Positions 1 to 64,000 of a stretch of DNA of 64,000 bases are shown piece by piece; within the stretch, counting starts at the first letter, position 1; every line of letters begins with the position of its first letter. Origin of the DNA: Mucilaginibacter saanensis (GTDB taxonomy: Bacteria; Bacteroidota; Bacteroidia; Sphingobacteriales; Sphingobacteriaceae). The notes beneath the pieces were generated by a model, which worked only from the letters and a program-made list of their open reading frames with translations, made no database searches and was not told the origin of the DNA. The stretch is taken from the NCBI RefSeq assembly GCF_014200575.1, contig NZ_JACHBZ010000011.1, positions 62,001-126,000 on the forward strand, given 5' to 3'. The translations under genes and the position numbers were made by a program.

Positions 1-298
1 TTTTGGTTATTATGATGGCTTAAATGCTACTATATTAGGCATCTCTGTTGATTCGCCTTTTACATTGGCAAAATTTAAGGAAGAGAATAATTACCAGTTT
101 GACCTGTTATCTGATTTTAACAGGGAGGTGTCATCGGCTTTTGGTGCCATATATGACGAATTTGTATTAGGATTAAGAGGAGTTGCAAAACGTGCCGCGT
201 TTGTAATTGACGAAAATCAGCAAATTATTTATGCCGAAGTATTGGAAGATGCCGGTAGTTTACCTGATTTTGCAGCTATTGCCGAAATTGTAAAGTAA
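1..298 (+). CDS. Peroxiredoxin (AhpC/TSA family), C-terminal part
   Basis: Partial gene: the reading frame is open from base 2 (the first whole codon encodes Phe) and enters from the left, so the true start and probably the peroxidatic cysteine lie outside the window. The visible roughly 98 residues include ILGISVDSPFT, a phenylalanine-rich middle and RAAFVIDENQQIIYAEV, which fit the last strands of the thioredoxin-fold core of peroxiredoxins, the cytoplasmic thiol peroxidases that reduce H2O2 and organic peroxides. The first apparent start (TTG at 65) is an internal leucine codon, because homology-like sequence continues upstream of it. It cannot be placed in a peroxiredoxin subclass (Bcp, AhpE or AhpC) without the cysteine region. 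Confidence 0.75.
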   Translation, partial: FGYYDGLNATILGISVDSPFTLAKFKEENNYQFDLLSDFNREVSSAFGAIYDEFVLGLRGVAKRAAFVIDENQQIIYAEVLEDAGSLPDFAAIAEIVK

Positions 299-366
299 TT
301 TATTAGCCATTAAATCAATCAATTGGCTACTTAAATGAATTATATTAGAAAGTTATTTTAAAAAAG

Positions 367-398
367 TTTGCAACGGATGGGTAAAAATTCTATTTTTG
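367..398 (+). promoter_or_regulatory. Bacteroidetes-type promoter for tRNA-Arg
   Basis: TTTG at 367-370 and TATTTTTG at 391-398 match the Bacteroidetes -33 (TTTG) and -7 (TAnnTTTG) elements with a 20-base spacer. Transcription would begin about 7 bases later, just upstream of the mature tRNA at 415. This is the cleanest promoter in the window. Confidence 0.75.
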
Positions 399-414
399 CA
401 TTCCGTTTCAAAAA

Positions 415-491
415 GCACTTGTAGCTCAATTGGATAGAGCACCTGACTACGGATCAGGAGGTTAGGGGTTCGACTCCCTTCAAGTGCACCA
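415..491 (+). tRNA. tRNA-Arg (anticodon ACG)
   Basis: A full cloverleaf can be folded: acceptor stem GCACTTG (415-421) with CAAGTGC (481-487), D-arm GCTC/GAGC, anticodon stem CCTGA/TCAGG around the 7-base loop CTACGGA (anticodon ACG), T-arm AGGGG-TTCGACT-CCCTT, discriminator A488 and an encoded CCA (489-491). ACG, with A34 edited to inosine, reads CGU, CGC and CGA arginine codons. Confidence 0.96.
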
Positions 492-499
492 TTAACGTT

Positions 500-530
500 A
501 AGCCTTTCTGTGTTGTACCGAAAGGCTTTT
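500..530 (+). terminator. Rho-independent terminator after tRNA-Arg
   Basis: AAGCCTTTC (500-508) pairs perfectly with GAAAGGCTT (520-528) around an 11-base loop and is followed by a T-rich tail. It lies 9 bases after the encoded CCA and 15 bases before adk, so it should separate the tRNA from the adk transcript. Confidence 0.75.
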
Positions 531-544
531 AATTTGTAAAGAGC

Positions 545-1117
545 ATGCTAAATCTGGTATTGTTTGGCCCTCCCGGAGCAGGGAAAGGGACTCAGTCACA
601 AAAGCTTATTGAAAAACACGGTTTAATACACCTTTCAACAGGTGATCTTTTACGTGGTGAAATTTCGCAGGGAACCGAACTTGGTTTGGAAGCAAAAAAG
701 CTGATGGACGAAGGTACGCTGGTTCCTGATGAAGTAGTTATCGGGATGATCAGTAATAAACTTGATGCCAACAAAGATGCTAAAGGCTTTATATTTGATG
801 GTTTTCCCCGCACGGTAGCACAAGCCGAAGCGTTAGACGGGCTGCTTGACAGCAAAGGTGAGTCTATATCACGGATGGTAGCGCTTGAAGTAGGTGATGA
901 TGAACTGGAAAACCGCCTTTTATTACGCGGTAAGGATTCTGGCCGTCCTGATGATGCCAACCCGGAAGTGATCCGCAAACGCATTAAGGAATACAACGAT
1001 AAAACCGCACCGGTTGCTGGTTTTTATAAAAAACAAGATAAATTTAAAAGTATAAACGGTATAGGATCAATTGAACAGATATTTGGTGCAATTGATAAGA
1101 TTATCAAAACATATTAA
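545..1117 (+). CDS. adk: Adenylate kinase
   Basis: Cytoplasmic enzyme catalysing ATP + AMP = 2 ADP. The 190-residue protein has the P-loop GPPGAGKGT at residues 8-16 (Lys14), the AMP-binding STGDLLR segment, FDGFPRT and the arginine-bearing GRPDDANPEVIRKR stretch. The length and lack of a four-cysteine zinc insert show the short-LID type usual in Bacteroidetes. The ATG at 545 places the P-loop at the normal distance from the N-terminus. There is no Shine-Dalgarno sequence, as is normal for this phylum. It is followed, across a long hairpin, by obgE in the same direction; adk-obgE adjacency is common in related genomes. Confidence 0.96.
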   Translation: MLNLVLFGPPGAGKGTQSQKLIEKHGLIHLSTGDLLRGEISQGTELGLEAKKLMDEGTLVPDEVVIGMISNKLDANKDAKGFIFDGFPRTVAQAEALDGLLDSKGESISRMVALEVGDDELENRLLLRGKDSGRPDDANPEVIRKRIKEYNDKTAPVAGFYKKQDKFKSINGIGSIEQIFGAIDKIIKTY

Positions 1118-1119
1118 GT

Positions 1120-1210
1120 AAGTCCGAAAGACGATAAGTCAGTAAAGTCCGGAAGTTAGGAACCTTAAAATTCTTATCTTTCGGACTTTACTGACTTTAG
1201 GGCTTTCCGA
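1120..1210. repeat. Long imperfect inverted repeat between adk and obgE
   Basis: The left arm (about 1120-1162) and right arm (about 1171-1210) are imperfect reverse complements around an 8-base loop. Each arm contains the word GTCAGTAAAGTCC, and AAGTCCG(G/A)AAG recurs within the left arm (1120-1130 and 1145-1155). The fold would form a roughly 40-bp stem in the adk mRNA 3' end. It resembles a dispersed intergenic repeat, not a simple terminator, since no T-tract follows. Confidence 0.75.
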
Positions 1211-1230
1211 ATAAATTAAAAAAAAAAATT

Positions 1231-2235
1231 ATGTCGCAGGGTTCCAATTTTGTTGATTATGTGAAAATCTGTTGCCGCAGTGGCCACGGAGGTGCTGGTT
1301 CTGCTCATTTACACCGTGATATTTTAACCTCAAAAGGAGGGCCTGACGGTGGCGATGGTGGTCGTGGTGGTCACGTAATAGTAAAAGGGAATGCCCAGTT
1401 ATGGACAATGCTTCACCTTAAATACCGTAAACACGTAATTGCAGGCGATGGTGACTCGGGCGGAAGCTCTTTACGCAGCGGTAAAACCGGAAGAGATGAA
1501 ATATTGGAAGTACCCCTGGGTACCACCATTAAAAATGCAGAAACAGGCGAAGTTATTTTCGAGATAACTAAAGACGGAGAAACTAAAATATTAACTCCCG
1601 GTGGCAGGGGAGGCTTGGGAAACTGGCACTTTAAAACGGCAACCCAGCAAACTCCGCGTTTTGCGCAACCCGGCGAAGATGGCCGCGAAGACTGGAACAT
1701 ATTAGAATTAAAGATACTGGCCGATGTGGGTTTGGTAGGTTTCCCAAACGCGGGTAAATCGACCTTGCTTTCGGTAGTATCGGCTGCCAAGCCCGAAATT
1801 GCTGATTACGCTTTTACTACGCTGGTACCTAACCTGGGCATCGTATCGTATCGTAATAACCGTTCGTTTGTAATGGCGGATATTCCCGGAATTATTGAGG
1901 GAGCCTCACAGGGAAAAGGATTAGGATTCAGATTTTTGAGGCATATTGAACGTAACTCGGTACTGTTGTTCATGGTACCTGCCGATACAACACGCACGAT
2001 AAAGGAGGAATACCTGATACTGCTGCGTGAGCTGGAGGAATATAACCCTGAACTGATACACAAGCCAAGGGTGCTGGCCATCACCAAATCAGATATGCTG
2101 GACGAGGAGCTGCAGGCCGAAATGAAAAACGAGGTGCCCGAGGGTATCCCATCGGTGTTCATCTCATCGGTAGCTCAAAGGAACCTGGATAAATTAAAAG
2201 ACCTGCTTTGGGCTGAGATCAATAAGGAAGCTTAA
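1231..2235 (+). CDS. obgE: GTPase Obg/CgtA
   Basis: Ribosome-associated GTPase acting in 50S subunit maturation and stress control. The N-terminal Obg domain (about residues 1-160) carries the glycine-rich stretches typical of the family ([35 protein letters not shown]). The G domain follows with G1 GFPNAGKST at residues 170-178, a TT switch I, DIPG (G3) and TKSD (G4). At 334 residues it lacks the C-terminal OCT domain, as usual in Bacteroidetes. The ATG at 1231 follows an 11-base poly-A run in a strongly A-rich leader, which probably replaces a Shine-Dalgarno site. Confidence 0.96.
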
Positions 2236-2251
2236 GTAATAATTCCCTTTT

Positions 2252-2297
2252 AAATAGCTTTTGGCCTTAAACGCTCGTTTTGGGTCGAAAGCTATTT
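2252..2297. terminator. Hairpin between convergent obgE and the polysaccharide locus
   Basis: AAATAGCTTTTGGCC (2252-2266) pairs with GGTCGAAAGCTATTT near 2283-2297 with two mismatches. It lies between the obgE stop and the convergent gene ending at 2292, whose stop codon lies inside the right arm. It is a plausible bidirectional terminator, though the T-tracts are short. Confidence 0.5.
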
Positions 2298-3863
2298 TGC
2301 TGAATAGAGCACATAATCATTACTCAGCATATCCATCTTGAAGCCCTTATAACCGGGGAAACACTTGCGTATAATATTTGATTTCGGTCCCATGTAACTT
2401 GCTGGTAGCAGAATAAATATAGGCCCGGCATGACCCTTATGGGCATAATCGTCATAATCAATCCGGATATCAGAATCAATAGGATCTAAGGTAACTATAC
2501 GGTTATGGTTTATCTCCAGCCCCAGATCAGGACTGACGAATACAAAAAGCGCATTGCTGTTCTTTTTGTCCAGGTCCATGATATAATTTAACGAGGGCTG
2601 GTCAATAAATATTTGTGCCAGGCCTGATGTACCCCTCGCGCTTACCGTTTTGTTTTGACGGTAACCCGGTAAAAAATACCGGAAGCTTAAAAAGGCAATT
2701 CCAAAGCAAACCAAGCCAAATGCAAGCCTGTAGGACACGTTTAGTCGGCTTATGAGGTAAACAACGCCCGGTGTTATTAATAATCCGATAATGCGCAGGT
2801 GCCTTGCTTCGTAAGAGATATTGGCCTGCCTTAAAAAGTTATAACCAAAAAATATTACAGACACTACGTAAAAAACGATGACCATGCGGCTGTAGCTTTT
2901 ATTGGGGACATACCGTGTGATGGCTGCAATGAGTAAAATACTTACTACTGCCGACAGCAATAAGGTAACCAACGACCAAAACGGACTAAATATACTTACA
3001 TCATTATGGAGTATTATGCCATGTAATATGTCATCTAAGGAGAAACCGGCCAGTAGAGGCGATGCCAGCGGGAAGCTGAAGGTTTCCCAGGTTAGTTTTA
3101 TACCCATGCCGCCCGATGCCGGGTTTATACCCTTTGAGAGGTAAAAAACATAAATAATTGCTAAGGATATTGCAGCGGGTATGCCTATCCAGATCCCCTT
3201 TTTTATCCAGGCTACCACTGCTGTATTGCCTGCCGATAGTTTGAGCCACAGGTAAAAACAACCTGCGCCGTACATCCACAAAAAAGATGATTTGCAGAAA
3301 AAGCCGATGCAGCCCGAAAGCAGCAGAAATACAGCCAGTTTCCAACCAGTTTTGTCAATGGCAACACAGCCATATAAAAACCACCCCGCAAACCCGAAAA
3401 GTAAAACTTCGCCTCCATTATAAAACACGTAGGGAACCACAAAGCCCTGTTGGCACGCAATAACAGCCACGCTTACGGCAGCAATAGTAGCTGTAAAACC
3501 TGCCTTCCTAAAAAAGGAATAAAAGCCAGCTAAGCCCAGCAATGTAAAAACAATGGTGGTAACAGCAGCGGCCCTGCCGGTGTTAATACTCAAAATACTT
3601 TTGAAAAAGTAAGGAACCAGATATTGCCCCGGCGACCACCATGATAAAAATTCGGAGTAATCCTTGGCTACATCGGCAGGATCAGGCTTAACAGCCATAT
3701 TAAATCCGCTGCCCATTTGCATTTTACGCATTACCTGAAAACCCCAGCTGGGATCAGGAAAAAGCGAGGTAGGATACAGCAAGATCATGACACCCAATAT
3801 GATTACTATAATGCCTAAGGCGGCTAATATCAATTTATGGGTGTAAGGTTTTTGTAAGGGCAT
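2292..3863 (-). CDS. Polytopic membrane protein, possible GT-C fold glycosyltransferase
   Basis: A 523-residue protein with roughly ten or more hydrophobic segments and a C-terminal soluble domain of about 120 residues. After the first transmembrane helix comes a long extracytoplasmic loop with acidic residues (SLFPDPSWGF, then LSWWSPGQYLVPYFF). That layout resembles the first loop of GT-C enzymes such as ArnT/GT39, which use lipid-linked sugars outside the membrane. I do not recognise a specific family, so the enzymatic role is inference. It is the most promoter-distal gene of the locus, 6 bases downstream of the acetyltransferase gene, and belongs to the distal module with the exosortase-fused glycosyltransferase and the Wzy-like protein. 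Confidence 0.55.
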   Translation of the reverse strand: MPLQKPYTHKLILAALGIIVIILGVMILLYPTSLFPDPSWGFQVMRKMQMGSGFNMAVKPDPADVAKDYSEFLSWWSPGQYLVPYFFKSILSINTGRAAAVTTIVFTLLGLAGFYSFFRKAGFTATIAAVSVAVIACQQGFVVPYVFYNGGEVLLFGFAGWFLYGCVAIDKTGWKLAVFLLLSGCIGFFCKSSFLWMYGAGCFYLWLKLSAGNTAVVAWIKKGIWIGIPAAISLAIIYVFYLSKGINPASGGMGIKLTWETFSFPLASPLLAGFSLDDILHGIILHNDVSIFSPFWSLVTLLLSAVVSILLIAAITRYVPNKSYSRMVIVFYVVSVIFFGYNFLRQANISYEARHLRIIGLLITPGVVYLISRLNVSYRLAFGLVCFGIAFLSFRYFLPGYRQNKTVSARGTSGLAQIFIDQPSLNYIMDLDKKNSNALFVFVSPDLGLEINHNRIVTLDPIDSDIRIDYDDYAHKGHAGPIFILLPASYMGPKSNIIRKCFPGYKGFKMDMLSNDYVLYSAK

Positions 3864-3869
3864 AATTAA

Positions 3870-4433
3870 TTAAACTTCGGTTAGGCTAATATAGCGTTCC
3901 CGAACCTTTATTGCAGGATTTCCCTGATAAATACTATAAGGCTCCAGGTTTTTTGTTGCTACCGACCCACTGGTAAGTACGGCATGGCTTGCCGCAATGA
4001 CACCCAGGTTTACAATGGCGCCGGCGCCTATCCATACACCATCTTCCAGCGTGAGCCCCTTGGTTATCAGGTTAAAGCTGTTTGTTTTATAGTCATGGCT
4101 GCCGGTAAGCAGCATGGCGCCTTGCGAAAGGCATACATTGGCCCCGATATTGATCATGACCAGGCTATCTATCCATACGTTTTCGCCTACCCAGCTTTGG
4201 TCGCCAATACTCAAAAACCACGGGTATTTTATATTTACACACGGTTTTATAGTTACTTTCTTGCCAATAGTTGCACCAAACATCCGCAATAAAAATGTCT
4301 TAAGGCTACTTGACGGAAAAAGGCTGCTTTTAAAGAAAACAGCATTTACGTAATACCATAAAAACCTTTTTAACGCATTGCCACCAGGATGGAAAGGATG
4401 ATTGTTGTAAGCAGCAAGATTGGTTTTATGCAT
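3870..4433 (-). CDS. WcaF-like left-handed beta-helix O-acetyltransferase
   Basis: A 187-residue hexapeptide-repeat acyltransferase. Imperfect hexapeptide turns run from about residue 50 (ATIGKKVTIKPCVNI) to about 165, with the catalytic-type segment LTGSHDYKT and the C-terminal QGNPAIKVRER typical of WcaF/NodL-like enzymes of colanic acid and exopolysaccharide synthesis. Such enzymes transfer acetyl from acetyl-CoA to a hydroxyl of a sugar in the lipid-linked repeat unit, in the cytoplasm. The start overlaps the end of the upstream glycosyltransferase-exosortase gene by 8 bases, implying translational coupling. The acceptor sugar cannot be told from sequence. Confidence 0.85.
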   Translation of the reverse strand: MHKTNLAAYNNHPFHPGGNALKRFLWYYVNAVFFKSSLFPSSSLKTFLLRMFGATIGKKVTIKPCVNIKYPWFLSIGDQSWVGENVWIDSLVMINIGANVCLSQGAMLLTGSHDYKTNSFNLITKGLTLEDGVWIGAGAIVNLGVIAASHAVLTSGSVATKNLEPYSIYQGNPAIKVRERYISLTEV

Positions 4434-5868
4434 ATTGGTTAGTGAAGCGGTCGTTTTGTTTCACCCAAAAATACAGGCTGACCATAACAAGTATATAAAG
4501 AATGATGTTAAAAATGGTATGATGATCAATAATTTGGTTAGCCTTTTTATTCCAGAAAAGAGCCAGCAACACGAAGCGTATAATGTTTAAAAACTGGATG
4601 CAAAAAATGCCTGCTGCAAGAAATATAACTTTATGTTTTAGCTTTTGCGGGTAAGCGATAATAAAAGCGGTGAAAAAACTCATAAGCCTTAAACCCAAAC
4701 AGTCATAAGCTAATCTGATAGCGCCTTTACCGGCAACCAGCAAATCAATATGGTTGTAAATAACGCTAAAGCCCAGCCAGCTTAAAATTTGTGCGCTGCC
4801 TGATAATAATAGTGTGCGCAAGCCTTGTATGTAATTTAAATGATTGGCTAAAAATGCACTGTAATAATTTCCGGGACTGGTAATGCCTAAAAACCAAATG
4901 TGGAAATAGTAAAAGATAATGAATATGACCACGAATTTAATGGCAAATTTAACGGGCGAGAACGGATTGCTTTGAACGCTTGCTTGTTTGCTTTTCAGGA
5001 TTTCATCAATTTTTACGTCAACCACGAGCCTAAACCAAAATCCTTGTAAAAAATGGAATATGATACCCGTGCGCCCATCCAGTATACCTAATTGAAAAAT
5101 CATGCGGTATGTAAAATAAAGCGTGGGGCGCATATAGCGTGGGAGTTGCCACCACAGTTGCTTTAGCCAGGCCGTACGTTCATCTGGCGAGCCGGACAAG
5201 GATGGCTTTAGGGTTTGCTGCCGTAGGTTTTGCATGCGCTCTACCTCTTCCTGGGCAAGCAGATCACTATAGCGGTTATGTTTATCTATCCAGAAACTGA
5301 TATGATTTTCTTTCAGGTTCTCTTCCAGGATATGACCTTGTTTCCAGATAACTGTTTTGCCGGGAACAATGAAACGGTGATCCATGTTTTCATTCAGGTC
5401 TGAATAACCTGCATTATACCTGAACATTTTAAGCAAATAAAACGGATAGTATCCACCGTGTTTTATCCATCGGCCTTTGAAATAGTTTTTCCGGTTAAAG
5501 TAAATACCGTTAACCTGTTGATAGTCCTCATTATTAAAACTAATCAGCAATGCTGTTAGTTCAGGCGTAACAATGTGATCCGCATCCAGGCAAATAACCC
5601 AGGGTGTTGTTATTTTAAAGTTTTTTAAAGCATAATCCCACTGGTTAGGGTGGTTGATAAATGCGTGCTGCAAACAGGTGGCACCGGCATGCTGCGCTAT
5701 GCTCAGTGTATCATCAGTACTGCCGGAGTCGAGCACAAAAAGAGGTGCATTTAAACCGGCAATTGAGTCAAGCAAGCGGGGTAAATGTAGCTGCTCGTTA
5801 TAGGTAAGTATGATAAATGAGTAAGGGGCTCTCAATTTAAGGTTGCTTTGATGATCATTGATTTCCAA
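4426..5868 (-). CDS. GT2 glycosyltransferase fused to an exosortase-like membrane domain
   Basis: One 480-residue chain with two parts. Residues 15-290 are a family 2 glycosyltransferase: FIILTYNE at the start, DSGSTDDT at 47-54, LDADH at 94-98 and a later H-x-E-x region, related to the WaaE/KdtX-like branch. Residues 305-470 form about five to six transmembrane helices carrying the residue pattern of exosortases/archaeosortases: Cys390 in AYDCLGLR, Arg431 in NIIRF and His449 (or 450) in IDHH. The Cys-Arg spacing of 41 residues is what I recall for the ArtA family. Exosortases cleave proteins bearing a C-terminal sorting signal and attach them to a surface polymer. The reading frame is continuous. 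Neighbours are a Wzy-like protein and a WcaF acetyltransferase, suggesting an XrtY-like module (name from memory, not checked). Confidence 0.8.
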   Translation of the reverse strand: MEINDHQSNLKLRAPYSFIILTYNEQLHLPRLLDSIAGLNAPLFVLDSGSTDDTLSIAQHAGATCLQHAFINHPNQWDYALKNFKITTPWVICLDADHIVTPELTALLISFNNEDYQQVNGIYFNRKNYFKGRWIKHGGYYPFYLLKMFRYNAGYSDLNENMDHRFIVPGKTVIWKQGHILEENLKENHISFWIDKHNRYSDLLAQEEVERMQNLRQQTLKPSLSGSPDERTAWLKQLWWQLPRYMRPTLYFTYRMIFQLGILDGRTGIIFHFLQGFWFRLVVDVKIDEILKSKQASVQSNPFSPVKFAIKFVVIFIIFYYFHIWFLGITSPGNYYSAFLANHLNYIQGLRTLLLSGSAQILSWLGFSVIYNHIDLLVAGKGAIRLAYDCLGLRLMSFFTAFIIAYPQKLKHKVIFLAAGIFCIQFLNIIRFVLLALFWNKKANQIIDHHTIFNIILYILVMVSLYFWVKQNDRFTNQYA

Positions 5869-6452
5869 AAGTAGGGGATACGGCCACAGCCTTTAAAGGC
5901 CGTAACGGTAAAACCACCGTTGGTTAATACATTGGTGAGTGTTTTTCGCGACCATAATTTAATGTGCCCGCCAAGCCAAAGCGGATTCAGGTGACTGTCC
6001 CATTTGTTAAAAATACTGAGCATCAGGTTTTTCAGATAGCCATGATAAGGGGTGGTGATGATCAGTTGTCCCCCCTGTTTTAATTGCTGGCCGCAAAAGG
6101 TTATAAATGCCTCGGGGTTATATAAATGTTCAATAACCTCGGTTGATATAATGGTGTCAAACGTAATATTTTGTAATTGAAGGGGCAAGGCATCGGCCGA
6201 AAGATCCTGTACGAAAAAACGGTCGCGATGTTCTTTTTGTGCAATGGCTATACCTTTTTCAGAAGCATCGGTGCCATAGGCATTAAAGTTTTGTTGAATT
6301 AAGTAGCTTACTAAATAGCCATTGCCGCAGCCCAGATCAAGTATGTATTTGTTTTCATTTGGCTTAAGTAATTGTAATAAAGGCTTTAACTGGTAACCTA
6401 AATTATGGGTAGGTGCGGCATTCTGAAAGCCATAATCTTTATAATCAGCCAT
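5832..6452 (-). CDS. Class I SAM-dependent methyltransferase
   Basis: A 206-residue cytoplasmic methyltransferase. Motif I is ILDLGCGNGYLVSYL near residues 38-52, followed by an acidic residue in YGTDASE and the post-motif segment FDTIISTEVIEHLYNPEAF, matching the Methyltransf_11/UbiG-like group. In this setting it probably methylates a sugar of the repeat unit or a glycan end, but the substrate is unknown. It overlaps the upstream GT4 gene by 8 bases and the downstream glycosyltransferase-exosortase gene by 37 bases, so the three are almost certainly co-translated. Confidence 0.85.
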   Translation of the reverse strand: MADYKDYGFQNAAPTHNLGYQLKPLLQLLKPNENKYILDLGCGNGYLVSYLIQQNFNAYGTDASEKGIAIAQKEHRDRFFVQDLSADALPLQLQNITFDTIISTEVIEHLYNPEAFITFCGQQLKQGGQLIITTPYHGYLKNLMLSIFNKWDSHLNPLWLGGHIKLWSRKTLTNVLTNGGFTVTAFKGCGRIPYFWKSMIIKATLN

Positions 6453-7584
6453 TAGTGATGATGTTATGGTACATGGTAATGTACTGTTGAACCAGTTGAT
6501 CTTCGTTAAAATCGACCAGGATTTTTTCAGGAGCCGTTTTGCGGATATGGCTCAGTTGCTGCTGCTTATTGTTGATGAGGTTTAGCTGCAGGGCAATATC
6601 CGCAGGATCAAGTTCGCATTCCCAGCCTAAATTGTTTTGTGTAACATAGGTTGAAAGGCCCACAAACTTGCTCAGTAACACAGCAGTTCCCTGACTTAAA
6701 CTTTCGATAACTACGTTGCCAAAGTTCTCGTCGTGGGAGGGTAGTATAAGCAGGTCATGCGCAGCTAATAAACCAAACTTATTATCGTTTTGAAAGCCTG
6801 CCCATTGTATATAATGATCAACTTTATTTAGTTTGGACAGGGCTTTGAGTTCCGCTATATAGTTAGCTTCACCATCGCCCGCTATGGTAAGCGTGTATGG
6901 AAACGTTATCAGTGGTAGTGCCTTGATCAATATATCCAAGCCTTTTTTTTCTTCGATCCGGGAAAGGAAAATTAATCTTAACGGTGAACTTGTGTTTTTA
7001 TTAGTGATGTGATCTGAAGAGGAAAGCCTCACAAAGTTTGGAATATTGGTAATGTCTTTAGGGCTGACTACGCTATTTATTGCACTTTTTTCCCTGTCAG
7101 ATGTTACATGAAAGTGGCACCTTTTTAATAAGGGTTTACTTACAAAGTAATGGATCAACGACTTAATTCTCTTGTTTTTATTTTGAAAAGAATAAGGACT
7201 CAAAGTACCCCTCGCAGATACCAGAACCGGCACATCGCGCATCAAAGCAATCATACAGGAGAAAACCGAAACCAGATTCCACCAGGCGTGGATGTGTACC
7301 GCATCATAACCTTTTATAGTTTGCCATACTGCTTTCAACAGCGCTGGCGATAGGTGGCTGTGGTCTTTGGTGATGCGTTTATAGTAGGTTACCGTTACCC
7401 CGTCAATGTTAACTGATTGATCTGGCACAACCTCCAGCTCGCGTATTCCGTTTGCTGTTGTGGTATATACGTCAATAAAACAGCCAACCTTTGCTAATTG
7501 CTCGCTAAGCATAGACACCGACATGGTTGGGCCGCCGTAAACGTAAGCGGGTTTGTAGGACGCCGAAATTTGTAATATTTTCAA
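6445..7584 (-). CDS. GT4 family glycosyltransferase
   Basis: A 379-residue GT-B fold glycosyltransferase. The N-terminal acceptor domain starts MKILQISASYKPAYVYGGPT, and the C-terminal nucleotide-sugar domain contains LIFLSRIEEKKGLDILIKAL and the E-x7-E signature ENFGNVVIE at about residues 285-293. It would transfer a sugar with retention from an NDP- or GDP-sugar to the lipid-linked glycan on the cytoplasmic side. It sits between the Wzy-like gene (4-base overlap) and the methyltransferase gene (8-base overlap), within the exosortase module. I recall a named glycosyltransferase family associated with exosortase Y loci but cannot confirm membership here. Confidence 0.88.
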   Translation of the reverse strand: MKILQISASYKPAYVYGGPTMSVSMLSEQLAKVGCFIDVYTTTANGIRELEVVPDQSVNIDGVTVTYYKRITKDHSHLSPALLKAVWQTIKGYDAVHIHAWWNLVSVFSCMIALMRDVPVLVSARGTLSPYSFQNKNKRIKSLIHYFVSKPLLKRCHFHVTSDREKSAINSVVSPKDITNIPNFVRLSSSDHITNKNTSSPLRLIFLSRIEEKKGLDILIKALPLITFPYTLTIAGDGEANYIAELKALSKLNKVDHYIQWAGFQNDNKFGLLAAHDLLILPSHDENFGNVVIESLSQGTAVLLSKFVGLSTYVTQNNLGWECELDPADIALQLNLINNKQQQLSHIRKTAPEKILVDFNEDQLVQQYITMYHNIITNG

Positions 7585-8990
7585 ACTTCCTCTAAAATGT
7601 TGGTTACGGTTAATATTTTATGGATAGCCAACATACTAATAAAGCTCCAAAAAACAGAATTGATCAAAAACTCAAAACTGATACCCCGCCACATGATCTG
7701 GAATAATCCGCTGAAAATGAGTGCTGTTCCTAAAATGTATCCGCCAAAAAGTTTTTCGGCCTTAAGCGCGATTGACTGAGCGATGGCTCCATAAGCAAAC
7801 AGGCATAAAAAGATACCTAAAGCCCCGCCTGATAAATAGGCATCAACTATAAAAGCTGGTTTTGCTGAAACATTGGAGGCTCGGTTAACTACTCCAGCGT
7901 CATAAACCCGTTCCATAATTAAATCCTCCGTGCTGGGTTTTGATGGCCAGAAGATTCGCGGAATAAGTGCTGTGCCGGATTGCTTGAGCAGGTCGAAATA
8001 ATAATAGTCGACCTGTTTTGGTGTTGACTGTACAAATTTGGTAAACATATCAATTTCGCTCAGCCGGAACGCCAGAAATCCCCAATTTGAATTATCATCA
8101 TCCGATGAATCGTTATTTAACGCAGCATCTAAAGCTAACTGACTTGCTTCATCAGCATTTGTTTCGCCAGACCAGGCATTTTGTCTGAAAATACGATTAT
8201 AGGTGGGCAGAAACATAAACAACAACAGCAGAAGCGGGACGAAGGTAAATGCAACAGCTTTTTTGTAATTGGGATACAGGAATACACCCAGTACCAGAAC
8301 GCTTACAATAATGGGTTCTTTAAAGCCTGAAAGTAAGGCCTGGTAAAAGTTAAAAAAATAAAAACTGAGGCAAATTAAGGTATTGCCGATCTTTTTTAAC
8401 GGAATGGCAAATGCAAGCGCCAGTGTGCCGGCAATAAAGCTAAGGGAGTTTAACTGGAAATAAAACTGAGATAACCCCGGAATCCGCAAAAAAAGCACAG
8501 ACACCGGAAAGCTGATAACGGCAAACATCATCAGTAAGTTGGCCAGCTTTTGTTTATCAATATAGTATTTTTTTTTAACAGGATAATCCATGAAAACCAG
8601 GATTCCGGTAACAAACGCCGCATGCCCCAAGCAATAATAGCGTTGGCACTGGGCAGTAAGCTGTAACCTTTCCTGATCTATCAGGACATAGTTTAATCGC
8701 ACAAAGTTTTGATAGCCCATTACATCCATAAAATAAAAGATGGAAGTACACGCCATATAGCCCGCAAAAATGATTTGAACCAAAAAAATAGGCCGCATCA
8801 GCTGTTCGGCTATGCTCCGGTCATCAGGTAAAGATTTTACCCAGCCGCTTAATGTTAGGAAAAATATAAGAAAAGACCCCAGCCAGGCAATGAAATATGA
8901 AAGTACAGGATCGCTTTTAAAGAGTAAGGAAAGGAGGAAAGGGAGGAATAGCCCTGATAACCTAATAGCCAAAGGTCTATTAACTATCAT
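7581..8990 (-). CDS. Wzy-like polysaccharide polymerase, exosortase-module type
   Basis: A 469-residue membrane protein with about ten or more transmembrane helices and one large loop (about residues 265-365) containing FRQNAWSGETN, an acidic stretch and PRIFWPSKPS. This layout is that of Wzy/O-antigen ligase-like proteins, whose big periplasmic loop takes part in joining repeat units from undecaprenyl carriers. It directly precedes the GT4 gene and lies three genes from the exosortase-fused glycosyltransferase; Wzy-like proteins tied to exosortase loci are known in Bacteroidetes. A run of nine adenines in the coding strand (8568-8576) encodes the KKK before YYIDK. Polymerase activity is inferred from topology and context. 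Confidence 0.7.
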   Translation of the reverse strand: MIVNRPLAIRLSGLFLPFLLSLLFKSDPVLSYFIAWLGSFLIFFLTLSGWVKSLPDDRSIAEQLMRPIFLVQIIFAGYMACTSIFYFMDVMGYQNFVRLNYVLIDQERLQLTAQCQRYYCLGHAAFVTGILVFMDYPVKKKYYIDKQKLANLLMMFAVISFPVSVLFLRIPGLSQFYFQLNSLSFIAGTLALAFAIPLKKIGNTLICLSFYFFNFYQALLSGFKEPIIVSVLVLGVFLYPNYKKAVAFTFVPLLLLLFMFLPTYNRIFRQNAWSGETNADEASQLALDAALNNDSSDDDNSNWGFLAFRLSEIDMFTKFVQSTPKQVDYYYFDLLKQSGTALIPRIFWPSKPSTEDLIMERVYDAGVVNRASNVSAKPAFIVDAYLSGGALGIFLCLFAYGAIAQSIALKAEKLFGGYILGTALIFSGLFQIMWRGISFEFLINSVFWSFISMLAIHKILTVTNILEEV

Positions 8991-10140
8991 AGTTTAGATT
9001 GATAATTCTAAAAAGAGAAATTACCTGTTGTTCAAAACTCCATGGAATAATTTTATTTTTAGCATTAGTTCCTAAAAGTTCTAAATTAATTCTATCATTT
9101 GTAAGTAATTTTAATTTTTTGACGAGATCGGTTAGATTTCTAGCTTCAAAGACATCCCCATTATGGCCGCTTGTAATTAAATCTATTGCGCAACCAACTT
9201 TATCAGATACTAATACACATTTTTTAGATGCCATTGCTTCATTTACTGATAGTCCCCATGTTTCGTTCGGGCCTTTTGAAGGTAAACAGAATAAATCACA
9301 ACTTTGATAAATCACAGGGAGATAGGATTGATTTTGGAAAGGCATAAAGTGTATATTACAAATGCTTTTTGCTTTGCTACGAAGTTCATTTTCTAGTGTC
9401 CCACTACCAACATATAGTAAATGTAAGTTTGCTCTTTTGATTTCTATAAATGCAGTAAGCAATAATAGAGGATCTTTTTTTTCTTCAAATTTTCCGGCAA
9501 AAAGGATAAGTATATCGGTTTTTTCTATGCCTAAAGACTGTCTTAGTTTTTGAACCTCAACCGCTCTATCAACAGAGAATCTTTTATTATCAATAGCATG
9601 GGGGGCAAAATGTAATTGATTTTCTTTTAAGCCATAGCGTTTAAAATAGTCTTTATTATTTGCTCCTGTATATAAGGCATAATCTATGTGTCTATATAAC
9701 CATCTTAGAAAGATGTATCTAAGTATATTTCTAAACCAATGTTGTTCATCAAGCAGAGTAGAATCTCCTCGAAAAACGATAGGTATTTTATTTTTGAAAT
9801 AACGCATAACCTTAAAGTGGCTTTCATAAGCCCAGCCATAAACAAATAGAACATTGGGCCTCCATTCTTTAATCAGGTCAATGAGTTTAGGCGTAATAAT
9901 TCCTTTAAAATGATGAGATCCCGGTTTTGAAGATGAGTTTTCGACCCAGGCATAATCATAGCCATCAAGTAATGGAATGTCCCAATTGATTTTTTTCTTA
10001 AAACCGAGATCAAATTTGTTTATAGCATTCTTTCCTAATGTATAAAATACTTTTACTTCAAGATTCTTTTGCTGATTTAAGAGTTTAAATACCGGAGCGT
10101 AGTATTGGATTGGATGGGTAATTATAATTACAATCTTCAA
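8980..10140 (-). CDS. GT4 family glycosyltransferase
   Basis: A 386-residue GT-B enzyme: N-terminal MKIVIIITHPIQYYAPVFK, a central LILFAGKFEEKKDPLLLLTAF opening the donor domain, and the E-x7-E motif ETWGLSVNE at residues 293-301. It should act on the cytoplasmic face in repeat-unit assembly. Its start overlaps the end of the upstream gene by 4 bases. This is the last gene of the AT-rich block that makes up the centre of the locus; composition rises towards normal just downstream in the Wzy-like gene. The sugar specificity is unknown. Confidence 0.87.
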   Translation of the reverse strand: MKIVIIITHPIQYYAPVFKLLNQQKNLEVKVFYTLGKNAINKFDLGFKKKINWDIPLLDGYDYAWVENSSSKPGSHHFKGIITPKLIDLIKEWRPNVLFVYGWAYESHFKVMRYFKNKIPIVFRGDSTLLDEQHWFRNILRYIFLRWLYRHIDYALYTGANNKDYFKRYGLKENQLHFAPHAIDNKRFSVDRAVEVQKLRQSLGIEKTDILILFAGKFEEKKDPLLLLTAFIEIKRANLHLLYVGSGTLENELRSKAKSICNIHFMPFQNQSYLPVIYQSCDLFCLPSKGPNETWGLSVNEAMASKKCVLVSDKVGCAIDLITSGHNGDVFEARNLTDLVKKLKLLTNDRINLELLGTNAKNKIIPWSFEQQVISLFRIINLNYDS

Positions 10141-11459
10141 GTGTTAAGATTTTTATTAATTACTGAATTAAAGAGTAAGCATTGATGTTTTGTTAAGTTT
10201 GATGCAGCATATTTGTCCATGATATCGATATTATACTCTTGATAATTTATAGTTTTGTTTATTATTTTTTTAAGAAAATCAATTATCTTATTTGTTAGCA
10301 AAGTATCGGTATAGCTATATGTATAATTGGCCGCGAATTTATTTAATTCTTTAATAGCAGGACTATTAGGATGAAAAATTGATAATATTGGTTTATGGGT
10401 TAGTAAATAAGGATATATCTTAGATGCTGTATATTTAGGATCATCAGAGCCTGGTATGAATAACGAGTCAGCCTGTTGTAAAATAGATAGGGCATGGTAA
10501 TAATTTAATCGATCAGTAGATTCTATAATATAGTCCTGTAGATTGTATTGAATTGCAAGCGGTAAAATGATTTTTTTTCCTTTACCCGATTGAGCATAGC
10601 TGGTTCCTAAAAAATAGACCCTTATATTTTTAAAAAGATTATAATCATTGAATAGTCCCTGCTTTAATGCGGCAAATAATGGTTTTATAGCATTATACAT
10701 ATCTGCTCCTCCTCTACCTATGCAAACTATGTTTATATGATTGGAATATAGAGGTGTATTAAAATTGATTTTAAATTTGTTAGCTATTTCGGTATCGAAT
10801 TTAAAAATGCCAAAAGTGATTGTTTTTGAAGGAATATTTTTTATTTGTGGATATCTCTGTTTTAGATCATTTATGTAATCTTTTGAAACGCTAATTAATC
10901 CGTCTACTTTTTTCATGGCTATAGGTTCTAGCCATTTATTTAATCGATGTGAAAACCAATGTTTAACGGGTCTTTGGTGTTTAGGTTTATTATTGTAATA
11001 ATCAGAATGCCAAGGATCTTGCATATCTATTACATAAGGAATATTAAATCGTTGTTTCCAATATGCTCCCAATATGCAAATCGGGAATTGAGTAGTTGAA
11101 AAATATATAAGGTCAAACCTTTCAAGCCTCAATAACTTATTAACTTTTTTTTTATAGGAAAAAATGGACCTCAATGCTATACTGCCTATTCCTAATTTAG
11201 AGGTCAATTTTTTATTTAGAGCTCTGATTTTATGTATTTTAATAGAGTTTGGAATGCTTTCTATCAATAAAGGATCTTGATTAATATCAGTATAGTTTTC
11301 ATGAATAGATACTATTTCAACATCCCAGCCAAAATCAATAAAATAAGGTAAGCTTGTTCTAATCCGTTGCATATCTGCTGTATTAGAAGGAGGGAAATAG
11401 GGCGAGATTATGAGTAAACGTTTCAAATCCAAGTTTATAATAAGCTTATAATTATTCAA
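10137..11459 (-). CDS. Probable GT-B glycosyltransferase
   Basis: A 440-residue protein whose first half resembles GT4 enzymes (LLIISPYFPPSNTADMQR, then FDLIYFSTTQFPICILGAYW and YVIDMQDPWHSDY). The second half has a GT1-like donor domain but a weak active site: where the E-x7-E motif normally lies it reads GSDDPKYTASKIYPYLLTHKPIL, resembling the 'sugar transferase, PEP-CTERM/EpsH' style of GT4-related enzymes that recognise the donor with D-x-K. It is very AT-rich and contains a nine-base homopolymer at 11145-11153. The start overlaps the upstream gene by 8 bases. Fold assignment is fairly firm, specificity unknown. Confidence 0.75.
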   Translation of the reverse strand: MNNYKLIINLDLKRLLIISPYFPPSNTADMQRIRTSLPYFIDFGWDVEIVSIHENYTDINQDPLLIESIPNSIKIHKIRALNKKLTSKLGIGSIALRSIFSYKKKVNKLLRLERFDLIYFSTTQFPICILGAYWKQRFNIPYVIDMQDPWHSDYYNNKPKHQRPVKHWFSHRLNKWLEPIAMKKVDGLISVSKDYINDLKQRYPQIKNIPSKTITFGIFKFDTEIANKFKINFNTPLYSNHINIVCIGRGGADMYNAIKPLFAALKQGLFNDYNLFKNIRVYFLGTSYAQSGKGKKIILPLAIQYNLQDYIIESTDRLNYYHALSILQQADSLFIPGSDDPKYTASKIYPYLLTHKPILSIFHPNSPAIKELNKFAANYTYSYTDTLLTNKIIDFLKKIINKTINYQEYNIDIMDKYAASNLTKHQCLLFNSVINKNLNT

Positions 11460-12681
11460 CCAAATAAGTATTTATTATTTCTAAATACTTAATGCTTTCT
11501 TTTTGCCAATTTATTGTGTTTTGACCTAAATTGAAATTTTGTTTCTTGGTTTTATCAAGAAGTTCTCGATTTTGATTATATCGTTTAAGGATATTTGTCA
11601 ATTCAACGGAGTTTTTGTACAATTCCCCTATGTTATGATATTGCGACATAAATTCATGCTGTGATAGTGTATCAGTTGCAATAATCGCTAAACCACTTTG
11701 TAAATAGGTGAAGAGTTTGTTAGTTAAACAGATATTACGGTTCAAAGGTGTGTAAGATTCTGCAGCCAAACCAATATCGAACTTGGATGCCAATTCAAAT
11801 ATCTTATTGGGAGATAAAGAATTATGGAATATTATTTCAAGATTCTCAGATTTTTTCTTTTTAATATTGGCTAAGAGGTGAATTTTATATTCATCTGCAA
11901 TATTTCCGAGCAAATGGAATGTTATTGTAACATCACTGTTGCAAATTGCCTTTATAGCAATTTCGATACCACGATTGGGCCCAATCGTTTGTGAAAACCA
12001 GAAAATTTGTAATGGGGCATGGATATTAGGTATATTATCGAATTTATTTGTTTTAGGGAAAACATTTAAAATTGTATTAACTTGTCTATTAAATAAATTA
12101 GCGTATTTTTCAGCAATTAGAGGACTTGCTGCATTTATGAAATCTGTCAAAGGGATATATTTTTCTTCTATAAGCATCTTTAATATTACGTCTACATTAT
12201 TGGGATCATTACTTATTTCGTTTCGGTGAAAATCTTCAGCATCAAATCCGCATTTTGCGTTTGTATATTGGGCCGCTTTTACGGCAATAGGTAAAGCCCC
12301 AAGGTTATGACCGAAATATAAATCAGCCCTAAATAGTTTTGCTCTCTTTAGTTGCCAATAATAATTACGATTTAAAACAATACAAGCGAGAGCCTTTGAT
12401 TGGTTTACTTTGATAATTAAATTGATTAGTTTTAAAGTAAGTCCTGTATAAAAACGCCGTAGTCGTGACTTAAAGGATAATTTTGTCCAATCAAGGCAAT
12501 CATAGGTCCACTGAGAATGATTTAAAAGTATCTCCTTATCATAAGGAATAAGATAAGACATATATTGAGTAAAAATAATGTGTATTTGATAATTAGCCTC
12601 AGATAAAGTTGTGGCTTCTTTAACCAATCTTGGATTGCTGGAAATATGTCCTGGGGTGATAAAGCAGACTTTTTTTTTCAA
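11452..12681 (-). CDS. Probable GT-B glycosyltransferase
   Basis: A 409-residue protein beginning VCFITPGHISSNPRLVKEA, the nucleotide-fold opening of GT4-type enzymes. The C-terminal half contains IFWFSQTIGPNRGIEIAIKA and LTNKLFTYLQSGLAIIATD, where the classical E-x7-E is replaced. It is thus a divergent GT4-like transferase. The coding sequence is strongly AT-rich. The start codon is followed by a run of nine adenines (12670-12678 on the plus strand as T), so slippage would disrupt the protein at its second codon. It is separated from the upstream gene by 109 bases holding a small hairpin. Confidence 0.72.
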   Translation of the reverse strand: MKKKVCFITPGHISSNPRLVKEATTLSEANYQIHIIFTQYMSYLIPYDKEILLNHSQWTYDCLDWTKLSFKSRLRRFYTGLTLKLINLIIKVNQSKALACIVLNRNYYWQLKRAKLFRADLYFGHNLGALPIAVKAAQYTNAKCGFDAEDFHRNEISNDPNNVDVILKMLIEEKYIPLTDFINAASPLIAEKYANLFNRQVNTILNVFPKTNKFDNIPNIHAPLQIFWFSQTIGPNRGIEIAIKAICNSDVTITFHLLGNIADEYKIHLLANIKKKKSENLEIIFHNSLSPNKIFELASKFDIGLAAESYTPLNRNICLTNKLFTYLQSGLAIIATDTLSQHEFMSQYHNIGELYKNSVELTNILKRYNQNRELLDKTKKQNFNLGQNTINWQKESIKYLEIINTYLVE

Positions 12682-12713
12682 TTATTTAAAAATAAATGCT
12701 GTTTACTACAGCA
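12682..12713 (-). terminator. Small hairpin with T-rich tail inside the glycan locus
   Basis: On the minus strand TGCTGT and ACAGCA pair (12697-12702 with 12708-12713) around a 5-base loop and are followed by TTTATTTTT. It lies between the glycosyltransferase genes ending at 12791 and starting at 12681. It could be an attenuator that a UpxY-type antiterminator overcomes; the short stem makes this tentative. Confidence 0.35.
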
Positions 12714-12790
12714 CCTTTATGACTATCATAAATGTTAATAATTAATTTCGTCGAAATTGATGATGATTTTAATAAATTACGGCGCAGATA

Positions 12791-13948
12791 TTATAAACTA
12801 TTTATAAATAGTTGTAGCTTTTCGCCATATGCATCCCAACTAAATTTTTTAGCTTTTTTCTCTGCATTAATAGACATTTCCTCTCTTTTATCTTTGTTGT
12901 GATATAAAAAGGTAATTTTTTCTGTGATCGCATTAGCGTCTCTGATTGGTACAATAAAGCCGTCAATACCGTCTTCAATGATAGTATCAGCACCTGAATT
13001 TGTCGTACAAATAACGGGTAAGCCACAAGCCATCGCTTCCAGTTGTACTAATGCCATCCCTTCATCTAAAGTAGGTAGTACAAAGACCGAAGCATCATTA
13101 TAGAAGTTAAGTAAATCTGTTTGTTTAGCACGTCCTAAATAAGTAAATAAATATAGATGTTTTTTAAAAATTGGTTCAAACTCTTTTTCTATATTTCCAA
13201 TTAAGATGCATTCAATATTGATTTTTTTCCTTAATTCTTTAAGCGATTCAAAAAGATAAATGAGGCCCTTGCGGACTCCAATTGTTCCTACAAAAATTAT
13301 TTTGAAAGTATTTTTTACTTTATTGAGTGATTTAAATAACGATAAGTTTACTCCGTAGGGAATTACGATAAATTTTTCATGTGGTAAGCCACCCATCATT
13401 ATAAAGGAATCTGCCACATACTTTGAAGGGCATAAAATATAGTTTGCGGCTTTAACTTCCTTGAACTCACGCTCAATTATAAACGTAGGTGTTGGCGTTG
13501 AAAAATGTAGTCCCAATCTTTTATACTCATCAGTTAATAATTGGTTTTGATATAAATTGCACGATCCACTTTCTTCGACAATTGCGACTCCTTTTCTTTT
13601 TTGGATTTCATTTATAGTATATAAGCTCGCCCATGACCATGTGATTGATACATTTGATTTGCCAATGAGATTCGATACACAGAAATCATAGATGGCAGGT
13701 AGTCTATATTCTATAAATTTTGAAATATAGCTGCCAATTAATGGGATTTTTTTTAATAGATAGGGAATAACAAATATTGGAGGCAAGCATGTGATAAATT
13801 TTCTAGGAAGAATAATCCTATTTAAATACCTATTAGCTGGGTGGGCTGTTATAGTTTTCTCTAATAAGTTGTGTTTATTAAGTTGCTCGCTAACATAATC
13901 TGAATGGAATTTTGTACCACAACTCACTAGAACACATTTTTTTTTCAT
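12791..13948 (-). CDS. GT4 family glycosyltransferase
   Basis: GT-B fold enzyme of 385 residues, beginning MKKKCVLVSCG. The donor domain has IIFVGTIGVRKGLIYLFESL and the E-x7-E signature EGMALVQLE (residues about 296-304), followed by AMACGLPVICTTNSGADT, a textbook GT4 end. I chose the ATG at 13948, three codons inside the longest frame, because it forms an ATGA overlap with the stop of the upstream gene. Nine adenines follow that ATG (13937-13945 on the plus strand as T), a possible slippage site. It lies in the AT-rich core of the locus. Confidence 0.88.
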   Translation of the reverse strand: MKKKCVLVSCGTKFHSDYVSEQLNKHNLLEKTITAHPANRYLNRIILPRKFITCLPPIFVIPYLLKKIPLIGSYISKFIEYRLPAIYDFCVSNLIGKSNVSITWSWASLYTINEIQKRKGVAIVEESGSCNLYQNQLLTDEYKRLGLHFSTPTPTFIIEREFKEVKAANYILCPSKYVADSFIMMGGLPHEKFIVIPYGVNLSLFKSLNKVKNTFKIIFVGTIGVRKGLIYLFESLKELRKKINIECILIGNIEKEFEPIFKKHLYLFTYLGRAKQTDLLNFYNDASVFVLPTLDEGMALVQLEAMACGLPVICTTNSGADTIIEDGIDGFIVPIRDANAITEKITFLYHNKDKREEMSINAEKKAKKFSWDAYGEKLQLFINSL

Positions 13949-14970
13949 GACCGACAATTATTTATGAGGACTTTATATAATTTAATATATTGATCCGTAA
14001 TTACGCCTGATGAAAATCTTTTCTTGACTAATTCTTTCACGCTTCTTCTATCAATAGATTCAAGCATTTTTATGAAGTCGACAAGGTTATTCGAAGTTTT
14101 TCCTATAAAACCGGATCTTCCATGATCAATAACTTCCGGTACAGCTCCGCGACAAAAACCTATTACCGGTGTTCCACAGGCCATAGCTTCAATCATTACT
14201 ATTCCAAAAGGCTCATCCCATAATATTGGCATTAATAAAGCACAAGCTTTTCGGAGGAGTTGATTTTTTTGCTCATCGTTGACTGAACCAATATATTTAA
14301 TTTGATTGCCCAAATATGGTTTAATATTTTCATCAAAATACTTTTGATATTGTATGGGGATATTACCGGCAATTAATAATTTTCTATTACTTTTAAAAGC
14401 TATTTCTATGGCCTTATGGGCTCCTTTTATATGCTCTATTCGACCTAAAAAAATGAGAGGTGCATCATCTGAAACTTCTTCAGCAAGTGTATATTTATTA
14501 ATATCTATGCCGTTATAAATAGTAAAAGCCGGCGCGAATGGTTTTATTAGGTTTGTTATGTAATTGCTACATCCGGTGAAACTAATAGTGTTTTGTTTTG
14601 AAAGCCACATAGCCCTTTTTATTTGATTTATTGTTGGGATACGCTGATAGCTCATTAATATTGGGATACGCAAAGGCATAAGTGGTATTAAATACGCTAG
14701 TCTACCAAAACTGTGAATAATGTCAAATTTTTCTGCAAATATGGTTTTAGATATAGTCCAAGAGTTTTTTAATACATCTAGCATGCTATTTCCCGTACAT
14801 GGATACACAACTAATTTACAAGGGACATCGGAGTTTTTATGCGCAAATAAAGTTACATCATGTTTTTCCTTGAGTAATTCAACTATCAGCATATAAATGA
14901 TGCGCTCAATACCGCCATATAAAATTGGAGGTATGGCTAGTTCTGGATCTGCTGTAACGGCAATTTTCAA
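13945..14970 (-). CDS. GT4 family glycosyltransferase
   Basis: A 341-residue GT-B enzyme. The N-terminus MKIAVTADPELAIPPILYGGIERIIYML has the glycine-rich acceptor loop of GT4 proteins, and the donor domain has PLIFLGRIEHIKGAHKAIEIA and E-x7-E EPFGIVMIE (residues 253-261), then AMACGTPVIGFCRG. It is shorter than most family members but has both domains. It ends in an ATGA overlap with the next gene and starts after a 217-base spacer, so it may open a sub-operon. Donor and acceptor sugars are unknown. Confidence 0.88.
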   Translation of the reverse strand: MKIAVTADPELAIPPILYGGIERIIYMLIVELLKEKHDVTLFAHKNSDVPCKLVVYPCTGNSMLDVLKNSWTISKTIFAEKFDIIHSFGRLAYLIPLMPLRIPILMSYQRIPTINQIKRAMWLSKQNTISFTGCSNYITNLIKPFAPAFTIYNGIDINKYTLAEEVSDDAPLIFLGRIEHIKGAHKAIEIAFKSNRKLLIAGNIPIQYQKYFDENIKPYLGNQIKYIGSVNDEQKNQLLRKACALLMPILWDEPFGIVMIEAMACGTPVIGFCRGAVPEVIDHGRSGFIGKTSNNLVDFIKMLESIDRRSVKELVKKRFSSGVITDQYIKLYKVLINNCRS

Positions 14971-15187
14971 ATTGTTAAAAAGGAATTAGTATTTATTGTT
15001 TTATGAAATTTCAAAATCTATTTTCTGTAAGGAGTTATTCATTGAATGAATCAATATGTATATGCTAAGCTTTATTTGGACCGTCTTTAGATCGGTTACG
15101 CGATTTTGATCGACTAAAAGGTTAAAATATTTGTTTACCAGATCAATAGCTAATTTTCAAAAAATCTGTATTTAGAATAATAACCAA
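14971..15187. other. 217-base AT-rich spacer inside the glycan locus
   Basis: The largest gap within the minus-strand locus. I see no open frame with coding character on either strand, no clear TAnnTTTG promoter and no convincing terminator; some GATCG-containing words near 15090-15115 can pair weakly. It may be a boundary left by cassette exchange. Confidence 0.5.
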
Positions 15188-16195
15188 TTATTGAAGATGA
15201 ATTTTGATGAAGATTCTTAATGGTTTAAATCTTATTCGCGAGTAAGTTAGATTATGTTTATGAATTTGCATTCTTTTAATCAATTTCCAACCGAATAACG
15301 GTAGTAGAAGTTTGGAGTAACCGCCACAAGGAAAAGAAAGTGAAGACCTCTCTAAGTTTGAAAGATGAATCATTGCTTTTTCACGTAAATCCGGATAATA
15401 CGGATAAGTGTCAAATATAAATTGTTGCCAGATATTGGCACAAGATAGACTCGTACGTTTATCATTCCGTTTATTGAGTAGATTATTTACTGCTTCTTCA
15501 ATTGAATAATATGCTGATTCAATACCTTTTCGAGTTTTTGTACTTGATAGACTGTCGATAATTCCCGAACGATAATATAGAATGGCTTTTTGTTCAAACA
15601 AAACCATTTTACTATTTAATAATACGCGTGTGAAAAAATCAAAATCATTTATAAGTGATAAGTTCTCATTCCATAACCCAGATTTAAGTAATATAGGTCG
15701 AGGTATTAACCATAAAGCGCATTGCATCATTGGCTGGCCATTTATAAATGACTCTGTTAACCACTCGTCAGTCTGCATATCTTTCCATACGGTTTGAGGG
15801 TTCAATTTGAAGGTATTTATATTGTCGTTATAAAACCTTCCCCAGGCTGCTGAAACCACGTTTTCTAAATTGCCATTTAATCGTGTAACCTGATTTTTTA
15901 TAAAATCAACGGACAAAATATCATCTGCATCAAAAAATTTAATTAACTCACCTTGACTATATTCGAATGCCTTATTCGCTGATGCAGATTGTCCCTTATT
16001 TTCCTGATTTAGAAATTTTATTCGTTTATCGGCAAAAGATTCAATAATTGTTGATGTTTCATCTTTTGAACCATCATTTACAATAATTAATTCCCAATGT
16101 TGATAGGATTGATTTATAACAGAACGAATAGCCGAACTTATATACTTTTCAGCATTGTAGGCAGACATACAAATTGAAACTAAAGGCTTGTTCAT
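15188..16195 (-). CDS. GT2 family glycosyltransferase
   Basis: A 335-residue GT-A fold enzyme. It begins PLVSICMSAYNAEKYISSAIRSVINQSYQHWELIIVNDGSKDET, the classic GT2 donor-binding start, and has the DxD-type FFDADDILS at about residues 92-100. The C-terminal third has no clear membrane anchor and ends in a basic stretch. It would add a sugar with inversion on the cytoplasmic side. It is flanked by a 217-base spacer downstream and a 47-base gap upstream, so it is less tightly coupled than most genes here. Confidence 0.87.
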   Translation of the reverse strand: MNKPLVSICMSAYNAEKYISSAIRSVINQSYQHWELIIVNDGSKDETSTIIESFADKRIKFLNQENKGQSASANKAFEYSQGELIKFFDADDILSVDFIKNQVTRLNGNLENVVSAAWGRFYNDNINTFKLNPQTVWKDMQTDEWLTESFINGQPMMQCALWLIPRPILLKSGLWNENLSLINDFDFFTRVLLNSKMVLFEQKAILYYRSGIIDSLSSTKTRKGIESAYYSIEEAVNNLLNKRNDKRTSLSCANIWQQFIFDTYPYYPDLREKAMIHLSNLERSSLSFPCGGYSKLLLPLFGWKLIKRMQIHKHNLTYSRIRFKPLRIFIKIHLQ

Positions 16196-16242
16196 ATTTT
16201 AGCTATATAAAAGTCGGTAACAAATTCTGATATCTAATTCTA

Positions 16243-17217
16243 TTATAGCCATGTCTTAAGTAATTGATTCCAAGCATTTTTATAATACCACTCCTTTGAC
16301 CCTGCTACATAATGATGTAAAATGACAGACGGATTAAGTGCCTCATCTTTATCGGGTAAAACAATATAGTCGGATGCATTTGCGATAATCACTTTTTGAC
16401 CCGCAGATAGCATCGCACTTAAAGCTTGTTCTAAATAATAATGTGACCCTTCCTGTTCTTCTAGGTTTTTGATCCAGAGTTCTAAATTGATCCAGTTAAT
16501 TGATTTACTATCTAAACCCACAACCCCTACATTTAGTCGAGGTATAATGGGAGAACCAGTCAAGAATTCCATTAAAGATTTAGAGTAATAATATGAGTTC
16601 TCTTTATCTTGAAGAAAGAACGATTCTTTTGGTTCTTTTAACCAGTGTAAAATGACATCAGGTGTTTTGAAAAATAACATATCAGAATCAAGTACCAGTT
16701 TCCAATCACCAGATAACAAATGAATATCAGTTATTTTTCTTAGATGCGGATATGATGAACGGCGATTGCGTAATACTGGGAATTTGTCTCGAGGAAGTTT
16801 GAGATCTAATAAAGTTTCTATTTCCTCGTTTAATATTAATTTGCTGCCGGGAAATTGGTTTTCGATGGTTTGTTGTAATAGCTCAGTAATTGTTCCATCG
16901 TCGACAAATATTCCATTGATTTGGTAATCCGAGCAGACTTTTTGAAGGGAATGGAGACAAAAAGCAGTCTGATACCAATAATTTTGACCTGTTAAAAAAT
17001 ATACATTGTGTATTTTTTTATTTTTAAGATTTACTCCTTGTATAAGTTTGGAGCCAGCTCTCATTTGCTGTTGCCCTCTTTTTATCTCAAAATAACTATT
17101 AATGCCCAAAAGAATTACCTCATTAATTATTTTCTTAGGTTGATAGTAGATTTTATAAAGTATTTTTCCTAATCCCATTCGTAAGTTTCTTCCCCAATAT
17201 AATTGATGGTAGTTCAA
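16243..17217 (-). CDS. GT-A type glycosyltransferase, unassigned family
   Basis: A 324-residue protein. Its core (about residues 65-300) looks like a nucleotide-diphospho-sugar transferase: HNVYFLTGQNYWYQTAFCLHSL, then GIFVDDGT and the metal-binding DxD motif in LVLDSDMLFFKTP. It recalls the GT8 or capsular-transferase type, but I do not recognise a family with certainty. The start is uncertain: ATG at 17217 gives a 65-base overlap with the acyltransferase gene, and ATG at 17178 (Met14) gives a 26-base overlap. Sequence is AT-rich like its neighbours. Confidence 0.7.
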   Translation of the reverse strand: MNYHQLYWGRNLRMGLGKILYKIYYQPKKIINEVILLGINSYFEIKRGQQQMRAGSKLIQGVNLKNKKIHNVYFLTGQNYWYQTAFCLHSLQKVCSDYQINGIFVDDGTITELLQQTIENQFPGSKLILNEEIETLLDLKLPRDKFPVLRNRRSSYPHLRKITDIHLLSGDWKLVLDSDMLFFKTPDVILHWLKEPKESFFLQDKENSYYYSKSLMEFLTGSPIIPRLNVGVVGLDSKSINWINLELWIKNLEEQEGSHYYLEQALSAMLSAGQKVIIANASDYIVLPDKDEALNPSVILHHYVAGSKEWYYKNAWNQLLKTWL

Positions 17218-18157
17218 TATTAAAATACATCCATCTTGATAAAATAGTTATCAAACCTAATAATAAGAAATCCCAAAGGAGATTTGCCCAAAGATGCGTT
17301 TGTACGTATTTGATTTGTTTTACACTTCCCAACATGTAAACGGCTACTGGTACGTGTAATAGATATATGGAATAAGAGTAATCACCTAATTTACTTGCAA
17401 AGTTTTGTTTAAGTGGGATATAATGACTTATTATAATTAACAAACAAGTTACGACGCAGGTTTGCGAGTAATAAGGTAGAAATATGATATTCATTAATGC
17501 AAAGACATTTATAGTTAGCAACAATATGTTTAACCACAATTGGTCTTTGCAATGAAGCAATCTGTAAGTAACAATGCCAAAACAAAAAGATGGCCAATGA
17601 CCAATAAAAAAAAATGGCCAATGTTCGTGAATTGGAAATAACAAGGATGAGATAGAGATCGAAATGAACCAAAATACTCGATAATGATAAGGGATTAATA
17701 AGCCAATAAATATCAAAAGATAGAAAAAAAGTTCGAACGTTAAAGTCCAATATACCCAATTAATGATCGGCACACTTGAAAACGGAGTTGTAAGTAAAGT
17801 AATTGTTGCTAAAATATCTTTACCACTTTTTGGTAAGATAGCTATAGAATTGGCGCCATTGGTGACTATTGAACAGATGATAACAATGCCAACTATAATT
17901 ATACTGAACCAATAAGGAGGAAATATTCTTAGAATTCGTCTAACTATAAAATGTTTGGCATTTTTAGCTTGATTTGATGCCATGTAGACACAATAGCCAC
18001 TTATAACAAAAAATATTGGGACACCTAAATACCCTAATTTAAAAAAAAACCGATACCAATTGTTAATGTAAGGAATGGTTTCGTTAAAATGAAATATAGC
18101 AACCCACGCTGCTGCAAAAAAACGTAAAAGGTCAATAATGTGATTTCGTTCAGTCAT
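17153..18157 (-). CDS. Acyltransferase family 3 (OafA/WecH-like) membrane protein
   Basis: A 334-residue polytopic membrane acyltransferase with about ten transmembrane segments. Family motifs are present: NHIIDLLRFFAAAWVAIFHF at the N-terminus, with the catalytic-type histidine, and LGYLGVPIFFVISGY with VRRILRIFPPYW. Such enzymes move acetyl or other acyl groups across the inner membrane onto sugars of surface glycans. The longest frame begins at 18196, but I chose Met14 (18157): it puts the first helix at the usual position and leaves the common 8-base overlap with the upstream gene. It is probably a second acetylation function beside the cytoplasmic WcaF-like enzyme. Confidence 0.87.
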   Translation of the reverse strand: MTERNHIIDLLRFFAAAWVAIFHFNETIPYINNWYRFFFKLGYLGVPIFFVISGYCVYMASNQAKNAKHFIVRRILRIFPPYWFSIIIVGIVIICSIVTNGANSIAILPKSGKDILATITLLTTPFSSVPIINWVYWTLTFELFFYLLIFIGLLIPYHYRVFWFISISISSLLFPIHEHWPFFFIGHWPSFCFGIVTYRLLHCKDQLWLNILLLTINVFALMNIIFLPYYSQTCVVTCLLIIISHYIPLKQNFASKLGDYSYSIYLLHVPVAVYMLGSVKQIKYVQTHLWANLLWDFLLLGLITILSRWMYFNIELPSIILGKKLTNGIRKNTL

Positions 18158-19091
18158 GTATTTCTGATAAAGCTTTGAACATCCCACATGCACCACGCCA
18201 TTTGATATAATTGGCGGGCGATTTCCAAGCTCTGTAATAAATCCAAGCTTTTATTTTGCGAGGGGTTACGGTCCATCTCGGCACTGCGTTCCATGGGCAC
18301 ATGTTGTGATATAATAGAACCTTTATCCACGATCTGCTACTTTCAAATGACATCTCTTTTAAATAATTATAAGAAACTCTTTTTTGAGGAATTAAATGAT
18401 AAACAATTAATTCTGGGAAGTAGGCAATTTCGAAACCATTTTTAATAATAGTTAGTATGATATCGTTATCTTCTCCAGATATTAGTTGATTCCCATTCCT
18501 GCCGAGAAGCAAACGTCTGTCATTTTCTTTTAAATTAGTTAAATAAGTTAAAAATGCCTCTTTGGTTATAACCATTCCCGTACCGATTGGAGCCTTAGGA
18601 GGGTATTCGATAAGTGGGGTCTTTGCTTTTTTGTAATCGGAAACATAAAGTTGATCACCATGATTTTGACATCCTAAATTAATACCGGTTTTAAAGAACC
18701 ATGCGGGAGGTTGGGATTCATATTCTGGCAATGCTTTGCCGCCAAAACTGCCAACTTGGTCATACCGTTGATGCAACTGCCAACTTTTTTCTAAGTATTT
18801 TGTGTCTAAAACATTATCATCATCCACGAAAATTACAACATTAGCTGAAGCATTATTAACTCCAGTTATTCTTGCATTTATCAAACCGATTTTTTCTTCT
18901 CGAATTATCGCTGAATTTAAATGCCAACTTATGTCAATTATATGGCTAATTGGTATATCACTTTTATTGTCTATAATTATAAGTTGCCATTCTGAAGTGG
19001 CTAAGGTTTGAAGTTGAAGATAATGGAGGACTTTATTTAAATAATCTACCCTGGGGTTATAAGTACATATAATTATAGATAGTTTTATCAC
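18150..19091 (-). CDS. GT2 family glycosyltransferase
   Basis: A 313-residue GT-A enzyme: LSIIICTYNPRVDYLNKVLHYL at the start, a second motif LIIIDNKSD, DxD-type VIFVDDDNVLD at about residues 89-99 and a later ISGEDNDIILTIIKNGFEIAY segment with the acidic catalytic base region. This resembles rhamnosyl/galactofuranosyl-type GT2 enzymes, but specificity cannot be read from sequence. It overlaps the upstream GT4 gene by 4 bases and the acyltransferase gene by 8. Confidence 0.87.
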   Translation of the reverse strand: MIKLSIIICTYNPRVDYLNKVLHYLQLQTLATSEWQLIIIDNKSDIPISHIIDISWHLNSAIIREEKIGLINARITGVNNASANVVIFVDDDNVLDTKYLEKSWQLHQRYDQVGSFGGKALPEYESQPPAWFFKTGINLGCQNHGDQLYVSDYKKAKTPLIEYPPKAPIGTGMVITKEAFLTYLTNLKENDRRLLLGRNGNQLISGEDNDIILTIIKNGFEIAYFPELIVYHLIPQKRVSYNYLKEMSFESSRSWIKVLLYHNMCPWNAVPRWTVTPRKIKAWIYYRAWKSPANYIKWRGACGMFKALSEIHD

Positions 19092-20302
19092 TCTGGTTTG
19101 TTTGAAATAATTTGCTGATATAGTTCCTCAGTGGCCTTTCCTATAATTTGAGCATTATAATGGTTTAGTACTTTTTGCCTGGCTGCTTCTCCCATTTTTT
19201 TTCTAAGCATTTTATCAGCTGCTAATTTAATAACAGCTTTGCTTATTGCTTTCGTAGATGCGGGGGGAATGAGGTATCCATTTTGTAAGTGAGTTATCAT
19301 CTCTGCCATACCTCCGTTGTTTGTTCCTATGACAACTTTACCAGCCGACATGCTTTCAAGGCACACATTTGGAAAGTTTTCCCATAGACTTGGAAAAATA
19401 CATATATCAGTATCACTTAAAAGAATAGGCAACATGACGCGGGGTTGAAAGTCAGTAAATTCAATTTTGTCAGCGTTTTCAGAAAGTATTTTTTTAATAT
19501 ACTTTCTGAAAAGTACACTTCTTTGAGATGACTCATGGATTGCACCCACAAAGCGAAATTTTATGTTGCTGTTTTTTTTTAAAATGATGGGAATAGCTTG
19601 AATCAGATTTATTACACCTTTTCTTGGCTCAATTTTACCAATAAAGGTTACGCGAATGAAGGAAGAGGATCGACGATATCGAAGCTTTAATAATTCATTG
19701 CTAGGTTCAAATGGATTGGGTATTACTTCAATGGATTTGCTGAGTCCCCAGTTTTTAGTAATAATTTTTTTTAATGAGATTGAAGGGCTTGATATAGAGG
19801 TAGCTCTCATGTAGATTTTATATTCTGGGTCTTTACACTTTCTATATATCCAGTACGGTTCGTTGAATTCACCTTTTATCAGCCCACCAAATATAAAACG
19901 AACCTTTTTTATTAATGGAAGGAAAACATTATTAAGCTTTTCAACCAAGAACATTGGCGTGTGCAGTTTCACTACTAATGGGATTTTAGGGAAATTTTCA
20001 CTAATAATTAAACCATCCGCTCCGTATTCCGCTGATTCTATAATATCAAATTTTTGTTTCTGATGTCGATGCTTAAAAATATCAACAACCTTATATCTAA
20101 ACTCAAAATTATCTTTTGCATTTATAAGGTGTAATTTATAGTTATCTATTTCTAATGTAGTATCACTATTATGAGTTGCGCTAAATACCTCTACATTATT
20201 ACCCCGAGAGCTCATGACTTTACTGATTTCACCTATATAAGTGCCTATCCCTCCTCCAGAAATTCCTAATGGATGTTCAAAAGACACATAGGCTATATTC
20301 AT
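19088..20302 (-). CDS. GT4 family glycosyltransferase
   Basis: A 404-residue GT-B enzyme beginning MNIAYVSFEHPLGISGGGIGTYIGEI, with the glycine-rich loop of GT4 enzymes. The donor half has VTFIGKIEPRKGVINLIQAI and the E-x7-E motif ENFPNVCLE at residues 308-316, followed by SMSAGKVVIGTNNGGMAEMI. The stop overlaps the next start by 4 bases, and it begins immediately after the preceding gene ends. Cytoplasmic role in repeat-unit assembly; sugar unknown. Confidence 0.88.
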   Translation of the reverse strand: MNIAYVSFEHPLGISGGGIGTYIGEISKVMSSRGNNVEVFSATHNSDTTLEIDNYKLHLINAKDNFEFRYKVVDIFKHRHQKQKFDIIESAEYGADGLIISENFPKIPLVVKLHTPMFLVEKLNNVFLPLIKKVRFIFGGLIKGEFNEPYWIYRKCKDPEYKIYMRATSISSPSISLKKIITKNWGLSKSIEVIPNPFEPSNELLKLRYRRSSSFIRVTFIGKIEPRKGVINLIQAIPIILKKNSNIKFRFVGAIHESSQRSVLFRKYIKKILSENADKIEFTDFQPRVMLPILLSDTDICIFPSLWENFPNVCLESMSAGKVVIGTNNGGMAEMITHLQNGYLIPPASTKAISKAVIKLAADKMLRKKMGEAARQKVLNHYNAQIIGKATEELYQQIISNKPE

Positions 20303-21436
20303 TTAATTGTGTATGGTTTTTAAAAAGTAATTAGCAACACTCAAAGGCGAAAGGTATTTATCGTAAATTTTTTGATTGTAAAGTTTAATATTATTCCATT
20401 CGTCGGCGTTAATATCATTTAGTAAAGGTTCAATTGTTTCCCAATTTGTATAAGAATTGAAAAATAATTTGAACTCAGTTAACGGAAAGTAAGGATCAAA
20501 GATTGGTTTATCTGTCAAAATGGGTAGACCACAAAAAAGGGCTAAAGTCATGATGTTTCTCCAGCCCCAGTGAAAACCGGCGGCAAAAATTGCGAGCCTG
20601 CTTTCGCTCAACATTTTTTCATAATTAACTATTGGGTTACCACAGATAATCGGAAACTGTTCTGCATTTATATTAAGGTTAATACTTGTATCGTTAATGT
20701 ATGGTTTATGCCAATTTAAAATAGAATTAATATTGTAATTTACGCCTAATTGCGAAAGTTTATAATGCAAGTTTAAACGATGTTTTGGCCAGCCCCATAA
20801 AGTGTCATTTAAAGTGACATCATATTTCAAATGACTTTTCCTAAGTGATTCAAGTTCAATGTATCTTTGATTAAATTCATCTAACATGGGTAGCCAGTAA
20901 TTATTGCCTTTGAATAATCGACTGAAGCGGTTCATAATATTTGTGAATTTCTGTTTAAATAAAGATTTTTTATTATTATAGCTCAAAAGATTAGGAGCTA
21001 TAGGTACAAAAGGTTTTACTTTATAAAAATGGAGTCCAAGTTTGTTAATTATCTCTTCGGCTCGGAATTTATACCATTCAATATCTTTTTGGGTTTGCCA
21101 TTTATATACTTCTGGAAAGTTTTTGTTTTTATAAAATGTACTGTTATATGAAGCTGTAAAATATATATCGACTTCCTTTATGTAATTAGAACAATGAATG
21201 AATGAGTCTTCATTATCGACAATGATTTTCTTGTTTATTTCTTTGCTAACGATTGTTAGGAACGAAATATGTTTGTGATTCTGTAAGGCTATATCTTTAC
21301 TAAATCCAGCTTTAATCGCTTGCGAAATATCCTTTTCAATATATGTAATTCCCCCTTTCATATGAAGTTTCATTAATCCAAATCTTAATAAATCATTTCT
21401 ATTTTCATGTGCATGTCTGTACCAATAGATTTTCAT
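20303..21436 (-). CDS. Unrecognised protein, possible GT-B glycosyltransferase next to glf
   Basis: A 377-residue protein of no family I recognise. It begins MKIYWYRHAHENRNDLLRFG and is rich in aromatic residues. Near residues 270-310 it has a GT-B-like segment: GNPIVNYEKMLSESRLAIFAAGFHWGWRN, then TLALFCGLPILTDKP, resembling the end of a nucleotide-sugar binding domain. It overlaps the UDP-galactopyranose mutase gene by 4 bases, which makes a role with UDP-galactofuranose attractive. That role is only inference from position. The frame is intact and AT-rich like the rest of the block. Confidence 0.6.
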   Translation of the reverse strand: MKIYWYRHAHENRNDLLRFGLMKLHMKGGITYIEKDISQAIKAGFSKDIALQNHKHISFLTIVSKEINKKIIVDNEDSFIHCSNYIKEVDIYFTASYNSTFYKNKNFPEVYKWQTQKDIEWYKFRAEEIINKLGLHFYKVKPFVPIAPNLLSYNNKKSLFKQKFTNIMNRFSRLFKGNNYWLPMLDEFNQRYIELESLRKSHLKYDVTLNDTLWGWPKHRLNLHYKLSQLGVNYNINSILNWHKPYINDTSINLNINAEQFPIICGNPIVNYEKMLSESRLAIFAAGFHWGWRNIMTLALFCGLPILTDKPIFDPYFPLTEFKLFFNSYTNWETIEPLLNDINADEWNNIKLYNQKIYDKYLSPLSVANYFLKTIHN

Positions 21437-22590
21437 ATGTTAATAGACAAACTACGAAAATTGCCGCATTGTTCATTTTTTTTATAATCCACGAAGTTAT
21501 GAGCAATTATTAATGCCTCTTCAATTACTTGATGCATGTCCATATATCTGTACGTAGCTAATCTTCCCACGAAGGAAACTTTCTCCTCCATATGAACGAG
21601 TTTTTTGTATTTCAATAATAGGTGTTTATCGTATGCTAAATTTTTTGGATAAAAAGGAATATCACCAAATCCTGTTTCTTTACTAAATTCTTTAAGATAT
21701 AAACTTTTAGCATGCTCTTCCCAAGGAGCAAAATGTTTATGCTCATGTATACGGGTGAAAGAAACATCATTACTGCAATAATTAATAACAGCGTTTCCTT
21801 GAAAATCAATACCATCAAATATATTTCTTTCAAAATAGATAGATCTATATCCTAGCTTGCCTTTCGAAAAATTAAAGTATGCGTCAACGGGACCGCTATA
21901 AAAAATATGATTGTAATTTTTGTTCCAATCACTGTTATATTTAGTGTTTAATTTTACATTAATATTAGGATGGTCCAATAAATTGGATATTATCTGTGTA
22001 TAACCTGCTTTAGGTATGCCTTGATATTTGCTGTTATAATAATTGTCATCATAATTAAATCTGATTGGTAGGCGTTTTAGAATACTTGCAGGCAATTCTT
22101 TAGGATCGCAGCCCCACTGCTTAATAGTATAGTCTTTAAAAAAAGTCTCATATATTAATCTTCCAACAAGTTTTAAGGCTTGTTCTTCGAAATTTTTAGG
22201 TTCAATAATACTTTTATCTCCTAACGATAAAATAAAAGCCTCTGCTTCTTGAGGATTTAATGATTTTTTAAATAGTTGATTTATCGTAAGAAGATTAATT
22301 GGCAATGAAAATATCCCTGATTTTGTTACTGCCTTTACTTTGTTTGTATAGGGCATAAATTCACCGTATCGATTAATATAGTTCCAAACATTTTGGTTGT
22401 TAGTATTAAAAATATGAGGGCCATACACATGTTCCATTACTCCTGTTTCGTTATCTCTTTGAGTATAACAATTACCTGCAATATGATTGCGTTCGTCTAC
22501 AACTAAAATATTGTATTTATTGCTTTGTGCCAATTCTCTTGCTATAACCGCTCCTGAAAAGCCTGCTCCTACAATTAAGATATTATACAT
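21433..22590 (-). CDS. glf: UDP-galactopyranose mutase
   Basis: Flavoenzyme converting UDP-galactopyranose to UDP-galactofuranose in the cytoplasm. The 385-residue protein has the FAD-binding ILIVGAGFSGAVIARELA (GAGFSG at 8-13), EHVYGPHIFNTNN with the substrate-site histidine, FMPYTNKVKA, the mid-protein FKDYTIKQWG and a C-terminal VGRLATYRYMDMHQVIEEAL, all typical of bacterial Glf at the usual length. Its presence says the glycan contains galactofuranose, although no Galf transferase is identifiable by motif alone. It is coupled to a GT2 gene upstream (1-base overlap) and an unrecognised gene downstream (4-base overlap). Confidence 0.95.
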   Translation of the reverse strand: MYNILIVGAGFSGAVIARELAQSNKYNILVVDERNHIAGNCYTQRDNETGVMEHVYGPHIFNTNNQNVWNYINRYGEFMPYTNKVKAVTKSGIFSLPINLLTINQLFKKSLNPQEAEAFILSLGDKSIIEPKNFEEQALKLVGRLIYETFFKDYTIKQWGCDPKELPASILKRLPIRFNYDDNYYNSKYQGIPKAGYTQIISNLLDHPNINVKLNTKYNSDWNKNYNHIFYSGPVDAYFNFSKGKLGYRSIYFERNIFDGIDFQGNAVINYCSNDVSFTRIHEHKHFAPWEEHAKSLYLKEFSKETGFGDIPFYPKNLAYDKHLLLKYKKLVHMEEKVSFVGRLATYRYMDMHQVIEEALIIAHNFVDYKKNEQCGNFRSLSINI

Positions 22591-23561
22591 TAAATAAAGT
22601 TGCAGTTAATTTGAAAAGTTTTGAACGCAATTATTTTAAAAAAACGAAAAATAAAGAAAATATCAATGTGATACATTTTCTTTAAGATATTAACAATCTC
22701 ATTTCCTGATATATTTCTGGCTTTTATGATTGTAATGAAATTACACATTCTTTCATCAAGAGCTCTATAGTAATTGGATGTTTTATTGATTTTGTGAATT
22801 TTATTTAAATAACTTAATACTTCATATTGCTCAATAATACTTGTTTTAAAATTTCTGCTGCGTACATTATTATCGTGGTTGCGGTGGTAGTTTAGAGGTT
22901 TTGCTATATAAGCAATGTCATGTTTTTTTAATATTGTGACATAGAGATACCAATCTCCACATACTTTATATTTTAGCTCTATCCAATTTATCTCCTTTAA
23001 GCAGTTAATATCAAACAGTACTCCACTCACGTTTGGTATTGTACATTGAATGGAGAGATATTTAGAACATTCATCTTCACCATTATTAAAATAGTCCGTC
23101 TCCCATTTATTTTTATCCACCCTTTTCATCCACCAGTCAGAGTAATCATAGACTTGGTTTTGACTGTTTATAGGTAGAGAACGACAATAGACCAATCCAA
23201 TCCCATCGGTCGTTCTAAATTGATTAATCATTGTCGACAAAAAATCAGGCTCACAATAATCATCACTTTCTGCTATCCAAATATATTTACCAGAAGATAG
23301 TTCAACCCCCTTTTGCCACTGCTTAAAGGTAGAGCCGCTGTTTGTTGGATTATAAATTATTTGTTTTATTTTCGGATGATCTTGATACTCGTTGATAATT
23401 TCTTCGCTGTTATCTGTAGAACAATCATCTAGAATTATTATTTCAAAGTCTTGGTACGTTTGGTTAAAAATGGATTCAAGACGCTGGTTTAAAAAAAATG
23501 CGTGATTATAATTAGGAATTATTATTGAAACTAATGGAGAGCAAGAATTAATTAGCTTCAT
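22590..23561 (-). CDS. GT2 family glycosyltransferase
   Basis: A 323-residue GT-A enzyme: VSIIIPNYNHAFFLNQRLESIFNQTYQDFEIIILDDCSTDNS is the donor-binding opening (about residues 10-50), and IWIAESDDYC carries the DxD-like motif near 95-104. The middle contains VCGDWYLYVTILKKHDIAYI, the GDW/GD segment that holds the catalytic base in related enzymes. Stop and start overlap by one base with both neighbours (glf downstream and another GT2 gene upstream). AT-rich. Confidence 0.87.
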   Translation of the reverse strand: MKLINSCSPLVSIIIPNYNHAFFLNQRLESIFNQTYQDFEIIILDDCSTDNSEEIINEYQDHPKIKQIIYNPTNSGSTFKQWQKGVELSSGKYIWIAESDDYCEPDFLSTMINQFRTTDGIGLVYCRSLPINSQNQVYDYSDWWMKRVDKNKWETDYFNNGEDECSKYLSIQCTIPNVSGVLFDINCLKEINWIELKYKVCGDWYLYVTILKKHDIAYIAKPLNYHRNHDNNVRSRNFKTSIIEQYEVLSYLNKIHKINKTSNYYRALDERMCNFITIIKARNISGNEIVNILKKMYHIDIFFIFRFFKIIAFKTFQINCNFI

Positions 23562-24421
23562 TATAATAGCCTTTTTATGAGGATTTTTAAAATAGAAAAT
23601 GGAGTAAGTAAAAAGTTGCCTATTTTATAGGAATAAGAGTTTAAGATCTCATTTGAAAGCTTTCTTTGATACTTGTTATCAATAATGATTGATATAGGGG
23701 AATTAAATTGTGATTGATATGTTTTAAGATTTTTATTAAAAATTTGCCATTTTACTATTTCATAATCTTCGTAAGTCATAGTATTAATCATCGAACATTG
23801 TCTGACTCTATAATAAAACAATACCTGTTGTAATTGATAAACCATAGATTTTGGTTCTAGAATTTTTATCCAAAAAGCCCAGTCTTCTAATCCTTTTTTC
23901 ATATCTTCATCATAACCTTTAGCATATCTCCAAGTTGATTTTCTATAAATTGCAGAACAGAAAATGGGATTTGATAATAACAGTTCTTCAAATAAATATG
24001 AAGGAAGTTCCCAATCTGCATTTTCATACCCGAATTTTTTTGCCTTACAATATACAAGTGTCAAGCCGTTTTTATCCTCAAACACCTCCAATGCTTTTTC
24101 TATATATTGGGGGGCAATGAGGTCGTCGGCGTCAAGGGGGAGGATGAATTCACCTTTTGATTGCTGGATGCCTGCGTTTCTGGCGCTGGACAGTCCTCCA
24201 TTTTCTTTAGTGAGATAATGGAAGCGATTATCTTTTTTACAGTATTCGGTAGCAACATCTTCCGTATTATCATTTGAGCCATCATTTACTATGACGCATT
24301 CCCAATTTTGATAGGTTTGGGCGAGTACGCTATCTAAGGCCTCGGCTAAATACTCCCCCTGGTTATAACAAGGGACTATTACCGAAATTGAAGGAATTGT
24401 TAGTTGTTCTGAACCAGCCAT
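23561..24421 (-). CDS. GT2 family glycosyltransferase spanning a composition boundary
   Basis: A 286-residue GT-A enzyme: ISVIVPCYNQGEYLAEALDSVLAQTYQNWECVIVNDGSNDNT at the start, FILPLDADDLI with DxD at about residues 91-101 and GLEDWAFWIKIL near 180. The coding sequence changes sharply in composition: the N-terminal third (bases about 24100-24421) is near 50% GC while the rest is about 28%. This suggests recombination inside the gene, or a conserved 5' end next to an exchangeable 3' part. It overlaps the upstream methyltransferase gene by 22 bases. Confidence 0.87.
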   Translation of the reverse strand: MAGSEQLTIPSISVIVPCYNQGEYLAEALDSVLAQTYQNWECVIVNDGSNDNTEDVATEYCKKDNRFHYLTKENGGLSSARNAGIQQSKGEFILPLDADDLIAPQYIEKALEVFEDKNGLTLVYCKAKKFGYENADWELPSYLFEELLLSNPIFCSAIYRKSTWRYAKGYDEDMKKGLEDWAFWIKILEPKSMVYQLQQVLFYYRVRQCSMINTMTYEDYEIVKWQIFNKNLKTYQSQFNSPISIIIDNKYQRKLSNEILNSYSYKIGNFLLTPFSILKILIKRLL

Positions 24422-25146
24422 AGTTGATATATCTCTACTTCAGGGGCATTTTCTGCCGGAGGAATGGAAAATCTTTGCATACTGTGCGTGCCGAACGACG
24501 CCTGTTTAAACAACGCTTCTAATGAGGCTTCGCTTAGCCAATCTTCAACAGGTTGACCGGGAGTAGAATACTTTCTCCACTCTTCTTCTGCATCTTTTCT
24601 TGGAGTTGTCACTATTAAAAATCCGTTCTTTTTAAGTAGTGTTTTTATCTCATTTAAAAACTCACTCTTTTTATCGTCAGGTATGTGTTCAATCACTTCT
24701 GAGCAAACAATAATGTCGTAACAGGCAATTTTACCGTCTGCTAATAAGTCTTTTGTGGTGCCGCAAATTAAATTAAGATCCTGGAATAGTGTTTGGGCGT
24801 ACTGAATTACTGGTTTAATGGGTTCAATACCGGTAACATCACCATAATCAGATAAAAGATTACTTAACCAGCCCCTTCCACATCCTAAATCCAGTAGCTT
24901 AGCTTTTGTTTTATTATTTGCATGAGTATTATACCCCTTAATATAATACATGAAATTTTCGATAATAACCCACCTTAATTGTTCTTCGTAATTTGGTGTT
25001 GGCTTATTCCAGTCTGCACTTTGGGTAAATAAACGGGTGTAATACTCTTCCTCTGTCGGCTCTATAATGTCAACGACATCTTCATTCGTATTGGTTACGT
25101 TTTTAAGCCGTTTCAGCGAGGTTTTCAGACTCAGATAGATTCCCAT
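24400..25146 (-). CDS. Class I SAM-dependent methyltransferase
   Basis: A 248-residue cytoplasmic methyltransferase with motif I LLDLGCGRGWLSNLL (near residues 86-100), acidic VTGIEPIKP, and DIIVCSEVIEHIPDDKKSEFLNEI as in the Methyltransf_23/UbiG group, then LIVTTPRKDAEEEWRKYS. It follows the ABC exporter ATPase gene with a 16-base overlap. Methyltransferases beside wzt genes often cap the non-reducing end of O-polysaccharides and so set chain length; here that is a hypothesis from position. Confidence 0.85.
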   Translation of the reverse strand: MGIYLSLKTSLKRLKNVTNTNEDVVDIIEPTEEEYYTRLFTQSADWNKPTPNYEEQLRWVIIENFMYYIKGYNTHANNKTKAKLLDLGCGRGWLSNLLSDYGDVTGIEPIKPVIQYAQTLFQDLNLICGTTKDLLADGKIACYDIIVCSEVIEHIPDDKKSEFLNEIKTLLKKNGFLIVTTPRKDAEEEWRKYSTPGQPVEDWLSEASLEALFKQASFGTHSMQRFSIPPAENAPEVEIYQLWLVQNN

Positions 25147-26375
25147 GAAATGTTATTGATGTAGAGTTTGTTTAGTTTGCTATCTATGGCAAAAGCCGTC
25201 TGTTGCTCATACCTTTCGGTAATATCTAACAGTAAGGCATCTGATATCACCTCCAAGTCGGCTAATCTGTCGCCTAAAAAAATATCAATTTTATATTTGC
25301 CCTCTAATAATGGCGCGTCGGATATGGTGATCAGAAACTTGCCCTGAGTTATGTTTCTAAAGCTGGAGGCATAGTTTTCATAGTGCCTGTTATTCAAGGC
25401 AATAATAGGAGTGTCTGATAAATCCTTGATCATAAACCCTAATACCATATCCTGTATTACACAGGCTGAGGACAGCGTAACTTCGAGCAAAATTTTGGTA
25501 CGTGCCGATGATTTATCAAAAATGGTATAAGCGGTTGCTTGTTTTATAAGACCATCTCCCTCAAAGTAGTTTTTTATTTTTTTACTCTCGGTATAGGTGT
25601 AGGCTTTTACACATTCATTAATGTTTCCTTGTAAAAGCAAATTGCCATTGTTTAATAATATCCCCTTGTTGCACAATTGAGCTATACTGCCCATATTATG
25701 GCTGACGAATAATACCGTTCGGCCTTCGCCTTTACTAACCTGCCCCATTTTGCCAAGGCATTTTTTCTGAAACTCGCTATCCCCAACGGCTAATACTTCA
25801 TCCACTATCAGCGTTTCCGATTCGAGGTGGGCCGCTACGGCAAAAGCCAGACGCACGTACATGCCCGACGAATATCTTTTTACCGGTGTGTCGATATACC
25901 TTTCAACGCCCGAGAAATCCACGATCTCATCAAATTTTCTCTTGATCTCGGCTTTACGCATACCCAGTATGGCGCCGTTTAAAAATATGTTTTCCCTGCC
26001 GGTAAGTTCAGGATGAAAGCCGGTTCCCACTTCCAGCAAACTGGCTATACGCCCCTTTACTTTTACTGATCCGGTGGTGGGGGAGGTAACGCGGCTTAAT
26101 ATTTTAAGTAATGTACTTTTGCCCGCACCATTACGGCCAATAATACCCACGGCACTGCCTTGCTCAATATCAAAGTCCAAATCTTTCAAACTCCAAACAA
26201 CATCGCTGTTCCCTTTTGTAGTTCTGTCGTTAGTTTCTCCGATTTTCAAAAACGGATCCTCTTTACCCTTTAACCTGGCCCAGTAGCGCTCTAAATCGCG
26301 CGATATGGTGCCGGTACCAAAATCGCCGAGTTGATATGCTTTTGAAAGATTTTCTACCTTAATTGCAGTAGCCAT
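25131..26375 (-). CDS. wzt: ABC polysaccharide exporter ATP-binding subunit with C-terminal carbohydrate-binding domain
   Basis: Inner-membrane-associated ATPase of a Wzm/Wzt (ABC-2, TagGH-like) glycan exporter. The nucleotide-binding domain has Walker A GIIGRNGAGKSTLLKI, the short signature RYSSGMYVRLAFA, Walker B TLIVDEVLAVGD and the switch histidine in VLFVSHNM. Residues from about 270 to 414 form an extra beta-rich domain of the Wzt C-terminal type, which in studied systems binds the modified end of the finished chain. At 414 residues it has the extended length. It starts one base after the permease gene ends. The C-terminal domain fits with the next gene being a possible end-capping methyltransferase. 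Confidence 0.93.
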   Translation of the reverse strand: MATAIKVENLSKAYQLGDFGTGTISRDLERYWARLKGKEDPFLKIGETNDRTTKGNSDVVWSLKDLDFDIEQGSAVGIIGRNGAGKSTLLKILSRVTSPTTGSVKVKGRIASLLEVGTGFHPELTGRENIFLNGAILGMRKAEIKRKFDEIVDFSGVERYIDTPVKRYSSGMYVRLAFAVAAHLESETLIVDEVLAVGDSEFQKKCLGKMGQVSKGEGRTVLFVSHNMGSIAQLCNKGILLNNGNLLLQGNINECVKAYTYTESKKIKNYFEGDGLIKQATAYTIFDKSSARTKILLEVTLSSACVIQDMVLGFMIKDLSDTPIIALNNRHYENYASSFRNITQGKFLITISDAPLLEGKYKIDIFLGDRLADLEVISDALLLDITERYEQQTAFAIDSKLNKLYINNISWESI

Positions 26376-27242
26376 TTATACAGTATCAACAAAGGATTTT
26401 TCAACCCTATTAAATATGATGGTGCCGGTTATTAAAATAATCACAGTACTTATAAAGCTATAGCCTATCAGGTCCCAGCTAAAACTGCCCTTGCCTAAAA
26501 AGCCATATCTGAAAGTTTCTATGATGGCAGTGATGGGGTTAAATTTTACCAGCCAGCTGTAAGCAGGGTATTTTAATTCGGCAACCGAAAGCGGGAATAT
26601 TACGGTTGTAGTGTACATGAATAACGGTACACCAAAAGAAACTATAAAGGCCAGGTCGCGATATTTCGTAGTAATGGCCGATATGATCATTCCCATCCCT
26701 AAACCCAAGGCAGCTATCATCACAATAAGTAATGGCAGCAATAGCAAAAATATGTTTGGAGCAATAGCTGATCCTTTAAGCAGATAGGTAATGTACAGGA
26801 TAATAAAAAGCAAAAACTGCACGCCAAATTTAACCAGGTTTGATAGCACTATACTCAATGGCATAATTAGCCTGGGGAAGTAAACTTTTCCAAGCAAAGC
26901 CGAGTTGTCTTTAAAAACGGTTGATGTTTTTGTGAGGCACTCCGCAAAATAATTCCATACAATGGTTCCGGCTAAGTAAAATAACGGTTTAGGCAGTCCG
27001 TCAACAGGTATGCCTGCAAGGTTGCCAAACACAAGAGTATAAAATAATATGGTGATGGCAGGTTGTACAAAAAACCAGATAGGGCCTAAAATGGTCTGCT
27101 TGTAAAATGAAACAAAATCGCGCCTAACCAATAGTAAAAGCAGGTCGCGGTATTGCCAAACATCCCGGAGTTTTAAATCCAGCAGATTGTTTTTTGCTGT
27201 TATTTCAATATCCCAGTTTTCCTGTGTGGTTAAAGTATTCAA
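26376..27242 (-). CDS. wzm: ABC polysaccharide exporter permease subunit
   Basis: A 288-residue ABC-2 type membrane protein with six hydrophobic segments. The amphipathic N-terminal LRDVWQYRDLLLLLVRRDF, followed by QTILGPIWFFVQPAITILFYTLVFG, is the characteristic opening of Wzm/TagG/KpsM proteins. Together with the ATPase encoded directly after it, it would move an undecaprenyl-linked glycan across the inner membrane. The locus has no recognisable Wzx flippase, so this pair is the only visible route across that membrane. The start overlaps the upstream GT4 gene by 4 bases. Confidence 0.92.
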   Translation of the reverse strand: MNTLTTQENWDIEITAKNNLLDLKLRDVWQYRDLLLLLVRRDFVSFYKQTILGPIWFFVQPAITILFYTLVFGNLAGIPVDGLPKPLFYLAGTIVWNYFAECLTKTSTVFKDNSALLGKVYFPRLIMPLSIVLSNLVKFGVQFLLFIILYITYLLKGSAIAPNIFLLLLPLLIVMIAALGLGMGMIISAITTKYRDLAFIVSFGVPLFMYTTTVIFPLSVAELKYPAYSWLVKFNPITAIIETFRYGFLGKGSFSWDLIGYSFISTVIILITGTIIFNRVEKSFVDTV

Positions 27243-28357
27243 CTGGCTAATAGTAATTGTAGTTTATTAATGTAACCGGTTTCATTAAAATGCTGTACGC
27301 ATTGTTCCTGCAGTTGTTTTCGGGTGGCAGCCGTTACCGGACTTGCCAGATATTCTGTGATGCAATTGTACAGTTCGGCAGGGTTGTCAGCATTAATTGC
27401 TTTTCCTAATTCGCCGTTGCGTATGGCATCAATACTGCCGTCTGCATTACCGCAAATAACCGGCAGGCCGCAAGCCAGGGCTTCAATGAATACAATACCA
27501 AAGCCCTCTTTTTTACTTGGTAAAACAAACAGGTCGGCCAGTAAAAAATGATCAACAAGCTCGGCTTCGTCAATAAAACCGGTTAATATAACGTGGTTTT
27601 TTACCTGATGTTCGGCTATTAACTGGTTAATCCGGATTTCTTCCTGCGGATCATATTTACCTGCAAGAATATATTTGATGTGAGGGTATTGCGCTTTTAA
27701 CTCGCCCACAACCCTGATCACCTGCTCATAGCCTTTGTATTTTTCGGTCGAGGCCATTCGGGTTAATGTAAATATGATAGGGTGACTATTACCAAGCTGA
27801 TAACGGTCAACCAAGTGCTGTGGCTTTGTAAAGCTTGTAGGTAATGGCATCAATGGGTCAATTACATTGTTAAGTACCACGCAGTTACCTTCATTTACCT
27901 GGTGCCTGTCCACAATTTGTTGTTTGGTGAAATTGCTTACGCAAATTACTTTGTCGCAGCTTTTCAAAAAACGTCTTTTTATAAATGAAAGCGGTCGCCA
28001 AACCTCAATGCCGTGTGCTGTTAGCCATACCTTGCATTTAGGGTTAACCAATTTAATAATAGAGCCTATAATGGCCAGGTTAATATGGCTTAGTATAACC
28101 ACATCCGGACGGACTAATTTGCTTATAGCTTTTAAAACAAAGTTTATACGGTTTGTACCAAAACCTTTAAAGCTTTTTGCCGGGAGGTATAAGCTCATCA
28201 GATCGGCAGGCTTATCATAGGCCGACCAGAGTTCAAAATTCCAGCTATTTGTTTGAGCTATCTGGTATAAAGAGTGTCCTAATGTGCGGGTCATTTTTTG
28301 AATGCCACCTGTGGTGCTAAACGTTTGTAATGTAAATAATATTACTTTTTTAGACAT
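27239..28357 (-). CDS. GT4 family glycosyltransferase
   Basis: A 372-residue GT-B enzyme: VILFTLQTFSTTGGIQKMTRTLGHSL at the start, IIFTLTRMASTEKYKGYEQVIRVV in the donor domain and E-x7-E EGFGIVFIE (residues 284-292), followed by ALACGLPVICGNADGSIDAI. I chose ATG 28357 instead of 28381: it gives the 8-base overlap with asnB seen repeatedly in this locus and places the first beta-strand at the N-terminus. Base composition here is normal for the genome, unlike the core glycosyltransferases. Confidence 0.88.
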   Translation of the reverse strand: MSKKVILFTLQTFSTTGGIQKMTRTLGHSLYQIAQTNSWNFELWSAYDKPADLMSLYLPAKSFKGFGTNRINFVLKAISKLVRPDVVILSHINLAIIGSIIKLVNPKCKVWLTAHGIEVWRPLSFIKRRFLKSCDKVICVSNFTKQQIVDRHQVNEGNCVVLNNVIDPLMPLPTSFTKPQHLVDRYQLGNSHPIIFTLTRMASTEKYKGYEQVIRVVGELKAQYPHIKYILAGKYDPQEEIRINQLIAEHQVKNHVILTGFIDEAELVDHFLLADLFVLPSKKEGFGIVFIEALACGLPVICGNADGSIDAIRNGELGKAINADNPAELYNCITEYLASPVTAATRKQLQEQCVQHFNETGYINKLQLLLAS

Positions 28358-30137
28358 TGAGCTGTAGCTGGTAAAGCGCAAACGCTTTTGACCAGTGTAT
28401 ATCGTCGTTTTTAAATTTTTTGATGGTGTTTTTAGCCAGCTTACTTTTATAAAAGCCGCAGTTACTCATTTCTTTGTGCTCCATCATCCACTGTTGCAGC
28501 GGAAACGTAAAGCCCATTTTGGGGCGATCCCAGATGGCCGATGGTAACAGGTCTTTAAAACTATCAATCAATAGTTTTTTTGGCTGGCTGTTGTCAAACC
28601 TTATGGCTGCAGTAATACTTGCTACAGTATTGGTAAAATCTTCATCTAAAAATGGTACCCTTACTTCTAACCCGTGGCTCATGCTCATGATATCAGTATC
28701 GCGCAGCAGCTGATTTTGCATGTACAGGTTAGTTTCAAACCATGATGCATGCTCCTCATTATAGGTACAGGAATCAGGAACCGGGCTGTTATCAAAAAGA
28801 GCGTCCTTAACCTCTTTGAGGTCAGCATCCAATAACTGTGCTATATCAGCCGGCGAAAACAATCCTCTTAATAAAAGATAATCGGCCAGTGGATGATCGT
28901 TAGCCAGGAAAGTGAGTTTTTTGTACCGGTCGGGCAAAAAGCCTGTAATTGCTGCAAATACCGATGGGTGAAATTTGCGCAGATGTTTCAGGTATTTTAT
29001 TCTGCCAAAAGATGGATAACCACCCAGCAGCTCGTCGGCACCGATGCCTGACAGTACTGCTTTTAATCCATCTTCCTGTGCGTATTTGCTGATAAACCAG
29101 GTGTTAATGCCATCAGTAGTGGGCATATCCATGGCCGCTAATATTTGAGGGAAAGCGGCTTCAAAATCGTTTTGCTGTACCAGATGCGAAAAACTTTCAC
29201 CGTTGATCCTGTCCAGGATGATACCCTGATAAGCCTTCTCGTTATAACTTTCTTCGATAAAGTGGATGGATATGGTTTTAAGCTGTTCTTTTTTTTGCTG
29301 ATCGGCAAGCATCGTGATCAGACTTGAATCGATGCCACCACTCAGGAACACACCTATCGGAGCATCGGCTATCAGTTGCCGGCTTACCCCGTTTATAAGG
29401 GCTTCTTTTATCAGTTGCCGCGCTTCAACAATATCGGTAATACAATCTCTTACGGGTGTTTCCCGGTAGGTGTTGATAGTGTAGGTTGATGATGTATTGT
29501 TCCAGCATAAAAAATGAGCTTTAGGTAAACTAAAAACATTTTTTAAGGTGGTATATGGTTCAGGAATGTGCCCGAATGCTAAAAAGCGGATAGGCCAGCT
29601 GGCATCTTTTTCAGTAGTAATGCCTGCTGCCATAAAAGCCCTTACTTCTGATGCAAAGCACAGGGAGCTGTTTTGTGCAAAATAGTATAGTGGTTTTATA
29701 CCTGCTGTATCACGTACAAGGTAGGTGAGGTCACGGGTGCTATCATACAATGCAAAGGCAAACATGCCCCGGAACTTTGAAAATGCCGAAGTTCCCCAAT
29801 GTAAATAGGATAAAATGATCACCTCGGTGTCAGTAGCAGATTTGAATTGTATCCCCAGTTTTAACAACGTATCTCTTAGCTCCCGGTAATTATAAATTTC
29901 TCCATTAAAGGTTATCCAAACCTTTTGGCCGGTATCGGCCATGGGCTGGTGGCCATTGCTGCTCAGGTCAATAATAGATAGCCTGCGGTGGCCAAAACCA
30001 AGGGTGTTGGTCTTGTTAAAAAACATGCCTTCATCATCAGGGCCGCCATGTTGCAGCACGTGGCACATAGCCTTTACCTGATGGCGTATCTGTTCTGGTT
30101 GTAGCTGGTTACTAACTATTCCTGCTATGCGGCACAT
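28350..30137 (-). CDS. asnB: Asparagine synthase (glutamine-hydrolysing) of a polysaccharide locus
   Basis: A 595-residue two-domain enzyme. The N-terminal class II glutamine amidotransferase domain begins MCRIAGIV, so Cys2 becomes the N-terminal nucleophile, and includes GHRRLSIIDLS and FNGEIYNYRELR. The synthetase domain has the PP-loop GVFLSGGIDSSLI and LSGIGADELLGGYPSF. In glycan loci such paralogues may amidate uronic acids or another acid rather than make asparagine; sequence cannot decide. It lies between the UpxY-like antiterminator gene (137-base spacer) and a GT4 gene that it overlaps. Confidence 0.92.
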   Translation of the reverse strand: MCRIAGIVSNQLQPEQIRHQVKAMCHVLQHGGPDDEGMFFNKTNTLGFGHRRLSIIDLSSNGHQPMADTGQKVWITFNGEIYNYRELRDTLLKLGIQFKSATDTEVIILSYLHWGTSAFSKFRGMFAFALYDSTRDLTYLVRDTAGIKPLYYFAQNSSLCFASEVRAFMAAGITTEKDASWPIRFLAFGHIPEPYTTLKNVFSLPKAHFLCWNNTSSTYTINTYRETPVRDCITDIVEARQLIKEALINGVSRQLIADAPIGVFLSGGIDSSLITMLADQQKKEQLKTISIHFIEESYNEKAYQGIILDRINGESFSHLVQQNDFEAAFPQILAAMDMPTTDGINTWFISKYAQEDGLKAVLSGIGADELLGGYPSFGRIKYLKHLRKFHPSVFAAITGFLPDRYKKLTFLANDHPLADYLLLRGLFSPADIAQLLDADLKEVKDALFDNSPVPDSCTYNEEHASWFETNLYMQNQLLRDTDIMSMSHGLEVRVPFLDEDFTNTVASITAAIRFDNSQPKKLLIDSFKDLLPSAIWDRPKMGFTFPLQQWMMEHKEMSNCGFYKSKLAKNTIKKFKNDDIHWSKAFALYQLQLNV

Positions 30138-30274
30138 GGTTCATGTATTTTCACAGCTTCGCCCCGTAAGTCACATTTTGTGTTTGTAACTTATTATTTT
30201 TCAGCAACTTATGTATTTATTTTTAAGTTGCTTTTTGGGGCATATCGGCTAACTATCGGCTATAATGCCTCTAA
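30138..30274. promoter_or_regulatory. Leader between the antiterminator gene and asnB, with hairpin
   Basis: A 137-base non-coding stretch. AGCAACTTA (30203-30211) pairs perfectly with TAAGTTGCT (30224-30232). On the plus strand the stem is followed by TTTT; on the minus strand, the sense strand of the locus, it would lie in the transcript just after the antiterminator gene. CGGCTA is repeated at about 30246 and 30256. It could be a pausing or antitermination site, or a terminator for antisense transcription. Confidence 0.35.
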
Positions 30275-30787
30275 TTAAAACCGTTCAATATAAGAGGCTG
30301 CCACGTGTACTATAATTGAGCAGCCTATACTTTCAAGCCGTAATATCAATTGTTTTTGCGACCGGTGCGATACTATCTCGCCGGTCATCCCCTTTAACGG
30401 ACCCGCTTTTATAATGATTTTTTCTCCCGGTTGCAGATCTTCCTCTGTGATTTCCAGTTCAAATGAACTTGCCATGAGCAATTTTAATTCATTGATCTGG
30501 CGGTCGGGCATGGAAGCCGGTTTACCCGAAAAATATAAAAAGCGAGATATTCCTTTAGTCATTAACACATCTGCCTGTTCGTGTTCTGCAATGTTTACAA
30601 ACACGTATGATTTTATAAAAGGTTCTTCTACCCACTTTTTACGGTCACTCCACTGTTTTAGTTGCCGGTGAAGTGGAAGATATGCTGAAATTCCTTTATT
30701 TATTAATGCTTCGTACGCTTTTTTCTCGGCGCGGGCACTCGTGTAAACCGGGTACCACTTATTTGTTGTACTTGTCTTTAAATTCAT
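30275..30787 (-). CDS. UpxY-like NusG-family transcription antiterminator
   Basis: A 170-residue NusG paralogue: an NGN domain (about residues 10-110) beginning KWYPVYTSARAEKKAYEAL and a C-terminal KOW-type segment PGEKIIIKAGPLKGMTGEIVSHR. It matches the UpxY/LoaP/RfaH-like specialised antiterminators that ride with RNA polymerase and let it read through long polysaccharide operons. In Bacteroides the gene is first in its locus; here it lies third, after the wza-like and wzc-like genes and before asnB, which suggests control of the long distal part. The gap to the upstream kinase gene is only 19 bases. Confidence 0.88.
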   Translation of the reverse strand: MNLKTSTTNKWYPVYTSARAEKKAYEALINKGISAYLPLHRQLKQWSDRKKWVEEPFIKSYVFVNIAEHEQADVLMTKGISRFLYFSGKPASMPDRQINELKLLMASSFELEITEEDLQPGEKIIIKAGPLKGMTGEIVSHRSQKQLILRLESIGCSIIVHVAASYIERF

Positions 30788-30806
30788 CCGTAAAAAAAAG
30801 TACTTT

Positions 30807-33230
30807 TTATTTAAACCATCGTTTTATATTCCACCATTTGGCTTTGTCATCATCCAAATAATAGCCTGAACCTTCGTAGCCGCTATAGTCAGAGTAATAA
30901 TAATAGCGTGTACCGGAACTGTCGCCGGTAAATTTGGTTGTGTAATACCTTGAGTGTAATAATTCCTCTTCAAATGCATTCAGTACTATTACCGTATTGT
31001 CAAGATGGTACTCATGAGCAATACGCTGCGGTATGGTGGCTGCATAAAACTTTGACCGGCCAGAGCGTATCACAAAAACATTAATATCACTTATCCTGAT
31101 AAGCGGGATGGCGTCTGATACCAGGCCAATAGGAGCGGTATCAATCATGATAATATCATATTTTAGTTTTAGCTGCGCAATTAAGGTGGTCATCCGGGCG
31201 CTGTGCAACAGTTCAGATGGGTTGGGCGGCACCGGACCCGAAATAATAAAATCAAGATTTGACTGCTCCGAGTGTAAAATAATCTCGTCAAGCTCGGCCT
31301 GGTGGGCCAGGTAATTGCTCAGCCCCAGGTCATTAGGAACGAGGAAAGTTTTGTGCAGGCGCGACCGTCTTAAATCTGCCCCAATCAGTATCACCTTTTT
31401 ATCAATAAGCGATAGTGTGCTTGATAAGTTAACAGCAACAAATGATTTACCTTCGCCGGCCACCTCTGATGTTATGCAGATAACCTTGCTTTGTTTTTCT
31501 GAGGATAGAAAGCTTAAGTTGGTACGTACCGATCTTACCGATTCGGCAAATATGGATTTTGGTTTGGCGAGGGCTAAAACCTGGCCGTTGTTTTCATCAA
31601 TATGTTCAGGGAATTTTCTGATAACGCCCAGTATGGGTATTGATGTAAGGCTTTCAATGGTTTCCTTATCATAAATGTATGGGTTTAGCACCCTTATCAC
31701 AACTATAAGCCCGAGGCCAATCATCAAGCCTAAAATAATGGCATTGCGGTGTATTTCAGGCTCATTAGGCGATACTGCATTTAAGTTGGGCTGCGACGGC
31801 TCAATAATGGTAGCCCCCGGGAGTATGCCGGCCCTGCTTATTTGCGCCTCCAATTTTTTTTCTGATAAAAACGAGTACACCTTGTCATTAATCTCAAAAT
31901 CGCGCTGCAGACTTACCAGATCGCGCTGGGCGGCGGGTAAAGCCAAAATGGTTTGGTTAACCTCCGTAAGTTTACTATCAAGGTAAGCTATGTTTTTTTC
32001 AATACCAGTGCGGATAACCCTAATGTTGTTGAGCGCCGTTAGTTTAATTTGTAAAATTTGCTGGTTAATGTCAAGTATAGGCTGCGAGTTATTGTTATAG
32101 GTTTTCAACAAGGCGTTACGCTCCTGTATCAGATTGTCAAGGTGCCCCACCAGGGTTTCTAATGATGTGCTGCTTGATGTGCCTACGGCAAAATTCAGGT
32201 TAACATTATCCTTTTCCCGGGTGATTTGATCTTTTAGCTGGTCAATGGCTATCAGCTGTATTTTTAATAAGGATTTACTTGATTCAATTTCTGCAGCTTT
32301 AGCAACCGAGGTTGTTGAGGCTGAGCTTACATCCAGTATTTTTGACTTTTGTTTATACTTTTCAATGGAGTTTTCGGACCCCCGCACCTCTGTTGAAAGG
32401 AATGACAGCTGGCTATCAATAAAATCAATCATCTGTGAGGCCGACTGTGTTTTTTGCGTGCGGTCAAAAAGTACGTACTCATTCATGATAGCATTGAGTA
32501 TGTCAGATGCAAATTGCGGGTTGGAATCCGTTTCCTGAAGGGCAATAATATTGGAATTTTTTGCCGTTTCGCCGGTTTGCAAGCCGCTTTTTACGCGTTC
32601 TATAAAATCCTCGGGTATGTTGAATTTAAACAGGTAAACCGGATTTTTATCGGTTCCCCCCGGCGGGTATTTGATAGTAAAACTTGTAGGCCCGATGGTT
32701 ACCGCGGCATCATAGTTAAAGGTGTTTTGAATTTCTTTACCGCCAATTTTGTATGATAGTAAAAACGAACGTTTGTTAATCCCTTTAAAGTTTATCAGGT
32801 CATGATAAAAGTTTAAACTATCAAACTTTATCAGTTCAATATTAAGTGGTTTTGACGGGTATACCTCGCTGGTACGTACCCGGCCCATCAGGTAAAAACT
32901 TATCCGGTAATCAAGGTCCTTAATGGCGCTTAGTATCAGGTTGCGGCTTTGTAGTACCGAGGTGATGCTTTGTATTTTTGAGGGGCCACGTTCGGGAACG
33001 GTCATTACTGTTATAAGGTCAGAGATCTCTGATTTTTTTTCTTCAATTTTTAAGGTGCCCGATGTTGCGTACGTTTTTGGCGTATACCATAAATAGGTAT
33101 AGGATATCAGCATGGTTACGCCAACAGATGCAGCTATCCAATACCAGCGGCTTAGTAATATTTTGCCAATCTTAAAATAGTCTATTTCCTGGTTGGGTAG
33201 TTTTCGCTGAATTTTTTCTGTCTCTTCCAT
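30807..33230 (-). CDS. Wzc-like polysaccharide co-polymerase / BY-kinase
   Basis: An 807-residue inner-membrane protein of the Wzc type. A Wzz-like N-terminal region has a first helix at about residues 33-52 and a long coiled-coil periplasmic part, with a second helix near 500. The cytoplasmic BY-kinase domain has Walker A SEVAGEGKS (Lys595), Walker A' VILIGADLRRSR and Walker B IIMIDTAPIG. The tail is a tyrosine cluster (RYYYYSDYSGY, then GYYLDDD), the usual autophosphorylation site. It controls chain length and works with the Wza-like exporter, whose gene ends where this one starts. Some GNVR-type periplasmic features are present (DINQQILQIKLTALNNIR). Confidence 0.93.
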   Translation of the reverse strand: MEETEKIQRKLPNQEIDYFKIGKILLSRWYWIAASVGVTMLISYTYLWYTPKTYATSGTLKIEEKKSEISDLITVMTVPERGPSKIQSITSVLQSRNLILSAIKDLDYRISFYLMGRVRTSEVYPSKPLNIELIKFDSLNFYHDLINFKGINKRSFLLSYKIGGKEIQNTFNYDAAVTIGPTSFTIKYPPGGTDKNPVYLFKFNIPEDFIERVKSGLQTGETAKNSNIIALQETDSNPQFASDILNAIMNEYVLFDRTQKTQSASQMIDFIDSQLSFLSTEVRGSENSIEKYKQKSKILDVSSASTTSVAKAAEIESSKSLLKIQLIAIDQLKDQITREKDNVNLNFAVGTSSSTSLETLVGHLDNLIQERNALLKTYNNNSQPILDINQQILQIKLTALNNIRVIRTGIEKNIAYLDSKLTEVNQTILALPAAQRDLVSLQRDFEINDKVYSFLSEKKLEAQISRAGILPGATIIEPSQPNLNAVSPNEPEIHRNAIILGLMIGLGLIVVIRVLNPYIYDKETIESLTSIPILGVIRKFPEHIDENNGQVLALAKPKSIFAESVRSVRTNLSFLSSEKQSKVICITSEVAGEGKSFVAVNLSSTLSLIDKKVILIGADLRRSRLHKTFLVPNDLGLSNYLAHQAELDEIILHSEQSNLDFIISGPVPPNPSELLHSARMTTLIAQLKLKYDIIMIDTAPIGLVSDAIPLIRISDINVFVIRSGRSKFYAATIPQRIAHEYHLDNTVIVLNAFEEELLHSRYYTTKFTGDSSGTRYYYYSDYSGYEGSGYYLDDDKAKWWNIKRWFK

Positions 33231-34012
33231 TAGCGATGAGAAAGCGTGAAAATAATTAAGGCCGTATTCAGTAAAAGCAATACCGGCTGAGTTATGACTG
33301 ACAGGTTTTGTAAATTCTCATTACGCACTGCACGTTTATTTTGGGCTATATAAATAATATCGCCATTTTGAAGAAAAGCACGCTGATCATTAATGGATTG
33401 AATATTACGGAGATTAATAACAGTTACCTGTGGATTTGCCTGATCGCCACGTATAATTTCAATATTTGTTTCATTTGCCTTATCTGTAAGGCCACCTGCT
33501 TCACCAATCATTTCAACCAAAGTAGTTCTGTCTTTTACCAAAGGAAAATTTCCCTGAACTTTAATTTCTCCCAGTATGGTCACCTTCAGGTTTACAATTT
33601 TTAATTCAATTATAGGGTCTTTTAAAAGGCTTTTACGATAAAGGTCTTCAATATGTTTTGCCGCCTGGCTGCGTGTAAGGCCTGTTACATTTACATGGCC
33701 AATAACCGGCAGGGCCACCGTGCCATCCTCATCAACCTGGAAAGTTTGCCCGGAAGAAGTGGTGCCGCCGGTAGTGCTGCCAGTGGTTGATGGTGCTTCA
33801 TCAACAATGTATTTTACGTTTTGTAAATTTCTGATCTGTAATATATCCTGGGGTTGTATGCGGTAGGCAACCGTATTTGCCGGTGTTTTTTGTGCTACGG
33901 TATCTTTAACGGCAACCTTTTGTTCAAAAAGTGGCTGGTACTGTTTATTGGAACAGGAGGTTAAGGTAAAAAGTATCCCAAAAAATAAAATAGTGAAAAA
34001 TAAAATACGCAT
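33230..34012 (-). CDS. Wza-like polysaccharide export lipoprotein
   Basis: Outer-membrane export protein of the Poly_export/SLBB family, first gene of the minus-strand locus. I chose ATG 34012, not the longest frame from 34108, because it gives a standard lipoprotein signal (MRILFFTILFFGILFTLTSC, lipobox LTSC). Then come YRIQPQDILQIRNL (Poly_export domain start), a Gly/Thr/Ser-rich insert, VALPVIGHVNVTGLTRSQAAKHI and an SLBB domain (VTILGEIKVQGNFPLVKDRTTLVEMI). The C-terminus ends in a hydrophobic helix (PVLLLLNTALIIFTLSHR), probably the transmembrane helix of the export channel. Length is 260 residues. Confidence 0.92.
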   Translation of the reverse strand: MRILFFTILFFGILFTLTSCSNKQYQPLFEQKVAVKDTVAQKTPANTVAYRIQPQDILQIRNLQNVKYIVDEAPSTTGSTTGGTTSSGQTFQVDEDGTVALPVIGHVNVTGLTRSQAAKHIEDLYRKSLLKDPIIELKIVNLKVTILGEIKVQGNFPLVKDRTTLVEMIGEAGGLTDKANETNIEIIRGDQANPQVTVINLRNIQSINDQRAFLQNGDIIYIAQNKRAVRNENLQNLSVITQPVLLLLNTALIIFTLSHR

Positions 34013-34060
34013 ATGATAAAGAAGTAGGGCTGCTAAGTAATTTAGAATTGGGTTTGATTT

Positions 34061-34093
34061 CAAAAATACATAATTTGCGGGTATATATATTTG
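34061..34093. promoter_or_regulatory. Candidate divergent promoters of the polysaccharide locus
   Basis: Two -7 like elements lie between the divergent genes. TATTTTTG on the minus strand (complement of 34061-34068) is 49-56 bases before the wza-like start; TATATTTG on the plus strand (34086-34093) lies 26 bases before the TTG start of the GT2 gene. Both match TAnnTTTG exactly, but neither has a well-placed TTTG -33 partner. The short shared region means the two directions may compete. Confidence 0.4.
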
Positions 34094-34118
34094 TATTCCC
34101 CTTTTCAATTTGTACGGT

Positions 34119-34856
34119 TTGAAGCTCTCTCTGGTTACAGTAGTTTATAATGCCCGGGATACCATAGGGCAATGTATCGAATCAGTTATTAGTCAAAATT
34201 ATTCCAATCTGGAGTATATTGTTATTGACGGGGGCTCCACAGACGGTACACTTCAGGTTATTAATCAATACCGGTCACATATTAATATTTTTGTTTCTGA
34301 AAAGGATAGCGGGATATATGATGCCATGAATAAAGGTATTGCACTGGCCACCGGCGAAGTTGTAGGTACCTTAAATGCTGATGATTATTTTGCAGACGGC
34401 CAGGTTTTACAATCAGTAGTCCAGGCATTTGAGCAATACCCTGTCAATGTGGTATATGGCGATCTGGATATTATCAGTCAGCAATATAAAATTATCCGTA
34501 AATGGCGTTCCCGGCCGTGTAAGGGCAGCTCCTTTAATTGGGGCTTTATGCCGCCGCACCCAACCTTTTATTGCAAAAGGAGCTTGTTTACACAATACGG
34601 TCTTTATAGCCTGGATTATGGTTCTGCGGCTGATTATGAGCTTATGGTAAGGCTAATGCACCTGCATCAGGTTAAGAGCTATTACCTGAAAAAGGTGATG
34701 GTTAAAATGAGGGTTGGCGGGGTAAGCAGTAAAAGTTTAAACAACAGAGTAAAAGCATGGCAATTTGATTTAAAGGCTATGCAAAAAAACAAGGTCAGAT
34801 TCCCTTTCCTGGCATTGGTGCTGAAGCCCTTGCAAAAAATATTTCAATTTATTTAA
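34119..34856 (+). CDS. GT2 family glycosyltransferase with a TTG start
   Basis: A 245-residue GT-A enzyme of the WcaA/WcaE-like group: KLSLVTVVYNARDTIGQCIESVISQNYSNLEYIVIDGGSTDGT, DSGIYDAMNKGIALATGEVVGTLNADDYF (DxD) and a GSAADYELMVRL segment near the end. There is no ATG in a suitable place: the best start is TTG at 34119, giving MKLSLVTVVYN; TTG at 34110 is an alternative adding three residues. It is transcribed away from the main locus and followed after 85 bases by the phosphoglycosyl transferase gene, so the pair may supply the first sugars of the repeat unit. Confidence 0.85.
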   Translation: MKLSLVTVVYNARDTIGQCIESVISQNYSNLEYIVIDGGSTDGTLQVINQYRSHINIFVSEKDSGIYDAMNKGIALATGEVVGTLNADDYFADGQVLQSVVQAFEQYPVNVVYGDLDIISQQYKIIRKWRSRPCKGSSFNWGFMPPHPTFYCKRSLFTQYGLYSLDYGSAADYELMVRLMHLHQVKSYYLKKVMVKMRVGGVSSKSLNNRVKAWQFDLKAMQKNKVRFPFLALVLKPLQKIFQFI

Positions 34857-34941
34857 CCTCAGGTTAAAACCTATATTTTTCTTATCCGTATAAGAACTCT
34901 CAAAGCACTCATAAACCTGTTTTGAAATACCCCCGTAATTT

Positions 34942-36051
34942 ATGTTTATGGTAGAAATCCTACACTCATATCACTTTGTTTATAATGTTTTGATAGTTGT
35001 TATATCAGCCCTCATCACCTTATTCGCAATTCCTTCTATCCTGCACGTAGCGCGGGCCCGGCATTTATATGATGATGTTGGTCATTTCAGGAAACAGCAT
35101 GACCATGGTATACCGCGTTTAGGCGGTGTGGCTATATTTATCAGTTTTATTATTACAACGCTTTTATTCAGCCTTATTGACAAGGCACTGCCGCTTAGCT
35201 ACCTGCTTATTGCTTGCATCATTTTGTTTACCATGGGCTTAAAGGATGATCTTTCGGGCGTAAATTCAAGTACCAAATTTTTAATACAATTTGTGGTTGC
35301 CGCTATACTGGTATTGCTTGGCAACATACGTATAACCAGCATGTACGGCATATTTAATATTTTTGATTTGCCTTATATACCCAGTGCCGCTTTATCCATA
35401 CTGCTTATTATGCTTATTGTTAATGCCTTTAATTTAATAGATGGTATTGACGGCTTGGCAGCCACCACAGGCATTATTGCCAACAGCACCTTTGCATTGC
35501 TGTTTATGTACATTAAACAGTATGAGCTGGCTGCAATTTGCTTGGCCATGGTTGGGGCAACCGCAGGCTTTTTACGCTATAACCTTACACCGGCAAAAAT
35601 ATTTATGGGCGATACCGGCGCGCTATTAATTGGGCTGGTATCGGCTGTAATGGCTGTTAAATATATTGAGATCAGTAAGCTTACTGACGTTAAAACCCCG
35701 CATTTATTTACGGCACCGGCCTTAACGGTTGCTATTTTGATAGGCCCTGTTTTTGATACGTTAAGGGTATTTATCATCAGGCTGATAAACCGTAAATCGC
35801 CTTTTGAGGCAGATCGTAATCATATGCACCACCGCATGTTGCAACTTGGCTTTGGTCACTTAAAAACTACCATGTGTTTATCGGCACTCAATTTATCGGC
35901 AATAGCCATGGTTTTTTTCTTTCGGGATATGAGTAATTCGGTGCTTATCGCGCTGATACTTTTAATCCCTTTAGTGTTTAACTGGCTCATTACTTTTTTT
36001 ATCCGCTCAAAACAGCGCGAAAATTTAGCTTTCCGAAACCTGTTTGTTTAG
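34942..36051 (+). CDS. WecA/MraY-type undecaprenyl-phosphate sugar-1-phosphate transferase
   Basis: A 369-residue integral membrane enzyme with about ten to eleven transmembrane helices. The family's acidic cytoplasmic motifs are present: FTMGLKDDLSGVNSSTKF (DD near residue 100), NAFNLIDGIDGLAATTG (near 165-180), IFMGDTGALLIG and ADRNHMHHRML, the HxxH of the GlcNAc-1-P transferases. It transfers a sugar-1-phosphate, usually HexNAc, from a UDP-sugar to undecaprenyl phosphate and so starts glycan assembly. As no other initiating transferase is visible, this is the likely one for the divergent locus. Met3 at 34948 is an alternative start. Confidence 0.9.
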   Translation: MFMVEILHSYHFVYNVLIVVISALITLFAIPSILHVARARHLYDDVGHFRKQHDHGIPRLGGVAIFISFIITTLLFSLIDKALPLSYLLIACIILFTMGLKDDLSGVNSSTKFLIQFVVAAILVLLGNIRITSMYGIFNIFDLPYIPSAALSILLIMLIVNAFNLIDGIDGLAATTGIIANSTFALLFMYIKQYELAAICLAMVGATAGFLRYNLTPAKIFMGDTGALLIGLVSAVMAVKYIEISKLTDVKTPHLFTAPALTVAILIGPVFDTLRVFIIRLINRKSPFEADRNHMHHRMLQLGFGHLKTTMCLSALNLSAIAMVFFFRDMSNSVLIALILLIPLVFNWLITFFIRSKQRENLAFRNLFV

Positions 36052-36093
36052 TTTGTAATGGCTGCGTAGTATTAACATTACTAAATTACCCGT

Positions 36094-36127
36094 ATTGTAA
36101 TTTACCCGTCCATCTTCATTAACTTTG
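36094..36127 (+). promoter_or_regulatory. Candidate promoter of gap
   Basis: ATTG (36094-36097) and TAACTTTG (36120-36127, an exact TAnnTTTG match) are separated by 22 bases and lie 20 bases before the gap start codon. Position and motif fit a Bacteroidetes promoter with a short leader; the -33 element is one base off. Confidence 0.45.
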
Positions 36128-36147
36128 AATGTTTTTAAAAACAGATA

Positions 36148-37143
36148 ATGAAGATTGCTATAAATGGATTTGGCCGTATAGGCCGTATTTTTTTGAGGAG
36201 TGTTTTGGCTAAACCGGGTATCGAGGTTATAGCTATAAATGACCTGGCTGATACACAAACCCTTGCTCATTTATTTAAATATGATTCTGTTCACAGAGGG
36301 TTTAAGGGCACCGTTAATTTTGATGCCGACAACCTTTTTATTAACGATCATAAAATAAAAGTACTTGCCGAGCGTAACCCGGAGGCATTGCCATGGGCTG
36401 CGCTGGATATTGACCTCGTTATTGAATCAACCGGAAAATTTACGTCAAGGGCCGGTGCCGAACTGCATTTAGCAGCCGGTGCCAAACAGGTAATTATCTC
36501 GGCTCCATCAACTGATAAGAGTGTGCCTACTGTAGTGCTGGCTGTTAATGACGAAGAGGTTAACTTGCATGCGCCAATCCTATCCAATGCATCATGCACT
36601 ACTAATAATGTTGCTGCAATGGTGAAAATACTTGATAAAAATTGGGGAATCATTGATGGATATATTACTACGGTACACTCCATGACCGGTGATCAAAGCT
36701 TACATGATGCCCCACATAAGGATCTGCGTAGGGCCAGGGCAGCTTCGGCATCCATTATTCCTACAACAACGGGTGCTGCCAAGGCCATTACGGCCATTTT
36801 TCCGCATCTGGAAGGTAAACTTGGTGGTGCGGGTATCCGGGTACCGGTGCTTAACGGCTCTTTAACTGATTTTACCTGCAGCTTGAAAAAGCAGCCTACT
36901 ATACAGGAAATTAACCTGGCATTTAAGCAGGCCGCAGATGGCCCTATGAAAAATGTGCTGGAGTACACCGAAGATCCTATTGTATCAACCGATATATTGG
37001 ATAATACGCATAGCTGTATTTTTGATGCGCAGCTTACCTCAATTGTTGGCGGTCTGGTAAAGGTTGTTGGCTGGTATGATAACGAAATGGGATACAGCAG
37101 CCGTTTGGCAGATCTGGTTGAAAAAATAGCCCGGCTGAATTAG
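36148..37143 (+). CDS. gap: Glyceraldehyde-3-phosphate dehydrogenase, type I
   Basis: Glycolytic enzyme oxidising glyceraldehyde 3-phosphate to 1,3-bisphosphoglycerate with NAD. The 331-residue protein has the Rossmann start INGFGRIGRIFLR, the catalytic SNASCTTNN with Cys150, the histidine-bearing TTVHSMTGDQ and RAASASIIPTTTGAAKAI, and the C-terminal WYDNEMGYSSRL. All are normal for cytoplasmic type I enzymes. pgk, encoding the next glycolytic step, lies 1.4 kb downstream on the same strand with two unrelated genes between. It is unrelated to the polysaccharide genes beside it. Confidence 0.96.
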   Translation: MKIAINGFGRIGRIFLRSVLAKPGIEVIAINDLADTQTLAHLFKYDSVHRGFKGTVNFDADNLFINDHKIKVLAERNPEALPWAALDIDLVIESTGKFTSRAGAELHLAAGAKQVIISAPSTDKSVPTVVLAVNDEEVNLHAPILSNASCTTNNVAAMVKILDKNWGIIDGYITTVHSMTGDQSLHDAPHKDLRRARAASASIIPTTTGAAKAITAIFPHLEGKLGGAGIRVPVLNGSLTDFTCSLKKQPTIQEINLAFKQAADGPMKNVLEYTEDPIVSTDILDNTHSCIFDAQLTSIVGGLVKVVGWYDNEMGYSSRLADLVEKIARLN

Positions 37144-37181
37144 TCAGCAGGACTGTTGAATTTTTATTATTTGAATAAGGT

Positions 37182-37817
37182 TTAGTCTATCCTTGTGTAT
37201 GACACTGTAGCCGTTGCGGTGGTGGTATCATAGTTTTTCTTGTCATATATGTATGACGAAAAAGTGATAACATCTTTATCTGCCTTTAAAATATTGGCTT
37301 GTGCCTCCGCAGCTAAGGCAGCCTGTTTATAGGCTTTGTAGAAGATGAACACCCGTTCCAGATGTAGGTTTACAAAGTTTTTTCCGTCAATTACAACAGT
37401 TGATGCTGTTTTTAATTTAACATTGTTTAAGTTATCATCAACATAATCGGTTGCATACTCTTCATTACTGTTTAAGGCTATAAAATGAAAATTGGCTAAG
37501 TTCGACTTAGAAAAATCTTCTTTAAAGTGTACGGCCGATGAGCTTTCGTATTCGCTTTTATTAAGTATAATGTCTGCTTTTTCTGTATAAACCAAAAAAA
37601 GTGTGTCATGCCCAACAGAGGTGTTTACAACCTGATTGGCAATGTTAAGTTTAACGGTATATTGAGCCGCATTGCTGTTGTCTGTAGTACCTCCTGTGGT
37701 GCCATCGGTAGTGCCTCCTCCGCTGGTACCTTTAGTAGGGGTAGGGTCGCCAAGTTTTGATTGCTTGCAACTTGTTAAGGCGACTATAATAAGTGCAACG
37801 GCTAAAAGTTTATGCAT
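37182..37817 (-). CDS. Hypothetical lipoprotein
   Basis: A 211-residue protein of no family I recognise. The N-terminus MHKLLAVALIIVALTSCKQSK is a lipoprotein signal with lipobox LTSC (Cys17), followed by a low-complexity Gly/Thr/Ser linker (about residues 28-50) and then a domain of about 160 residues predicted by eye as mostly beta with one helix (RVFIFYKAYKQAALAAEAQANILKA cannot be a strand). It probably sits on the outer membrane. It is convergent with gap (38 bases between stops) and divergent from the acetyltransferase gene. Confidence 0.65.
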   Translation of the reverse strand: MHKLLAVALIIVALTSCKQSKLGDPTPTKGTSGGGTTDGTTGGTTDNSNAAQYTVKLNIANQVVNTSVGHDTLFLVYTEKADIILNKSEYESSSAVHFKEDFSKSNLANFHFIALNSNEEYATDYVDDNLNNVKLKTASTVVIDGKNFVNLHLERVFIFYKAYKQAALAAEAQANILKADKDVITFSSYIYDKKNYDTTTATATVSYTRID

Positions 37818-38012
37818 CTGGCTTAGATTATCTTTTTTTAGCAGAGCAGTTGCAATAAATGTGCCTTGTTCTCAATTAATTCCATACAGTAGTATACTTA
37901 TATTTTAATTTTGCAATCGTATTGGTTTTATAATCATTATTAAAAATAAATACTGGATAATGTTATCCCTATAGAGTAATAATGCCCTCGTTTTGGGTAA
38001 AATATTTCGCTT

Positions 38013-38447
38013 ATGATCAAATTTATAACTGCCGATGACGTGTTATGCCTGCGTAACGAGGTGCTGCGCGAAGGGCTACTAACCCTGGATGAATGCCGTT
38101 TTCCTACTGATACTGTGGAGTGTGCATTTCATTTGGGCTACTATCAGGATAATGAGCTGGCTTGCATTGCATCATTTCATCCTCAAGATTATGCCGGTTA
38201 TACTGGTAAGGCTTATCAATTACGGGGTATGGCCACTGCGCCGCAGTACCGGGGCAAAGGGTTCGGTAATCAACTGGTAAATTTTGCTTTAGTGTACCTG
38301 CGCGGGCAAAAAACCAATTATGTATGGTGTAACGCGCGTAAAGTTGCGGTGCAGTTTTATAATCATGCTGGTTTTGAGGTAATTTCCGACGAGTTTGAAG
38401 TGCCGGGAATAGGTCCGCATTATGTGATGTATGTTAAAATAAGATGA
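38013..38447 (+). CDS. GNAT family N-acetyltransferase
   Basis: A 144-residue single-domain acetyltransferase. The acetyl-CoA binding motif A is LRGMATAPQYRGKGFGNQLVNFAL (the R-G-K-G-F-G pyrophosphate loop near residues 79-84), followed by VWCNARKVAVQFYNHAGFEV, typical of the motif B strand and helix, and a C-terminal PHYVMYVKI. The substrate, small molecule or protein N-terminus, cannot be predicted. It stands alone upstream of pgk with a 100-base gap. Confidence 0.87.
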   Translation: MIKFITADDVLCLRNEVLREGLLTLDECRFPTDTVECAFHLGYYQDNELACIASFHPQDYAGYTGKAYQLRGMATAPQYRGKGFGNQLVNFALVYLRGQKTNYVWCNARKVAVQFYNHAGFEVISDEFEVPGIGPHYVMYVKIR

Positions 38448-38547
38448 ATTTTAAGGCATTTTTAAACACCTTTTTCATTTTTTCGTTAAGAATTTAGAAT
38501 AAAATGTTGAATTTGCGCGCCTTACGTTAAATGACCCATATAATAAT

Positions 38548-39738
38548 ATGAAAACAGTAGATCAAATTAGCTTCGCCGGCAAAAAAGCCCTGATAAGGGT
38601 TGATTTTAATGTGCCTTTGGATAAGGATTACAATATTACCGATGATAACCGGATGACGGCTGCTTTACCAACCATAAAAAAGATTTTAAAGGATGGCGGT
38701 AAAGTTATCCTGATGTCGCACCTGGGCCGCCCTAAAGATGGTCCGAATGAAAAGGATTCGTTAAAGCACGTTGTTCCTCATTTATCTGATTTGCTGGGTC
38801 AGGAAGTGCAGTTTGCTGATGATTGCATTGGTCAGCAAGCCATTGAAAAATCACAAAACTTAGGAAAAGGCGAGGTGCTTTTATTAGAGAACCTTCGTTT
38901 TTATAAAGAGGAAGAAAAAGGCGATGTGGCTTTTGCCCAAAAGCTTTCAAAGTTAGGTGATGTATACGTGAACGATGCCTTTGGTACGGCTCACCGAGCA
39001 CACGCTTCAACAGCGGTTATTGCTCAGTTTTTCCCAGAGGCCAAATTTTTTGGTTACCTGATGGCCGCTGAATTAAACAATGCCGAAAAAATTCTGAACG
39101 GTGCTGCAAAACCTTTTACTGCCATTATGGGCGGTTCAAAGGTATCCGATAAAATAGAACTTATAGAAAAACTGCTGGATAAGGTAGATAACCTGATTAT
39201 TGGTGGTGGTATGGCTTATACCTTTGCAAAGGCAGATGGTGGGAGCATAGGTACTTCACTGGTTGAAGCCGATAAGCTTGATCTGGCAACCAGCCTGGTG
39301 CAAAAAGCAAAAGATAAAGGCGTAAAACTTTATTTACCGGTAGATAACGTTATTGCCGATGCTTTTGCAAATGATGCGAAAACAGGCGTTGCAAAAACCG
39401 GTCAAATTCCTGATGGCTGGATGGGATTAGATATCGGTCCTGAAACTGTAGCTTTATTTAGCAAGGTTGTTGAAGACTCTAAAACCATTTTATGGAACGG
39501 CCCAATGGGTGTTTTTGAAATGGAGTCGTTTTTGGTAGGTACCAAAGCCGTTGCAGAAGCAGTAGTTAAAGCAACCGAAAATGGTGCTTTCTCCCTGATT
39601 GGTGGTGGCGATTCAGCTGCGGCTGTTGCCAAGTTTAACCTTACTAACGAGGTAAGCTACGTATCAACAGGTGGTGGTGCTTTGCTTGAATATATGGAAG
39701 GCAAAGAATTACCAGGTGTAAAAGCTATTAACGAGTAA
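38548..39738 (+). CDS. pgk: Phosphoglycerate kinase
   Basis: Glycolytic kinase making ATP and 3-phosphoglycerate from 1,3-bisphosphoglycerate. The 396-residue protein has the substrate site RVDFNVPLD near residues 17-25, MSHLGRPK, the basic [23 protein letters not shown], the ATP-site [18 protein letters not shown] and the C-terminal GGGDSAAAV and [13 protein letters not shown]. Length and motifs are normal for the cytoplasmic enzyme. A TGAATTTG word at 38508-38515 is one base off a -7 element and may be its promoter. It ends at a perfect long hairpin terminator. Confidence 0.96.
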
Positions 39739-39746
39739 TACAATAC

Positions 39747-39800
39747 AGCTTATAAAAGCAAAAAGCCCCGGTTTACCGGGGCTTTTTGCTTTTATAAGCT
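39747..39800. terminator. Perfect 26-bp hairpin terminator between convergent pgk and the GH18 gene
   Basis: Bases 39747-39772 are an exact reverse complement of 39775-39800, with a 2-base loop; the GC-rich tip is GCCCCGGT/ACCGGGGC and A- and T-rich parts flank it on both sides. It therefore gives a stem followed by T-runs in both directions and should terminate both genes. Confidence 0.9.
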
Positions 39801-39822
39801 TTTAGATGAAAGCCAATTCTGA

Positions 39823-41055
39823 TTATTGAATTTTGATCGACGTTACCACATCATTGGCATTTGGCGACAAGGTGGTAAAGTTAGGCGTGTTGGCTGTGCG
39901 TACCCATGATGTGCCCGCAAAGTTGTCATTGCTGTACATGGTCACTGTCCAGCCCGAAGGTATTTTTACTGATGATGCCCAATTATCCGGGAAACCATAG
40001 GCCTGGAGTTGTGCAATCGTATAGGTGCCCTTTGGTATGGCGCTGGTTACCGTGCCGCCGTAATTGATATCCTGGTAAAAGGTAACCCCGGTAGTAGCCG
40101 GCGGCGTGGTGGTACCTGAATTAAATACCGTTGTTTTACCGTAAAGCTTGTTTGATACACTGGTTAAATAAGTATGTGCATCGGTATTAGGTAAATTATA
40201 ATACAAGTATATACCATAGCTGTTATTTACGGTTTGGGTAGCCAGTGATGCTGCGGTTGTTGAGCTGGTGCTCTGGATATCAATGGCTGCCGGGCCTAAA
40301 TTGCTTTTGGCCAATCCTGGTACATTTGGTACCGAGTATGACCCGTAAACGGCATTCCAGCTGTAATCAACCTTTGAGCCTACGGTTACACCGTTAAAGC
40401 TCAGGCGTGACGCCGCAGGGCCATAATAATAAAAAGAGATTAGTTTAGTAGGCATTAACTGGCGCAGTGCAGTAACCAGGTAAACAAATGAGCTGGAGTT
40501 TGGCTGTCCGGTTCCGTTGGTGCCATAGTCGGCATATTCATCATCAAAGTCAATACCGTCGAGTCCGTAGGTGGTAACGGCATTGCTTAACAGCTGTGCA
40601 AAATCCTGGGCTGCCGCTTGTGTAGGGAAATTGCTGATACCTGCACCCTGGTGGTTGCCTAAAATAGATAGCATCACTTTAATTCCTTTGGCCTGTAAAG
40701 GCTGTATATAGGTTGATGCATTGCTGAGCACATTAGTTACCTGCGGATTAAAAAACAACTCGGCCTTTTGAGTTGTAGTGTTGTAGTTAATGTTGGCGGC
40801 AAATATAATGGCAACATCAAACAGCTGCTGCCCGGTTGATAAAGTGTAATTACCAACATTACGAATGTCGTTGTTGTTTACCTCAACATAGCAAACACCT
40901 TTTGGGCCGGTTACGCCAATGGCATTGGTTTGCATTTTTGTAGAGGTGCTGTTTACTGCATCGGGAGCGGGGGCTGCACCTTTTTTACATGCGGTTGTAA
41001 ACATCATAGTAAAGCCCAGTAAGGCTAATGATAACTTGTTTAATGATAATTTCAT
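39823..41055 (-). CDS. EndoH-like GH18 endo-beta-N-acetylglucosaminidase with C-terminal betagamma-crystallin domain
   Basis: A 410-residue predicted surface lipoprotein. Signal with lipobox at Cys23 (TTAC), then a GH18 domain (about 48-308) with the catalytic DGIDFDDE at residues 166-173 (Glu173). The following EYADYGTNGTGQPNSSSF, YGPAASRL and VDYSWNAVYG segments look like EndoH/EndoF1, enzymes that cut between the two core GlcNAc units of N-glycans, more than like chitinases. After a Thr/Pro linker, residues 325-410 form a betagamma-crystallin unit with two calcium-binding motifs of the (N/D)(N/D)xx(S/T)S type: DNWASS (357-362) and NDVVTS (401-406). It could bind calcium and stabilise the protein outside the cell. 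N-glycan cleavage is inferred from similarity. Confidence 0.87.
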   Translation of the reverse strand: MKLSLNKLSLALLGFTMMFTTACKKGAAPAPDAVNSTSTKMQTNAIGVTGPKGVCYVEVNNNDIRNVGNYTLSTGQQLFDVAIIFAANINYNTTTQKAELFFNPQVTNVLSNASTYIQPLQAKGIKVMLSILGNHQGAGISNFPTQAAAQDFAQLLSNAVTTYGLDGIDFDDEYADYGTNGTGQPNSSSFVYLVTALRQLMPTKLISFYYYGPAASRLSFNGVTVGSKVDYSWNAVYGSYSVPNVPGLAKSNLGPAAIDIQSTSSTTAASLATQTVNNSYGIYLYYNLPNTDAHTYLTSVSNKLYGKTTVFNSGTTTPPATTGVTFYQDINYGGTVTSAIPKGTYTIAQLQAYGFPDNWASSVKIPSGWTVTMYSNDNFAGTSWVRTANTPNFTTLSPNANDVVTSIKIQ

Positions 41056-41383
41056 ATAGTTTATTGATTGGTTTATAATTTAAGGTTAGTAAAGCACGGA
41101 GGGTTTATCCATAGGCATAGCTGTTTTGGGGTTAAAAAAATCGGGTTAATATTTAATACGGAAATTGGTTTAACTGCTTAATATGCGAAGTGTTAGGCTG
41201 CTTATCAGTTCAGGCAGGTGTTTATACGTAAGTTGCAATTGCCTTAGTTACAGGTTACGGGAGGTTAATTGGGGCATTGGTATTATTTACTCCTAATAAT
41301 GGTAGGTTTAACCCAAATCAGCTTAGGTAGGTTGGTGCTTTTATTTTATTCAAGTACATTTAGGCTTTAATAACATATTTAAA
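41056..41383. other. 328-base intergenic region between divergent secreted-hydrolase genes
   Basis: It should hold promoters for the GH18 gene (leftwards) and the CocE-like gene (rightwards). I see no exact TAnnTTTG element, only TACATTTA near 41356 (one base off) on the plus strand, and no coding frame, hairpin or repeat. Confidence 0.4.
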
Positions 41384-43252
41384 ATGAGGAAACTTTTACT
41401 GGTTAATTTATGCCTGATGGTTATGGCCATTGGTGCATTTGCACAGCCTAATGCACATGATGCCGAATACATAAAGACTAATTACCAGAAATACGAATAC
41501 CAGATACCCATGCGCGATGGCAAAAAGCTGTTTACATCAGTATACGTGCCTAAAGACCAGTCAAAAAAATATCCTATTATGATGGATAGAACCCCATACA
41601 GCGTTGCACCTTACGGTAACGATGCTTATAAGGGAAGCCTGGGCCCATCGCCGCTATTTATGAATGACGGATTTATTTTTGTTTACCAGGACGTGCGCGG
41701 CCGCTGGATGAGTGAGGGCATTTATGAAGAAATGACACCAGAAAAAGAGGTGCATAAAATCAATAAGGATGTTGACGAGGGTACTGACACCTATGACACT
41801 ATAGACTGGCTGCTTAAAAACCTGCCCAGCAACAATGGCAAGGTAGGGGTGTGGGGAATATCATATCCGGGGTTTTATACCACAACAGCATTGCTGAGCA
41901 GGCATCCCGCTTTAGTTGCTGCATCGCCGCAGGCGCCCATTGCTGATTTATACCGCGATGATGCTTTCCATAACGGTGCATTTATGCTGGTTGCGAATTT
42001 TGGCTTTTATGCGTTTTTTACCAACCGGCAGGATGATAAGCCCACCCAGCGCAGTGCCCCGGGATTTGAGGCTGGTACCGCAGATGGCTATGATTTTTTT
42101 ATGAAAATGGGCCCGGTAAAAAACTCGAACGATAAGTATTATAAAGATACCATCCGTTTATGGAACGAGATGCTTGATCACCCCAATTATGATCAGCACT
42201 GGAAAGACAGGAATGTGCTTTATCACCTGCATGATATTAAAACAGCAGTATTGGTTACCGGCGGCTGGTACGATGCCGAAGATTTGTACGGCGCCATTAA
42301 TACTTATAAAACACTGGTTAAAGAAAATCCTAAAACCCCTGTTTATTTTGCCATGGGGCCATGGGTACATGGTGGCTGGTCGCGCGGTGATGGCGATCAT
42401 TTGGGCGATGTTGATTTTGGCGGAGCTACCGGCCCGTTCTACCGCGAAAAAATTGAGTTTGCATTTTTTAGCCATTATCTCAAAGGCACAGCATTGAGCC
42501 TGACCCCTGTATCAACATTTGAAACAGGTATTAACAGCTGGAAAACCTATAATGCCTGGCCGCCAAAAGAGGCTGCCGAAAAGAATTTATACCTGCTTCC
42601 GGGCGGTAAGCTGGCCTTTGATAAGCCTGCGGCAGTAAATGGTAGTTATGATGAATTTATATCGGATCCCAATAAACCGGTACCATTTATTAATGGTATT
42701 GATATAGATATGAAACGGGAATACATGACCGGCGATCAGCGTTTTGCTGCTCAGCGGCCTGATGTGTTAACCTATCAAACAGATGTGCTTGAAAAGGATA
42801 TTACCATTGCCGGAAATATCTGGGCAAATTTAAAGGTATCAACCACCGGCACCGATGCTGATTGGGTAGTTAAGGTAATTGACGTATACCCCGATTCGGC
42901 TAAAAACAATAAGTGGACTGGTAAGGATGTTTACTTATCGGGCTACCAGCAAATGGTGCGTAGCGAAGCCATGCGCGGTAAGTTTCGTAAAGGGTTTGAT
43001 AAGCCCGAGGCATTTGTGCCGGGCCAGATAACCCCCGTTAATTTTGAGCTGCAGGATGTACTGCACACCTTTAAAAAAGGGCATCGTTTAATGGTGCAGG
43101 TACAAAGTACCTGGTTCCCGCTTATTGATCGTAATACCCAGCAGTTTCAGAATATTATGAAAGCAAAGGAAACCGATTTTAAAAAGGCAACACATAAGGT
43201 TTACACCTCAAAAGATAATGCGAGCTATTTGAAAGTTAGGGTAATGGAATAA
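41384..43252 (+). CDS. CocE/NonD family hydrolase (X-Pro dipeptidyl-peptidase S15 / alpha-amino acid ester hydrolase type)
   Basis: A 622-residue secreted alpha/beta hydrolase. The signal peptide ends near ...IGAFAQ (residue 21). The nucleophile elbow is GISYPGFY with Ser160; Asp297 in GGWYDAED and His329 in PWVHGGW complete a Ser-Asp-His triad. The C-terminal part (about 400-620) is the jelly-roll domain of the family, with ITPVNFELQDVLHTFKKGHRLMVQVQSTWFP. Such enzymes hydrolyse amino-acid esters, beta-lactam amides, glutaryl amides or Pro-peptides; the sequence does not decide which. It is likely periplasmic. Two paralogous small lipoprotein genes follow on the same strand. Confidence 0.9.
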   Translation: MRKLLLVNLCLMVMAIGAFAQPNAHDAEYIKTNYQKYEYQIPMRDGKKLFTSVYVPKDQSKKYPIMMDRTPYSVAPYGNDAYKGSLGPSPLFMNDGFIFVYQDVRGRWMSEGIYEEMTPEKEVHKINKDVDEGTDTYDTIDWLLKNLPSNNGKVGVWGISYPGFYTTTALLSRHPALVAASPQAPIADLYRDDAFHNGAFMLVANFGFYAFFTNRQDDKPTQRSAPGFEAGTADGYDFFMKMGPVKNSNDKYYKDTIRLWNEMLDHPNYDQHWKDRNVLYHLHDIKTAVLVTGGWYDAEDLYGAINTYKTLVKENPKTPVYFAMGPWVHGGWSRGDGDHLGDVDFGGATGPFYREKIEFAFFSHYLKGTALSLTPVSTFETGINSWKTYNAWPPKEAAEKNLYLLPGGKLAFDKPAAVNGSYDEFISDPNKPVPFINGIDIDMKREYMTGDQRFAAQRPDVLTYQTDVLEKDITIAGNIWANLKVSTTGTDADWVVKVIDVYPDSAKNNKWTGKDVYLSGYQQMVRSEAMRGKFRKGFDKPEAFVPGQITPVNFELQDVLHTFKKGHRLMVQVQSTWFPLIDRNTQQFQNIMKAKETDFKKATHKVYTSKDNASYLKVRVME

Positions 43253-43312
43253 TATGGATAAGAGGTGTCATTAAAAAATTCGCAAGATATTAACGATATA
43301 AAACCAATAACC

Positions 43313-43726
43313 ATGAAAAAACAATTATTGTTTGTGCTGCTGATTGTTGTTTGTTTGGGATGCAGTAAAAAGAACCGTCAAACAGCACCCTGCAATCCGG
43401 GTATGTGCACCATGATTTTTACCACGATAGGGATACATTTTGTTGACCAGGCTGGCAAAGACGTGACTGTAAAAGATTTTACAGCTATCAACATGCGAAC
43501 AAACAGAAGTGTAAAAAGTGAGCCCCTCAACGGCTCCGCTTCAGGAGGACATGTTATAGCCACTGATGGTAATATGAAGGAATTTACAAACGATGGTGAC
43601 GATGTAAAAGTTACCGTAACAAACGTTGCTACCAATCAAACAAAATCGGTTGTTGTAAAAATAGCGGGTGGCTGTGCCTGCCATGTATCCAAAGTATCAG
43701 GTCCGGATACGGTTGTTTTTGATTAG
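43313..43726 (+). CDS. Hypothetical lipoprotein, tandem paralogue 1
   Basis: A 137-residue protein of unknown family. I start it at ATG 43313, which gives the lipoprotein signal MKKQLLFVLLIVVCLGCSKK (lipobox LGC); the longer frame from 43265 uses a TTG and destroys the signal. The mature part has two cysteines in CNPGMC and two in GGCACHVSKVSGPDTVVFD, and reads like a small beta-sandwich with an ATDGNMKEF loop. The next gene encodes a close paralogue. Paired cysteines suggest disulfides or metal binding, which I cannot test. Confidence 0.7.
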   Translation: MKKQLLFVLLIVVCLGCSKKNRQTAPCNPGMCTMIFTTIGIHFVDQAGKDVTVKDFTAINMRTNRSVKSEPLNGSASGGHVIATDGNMKEFTNDGDDVKVTVTNVATNQTKSVVVKIAGGCACHVSKVSGPDTVVFD

Positions 43727-43863
43727 ATAGGGGTGTTTGTCATGTAACCTGAACTTTGCTTCAATGTTTTGAAAACCGGGAAGTAAAGTATTCTTTATGA
43801 TAATAAAATAAGGTTTCTGTAGCATTTGCACCCACTGCGGCGTAATTACATAAAACCTTTATT

Positions 43864-44286
43864 ATGAAGAAGAAAATACTATTATTGTTAATGGTTGTTA
43901 TCTGCGGCGCCTGTAACAAAAACAATCATCAAAAGCCTGCTTGTACTATAACAGGAGCGTGTACAGCCTTGTTTACCTCTGTTAATGTGTTCTATCTGGA
44001 TCAGGCCGGAAATAAAATAACCCTTAAAAAACTTGTTGTCACTAATTTAAGAACCCATCAGGTTATTGACAATAAGCCCTTTATTACGCCCGGTTTCCCA
44101 CCCGCAGCTTATACCATTGCTACAGACAGTAATATTAAGGATTTCTCGACAGAGGGTGACGACACCGAAGTTTCGGCAACAGATTCAGCTACGTCAAATG
44201 TAAAAACTACCTTGTTTAAAATAGGAGGTGACTGTACCTGCCACATCCACAAAATATCCGGCCCCGATACCGTTAAGTTTAACTAA
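43864..44286 (+). CDS. Hypothetical lipoprotein, tandem paralogue 2
   Basis: A 140-residue lipoprotein (MKKKILLLLMVVICGACNKN, lipobox CGAC), a paralogue of the preceding gene. Shared features in the same order are C-x4/5-C, LFTSVNVFYLDQAGNKITLK against MIFTTIGIHFVDQAGKDVTVK, AT(D)(S/G)N(I/M)K(D/E)F, and the C-terminal GDCTCHIHKISGPDTVKFN. The constant C-x-C-H-x2-K-x-SGPDTV ending is the best signature of this pair. The gap between them is 137 bases, so they may be transcribed together. Function unknown; probably attached to the outer membrane. Confidence 0.7.
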   Translation: MKKKILLLLMVVICGACNKNNHQKPACTITGACTALFTSVNVFYLDQAGNKITLKKLVVTNLRTHQVIDNKPFITPGFPPAAYTIATDSNIKDFSTEGDDTEVSATDSATSNVKTTLFKIGGDCTCHIHKISGPDTVKFN

Positions 44287-44324
44287 AGCATCATTCATTC
44301 CATTAATATTATAGATGGGATATA

Positions 44325-44363
44325 AATAAGGCGCAGGGAGGTTCACTTTTCCTGCGCCTTATT
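44325..44363. terminator. Bidirectional hairpin terminator
   Basis: AATAAGGCGCAGG (44325-44337) pairs exactly with CCTGCGCCTTATT (44351-44363) around a 13-base loop. It lies between the stops of the convergent lipoprotein (plus) and CsgG-like (minus) genes, with A/T-rich flanks on both sides. Confidence 0.8.
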
Positions 44364-44381
44364 GTTGAATTTGAGGAAGGG

Positions 44382-45419
44382 TCACTTCGCCTTCAGTTCC
44401 ACTTTTCCGGCATCAAAACCGGTTACTTCATATTTTACCCCTACTCTTTTATTCAGGGCATCTAAAAATTCATCTGCAGAATTTGCGTAGGTTACCGTAT
44501 AGCTACCCACACCTGATGATAAGGATTTCTCCATAGCCTTATATCCCGGCATACCTGCAATAATACCTGCAAGGGCGTTAAAACTGCTGAAATTGGCGTT
44601 GTTAAGCGTTATTTCAATCTCGGTGCCCCCGCCAGGGTTACTGCTGCTGCCTGGTATGTTGTCTGATGTAATATTCAGTGAGTCGCGCACGTGCGCCATA
44701 AACTCTACTGCTTTGATCACGCCATCTTCCATAACGGCGGCCACGGCAGGGTCGCTGTTACTGGTTGATACCAGGCCCAGTACGGAAACGCTGCTGTTTG
44801 ATTTTGATTGCACCCTGAACACGTGCGATACAATGACATCCCTGGTTTCGGGGTTGATCATCTTTAAATCGAAACCTATTTTTACAAGCTTTTTACTGGT
44901 ACCAACCCCCATAACGTTCACCCCTTTGTCCTTAACGCTGTACTCTATAATTTCGCCTGTGGCTACAATCTGTGCTCCTAGCTGTTTGCCAGCCTTAGGG
45001 GCTTTTTTACTGCTCAGGCTGCTGGTTCCGGCATTAATTTCCGCAGTCAGGTCATCATTGTTCTTCAGCGTTTCCAAAACCCTGAAACAATTAACACCCT
45101 GCAGGGCATTGGTGAGCATGGTGCTCATATTATCCCCAAGGGTAGGTGGTATTTCATCAGCCCTGGGCGCATTGCCACCATTACCCGAGAACAGGGATAA
45201 CGCTTTAAGCCGGTTATTGGCGCGCGCATTTTGCCTTACCGCCGGGTCATTTGTATTGGTGGTTACACTAAATCTGGTAACGCTCACCCGTGCTTTTTTT
45301 GCCAGCGGGATACCGGAACATTGTTGTTTTATACTTTCGTAAGTGATTTTTTCGTCTTGTTGGGCATGTACGTTTATTGATAAGCCAATAACCCAAAAAC
45401 AGAGAATTATTTTTTTCAT
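44382..45419 (-). CDS. CsgG-like secreted protein with an extra C-terminal domain
   Basis: A 345-residue exported protein. The signal peptide is MKKIILCFWVIGLSINVHAQ. Residues about 30-240 resemble CsgG/curli-assembly-like proteins: KKARVSVTRFSVTT, a GDNMSTMLTNALQGVNCFRVLE segment and the KQLGAQIVATGEIIEYS stretch. There is no lipobox cysteine after the signal, unlike true CsgG. Residues about 262-345 form another small alpha/beta domain (GSYTVTYANSADEFLDALNKR, then YEVTGFDAGKVELK). No curli subunit genes are nearby, so a curli role is unsupported; a periplasmic or outer-membrane assembly or sensing role is possible. Confidence 0.72.
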   Translation of the reverse strand: MKKIILCFWVIGLSINVHAQQDEKITYESIKQQCSGIPLAKKARVSVTRFSVTTNTNDPAVRQNARANNRLKALSLFSGNGGNAPRADEIPPTLGDNMSTMLTNALQGVNCFRVLETLKNNDDLTAEINAGTSSLSSKKAPKAGKQLGAQIVATGEIIEYSVKDKGVNVMGVGTSKKLVKIGFDLKMINPETRDVIVSHVFRVQSKSNSSVSVLGLVSTSNSDPAVAAVMEDGVIKAVEFMAHVRDSLNITSDNIPGSSSNPGGGTEIEITLNNANFSSFNALAGIIAGMPGYKAMEKSLSSGVGSYTVTYANSADEFLDALNKRVGVKYEVTGFDAGKVELKAK

Positions 45420-45704
45420 TTTAGTGGAGGTTTGGTTGTTTGAATTAAAAACTATTGCTGTAAAAGAAATGTGTGTTTCTTGTTGATATTTAGGTGGTTA
45501 TGTAAAATATCATTACTATAAATATAACCATCTGTAATGTACTATTTACAGCTGCTGCGGGCCAAAAAGTGGTGAAATTGAGGCGGTTAAGTATGGATAG
45601 CAGCGGCTATGCCAACAGTATTTTAGTTTATCTGCAATAGGAAATAACGCCCCTGCTGTATAATGAATAACGGGGAGAAGAAGAGCGATATTTGAATAAA
45701 TAAG

Positions 45705-47021
45705 TTACCGGCTGATCAATATAACCGGGATACTGTTTGGATAAGCCTGGTACAGCACATAAGTACCCAATGCATCGGTTGCTACCTGAGTTGTTTTACT
45801 TGTATTACCCTGGGTTATGATAGCACTTTTCCAATTTGCCGGGAGGTAGGTTTTAAGCGTAAGCGGTAAATTGTACATGGTTTTATTAAGCGGGTGGCTG
45901 ATGGTTACCGTGACTGTGCCACTTTTTATAATGCTTTGTACCTTGGCGCTTTGCCTTTCGCGCATGTATTTGGCTACATCGCCAAAGGAGGCTACCCACA
46001 GTTTATTTTCATGGTTTTTAATGTAAGTAAAATACTCATCCAGTTCCTGATGTGATAAGGCTTCCCAGCCAATGCCATCAACACCGTGGTGGGTAAGCAC
46101 CAGCCAGGTGTCTTTCCGGTTCAGGGTAGTATCAACCCATGATTTCATGACTGGCAAGGGGGTTTGGGTGGTTGCACCCCGCTGAAACTGCACATACTCC
46201 TTATTGGTATTTCCCGGCGTAGCGGGGTTTGAACGGCTGATTTCCTTAAGCCATGGCTCTGGCATGCGGTTGCGCAGCGCCGGGTATATTTTGCTGGCAT
46301 AGGCTACCACGCGTTCATTCTCGGTACCAAAAGGCCCTTCGGCGCTAAAAGTATACCGGACACCTAAATGATGCAAAACATCCAGCCTGCTTTTTTCAAG
46401 TTCATACAGCATATTGGTTTCATCAAGCGCGGCCAGACGTGGGTGGGTTATCATGTGGCTGGCAAACTCATGGCCCTGTGCGGCATATTTTTTAATATCG
46501 GCCCAGGTGGTACCATGCGCATCGGTATATTCCGTATTATGTTGTATGCCTGGTTTAAATTCGCCTTTGCGTACCTTGCTGTAGCAGTCATCTATTACCT
46601 TGTAAGCCTCGTTTGGTTTGCCCGCATCAATTAATGACCCAGCCTGGTAGTGGTAGTCAAGGGGGCCTATTAATCCCAGATATCCGGCGGCGGAAGCACG
46701 TTCATAAAAATTGGTTTTATTAGTAGGGACGGTGGCAGTTTCGTTAATAATATCCTTTACGGGTCGGCCAATAAACCTGCCATGGTACTGTGAGCCAGGT
46801 ATTTGCCCGGTAATAATAAAAAAGGTAGATTTTAATTGCAGCCTGTTCAGGATGGGTAAAGCAACTTTAAACTGATTGATAGAACCATCGTCCCAGGTAA
46901 TGGATACAGCTCCTGTGCGGTCATATTGCCATTTGGTAATGGAGGTTTTGCCCGGTTGTGCTTTTACCAAATTTGTATACCATATAATAATTATGAGTAG
47001 TAGTAGCAGCAGCTTTTTCAT
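45705..47021 (-). CDS. Polysaccharide deacetylase family protein
   Basis: A 438-residue exported protein. A signal peptide (MKKLLLLLLIIIIWYTNLVKAQ) precedes a NodB-type carbohydrate esterase 4 domain: AVSITWDDGSINQF with Asp44 and Asp45, and the metal-binding EFASHMITHPRL with His189 and His193. A late VLTHHGVDGIGW segment fits the final catalytic histidine motif. The last roughly 90 residues form a beta-rich add-on domain. The spacing between the motifs is larger than in a minimal NodB domain, suggesting an insert (YDRTG..., KDIINETATVPTNKTNFYER). It would deacetylate an envelope or environmental glycan; the substrate is unknown. Confidence 0.85.
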   Translation of the reverse strand: MKKLLLLLLIIIIWYTNLVKAQPGKTSITKWQYDRTGAVSITWDDGSINQFKVALPILNRLQLKSTFFIITGQIPGSQYHGRFIGRPVKDIINETATVPTNKTNFYERASAAGYLGLIGPLDYHYQAGSLIDAGKPNEAYKVIDDCYSKVRKGEFKPGIQHNTEYTDAHGTTWADIKKYAAQGHEFASHMITHPRLAALDETNMLYELEKSRLDVLHHLGVRYTFSAEGPFGTENERVVAYASKIYPALRNRMPEPWLKEISRSNPATPGNTNKEYVQFQRGATTQTPLPVMKSWVDTTLNRKDTWLVLTHHGVDGIGWEALSHQELDEYFTYIKNHENKLWVASFGDVAKYMRERQSAKVQSIIKSGTVTVTISHPLNKTMYNLPLTLKTYLPANWKSAIITQGNTSKTTQVATDALGTYVLYQAYPNSIPVILISR

Positions 47022-47103
47022 GTGTTGGGCTTTAAAAGCTAATATAACGACACTAACCCAAGATTTATGGTATTAATTGATTTGTAACGAAATAGTTAAA
47101 CAG

Positions 47104-48855
47104 TTAATGATGAGCCAAAAAGGGGTAATTTAAAAGCTGCTTTTGGATAATTGATAACAATTGCAATGGCTGAAAAGGTTTTGATATACAATCAGCAAAG
47201 CCGCTTTCGAGCAGGTTCGAGAGCATCTCCTGATCCACCAATGATGCTGTAAAGGCAATTACCGGTATTTCCGGGTATGACTTTTTTACTTTAAATATGG
47301 CCGTGTAACCATTCATCACCGGCATTTCCAGATCCATTAAAATTACGTGGTATGCCTGGTCATTTTTTAGCTCGTCAATTGCTTCCTGCCCATTATATAC
47401 ACCGGTAACGCTGGCCTTAAAGCCCATCAGGCACTTTCTGGCCACCATCATATTAATCTGGTTGTCCTCTACCAGTAAAACCCTTATTCCTGATAATTGA
47501 TCATCTGTTGTTTTCGGTTCTGCAACTTTTTGTTTGGCATTGGCCAATTTAAAGGTAAGGTCGAAGCTAAATGTACTGCCTTTTCCTTTTTGGCTAACCA
47601 GTGTAAGTTTGCTGTTCATAAGTTTCAGTAGTCTTACGCATATAGTAAGCCCTAATCCTGTACCGTTAAGTTGTTTGGTGTTTGGATCATAAACCTGCCA
47701 AAAGCTATCAAATATTTTAACCTGGTCCTGGTCGCTAACGCCTATGCCGGTATCTTCAATACTAAAGCTTATTTCTATACTGTTTTTGCTTTTGGCCTTA
47801 CGGGTGGCCTTTAATTTAATATAGCCCCGATCGGTAAATTTTAGCGCGTTTGACAGCAGGTTGTTAAAAATCTGCACCAGGCGCAGGTCATCTGCAAATA
47901 CCATTTCGTCAAGGCGCGGATCAACCTCCAGTTCAAGCCCCAGGCCTTTTTCTTTAACCAGGGCAATAAAAGGGGTATCTATATTTAATAAGAGCTGTTT
48001 CAGGTTTAACTCAACCGGATGGATTTCGAGCTTATCGGCTTCTATCTTATTAAAATCAAGAATGTTATTGATCTGTTGCAGCATGTGGTCTGAACAATAC
48101 TTCAGCACTTGTAAGTATTCATCATGCTGTGCATTGGTATGCTCTTGTTTAAGCAGATTTATGGCGCCTATAATACCGTTTAAAGGCGTGCGTAACTCGT
48201 GGCCCATGGTAGCCAAAAACTGGGTTCTGGTATCAATTACCCGTTTGCTTTGTGTCATCAGTTCATTAATGTATTTCTTTTCAAAGAAAATATAGGCAAC
48301 CGCAAATACAATGGTTGAGAATATGGCAATGATGCGGTTAACAAAGGCTAACCTGTTAATCTGGCTTTGGGTAAAATCCTGCAAAGGGGTTACATAACGC
48401 CCAATCAAAATACAGATGCCAAACGATAAGATGATGATGGAAATATAAATGAATGACTCGCGGTATTTAGTTTGTTTGAGGTCTACAATAATAGGCACCG
48501 AAACAAGGATAGGAAAAAAGAACAGGAACTGTTCAGACTGTAGCCCTTCAAGAGCGGCAGCAATGATCAGTAAACTGCAGGTGAGCGATATAATGGAAAT
48601 GGTAAGGTTTTTAATAATCCCGTTATATTTTAACAGCAGGAACATTAAAATTGCAAAGCAAAAACAGGCTACTAAAAATGATGATACATACAGGCCGATA
48701 AATGAATCATAGATAGACAAACCTATCCCTGTAAACAAAGCTGATATGCCAAGCTGGTATGACCTTTTAGGTACTTCCTTCATATCAAAAAGTGAGTCCA
48801 GATGCTTGCTGTCGTCCTTAATCAACTTATGGTATTTGTCGGTAACGTTACTCAT
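47104..48855 (-). CDS. Hybrid sensor histidine kinase / response regulator
   Basis: A 583-residue inner-membrane two-component protein. About six transmembrane helices (residues 28-195) form a membrane sensor region with no periplasmic domain of note. The HisKA domain has FLATMGHELRTPLNGI with the phospho-accepting His219; the ATPase domain has NNLLSNALKFT, DTGIGV and GTGLGLTICVRL. A C-terminal receiver domain (about 455-575) has VLLVEDNQ and the phospho-acceptor Asp508 in VILMDLEMPVMNG. There is no DNA-binding output, so it probably passes phosphate to another partner. It is not paired with a response regulator gene here. It is divergent from the mraZ cluster. Confidence 0.93.
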   Translation of the reverse strand: MSNVTDKYHKLIKDDSKHLDSLFDMKEVPKRSYQLGISALFTGIGLSIYDSFIGLYVSSFLVACFCFAILMFLLLKYNGIIKNLTISIISLTCSLLIIAAALEGLQSEQFLFFFPILVSVPIIVDLKQTKYRESFIYISIIILSFGICILIGRYVTPLQDFTQSQINRLAFVNRIIAIFSTIVFAVAYIFFEKKYINELMTQSKRVIDTRTQFLATMGHELRTPLNGIIGAINLLKQEHTNAQHDEYLQVLKYCSDHMLQQINNILDFNKIEADKLEIHPVELNLKQLLLNIDTPFIALVKEKGLGLELEVDPRLDEMVFADDLRLVQIFNNLLSNALKFTDRGYIKLKATRKAKSKNSIEISFSIEDTGIGVSDQDQVKIFDSFWQVYDPNTKQLNGTGLGLTICVRLLKLMNSKLTLVSQKGKGSTFSFDLTFKLANAKQKVAEPKTTDDQLSGIRVLLVEDNQINMMVARKCLMGFKASVTGVYNGQEAIDELKNDQAYHVILMDLEMPVMNGYTAIFKVKKSYPEIPVIAFTASLVDQEMLSNLLESGFADCISKPFQPLQLLSIIQKQLLNYPFLAHH

Positions 48856-49350
48856 TATATAGGGGTCAATAATGTTTTATCCGCCTGAATTAAGTGGCTG
48901 TTAAAACTTACAAAGTTAAGTTATATAACTAAAATTAATAAGCGAATAAGGTTAATAGAAACTTTATTACACAGTGACTTATACCATCAGAGTAAAACTT
49001 GTAGTTGTTAACGTTAAAATTACCCCTAATATTTTTGTGATGGCCTAAGTTATGTATACAATTAAAGTACAATTAATTACACATTGGTATGGTTTGTACC
49101 TGTCATTTACCTGTTTGATGTGAAATTATGTGAAGTGAGGGGCGTAAGCAAATTGTTTGAACAACAAGTCATGATTTGTTTTAACCGGCCCAGTTGCAAG
49201 CAATTTTCTGTTCAGCTGCCGGAGCTTTTTGATTTTATAGGTATGCCAAAATATACTCCAAAAATGTTGAAAACTTTTTGGTGGTAGAAAGTGGTAAAAA
49301 GTGGAAGAAGTAAACTACTTTTACCTATTAAAACATGCCATAGTCTGAAA
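48856..49350. promoter_or_regulatory. 495-base leader region between the kinase gene and mraZ
   Basis: No convincing coding frame. A promoter-like pair on the plus strand (GTTG near 49004-49007 and TATTTTTG at 49030-49037, 22-base spacer) lies about 310 bases before mraZ. A minus-strand -7 element (complement of 48911-48918, TAACTTTG) lies 56-63 bases before the kinase start but lacks a good -33 partner. A short frame at 49084-49287 has no signs of being real. The MraZ operator lies at the 3' end. Confidence 0.5.
49281..49310 (+). promoter_or_regulatory. Putative MraZ operator: three GTGG boxes at 10-bp spacing
   Basis: Three direct repeats, GTGGTAGAAA, GTGGTAAAAA and GTGGAAGAAG, begin at 49281, 49291 and 49301, exactly one helical turn apart, 41-70 bases before the mraZ start. 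MraZ regulators of other bacteria bind short G-rich repeats at 10-bp spacing upstream of their own gene, so this is very probably the autoregulatory site of the cluster. Confidence 0.8.
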
Positions 49351-49815
49351 ATGTCTCATTTAACCGGTGAATTTGAATGTAAGCTGGATCCTAAATCAAG
49401 GATGATGATACCTGCTGGGCTCAAAAAAAAGCTTCCTGAAGCTGAAAGTGAGGGCCTTGTGATCAATCGCGGATTCAAAAACTACTTGGTTATTTACACT
49501 AAATCTGAATGGGACAAAAGACTTGATGGACTAAGCAAACTTAACGAATACGAGGAAGATAATTTAGAATTTATAAGATATTTTATGCGCGGCGCTACTG
49601 AGCTATCGCTTGATGCCGCCGGGCGCGTATTGTTACCAAAGTTTTTGCTGGAGTATGCCGGCATTAAGGCAGATGTAGTATTAAGCTGCCAGTTAAATAA
49701 AATTGAAGTTTGGGATGCAGAGGCTCATAAGGCTGCGTATGCTAATGAGCCTAAGAACTTTAGCGCACTGGCGCAAAGGGTAATGGGTAATAAAACAAGG
49801 AGGGACGATGAGTGA
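49351..49815 (+). CDS. mraZ: Transcriptional regulator MraZ
   Basis: DNA-binding regulator of the division and cell wall cluster, with two AbrB-like SpoVT folds. I chose ATG 49351, 20 codons inside the longest frame, since it gives the canonical start MSHLTGEFECKLDPKSRMMIP; earlier codons run through the operator. Residues 1-50 carry the first repeat (LDPKSRMMIPAGL) and about 80-130 the second (LDAAGRVLLPKFLLEYAGI). Length is 154 residues, normal for the family. It overlaps rsmH by 8 bases and is preceded by the putative GTGG operator, so it likely represses its own operon. Confidence 0.93.
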   Translation: MSHLTGEFECKLDPKSRMMIPAGLKKKLPEAESEGLVINRGFKNYLVIYTKSEWDKRLDGLSKLNEYEEDNLEFIRYFMRGATELSLDAAGRVLLPKFLLEYAGIKADVVLSCQLNKIEVWDAEAHKAAYANEPKNFSALAQRVMGNKTRRDDE

Positions 49816-50710
49816 GTATCATACACCGGTAATGCTCAATGAGTGCATTGAAGGGCTTAACATTAAAAAGGACGGCACTTATGTTGACGTAACTTTTGGT
49901 GGCGGCGGCCACTCGCGTGAAATATTAAAGCATTTAGGTGCTGATGGTAAGTTACTGGCTTTTGACCAGGATGCCGATGCGCAGCAAAATTTAATTGATG
50001 ATGAGCGTTTTGTTTTTATAGATCAGAACTTCCGTTATCTCAAAAACTTTAGTCGCCTGCATGGCGCTATTCCGGTTGACGGTATACTGGCCGACCTTGG
50101 TGTGTCATCATACCAGTTTGATCAGGCCGACCGTGGTTTCTCTATCAGGTTTGATGCCGAGTTGGATATGAGGATGAACCAGTTGGGTGAGCTTACTGCT
50201 AAGGATGTGGTAAATAACTATACCGCTGCGGAGCTGCATCGCATTTTTGGCATTTATGGTGAAATACAGAATGCTAAATCACTGGCCGAAACTATTGTTA
50301 CTGCACGTTTAAATGCGCCAATAGTAACCATTGCCGATCTGAAAAATGCAATTGTTAACCGCATACCGCGGGGTAAGGAAAATAAATACCTGGCGCAAGT
50401 ATTCCAGGCTTTACGTATTGAGGTAAACCAGGAGCTGGAGGCTCTGAAAGAGTTTTTAGCACAATCAGCCGAGGTTTTGGCCGTTGGCGGCAGGCTGGTG
50501 GTAATGTCATATCATTCGCTTGAAGACAGGCTGGTAAAGAATTTTATTGCCAAAGGCAAGTTCAGCGGCGAGGTAGAAAAAGATTTATACGGTAATGATA
50601 ATAAGCCTTTTGATGCAGTAAGCCGCGGAGCTATAACTGCATCAGAGGATGAGATAAAGAATAATAACAGGGCACGGAGCGCTAAATTAAGGATAGCTGT
50701 AAAAAAATGA
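49808..50710 (+). CDS. rsmH: 16S rRNA (cytosine1402-N4)-methyltransferase
   Basis: SAM-dependent methyltransferase (MraW) that N4-methylates C1402 of 16S rRNA in the ribosomal decoding centre. The 300-residue protein begins YHTPVMLNECIEGL, with motif I TYVDVTFGGGGHSREIL, then DGILADLGVSSYQFD, GFSIRFDAELDMRM, the RIFGIYGE motif and the C-terminal VMSYHSLEDRLVKNF. The normal order after mraZ is kept; its ATG overlaps the mraZ stop by 8 bases, and its stop overlaps the next start by 4 bases. Confidence 0.96.
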   Translation: MSEYHTPVMLNECIEGLNIKKDGTYVDVTFGGGGHSREILKHLGADGKLLAFDQDADAQQNLIDDERFVFIDQNFRYLKNFSRLHGAIPVDGILADLGVSSYQFDQADRGFSIRFDAELDMRMNQLGELTAKDVVNNYTAAELHRIFGIYGEIQNAKSLAETIVTARLNAPIVTIADLKNAIVNRIPRGKENKYLAQVFQALRIEVNQELEALKEFLAQSAEVLAVGGRLVVMSYHSLEDRLVKNFIAKGKFSGEVEKDLYGNDNKPFDAVSRGAITASEDEIKNNNRARSAKLRIAVKK

Positions 50711-51123
50711 CCAATCGTTTACGTACAGAAATTCAGGAAGAGGAAGAAGTTGAGCAGGATATTGTTGTTGAGGAAAAAACCGCAAGGGAAATCCCCGATA
50801 ACTTTTTTACGCAATTTTTTTCCCGAAGCTTTATTACTACGGAGCGGGCTACCAGCGCATTGCCATTTGTGCTGTATATAGCCTTATTGGGCATGATATA
50901 CATTGGCAACATGCACCTTGCTGAAAAAACCATACGTGACATTGATAATTTAAGTAAAGAGGTAAGGGAGCGTGGCTGGGATTATAAAACAGCCAAAGCC
51001 GATATGGCCTTTAAAAGTACATTAACCGAGGTGGCCAAACGTGCCGATACCCTTGGGGTAAGGCAGTCTGTTGAGCCGCCGCAAAAAATAACCGTGAAGG
51101 AGGAGGAACAGAATGGGAATTAG
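50707..51123 (+). CDS. ftsL: FtsL-like division protein
   Basis: A 138-residue bitopic membrane protein between rsmH and the division transpeptidase gene, the standard ftsL position. A cytoplasmic acidic N-terminus (about 55 residues with EEEEVEQ) precedes one transmembrane helix (ALPFVLYIALLGMIYIGNM, about 57-76), followed by a periplasmic stretch with a heptad-like pattern (IRDIDNLSKEVRERGWDYKTAKADMAF). FtsL sequences diverge strongly, so identity rests on topology and position; Bacteroidetes FtsL usually looks like this. It overlaps the upstream stop by 4 bases and the next start by 11. Confidence 0.82.
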   Translation: MTNRLRTEIQEEEEVEQDIVVEEKTAREIPDNFFTQFFSRSFITTERATSALPFVLYIALLGMIYIGNMHLAEKTIRDIDNLSKEVRERGWDYKTAKADMAFKSTLTEVAKRADTLGVRQSVEPPQKITVKEEEQNGN

Positions 51124-53224
51124 AACCAATATTCTGCTGCGGGTGTATATCGCTTTCGGGCTGATCATGTTTTTTGCGTTTGCTGTTGTGGTTCAGCTTT
51201 GCAGGGTACAGTTTGTACAGGGTAAAAAATGGAAAGCCATGGCGGTAAGCATGTCTGCACAGTACAAGGATGTGGAAGCGGCCAGGGGTAATATTTTTTC
51301 TGTTGACGGCAGCTTGCTGGCAACATCGGTGCCTGAGTATGAACTGCACATGGATATGCTGGCTGGTGGTATTGCTGATGACAGCGTGTTTAATGATAAT
51401 GTTGACCAGCTGGCGGCAAACATGTCAAAAATGTATGGCGACAGATCGGCCCGGGAGTACTCCCGAATATTTCGTGATGCCCGTAAAGACGGTTCCCGTT
51501 ACCAGTTGCTGAGGCGCAGGGTTACTTACCAGGAATTAAAAAAGATGCGGGAGTTCCCGATATTCAAAAAGGTTAAAACCCGTAACTGCTTAATTGTTCT
51601 GCAGCAAAACAAACGTATACTGCCTTTCCATTCATTGGCTGCCCGTACCATAGGATATAAAAATGAGAATGTTAAAAATGCAGTTGGATTAGAAGGTGCT
51701 TATTCATCTTACATCAACGGCGAAAATGGCAGGCGCTTAATGCAGCGTATTCCCGGTGGCACATGGATGCCTGTAAATAACGATGACGATGAAATAGCCG
51801 CAAAGGATGGGGCCGATATTATCTCGACCCTTAATGTGAACTTTCAGGATGTGGCGCAGGACGCCTTGAAAAAACAACTGGTAAAAAGCGAGGCTGATCA
51901 CGGTTGCGTGGTGCTGATGGAAGTGGCTACCGGCGAGGTTAGGGCTATTGCCAATTTTACCCGTACTAAGGATGGCGATTACCAGGAAAAAATGAACTAT
52001 GCTATCAGTAATGCTATTGATCCGGGTTCAACCTTTAAACTGGCATCGTACATGACCCTGCTTGATCAGCATAAAATTGATACAAGTACCATTGTAAATG
52101 CCGACGGTGGTAAATATAAGTTTCCGAAGGGGCCAACAATTACTGATACCGAGCATGATAATTATGAAATGAGCGTTAAGCGCGCATTTGAAGAATCATC
52201 AAACGTGGCCGCTGCTAAATTGGTTACTAAATACTACAGTGGTAATCCATGGGAGTATATCAATAAATTGTACAGTTATCACTTGAACGAAAAACTGGGT
52301 TTGCAAATACATGGCGAAGGCAAACCGGTTATTAAAAATCCATCAAACCGCAGCTGGAACAAGAATTACACCCTACCCGAAATGGCGTATGGTTATGAAA
52401 TGAACATGACGCCGCTGCAAATGCTGGCTTTTTATAATTCGGTGGCTAACAACGGCAAAATGATAGCACCCATATTTGTACGCGAGATACGCCGTATGGG
52501 TAACCCTATTGAGCAGTTTCAGGCAAGGGTTATTAATGAGCAAGTATGTTCAGATGTTACATTGGGGAAAGTAAAAGGTATGCTGGAAGGCGTCGTGCTT
52601 AACGGCACCGGTAAAAATGTAATTAAAAACAAGCTTTACACCGTAGCGGGCAAAACCGGCACAGCGCAGGTTGCGGACGGAAGAAAGGGCTATACGGCCA
52701 ATAAAACATACCAGGCATCGTTTTGCGGTTACTTTCCGGCAGATCATCCTAAATACTCCATGATCGTGGTTATCAATAATCCGCATGGGGTTTATCTTGC
52801 GGCATTGGTGGCTGGTCCTGTTTTCAGAGAAGTAGCCGATAGGGTTTATGCCAATGACATGGAAATAAACCAAAACCCTGCTACGCATTTGGTGGGTAAT
52901 ACCAGTATGCCAAAAGTAAAGCAGGGTAATTTAAAAGCATTGAAAAAGGTTTATACCAAGTTGGGCGTAAAACCACTATATGCATCGGCTAATGCCGAAG
53001 GCAATGGAGTTGATACCAGTAACGGTATCCCTTTTGAAGAAGTAAGATATAAGAACGGCACCGTACCGGGAGTAACCGGAATGGGCCTTAGTGATGCTCT
53101 GTATGTATTGGGCAATGCGGGTTATAAAGTAACGGTACGCGGTAGCGGCATAGTAACGGCACAATCGGTTACGGGCGGCAGCTTAATACCTAAGGGTTCA
53201 CGCATAACAATTGATCTGGAATGA
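51113..53224 (+). CDS. ftsI: Division-specific peptidoglycan transpeptidase (PBP3-like) with PASTA domain
   Basis: A 703-residue septal penicillin-binding protein. One N-terminal transmembrane helix (VYIAFGLIMFFAFAVVVQL), the PBP dimerisation-type domain (about 40-220), then the transpeptidase domain: active-site Ser306 in GSTFKLASY, the SSN motif in FEESSNVAA and KTGT at residues 514-517. The tail (about 640-703) is a PASTA domain (VPGVTGMGLSDALYVLGNAGYKVTVRGSG) of the kind that binds peptidoglycan. The PASTA tail is usual in Bacteroidetes and Gram-positives but absent from E. coli FtsI. Coupled to murE by a 4-base overlap. Confidence 0.95.
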   Translation: MGIRTNILLRVYIAFGLIMFFAFAVVVQLCRVQFVQGKKWKAMAVSMSAQYKDVEAARGNIFSVDGSLLATSVPEYELHMDMLAGGIADDSVFNDNVDQLAANMSKMYGDRSAREYSRIFRDARKDGSRYQLLRRRVTYQELKKMREFPIFKKVKTRNCLIVLQQNKRILPFHSLAARTIGYKNENVKNAVGLEGAYSSYINGENGRRLMQRIPGGTWMPVNNDDDEIAAKDGADIISTLNVNFQDVAQDALKKQLVKSEADHGCVVLMEVATGEVRAIANFTRTKDGDYQEKMNYAISNAIDPGSTFKLASYMTLLDQHKIDTSTIVNADGGKYKFPKGPTITDTEHDNYEMSVKRAFEESSNVAAAKLVTKYYSGNPWEYINKLYSYHLNEKLGLQIHGEGKPVIKNPSNRSWNKNYTLPEMAYGYEMNMTPLQMLAFYNSVANNGKMIAPIFVREIRRMGNPIEQFQARVINEQVCSDVTLGKVKGMLEGVVLNGTGKNVIKNKLYTVAGKTGTAQVADGRKGYTANKTYQASFCGYFPADHPKYSMIVVINNPHGVYLAALVAGPVFREVADRVYANDMEINQNPATHLVGNTSMPKVKQGNLKALKKVYTKLGVKPLYASANAEGNGVDTSNGIPFEEVRYKNGTVPGVTGMGLSDALYVLGNAGYKVTVRGSGIVTAQSVTGGSLIPKGSRITIDLE

Positions 53225-54681
53225 AGTATTTAAGTGATATATTGGATGGGCTGGCCTTCACTGAATTGCAGGGAAGTGCCGATGTGGAAATTACTTCGGT
53301 AACATTTGATTCGCGGCAGGTAACAGCCGGATCATTGTTTGTGGCAGTAAAAGGTACCCTGGTTGATGGGCATGATTATATTGATCAGGCGGTTAAAAAG
53401 GGAGCTATTGCCGTTATTTGCGAAGATCTGCCTGCCCATACTACCGGCGAGGTTGATTTTTTAATGGTGGCAAACTCCGGTAAAGCGCTAAGTATTGTTG
53501 CTGCTAATTTCTACGATAATCCATCGGCGCAGTTAAAGTTGGTAGGGGTAACCGGTACCAATGGTAAAACTACGGTGGCTACTTTGTTGTATCAGTTGTT
53601 TCGTGATCTGGGGTATAAATGCGGCTTGCTATCAACAGTGGAGAACCAGATCAATGGTCAGGTGATCCCGTCAACCCATACCACACCTGATCCTATTGAG
53701 CTTAACCGCCTGCTTGACGAGATGATGGCCCAGGGCTGCGACTACTGTTTTATGGAGGTAAGCTCACACGCAATTGCACAGCACCGTGTTGCCAACCTGC
53801 ATTTCACAGGCGGCATATTTACCAACCTGACGCATGATCACTTAGATTATCATAAAACTTTTGACAGTTACCTGAAAGCTAAAAAAACATTTTTTGACGG
53901 CTTGTCAAAAAACGCATTTGCGCTTACAAATAGCGACGATAAGAACGGCAATGTAATGCTGCAAAATACGCAGGCCCATAAAAAAACTTACGGACTAAAA
54001 ACCATGGCCGATTATAAGGCCCGCATACTGGAAAATCAATTTGGCGGATTATTACTGCATATTGATAACGAGGAAGTTTGGTTTAAAATGGTAGGTACCT
54101 TTAATGCTTATAATTTACTGGCCGTGTATGCTACTGCCATGCTGCTTGATCAGGATAAGGCAAAGGTATTAACCAGCCTGAGCAAATTGACAGGTGCCGA
54201 AGGCAGGTTTGAATATATAGTAGCGCCCAATAAGGTTATAGGTATAGTTGATTATGCCCACACGCCTGATGCCGTACAGAATGTACTGAGCACCATACAT
54301 GATATACGTAAGGGTAACGAAAAAGTGATTACCGTGATAGGTTGTGGCGGCGACAGGGATAAAACCAAACGCCCTATTATGGCCAGGGTTGCCAGTGAGT
54401 GGAGCGACAAGGTAATACTTACTGCCGATAATCCACGCTCAGAAGATCCTGCACAAATTATCAAGGATATGGAAGAGGGTGTTGACCCCGCTTTTAAAAG
54501 GCATACGGTAAATATTATTGACAGGAAAGAGGCCATTAAAACAGCGTGCCTGCTTGCCCGTCCCGGCGATATTATATTAATAGCGGGCAAAGGCCACGAA
54601 AAATATCAGGAGATTAAAGGGGTTAAAAACCACTTTGATGATATGGAAGAACTTGAAGCGCAATTTAAGGAGATGAGTTAA
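53221..54681 (+). CDS. murE: UDP-MurNAc-L-Ala-D-Glu: meso-diaminopimelate ligase
   Basis: Cytoplasmic Mur ligase adding the third residue to the peptidoglycan stem peptide. The 486-residue protein has FDSRQVTAGSLFVAVKGTLVDGHDYI, the ATP loop GVTGTNGKTTVATL, MEVSSHAIAQHRV, LTHDHLDYHKT and the C-terminal-domain IVDYAHTPDAVQN. The substrate-selecting DNPR motif at residues 403-406 marks meso-diaminopimelate specificity rather than lysine, as expected for a Gram-negative. It follows ftsI with a 4-base overlap. A short inverted repeat lies just past the stop. Confidence 0.95.
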   Translation: MKYLSDILDGLAFTELQGSADVEITSVTFDSRQVTAGSLFVAVKGTLVDGHDYIDQAVKKGAIAVICEDLPAHTTGEVDFLMVANSGKALSIVAANFYDNPSAQLKLVGVTGTNGKTTVATLLYQLFRDLGYKCGLLSTVENQINGQVIPSTHTTPDPIELNRLLDEMMAQGCDYCFMEVSSHAIAQHRVANLHFTGGIFTNLTHDHLDYHKTFDSYLKAKKTFFDGLSKNAFALTNSDDKNGNVMLQNTQAHKKTYGLKTMADYKARILENQFGGLLLHIDNEEVWFKMVGTFNAYNLLAVYATAMLLDQDKAKVLTSLSKLTGAEGRFEYIVAPNKVIGIVDYAHTPDAVQNVLSTIHDIRKGNEKVITVIGCGGDRDKTKRPIMARVASEWSDKVILTADNPRSEDPAQIIKDMEEGVDPAFKRHTVNIIDRKEAIKTACLLARPGDIILIAGKGHEKYQEIKGVKNHFDDMEELEAQFKEMS

Positions 54682-54684
54682 TCC

Positions 54685-54703
54685 GTCTGATCAACGTTCA
54701 GAC
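54685..54703 (+). terminator. Small hairpin after murE
   Basis: GTCTGA (54685-54690) and TCAGAC (54698-54703) can pair around a 7-base loop immediately after the murE stop. No T-tract follows, so it is more likely an mRNA end-protecting or attenuating hairpin than a strong terminator. Confidence 0.35.
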
Positions 54704-54746
54704 AAAATATAAACCAATTAAATAAACAACAAAAGATAAACCGCAA

Positions 54747-54813
54747 AATCTGCACATCTAAAATTTGCAAACCAACCATCTGCACATTTGAAATCTGCAC
54801 ATCTGCACATTTA
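54747..54813. repeat. TCTGCACA short-word repeats between murE and mraY
   Basis: Four copies of TCTGCACA lie in 67 bases (starting near 54749, 54779, 54794 and 54802), spaced by words such as ATTTGAAA and AAATTTGC. The stretch ends eight bases before the mraY ATG. Spacing is irregular, so this is not a tandem array with fixed unit; it looks like a dispersed genomic repeat family inserted in the spacer. Confidence 0.75.
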
Positions 54814-54820
54814 ACGAGAG

Positions 54821-56062
54821 ATGTTATATTATTTATTTACATATCTGAGTAAAAACTACAGTATTCCGGGAGCGGGGGTATTTCAGTATATCACGTTCCG
54901 TACGGCTATGGCTGTAATAACATCGTTGGTGATCACTACGGTTTATGGCCGCAGGCTGATAGATTATCTGCGTTTTAAACAGGTTGGCGAAACCGTGAGG
55001 AACTTAGGTTTAGAAGGCCAGATGCAAAAGTCAGGTACACCTACTATGGGCGGTATCATCATTTTAATGGGGATACTGATCCCTACGTTGCTGTTTGCCA
55101 AGTTGAGTAACGTGTATGTAATACTGATGATTATTACTACCGTATGGTTGGGTGCTATTGGCTTTTTAGACGATTATATCAAGGTATTTAAAAAGAATAA
55201 AGAAGGCCTGGCAGGCCGGTTTAAGATCATTGGCCAGGTTGGGCTTGCACTGATCATCGGCTGGACAATGTACTTCAATACCGATATCGTGATCAGGCAG
55301 GAAGTGAAATTGCCGGTGAAGGCTGATGTTCCGGTTGATTTTCACATGAAAAAAAATACACCGGTTTATACTCAGGATATACGGTCGACCAAAACCACTA
55401 TGCCTTTTTATAAAAACAACGAGTTTGATTATGCCAAGGTGCTTAAGTTTTTGGGTCCCGGTTATGAGCAATATGCCCTGGTGGTGTTCCTGTTCTTCGT
55501 GATCGTGATCATCACCTTTATATCAAACGGCGCTAATATCACCGATGGTATTGATGGTTTGGCAACAGGCACATCGGCCATTATTGGTATTACGCTGGCT
55601 ATACTGGCCTACGTATCGGGTAACATGGCCATGGCCGACTATCTGAACATTATGTTTTTACCAAACTCCGGCGAGCTGGTGGTTTTTGCGGGGGCTTTTG
55701 TAGGGGCATGTGTAGGCTTTTTATGGTACAACTCCTACCCGGCCCAGGTATTCATGGGCGATACCGGTAGTTTGGCCATAGGCGGTATCATTGCCGTGTT
55801 TGCTATTATGATACGTAAGGAGCTGTTATTGCCGGTATTATGCGGTGTGTTTTTGATCGAGAACATATCGGTAATTATGCAGGTTGGCTGGTTTAAGTAT
55901 ACCAAAAAACGCAGCGGCGAGGGTAAGCGGATATTTTTAATGGCGCCATTGCATCACCACTACCAGAAAAAGGGTTTCCATGAGGCAAAAATCGTGACCC
56001 GCTTCTGGATCATTGGAATACTGCTGGCCATTATAACAATCATCACGTTGAAGTTAAGATAG
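54821..56062 (+). CDS. mraY: Phospho-N-acetylmuramoyl-pentapeptide-transferase
   Basis: Inner-membrane enzyme making lipid I from UDP-MurNAc-pentapeptide and undecaprenyl phosphate. The 413-residue protein has about ten transmembrane segments, [13 protein letters not shown], the acidic motif [31 protein letters not shown] and the C-terminal [21 protein letters not shown]. It carries an insert of about 60 residues between transmembrane segments (residues about 150-215) usual in Bacteroidetes. The start follows the TCTGCACA repeat block. A GC-rich palindrome begins 8 bases after its stop. Confidence 0.95.
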
Positions 56063-56096
56063 CCACGATCCCCTAAAGGGGAGGAAAAGAAGTAAG
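56062..56096. repeat. GC-rich REP-like palindrome a (mraY-murD spacer)
   Basis: CCCCTAAAGGGG (56070-56081) is a perfect palindrome followed by AGGAAA, directly after the mraY stop. In reverse complement it resembles the element that opens murD, so the two form an inverted pair around the spacer, as in REPINs. No T-tract follows, so it is not an ordinary terminator. Confidence 0.7.
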
Positions 56097-56134
56097 GATT
56101 AGAATAAAGATAAAAGGATAAAGACAATAAAGGA

Positions 56135-57526
56135 ATGAACGAGAATAAAAACATACCCAATCAAAAGTACCCCCTTCAGGGGGCGGAGGGGGCTGTACGT
56201 CTTGCCATTCTTGGTGCCGGCGAAAGCGGGGTTGGTGCGGCATACCTTGCCCAGCAGCAGGGCTATGATGTTTTTGTGTCGGATTTTGGTGTCATTGCCG
56301 ATCATTATAAAAAACAACTACAGGGCTGGAATATTCGTTTTGAAGAAAATCAGCATACCGAAGCAGAGATATTAAGTGCGGTTGAGGTAATTAAAAGTCC
56401 GGGAATACCAGAAAAGGCCCCTATTATTAAAAAACTGCGTGAAAAAGATATTGCCGTTATATCTGAAATAGAATTTGCAGGCAGGTATTGCGATGCTAAA
56501 ATTATAGGTATTACCGGTTCAAATGGTAAAACCACTACCACCAGTTTAACCTACCATATTTTAAAAGATGCAGGTTTAAATGTGGGTTTGGCTGGCAATA
56601 TTGGTAAGAGCTTTGCCTACCAGGTAGCTACAGAAAAATTTGAATATTATGTGTTGGAGCTAAGCAGCTTTATGCTTGATGATATGTACCGGTTTAAGGT
56701 AGATATTGCTGTTTTGCTCAATATTACGCCTGACCATTTAGACAGGTATGATTACAAGCTGGAAAACTACGCGGCATCAAAATTCCGCGTTACGCAAAAT
56801 CAAACAGCAGCCGATTATTTTATCTTTTGCGCCGATGATCCGGAAACTATAAAAGGTATGACCGGACGCAGTTTTGAAGCACAGCAGTTACCATTTTCAA
56901 TAGAAACCAAGATTAAACCGGGAGCATATCTCGAAAACGACAATATTGTCATAAACATACAACAAGAACATTTTCAAATGTCAATTAAAGAACTGGCCCT
57001 GCAGGGTAAGCACAACATTTACAACTCCATGGCATCAGGTATTGTAGCTAAGGTGCTGGAATTGCGCAACGAATCGATGAGAGAGAGCATGGGCAACTTT
57101 AAGAACATCGAGCACAGGCTGGAGTCGGTTGGTAAAATATCAGGCATTAGCTTCATTAATGATTCTAAAGCCACCAATGTTAACTCGACCTGGTACGCTC
57201 TTGAAAGCATGACCACTGATGTAGTGCTGATTTTAGGCGGCGTTGATAAAGGAAATGATTATGGTATGCTTAAAGAACTGGTAAAACAGAAGGTAAAAGC
57301 TATTGTGTGTTTAGGTAAGGACAACAAGCGCATTCATGACGCATTTGAGGATGATGTGGAAGTGATTGTAAATACCGGTTCGGCCCAGGAAGCAGCCCAG
57401 GTAGCATTTCATCTGGCCGAAAAAGGCGATACCGTATTGTTGTCACCCGCCTGCGCAAGTTTTGACCTGTTTAAAAATTATGAAGACCGCGGCAACCAGT
57501 TTAAAGCCGCAGTAAGAGAATTGTAG
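56135..57526 (+). CDS. murD: UDP-MurNAc-L-Ala: D-glutamate ligase with repeat-derived N-terminal extension
   Basis: Cytoplasmic Mur ligase adding D-Glu to UDP-MurNAc-L-Ala. The 463-residue protein has the N-terminal RLAILGAGESGVGAAYLA (residues 22-39), ATP-loop GITGSNGKTTTTSL, ELSSFMLDDMYRF, LNITPDHLDRYD, ALQGKHNIYN, and FINDSKATNVNSTW with ILGGVDKGNDY. The normal MurD start lies at RLAIL; about 21 extra residues precede it, and residues 10-19 (QKYPLQGAEG) are encoded by a GC-rich palindrome shared with murG. No start codon exists between the ATG and RLAIL, so the extension must be translated. Confidence 0.95.
   Translation: MNENKNIPNQKYPLQGAEGAVRLAILGAGESGVGAAYLAQQQGYDVFVSDFGVIADHYKKQLQGWNIRFEENQHTEAEILSAVEVIKSPGIPEKAPIIKKLREKDIAVISEIEFAGRYCDAKIIGITGSNGKTTTTSLTYHILKDAGLNVGLAGNIGKSFAYQVATEKFEYYVLELSSFMLDDMYRFKVDIAVLLNITPDHLDRYDYKLENYAASKFRVTQNQTAADYFIFCADDPETIKGMTGRSFEAQQLPFSIETKIKPGAYLENDNIVINIQQEHFQMSIKELALQGKHNIYNSMASGIVAKVLELRNESMRESMGNFKNIEHRLESVGKISGISFINDSKATNVNSTWYALESMTTDVVLILGGVDKGNDYGMLKELVKQKVKAIVCLGKDNKRIHDAFEDDVEVIVNTGSAQEAAQVAFHLAEKGDTVLLSPACASFDLFKNYEDRGNQFKAAVREL
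56164..56200 (+). repeat. GC-rich REP-like palindrome b inside murD
   Basis: CCCCCTTCAGGGGG (56170-56183) followed by CGGAGGGGG lies in the first codons of murD, with GTAC at both outer edges. In frame it reads QKYPLQGAEG. It matches the element in murG at 58847-58875 almost base for base, in the same frame. Confidence 0.85.
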
Positions 57527-57576
57527 TGTGGATGTGCAATGATAGGAAAAGATTATTAATGAACATTAAATAAAAG

Positions 57577-57609
57577 TCTCACCCTCCGGGGGAGATTTAG
57601 AGGGGGTTT
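57577..57609 (+). repeat. GC-rich REP-like palindrome c before ftsW
   Basis: CTCACCCTCCGGGGGAG (57577-57593) then ATTTAGAGGGGG abuts the ftsW ATG at 57610. It belongs to the same family (C-run, short loop, G-run, spacer, G-run), somewhat degraded. The G-run could act like a ribosome-binding site or block translation by folding. Confidence 0.65.
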
Positions 57610-58758
57610 ATGCATAGGATACTCAGTAATACAAAAGGCGACCGCTGGATATGGCTTATAGTCATATTGCTTTCTGTTATATCCTTGTTGGCTGTTTACA
57701 GTTCAACTGGCACGCTGGCTTATAAAAGGGGAGTTGGGGTTGAGTCGATCCTGATGAAACATTTGGCTATGGTTGTTGGCGGCATAGCGTTGATGTATAT
57801 TTCGCATAAGTTGGATTACAGGTATTATGCGGGGCTGTCAAAAATTATGATGATAGTTACTATTCCTTTGCTGGTGTATACGCTTGTATTTGGTAGCCAC
57901 ATCAATAATGCCAGCCGGTGGATCAATATCCCGGTAATAGGGCTCAGCTTCCAGACATCGGATTTGGCCAAGCTGGCTTTGATCACTTACCTGGCACGTA
58001 CCCTATCGCGCAAGCAGGAAAATATTAAGGATGTAAAAGAGTCCTTTTTGCCCATTATGGGTTCTGTTTGCCTGGTGTTTATATTAATTGCACTGGCCAA
58101 CTTATCAACCGCGCTGATGCTGTTTGGTGTAAGTATTTTGCTGCTCATTATTGGGCGCATCAGTATTAAGCAAATAGCGGTGGTTTGTGCAGCTGGTTTT
58201 ATATTGTTAATGGGCGTTATCTTTTTAGGGCCGCGCAGGCATACCTATGTATCACGTGTTAATGTGTTTTTGCATCCGGAGCTGGCTAAGGTTGATAAAT
58301 CTTTCCAGTCTGACCATGCTAAGATAGCCATAGCAAGTGGTGGGTTGTTTGGCAAAGGGCCGGGTAACAGTACCGAAAGAAATTACCTGCCGGAATCCTA
58401 CTCCGACGAGATATACGCCATTATTATCGAGGAGTATGGATTGGTAGGAGGTTTTGCCCTGATAGGCATTTACCTGTTTTTATTATACCGCTGTATAAAA
58501 ATTGTAACCAAGGCGCCAAAGGCGTTTGGTGCATTACTGGCCTGTGGCTTAAGCTTTAGTTTAACCATACAGGCTTTTGCCAATATGGCTGTAGCTGTAG
58601 GTTTAGGGCCGGTAACCGGGGTGCCGTTGCCATTTGTAAGTATGGGGGGCACGTCCATATTGTTTACCAGTGTGGCATTTGGTATTATACTATCGGTTAG
58701 CAGGGATATTGAAGAGCCGAAAAAAGTAGTAGTAGGGGAAATCAGGACGGCAGCGTAG
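57610..58758 (+). CDS. ftsW: FtsW lipid II polymerase / division protein
   Basis: SEDS-family inner-membrane glycosyltransferase that polymerises lipid II at the septum together with the FtsI-type transpeptidase. The 382-residue protein has about ten transmembrane helices: KGDRWIWLIVILLSVISLLAVYSSTG at the start, HINNASRWINI, the DLAKLALITYLAR segment and the C-terminal TGVPLPFVSMGGTSILF with the typical P-x-x-S-x-G-G motif. ATG 57610 sits directly at the end of a repeat element. It is shorter than E. coli FtsW, as in other Bacteroidetes. Confidence 0.94.
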   Translation: MHRILSNTKGDRWIWLIVILLSVISLLAVYSSTGTLAYKRGVGVESILMKHLAMVVGGIALMYISHKLDYRYYAGLSKIMMIVTIPLLVYTLVFGSHINNASRWINIPVIGLSFQTSDLAKLALITYLARTLSRKQENIKDVKESFLPIMGSVCLVFILIALANLSTALMLFGVSILLLIIGRISIKQIAVVCAAGFILLMGVIFLGPRRHTYVSRVNVFLHPELAKVDKSFQSDHAKIAIASGGLFGKGPGNSTERNYLPESYSDEIYAIIIEEYGLVGGFALIGIYLFLLYRCIKIVTKAPKAFGALLACGLSFSLTIQAFANMAVAVGLGPVTGVPLPFVSMGGTSILFTSVAFGIILSVSRDIEEPKKVVVGEIRTAA

Positions 58759-58759
58759 A

Positions 58760-58786
58760 TGCCCCTAACCCCCTAAAGGGGGAACT
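58760..58786. repeat. GC-rich REP-like palindrome d (ftsW-murG spacer)
   Basis: GCCCCTAA then CCCCCTAAAGGGGG (58769-58782) follows the ftsW stop. It is the reverse-complement orientation of the element at the start of murG; together they frame the spacer as an inverted pair. Confidence 0.75.
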
Positions 58787-58808
58787 ATAGATAAGGAATT
58801 AAAAGAAA

Positions 58809-59984
58809 ATGAAAAAAGAAAGCAATAATGTGAGCGATGCTACTCAAAAGCTCCCCCTTCAGGGGGCTGGGGGGCGGCCGCTGCGCATCATCATAAGCGG
58901 TGGCGGAACAGGAGGACACATCTTCCCGGCTATTGCTATTGCCAATGCTTTAAAAAATATTGATCCGGCTATCGAGATATTGTTTGTGGGTGCCAATGGC
59001 CGCATGGAGATGGAAAAGGTGCCTGCAGCGGGTTATAAGATCATCGGTCTGGATATTCAGGGGATACAACGTAATTCCATCTGGAAAAACGTGATGTTCC
59101 CGGTTAAGTTGATGAACAGTGTGCGAAAAGCCTTGAAAATTATTCGTGACTTTAAGCCCGATGCTGCTGTTGGTGTTGGAGGTTATGCCTCCGGTCCGCT
59201 GTTATATGCAGCATCATTAAAAAATATACCGTACCTCATACAAGAGCAAAACTCCTATGCAGGTATTACCAATAAATGGCTGGGCAAAAATGCTCAGAAA
59301 ATATGTGTGGCCTTTGATGGTATGGAAAAGTTTTTTCCTGCCCCCAAGATCATTAAAACCGGTAACCCTATCCGTAAAGATGCGGTAAATGTTGCCGGTA
59401 AGCACATGCAGGCGCTGGAATTGTTTAAGTTATCGGCATTTAAAAAAACCATACTGATAACCGGCGGCAGCCTTGGTGCGCGTACTTTAAATAACAGTAT
59501 ACTGGCAGGGCTTGATAAACTGATTGCTGCCGATGTACAGGTAATATGGCAAACCGGTAAGTTTTACTACAAGGGCATTATTGAAAAACTGGGCGAAGAT
59601 CATCATCCGGATATTAAGATCAGGGAGTTTTTAAGTCGTATGGATCTGGCTTATGCTGCTGCTGATATTATTATATCAAGAGCGGGTGCCGGTACTATTG
59701 CTGAGCTGTGTATGGTTAAAAAGCCGGTTATCCTGGTACCATCGCCAAATGTGGCCGAGGATCACCAGACCAAGAATGCACTGGCACTGGTACAGGAAGA
59801 TGCGGCGGTGTTTTTGGCCGACAGGGATGCCGAAGCAAAGCTGGTTGACCGGGCTATTGAGCTTTTTAATGACAAAAATTTGCAAAAGAAACTGAGTACC
59901 AATATAGGCAAAATGGCTATGCCCAATGCCGATGAGGTTATTGCTCAGGAAGTACTGAAGATAATAATAAATAACAACAATTAA
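58809..59984 (+). CDS. murG: Lipid II synthase (GlcNAc transferase) with repeat-derived N-terminal extension
   Basis: Membrane-associated GT28 enzyme adding GlcNAc to lipid I. The 391-residue protein has LRIIISGGGTGGHIFPAIAIANAL (residues 25-48), GVGGYASGPLLYAASL, EQNSYAGITNK, GGSLGAR and the donor-site SRAGAGTIAELC with PNVAEDHQTKNA. Standard MurG begins at (M)RIIISGGG; 25 extra residues precede it, of which about 13-22 (QKLPLQGAGG) come from a GC-rich palindrome like that in murD. Apart from the ATG only a GTG (codon 8) lies upstream of the core, and it too is before the repeat, so the repeat is translated in either case. Confidence 0.95.
   Translation: MKKESNNVSDATQKLPLQGAGGRPLRIIISGGGTGGHIFPAIAIANALKNIDPAIEILFVGANGRMEMEKVPAAGYKIIGLDIQGIQRNSIWKNVMFPVKLMNSVRKALKIIRDFKPDAAVGVGGYASGPLLYAASLKNIPYLIQEQNSYAGITNKWLGKNAQKICVAFDGMEKFFPAPKIIKTGNPIRKDAVNVAGKHMQALELFKLSAFKKTILITGGSLGARTLNNSILAGLDKLIAADVQVIWQTGKFYYKGIIEKLGEDHHPDIKIREFLSRMDLAYAAADIIISRAGAGTIAELCMVKKPVILVPSPNVAEDHQTKNALALVQEDAAVFLADRDAEAKLVDRAIELFNDKNLQKKLSTNIGKMAMPNADEVIAQEVLKIIINNNN
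58847..58876 (+). repeat. GC-rich REP-like palindrome e inside murG
   Basis: CCCCCTTCAGGGGG (58853-58866) followed by CTGGGGGG lies in codons 13-22 of murG. The frame matches that of the murD copy (PLQGA). Together with element d it frames the ftsW-murG junction in opposite orientation. Confidence 0.85.
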
Positions 59985-59990
59985 AATTAA

Positions 59991-60026
59991 GGTCCTCCTT
60001 CTCCCCAAAAGGGGAGGGCCTATTTT
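59991..60026. repeat. GC-rich REP-like palindrome f (murG-murC spacer)
   Basis: CTCCCCAAAAGGGGAG (60001-60016) is a perfect palindrome, flanked by GGTCCTCCTT on the left and GGCC on the right, between the murG stop and murC start. TATTTT follows, so it could also act as a weak terminator on the plus strand, but murC must be transcribed through it. Confidence 0.7.
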
Positions 60027-60038
60027 AAAAACAAAAAC

Positions 60039-61397
60039 ATGGAACTACGCAACGTACAAAGGGTTTACCTGGTGGGTATAGGCGGCATCGGGATGAGCGG
60101 CCTGGCCCGCTATTTCCATCATTTGGGTTGTATTGTTTGTGGTTACGACAAAACCTCGACCGATCTGACCAATGATCTGCACAACGAGGGCATACAAATT
60201 GTTTTTGATGACAAGGCCGAATGGATCCCAATGAGTTTCCAGGAGCCGTGTAGCGATACACTCATCATTTATACCCCGGCCGTTCCAAAAGATTCGGCTA
60301 TACTAAACTATTTTAAGAATAAAGGTTTTGAGCTGTTTAAGCGCTCGCAGGTTTTAGGACTCATCAGCAAAAGCTCATTTACTATAGCTGTTGCGGGCAC
60401 ACATGGTAAAACCACTACCTCAACCATGGTAGCGCATATTTTGAAAGATTCAGGTAATGACTGCTCTGCATTTTTGGGCGGCATATCATCTAATTATCAA
60501 AGTAATGTGTTGTACGGCAAAAATAATGTGATGGTGGTAGAGGCCGATGAATATGACCGTTCGTTCCTGACGTTATACCCTGATGTGGCCATCATTACCT
60601 CGATGGATGCTGATCACCTCGATATTTATGGTGATCATGAGCATTTGACGGAGTCGTTCAAACTATTTGCATCACAAATAAAAGAGGGCGGTACGCTGGT
60701 TCATAAAAAAGGATTAGCCCTTGATACAGGCTATACGTATGCCCTTAATGATAGGGCAGCTGACGCTCATGCGGCCAACATCCGTATTGAAAACGGCGAC
60801 TTTTATTTTGATTTTATTAATGCGGATGTAACCATTCCGGATATTAAAATGGGTATTGCCGGCACCCATAATGTTGAAAATGCGGTTGCTGCCATAGAGG
60901 CTGTTTTAAGGCTTGATATCAATACCCAAGCTATCAAAAGTGCACTGGGATCATTCAAAGGTGTTAAGCGCAGGTTTGAGTACATCGTAAAAACGCCGCA
61001 GCATATTTATATTGACGACTATGCCCATCACCCTGAAGAATTAAGGGCCTGCATATCATCAGTAAAAAAACTGTACCCGGGAAAAAAGCTGACTACCATT
61101 TTTCAGCCACATTTATATACCCGTACGCGCGATTTTGCCGATGGCTTTGCGGAAGTGCTGGACATGGTTGATGAATTGATACTGCTGGATATATATCCGG
61201 CCCGCGAGTTGCCTATTGAAGGGGTTGACTCAGAAATGCTGCTGAACAGGATGCATCTGCAAAATAAGCGTAAGCTCAGCAAGCAAGAGGCTTTGAATGC
61301 CGTAGCACAGGAAAAGCCGGAGCTACTGCTTACCGTAGGAGCCGGGGATATTGATACATTGGTACACCCTTTAAAAGAATTGCTAAGTAATGGATAA
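60039..61397 (+). CDS. murC: UDP-N-acetylmuramate: L-alanine ligase
   Basis: Cytoplasmic Mur ligase adding L-Ala to UDP-MurNAc, the first stem-peptide step. The 452-residue protein has RVYLVGIGGIGMSGLARYF, ATP-loop AVAGTHGKTTTSTMVAHIL, GKNNVMVVEADEYDRSFL, SMDADHLDIYGDHEHL and GTHNVENAVAAIEA, then IDDYAHHPEELRACI and the C-terminal FQPHLYTRTRDFADGFAE. All diagnostic Mur ligase residues are in place. It is coupled to ftsQ by an 8-base overlap. Unlike MurD and MurG it has no repeat-derived extension. Confidence 0.96.
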   Translation: MELRNVQRVYLVGIGGIGMSGLARYFHHLGCIVCGYDKTSTDLTNDLHNEGIQIVFDDKAEWIPMSFQEPCSDTLIIYTPAVPKDSAILNYFKNKGFELFKRSQVLGLISKSSFTIAVAGTHGKTTTSTMVAHILKDSGNDCSAFLGGISSNYQSNVLYGKNNVMVVEADEYDRSFLTLYPDVAIITSMDADHLDIYGDHEHLTESFKLFASQIKEGGTLVHKKGLALDTGYTYALNDRAADAHAANIRIENGDFYFDFINADVTIPDIKMGIAGTHNVENAVAAIEAVLRLDINTQAIKSALGSFKGVKRRFEYIVKTPQHIYIDDYAHHPEELRACISSVKKLYPGKKLTTIFQPHLYTRTRDFADGFAEVLDMVDELILLDIYPARELPIEGVDSEMLLNRMHLQNKRKLSKQEALNAVAQEKPELLLTVGAGDIDTLVHPLKELLSNG

Positions 61398-62256
61398 GAA
61401 ACTCATTTGGAAGCGCCTGTTTGTAGGATTTGCCTGGGTAATTTGCCTGGGTGGCCTTGTTGCGCTCATGAGTTTTATTGAAGTTAAAAAGGCCGGTGTT
61501 ATTTGTACAGCTGTAAAAGTTAATATACCTGGGGGGCAGTATTTTATTGATAAGGAAGAGGTTGACCAGATATTGCAAACCGATAGCCACACGCTTATTG
61601 GCCGTAAGTTGGAGGATATCAATATTCAGGATCTGGAGAATAAATTAAAGGCAAATCCATTTATTGAATTTGCTAAGGTGTATACCGAAATGGATGGCAT
61701 TATACGTGTTGAAATAAGTCAACGCCAACCTATACTGCGTATAATGAACCGTTATGATATGGATTTTTATGTTGATCAGCATGGGTTAAAAATTCCGCTG
61801 TCATCAAACTTTACGGCAAGAGTATTGGTGGCTAATGGTTTTATTGACGAGTTGTTTACCAACCGTGTTGATTCGTTACATACAAAATTGGCCCATGATT
61901 TGTTCCTGACGGCTGACTTTGTGCGGAAGGACTCGCTTTGGGATGCACAGATAGCGCAGATATATGTAAATAAAGACCACGAAATTGAACTGATACCGCG
62001 TGTAGGAAACCAAAGGATACTGATCGGTAATGCCGATTCGTTGCAGGTAAAATTTACCAACCTGCTGGCGTTTTACAAGCAGGTGCTGCCACAGGTAGGC
62101 TGGGATAAATACCGCATGATCAACGTAAAGTACTCAGGCCAGGTGGTTGGTATAAAAAATGAAAATATGAAAGCAGATTCCATAAAGGCAAGTAAGGCCA
62201 CAAGTCTTAAAGCTGATTCTGCGAAAACAAAGAAGAACACATCTCAAATAAATTAG
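61390..62256 (+). CDS. ftsQ: FtsQ/DivIB-like division protein
   Basis: A 288-residue bitopic membrane protein. A short cytoplasmic N-terminus precedes one transmembrane helix (KRLFVGFAWVICLGGLVALMSFI, about 9-31), followed by a POTRA-like region (INIPGGQYFIDKEEVDQILQTD) and the FtsQ periplasmic domain with IRVEISQRQPILRI. The C-terminal tail is a Lys/Ser/Ala-rich stretch. Identity rests on position between murC and ftsA, topology and the REISQRxP-like motif. It overlaps murC by 8 bases and is 4 bases from ftsA. Confidence 0.85.
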   Translation: MDKKLIWKRLFVGFAWVICLGGLVALMSFIEVKKAGVICTAVKVNIPGGQYFIDKEEVDQILQTDSHTLIGRKLEDINIQDLENKLKANPFIEFAKVYTEMDGIIRVEISQRQPILRIMNRYDMDFYVDQHGLKIPLSSNFTARVLVANGFIDELFTNRVDSLHTKLAHDLFLTADFVRKDSLWDAQIAQIYVNKDHEIELIPRVGNQRILIGNADSLQVKFTNLLAFYKQVLPQVGWDKYRMINVKYSGQVVGIKNENMKADSIKASKATSLKADSAKTKKNTSQIN

Positions 62257-62260
62257 GAAT

Positions 62261-63601
62261 ATGGACAAAAGCTCAACACAAGAAAAAAGTTCGCCAATTG
62301 TAGTAGGATTGGATATCGGGACTACTAAAATATGCGCCATTGTTGGACGCAGGAGCAAGAACGGGAAGATTGAGGTATTAGGAATTGGCAAGGCCGAATC
62401 TGCAGGTGTTACCCGCGGAATGGTATCAAATATTGATAAAACAGTGCAGGGGATAACCCAGGCGGTTGATGTGGCCGGCGCGCAGTCAAATGTAGAGATC
62501 AGGGTTGTGTTTGTAGGTATTGCAGGTCAGCATATTAAGAGCTTGCAACATCGCGGATTGATAACCCGCCGTGACCTGCAATCAGAAATTGGTCGTAAGG
62601 ATATTGATAAATTGATTGAAGATATGTATAACCTGGTGATGCCTCCGGGCGAGGAGATCATCCATGTGTTACCGCAGGAATTTACGGTTGATAACGAACC
62701 GGGTATAAAAGACCCCATTGGTATGGCGGGTGTAAGGTTGGAAGCCAACTTCCATATCATATCTGGCCAGGTTACCGCTATTAAAAATATTGTGAAATGT
62801 GTAAACAAAGCCAGTTTAGATAGCCAGGATCTGATCCTGGAACCACTGGCTTCGTCAGAGTCTGTATTGAGCGAAGAGGAAAAAGAAGCCGGTGTGGTTT
62901 TGGTTGATATTGGTGGTGGTACTACAGATGTGGCTATTTTTCATGAAGGCATCATCCGCCATACAGCGGTGATTCCGTTTGGCGGTAACAGCGTAACCGA
63001 GGATATCCGCGAAGGTTGTTCCGTAATGCGCAACATTGCGGAGCAGTTGAAAGTGCGTTTCGGATCGGCACTGGCTGATGAAAATAAAGAAAATGAGATT
63101 GTTTGCGTACCAGGTTTACGTGGCCGCGAGCCCAAAGAAATTTCTGTAAAAAACCTGGCCTATGTAATACAGGCCCGCATGGAAGAGATCGTGGAGCATG
63201 TGTACTACGAAATTAAATCATCAGGTTATGAGAAGAAACTGATAGCCGGTATTGTTATCACCGGTGGTGGTGCACAATTAAAACATTTACGCCAGTTGGT
63301 TGAGTTTGTTACCGGACTTGATTGCCGTGTAGGTTACCCAACAGAGCATTTGGCTAAAAACGAAGTGTTGCCGAAAAATATTTATGAGGAGCTGCAAAGC
63401 CCAACTTTTGCCACAGGTATTGGCCTGTTGATAAAAGGTATCCAGAAAACGGAATACATGAATACGGCATCAAACACAGAAACAAAAACAGAAAAACCCA
63501 AATACGAACCCAAGAAAGAAGGTGGTTTGTTTGACAGGTTATTAAAAAAGAGCATCACCTTTATTAAGGATGATATTAATGACGAGGACTTTTTAAAATA
63601 G
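62261..63601 (+). CDS. ftsA: Cell division protein FtsA
   Basis: Actin-like ATPase that tethers FtsZ filaments to the membrane. The 446-residue protein has PIVVGLDIGTTKICAIVGRR (phosphate 1 loop), an SHS2/1C domain with TRGMVSNIDKTVQGI, LPQEFTVDNEPGIKDPIGM, VVLVDIGGGTTDVAIF and TGGGAQLKHLRQLVEF. The C-terminus (GLFDRLLKKSITFIKDDINDEDFLK) contains the expected amphipathic membrane-targeting helix. Length is slightly above E. coli FtsA. The stop codon TAG shares its last base with the repeat element that follows. Confidence 0.96.
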   Translation: MDKSSTQEKSSPIVVGLDIGTTKICAIVGRRSKNGKIEVLGIGKAESAGVTRGMVSNIDKTVQGITQAVDVAGAQSNVEIRVVFVGIAGQHIKSLQHRGLITRRDLQSEIGRKDIDKLIEDMYNLVMPPGEEIIHVLPQEFTVDNEPGIKDPIGMAGVRLEANFHIISGQVTAIKNIVKCVNKASLDSQDLILEPLASSESVLSEEEKEAGVVLVDIGGGTTDVAIFHEGIIRHTAVIPFGGNSVTEDIREGCSVMRNIAEQLKVRFGSALADENKENEIVCVPGLRGREPKEISVKNLAYVIQARMEEIVEHVYYEIKSSGYEKKLIAGIVITGGGAQLKHLRQLVEFVTGLDCRVGYPTEHLAKNEVLPKNIYEELQSPTFATGIGLLIKGIQKTEYMNTASNTETKTEKPKYEPKKEGGLFDRLLKKSITFIKDDINDEDFLK

Positions 63602-63710
63602 TGAGTAGTGAGCCGTGAATGGTGAGTAGTAAACGGTGAATAGTGAGTAGTTGGGCCAGGATGCCCGTCAATAAGATCAACCATTCACTATTAACAGCTC
63701 ACTACTCACA
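63601..63710. repeat. GTGAGTAGTGAGC-type inverted repeat between ftsA and ftsZ
   Basis: The left part (63601-63653) is made of imperfect GTGA(G/A)T(A/G)GT units; the right part (63679-63709) is the reverse complement of the left start, with GTGAGTAGTGAGC shared exactly. The outer arms of about 31 bases match at roughly three quarters of positions and enclose about 47 bases. It resembles a dispersed genomic repeat element. Confidence 0.75.
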
Positions 63711-63731
63711 AATTTATTCACAAAGAATAAC

Positions 63732-63760
63732 TTTTCCACATTGTTGACATTTGTGGAAAA
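63732..63760. promoter_or_regulatory. Inverted pair of DnaA-box-like sites before ftsZ
   Basis: TTTTCCACA (63732-63740) and its exact reverse complement TGTGGAAAA (63752-63760) are separated by 11 bases, 80 bases before ftsZ. Both fit the loose DnaA box TTWTNCACA. A TTGACA-like word and CCTTTGTTG lie in the same stretch and may mark a promoter. It could alternatively be an operator or hairpin. Confidence 0.45.
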
Positions 63761-63839
63761 CCTTTGTTGAAAAAGTCCTATTATTACGATGGTAAAATCT
63801 AAATATTGGTTGAATCACATATAGCTGAAAACGAAGATT

Positions 63840-64000
63840 ATGCAGTTTGAGATGTTAAAAGAAAAATCGTCAATCATCAAAGTAATTGGTGTTGGCGGTG
63901 GCGGCGGTAACGCGGTAAACCATATGTACAGGTCGGGAATAACCGGTGTTGACTTTATAATTTGTAACACTGATGCCCAGGCGCTGGAGTTAAGCCCTAT
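63840..64000 (+). CDS. ftsZ: Cell division protein FtsZ (5' part)
   Basis: Tubulin-like GTPase that forms the division ring; only the first 53 codons are in the window and the frame is open to the end. After [14 protein letters not shown] comes the nucleotide-binding start [16 protein letters not shown], then [14 protein letters not shown], which matches FtsZ N-termini closely. It starts 238 bases after ftsA, beyond a repeat element and the DnaA-box-like pair, so it may have its own promoter. Confidence 0.95.

Follow-up and report, generated by a model that had tools for sequence, protein, structure and literature searches.

A family 2 glycosyltransferase and exosortase Y joined in one chain in a polysaccharide locus of Mucilaginibacter saanensis

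A single open frame in the window (the whole 64,000-nucleotide stretch of DNA from the soil bacterium Mucilaginibacter saanensis analysed here), read on the minus strand from 5868 to 4426, translates into 480 residues that join a family 2 glycosyltransferase (GT2) to an exosortase of the Y type (XrtY; Table 1). The initial annotation had proposed such a chain, and it is genuine: PF00535 matches one part and NF046083 the other. The GT2–exosortase fusion holds as an observation, and the evidence supports placing it in the known XrtY system, to which it adds a partner GT2. That system (XrtY, a Wzy-like protein, and the glycosyltransferase XYAG1) is already catalogued, and several NCBI records of fused relatives already carry the name "exosortase Y". 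A fusion of glycosyltransferase and exosortase is apparently undescribed in the accessible text of the exosortase literature searched, as is, apparently, a dedicated GT2 partner of XrtY in the papers searched.

Table 1 Features of the window (aa, amino acids; counts out of 58 other loci are best BLAST matches within 20 kb)
Feature	Position	Strand	Evidence or remark
523-aa polytopic membrane protein, operon end	2292..3863	minus	50–67% homologues in 12/58 other loci
WcaF-type hexapeptide acetyltransferase	3870..4433	minus	NF007797, 227.6 bits (cut-off 192)
GT2–XrtY fusion protein, 480 aa	4426..5868	minus	TTG start; true start possibly residue 12
Exosortase Y domain, residues 305–470	4459..4956	minus	NF046083
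His450 of H-x-x-F-N, invariant histidine	4519..4521	minus	neighbour His449 at 4522–4524
Arg431 of N-x-x-R	4576..4578	minus	invariant
Cys390 of C-x-G, presumed nucleophile	4699..4701	minus	invariant; motif from the available text of PMC1569441
GT2/GT-A domain and C-terminal helices, residues about 15–295	4984..5826	minus	PF00535, fold matches, model
D95-A-D97, DxD motif	5578..5586	minus	D95, A96, and D97 invariant in 14/14 fused proteins
SAM-dependent methyltransferase, optional operon member	5832..6452	minus	PF13489; 23/58 other loci
XYAG1, XrtY-associated GT4 glycosyltransferase	6445..7584	minus	NF046085, 547.3 bits (cut-off 400)
XrtY-associated Wzy-like membrane protein	7581..8990	minus	NF046084, 758.1 bits (cut-off 420)
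GT4 glycosyltransferase, frequent operon member	8980..10140	minus	PF00534; 25–58% homologue in 44/58 other loci
GT4-type glycosyltransferase, frequent operon member	10137..11459	minus	PF13439; 38–61% homologue in 38/58 other loci
Wzt-like ATPase with Wzt_C, and ABC-2 permease	25131..27242	minus	PF00005, PF14524, PF01061
NusG-like, Wzc-like, and Wza-like genes, locus head	30275..34108	minus	PF02357; PF02706 + PF13614; PF02563
WecA-like sugar-phosphate transferase	34942..36051	plus	PF00953

The database copy of the protein (P0002, 469 aa) begins 11 residues further in than the 480-residue frame, and a start at residue 12 would, by arithmetic, leave the gene overlapping the methyltransferase gene upstream of it by 4 bases; at its other end the fusion gene shares 8 bases with the acetyltransferase frame. 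That GT2 and XrtY are more often encoded apart would favor a frameshift or assembly error that merged two genes. However, 119 of the 120 nearest proteins listed have the fused length, and among these 120 the relatives of fused length come from many independent assemblies. Furthermore, a set of named loci (the best 80 of 253, retrieved with the fused protein and hence favoring fused relatives, and overlapping the family set in some genomes) comprised 33 fused loci, 39 separate ones, and 8 with a GT2 but without XrtY in the locus, so that the architecture is not peculiar to the window. Because of these counts we consider an artefact refuted, its remaining probability being negligible. Within the same best 80 of 253, Mucilaginibacter accounted for 23 fused loci, 12 separate, and 1 without XrtY, and Pedobacter for 3, 16, and 4, respectively; the others belong to other genera or are unassigned. 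The fused gene is present in several type strains.

Searched against exosortase and archaeosortase profiles, the C-terminal part of the protein matched the XrtY-type model NF046083 far beyond chance (224.9 bits, cut-off 160, E = 5.5e-67; residues 305–469 against model positions 4–168 of 168), as well as the exosortase/archaeosortase superfamily model TIGR04178 (48.3 bits, cut-off 23; matched by 14 of 14 fused proteins at E ≤ 1e-5) and PF09721 (26.0 bits, cut-off 25.7). NF046083, with its 168 positions, covers only the C-terminal third of the fusion. All 14 diverse fused proteins matched the exosortase Y domain at E ≤ 1e-5, three of them below cut-off; a sequence search of the PDB returned no relatives of the XrtY domain. 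The motifs expected of the superfamily, C-x-G and N-x-x-R with a conserved His or Arg, are present as C390-L-G, N428-I-I-R431, and H450. Neither C390 nor R431 varies in any of 29 diverse aligned XrtY rows, and H450 is invariant both in these 29 and in 120 of the 120 nearest proteins listed. H449 is kept in 119 of those 120, with Gln in P0106 and also in locus L101, although in two closer alignments H449 and H450 are both invariant; the motif pattern around the His fits 58 of 59 loci, L103 differing in the residue after it. Of the triad Cys390/Arg431/His449 named in the initial annotation, the first two residues therefore stand, but the motif histidine is His450. The spacing of 41 between Cys and Arg was correctly given for the fusion; it is 41 in 51 of the 59 loci and 42 in 8. 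A basic loop at residues 407–415 separates the helix that follows C390 from a helix with R431 near its far end (hydropathy and charge in the alignment), and these helix ends and the loop suggest that C390, R431, and H450 would lie on the side opposite the loop, presumably facing the periplasm. Helix ends in the AlphaFold model agree with this topology, with pLDDT only 65 at residues 441–450.

The N-terminal part is a member of glycosyltransferase family 2 with a GT-A fold and a DxD motif. PF00535 matched residues 17–138 (E = 8.9e-12) and reached its Pfam gathering score, and a structure search with the AlphaFold model gave GT-A fold matches over residues 10–255. Its structural neighbors were ThuS, SunS, WrtF, TarS, TarP, and SpsA, which share only 15–20% sequence identity with the GT2 of the fusion and none of which is known to have an exosortase part. 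The domain is conserved across the 14 aligned fused proteins, and helices stand at its C-terminal side in the model. We take D95-A-D97 to bind sugar nucleotide and metal, as expected of a DxD motif in GT-A enzymes generally. An NCBIfam profile search found no model above its cut-off for the N-terminal GT2.

XrtY, XYAG1, and the Wzy-like protein, the three models of the curated XrtY system, are all matched far above cut-off here, side by side in one gene run; that XYAG1 and the Wzy-like protein accompany XrtY is taken from the NCBIfam model names. The module is a conserved part of the locus, as had been proposed. The contrast in base composition drawn earlier is also borne out, GC being 0.40–0.43 over the module and 0.29–0.35 over 9–25 kb. 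The AT-rich part nonetheless holds regular members of the system, since two of its glycosyltransferases (8980–10140 and 10137–11459) recur in 44/58 and 38/58 other loci, counts that take in distant homologues but not genes farther than 20 kb away. Elsewhere the homologues of these two have a median identity near 54% and a median GC of 0.41. By eye, the order of the two GT4 genes is often alike in other XrtY loci. The 523-aa membrane protein had no Pfam or NCBIfam match in a profile search. An asparagine-synthase-like gene lies on the minus strand among the Wzt/Wzm-like, NusG-like, Wzc-like, and Wza-like genes. To judge from their sequences, the Wzt/Wzm-like ABC pair is likely the glycan exporter of the fusion's locus, and the WecA-like protein is probably the enzyme that primes the lipid carrier.

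We surveyed 201 genomes of the family for XrtY; 88 genomes gave a match at E ≤ 0.001, and 66 one above cut-off. At a working threshold of 100 bits, which we set ourselves, XrtY was present in 80 genomes, fused in 14 and separate in 66, in line with the earlier statement that exosortases are normally separate enzymes. Fused XrtY frames measured 463–514 residues and the others 186–257, bar one interrupted copy. Sixty loci (all 14 fused and part of the separate ones) were fetched and 59 were usable, 14 fused and 45 separate; these over-represent fused forms, the family-wide share being the 14 of 80 genomes. XrtY has a GT2 gene as its immediate neighbor in 38 of the 45 unfused loci. In these 38 the two genes overlap in 27 and lie in different reading frames in 31 (starts taken mechanically), and 33 of the adjacent GT2s group with those of the fused proteins, 5 belonging to one other subfamily. 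Among the 7 loci in which no GT2 was detected, L104 has, by eye, a third kind of GT2 upstream. Since the majority of relatives have GT2 and XrtY as two genes, which as a rule overlap, the fusion is not required for the pathway.

The subfamily of the fused GT2, defined at 60% identity or more, follows XrtY closely. In the 201 genomes, 64 had both, 16 XrtY only, 3 the GT2 only, and 118 neither (Fisher's exact test, P = 4e-33, uncorrected for relatedness), and in 62 of the 67 genomes with the GT2 subfamily it is fused to XrtY or lies at most 500 bases upstream of it. In eleven genomes the GT2 stands apart. Five of these lack any XrtY match; in 4, XrtY lies elsewhere, three of the matches being above cut-off and one scoring 125 bits; and the remaining 2 give only weak exosortase matches of about 64 bits. 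Two Pedobacter genomes (G588, G590) are among those with XrtY unlinked. In three loci (L271, L274, L277) the GT2 frame leads directly into the acetyltransferase gene, and in two (L248, L255) the acetyltransferase comes after the GT2, past a gap. The coupling of the two activities suggested in the initial annotation thus survives in so far as the chain is genuine and GT2 and XrtY co-occur and adjoin (62/67), but an obligatory coupling does not, given the 5 of 11 lone GT2s without XrtY.

The two domains do not evolve at the same rate. Median identity to the window was 70.5% for GT2 (51 loci) versus 45.6% for XrtY (57 loci), and GT2 was the better conserved in 42 of 42 pairs (median difference 24 points, only GT2s more than 55% identical being included). 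XrtY thus diverges far faster, and no one common constraint acts on both. Special co-evolution of the two was considered and rejected: in a mirror-tree comparison of 17 loci, GT2 and XrtY distances correlated no better (partial r = 0.49) than those of ten operon pairs (0.45–0.55).

To place the fusion events, we built a joint GT2 and XrtY tree of 47 loci; the locus with the interrupted XrtY (L096) was left out of all trees, and the joint tree also excludes the 5 loci with the other GT2 subfamily and the 7 in which no neighboring GT2 was detected. By parsimony the fused label changes 6 times on this tree, and well-supported branches force at least 4 of these changes; none of 200 bootstrap trees (0%) needed only one change, and holding the 14 fused loci as one clade was strongly disfavored (delta lnL = 367, AU test: P = 3e-76). 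A single origin of the fusion followed by simple descent is therefore rejected. In quick trees of the single domains the label changes 7 times in either tree, with 2 changes forced by well-supported branches for XrtY and 3 for GT2. These parsimony counts do not separate gains from losses. However, XrtY proteins of another family (L115–L117) are unfused, with no adjacent GT2 detected by BLAST, which suggests that separate genes are the older state. Repeated fusion therefore appears the more likely history, GT2 and XrtY having apparently merged on at least two occasions.

We also searched for proteins on which XrtY might act. A detector combining a signal peptide, a C-terminal hydrophobic stretch, and a basic end, run without a positive control, recognized no sorting signal in 1.66 of 6.24 Mb of the genome (27%, window included): 8 of 1318 frames passed, and no common motif was visible among them by eye. 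Two of the 8 are Wza-like export proteins, one by Pfam and one by eye. A search with TIGR02595 (PEP-CTERM) returned no matches, the control genomes being silent too. A protein of 81–93 aa with a signal peptide and a transmembrane tail (L081, L085, L087, L093) was considered as an exosortase target and dropped, because no match to it was found in M. saanensis itself and it is present in genomes without an XrtY match, such as G006 and G016.

The fusion can be compared with the PEP-CTERM/EpsH (XrtA-type) proteins, with which it shares C-x-G, N-x-x-R, a conserved His, and a place in an exopolysaccharide (EPS) locus. The accessible text of PMC1569441 (Haft et al. 2006) describes the EpsH motifs C-x-G, N-x-x-R, and H-x-x-x-G as invariant and as located towards the outer ends of three helices in succession. 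EpsH, however, has at least eight transmembrane segments, XrtY being far shorter, and H-x-x-x-G reads H450-T-I-F-N454 here, the His kept and the Gly replaced, for which reason we did not file the domain as EpsH/XrtA type. The same text already notes EpsH proteins whose C-terminal region resembles EpsI, as well as four fusions of EpsH to a CAAX protease, the latter serving as a Rosetta-stone argument; the partner here is instead a glycosyltransferase. Archaeosortase A of Haloferax volcanii both processes C-termini and attaches lipid (PMC9263693, PMC7157517, as far as their available text goes). Its C173 and R214 are 41 residues apart, like C390 and R431 (PMC9263693), whereas its third critical residue is Arg253 and not a His; the portions available mention no glycosyltransferase domain, and the enzymes of its proposed acceptor pathway, PssA and PssD, are separate proteins.

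The hormogonium polysaccharide locus of Nostoc contains cyanoexosortase B (PMC12188702, available portions) and so resembles the present locus in harboring an exosortase among polysaccharide genes. Nostoc is from another phylum, however, and those portions describe no glycosyltransferase–exosortase fusion. XYAG1 scores only 166 bits with HpsP (cut-off 550) and the acetyltransferase 144 bits with HpsU (cut-off 305). The accessible text of PMC1569441 and PMC12188702 treats the presence of exosortases in EPS loci and how they relate to the association of EPS with the surface: adhesion of a Nostoc crtB mutant to its own polysaccharide fails (PMC12188702), and, in the available text of PMC10936215, deletion of xrtF and its partner gene affects surface colonization and biofilm formation in Flavobacterium johnsoniae. 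By analogy, the crtB and xrtF phenotypes would agree with a role in keeping polysaccharide attached to the surface.

Our best reading, held tentatively and at a little under even probability, is that a cytoplasmic sugar addition and a periplasmic exosortase step belong to one exopolysaccharide pathway and are tethered in some lineages. The product would be a two-domain inner-membrane protein of the exopolysaccharide locus, whose GT-A domain at the cytoplasmic face would add one sugar to the locus's lipid-linked precursor, a role suggested by the enzyme's family, the helices at its C-terminal side, and the presence of WecA-like and GT4 genes nearby. The XrtY domain, its Cys390, Arg431, and His450 predicted to point towards the periplasm from positive-inside topology and the EpsH topology published (in the text available), would cut off the tail of a secreted protein at its C-terminal end and transfer the newly exposed C-terminus to an acceptor, the most plausible acceptor being one tied to the GT2's own glycan. 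The fusion would tether the two steps and be dispensable to the pathway. The sequences establish what the two domains are, which residues are conserved, which genes lie around them, how closely this GT2 subfamily is linked to XrtY, and that fused and separate forms are mixed on the tree; the chemistry, the substrate, and an acceptor common to both steps are inferred. The genome patterns hint that GT2 and XrtY may act on the same product, and transfer of protein onto the locus glycan is possible. The reading is weakened because GT2 and XrtY are unlinked in some genomes and XrtY is absent from others with the GT2, the mirror tree is flat, XrtY diverges faster, and the substrate scan of 27% of the genome, run without a positive control, was blank. 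It also has against it the 16 of 80 XrtY genomes without the GT2 and the 5 loci with the other GT2 subfamily in its slot. A stronger version, in which the GT2 finishes a lipid-linked (linker) glycan at the cytoplasmic face and XrtY on the same or a neighboring chain joins the cleaved protein C-terminus to it after export, we regard as unlikely.

Nearly as much can be said for two independent domains, which we consider quite possible although clearly short of an even chance: XrtY would process surface proteins and GT2 would add an ordinary sugar of the repeat unit, the two having no intermediate in common, overlapping neighbor genes having been joined by small frame changes and the fusion fixing stoichiometry or being neutral. 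Since separate frames overlap out of frame (27 of the 38 adjacent cases), a small indel would be enough for fusion; the dispensability of the fusion, XrtY being unlinked or absent in other genomes with the GT2, and the lack of special co-variation point the same way. Against this, fused and separate forms interleave repeatedly on the tree, and GT2 tracks XrtY (64 of 67 genomes) beyond what plain neighborhood demands. It seems quite improbable that XrtY no longer sorts proteins and acts on glycan instead, for example as a ligase or acyl-type transferase beside the Wzy-like protein. XrtY is embedded in glycan genes, often with an acetyltransferase or a NodU-like carbamoyltransferase (named by eye) following it, and the blank detector result would fit such a change, but C-x-G, N-x-x-R, and the His are all kept as in the EpsH family, the archaeosortase with an equal Cys-to-Arg distance (C173, R214) processes proteins according to the text available, and in some loci XrtY lies close to obgE and lacks the usual glycosyltransferase neighbors (L087, L093, L094).

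A GT2 that follows XrtY through genomes and has apparently been fused to it repeatedly points, as a Rosetta-stone argument, towards a glycan as the acceptor. The acceptor of PEP-CTERM exosortase substrates is described as an unidentified compound in the accessible text of PMC7468200, and a direct hand-over between glycan and protein, which is possible, would address this acceptor question; if the stronger one-chain version were true, the glycan made by the exosortase's own partner would be a concrete acceptor candidate. The fused form puts both active sites on one chain, where each can be mutated alone. Even if the coupling is only operonic, the XrtY system gains a conserved GT2 component that has had no NCBIfam family name.

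The polytopic membrane protein of the window had no match in Pfam or NCBIfam profile searches; homologues with 50-67% identity are carried by 12 of 58 other exosortase Y (XrtY) loci (best BLAST matches within <=20 kb, distant homologues included), and we have the impression of a putative GT-C-type enzyme. Homologues of the three AT-rich glycosyltransferases have a median GC of 0.41-0.42 in other XrtY loci, so their low GC here may reflect local replacement, or AT drift, in this genome. Both Wza-like proteins were accepted by our sorting-signal filter (signal peptide, C-terminal hydrophobic stretch and basic end), probably, at a guess, on account of their own outer-membrane helix.

Features in the window, in contig G000:C2 of the same genome, and in XrtY loci of other genomes (L numbers)
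Location	Feature	Remark
window 2292-3863	polytopic membrane protein	523 aa
window 8980-12681	three glycosyltransferases	GC 0.29-0.32
window 33230-34108	Wza-like export protein	C-terminal hydrophobic stretch, short basic tail
G000:C2:50622-51407	Wza-like export protein	named by eye; C-terminal hydrophobic stretch, short basic tail
L087:9637-10272	XrtY	convergent with obgE
L093:9712-10332	XrtY	convergent with obgE
L094:9720-10283	XrtY	convergent with obgE
L096:9470-10064	XrtY	broken by stop, 99 + 94 aa
L104:2632-3381	third kind of GT2 beside XrtY	judged by eye

The customary glycosyltransferase genes are absent from the immediate XrtY neighbourhood in the three loci with obgE, and an acetyltransferase gene sits between XrtY and obgE in L087. 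A protein of 574-584 aa directly follows XrtY in L066, L067, L088 (incomplete), L090, L092, L096, L097, L110, L111 and L115; judged by eye, these are candidate proteins resembling NodU-type carbamoyltransferases. The locus with the interrupted XrtY still contains the adjoining GT2 and the XrtY-associated GT4 glycosyltransferase (XYAG1). The GT2 slot adjoining XrtY is occupied by another GT2 subfamily in five loci (L073, L083, L086, L095 and L108), and L104 has yet another kind of GT2 there, as judged by eye. This variation suggests cassette-like exchange of the GT2 with XrtY retained.
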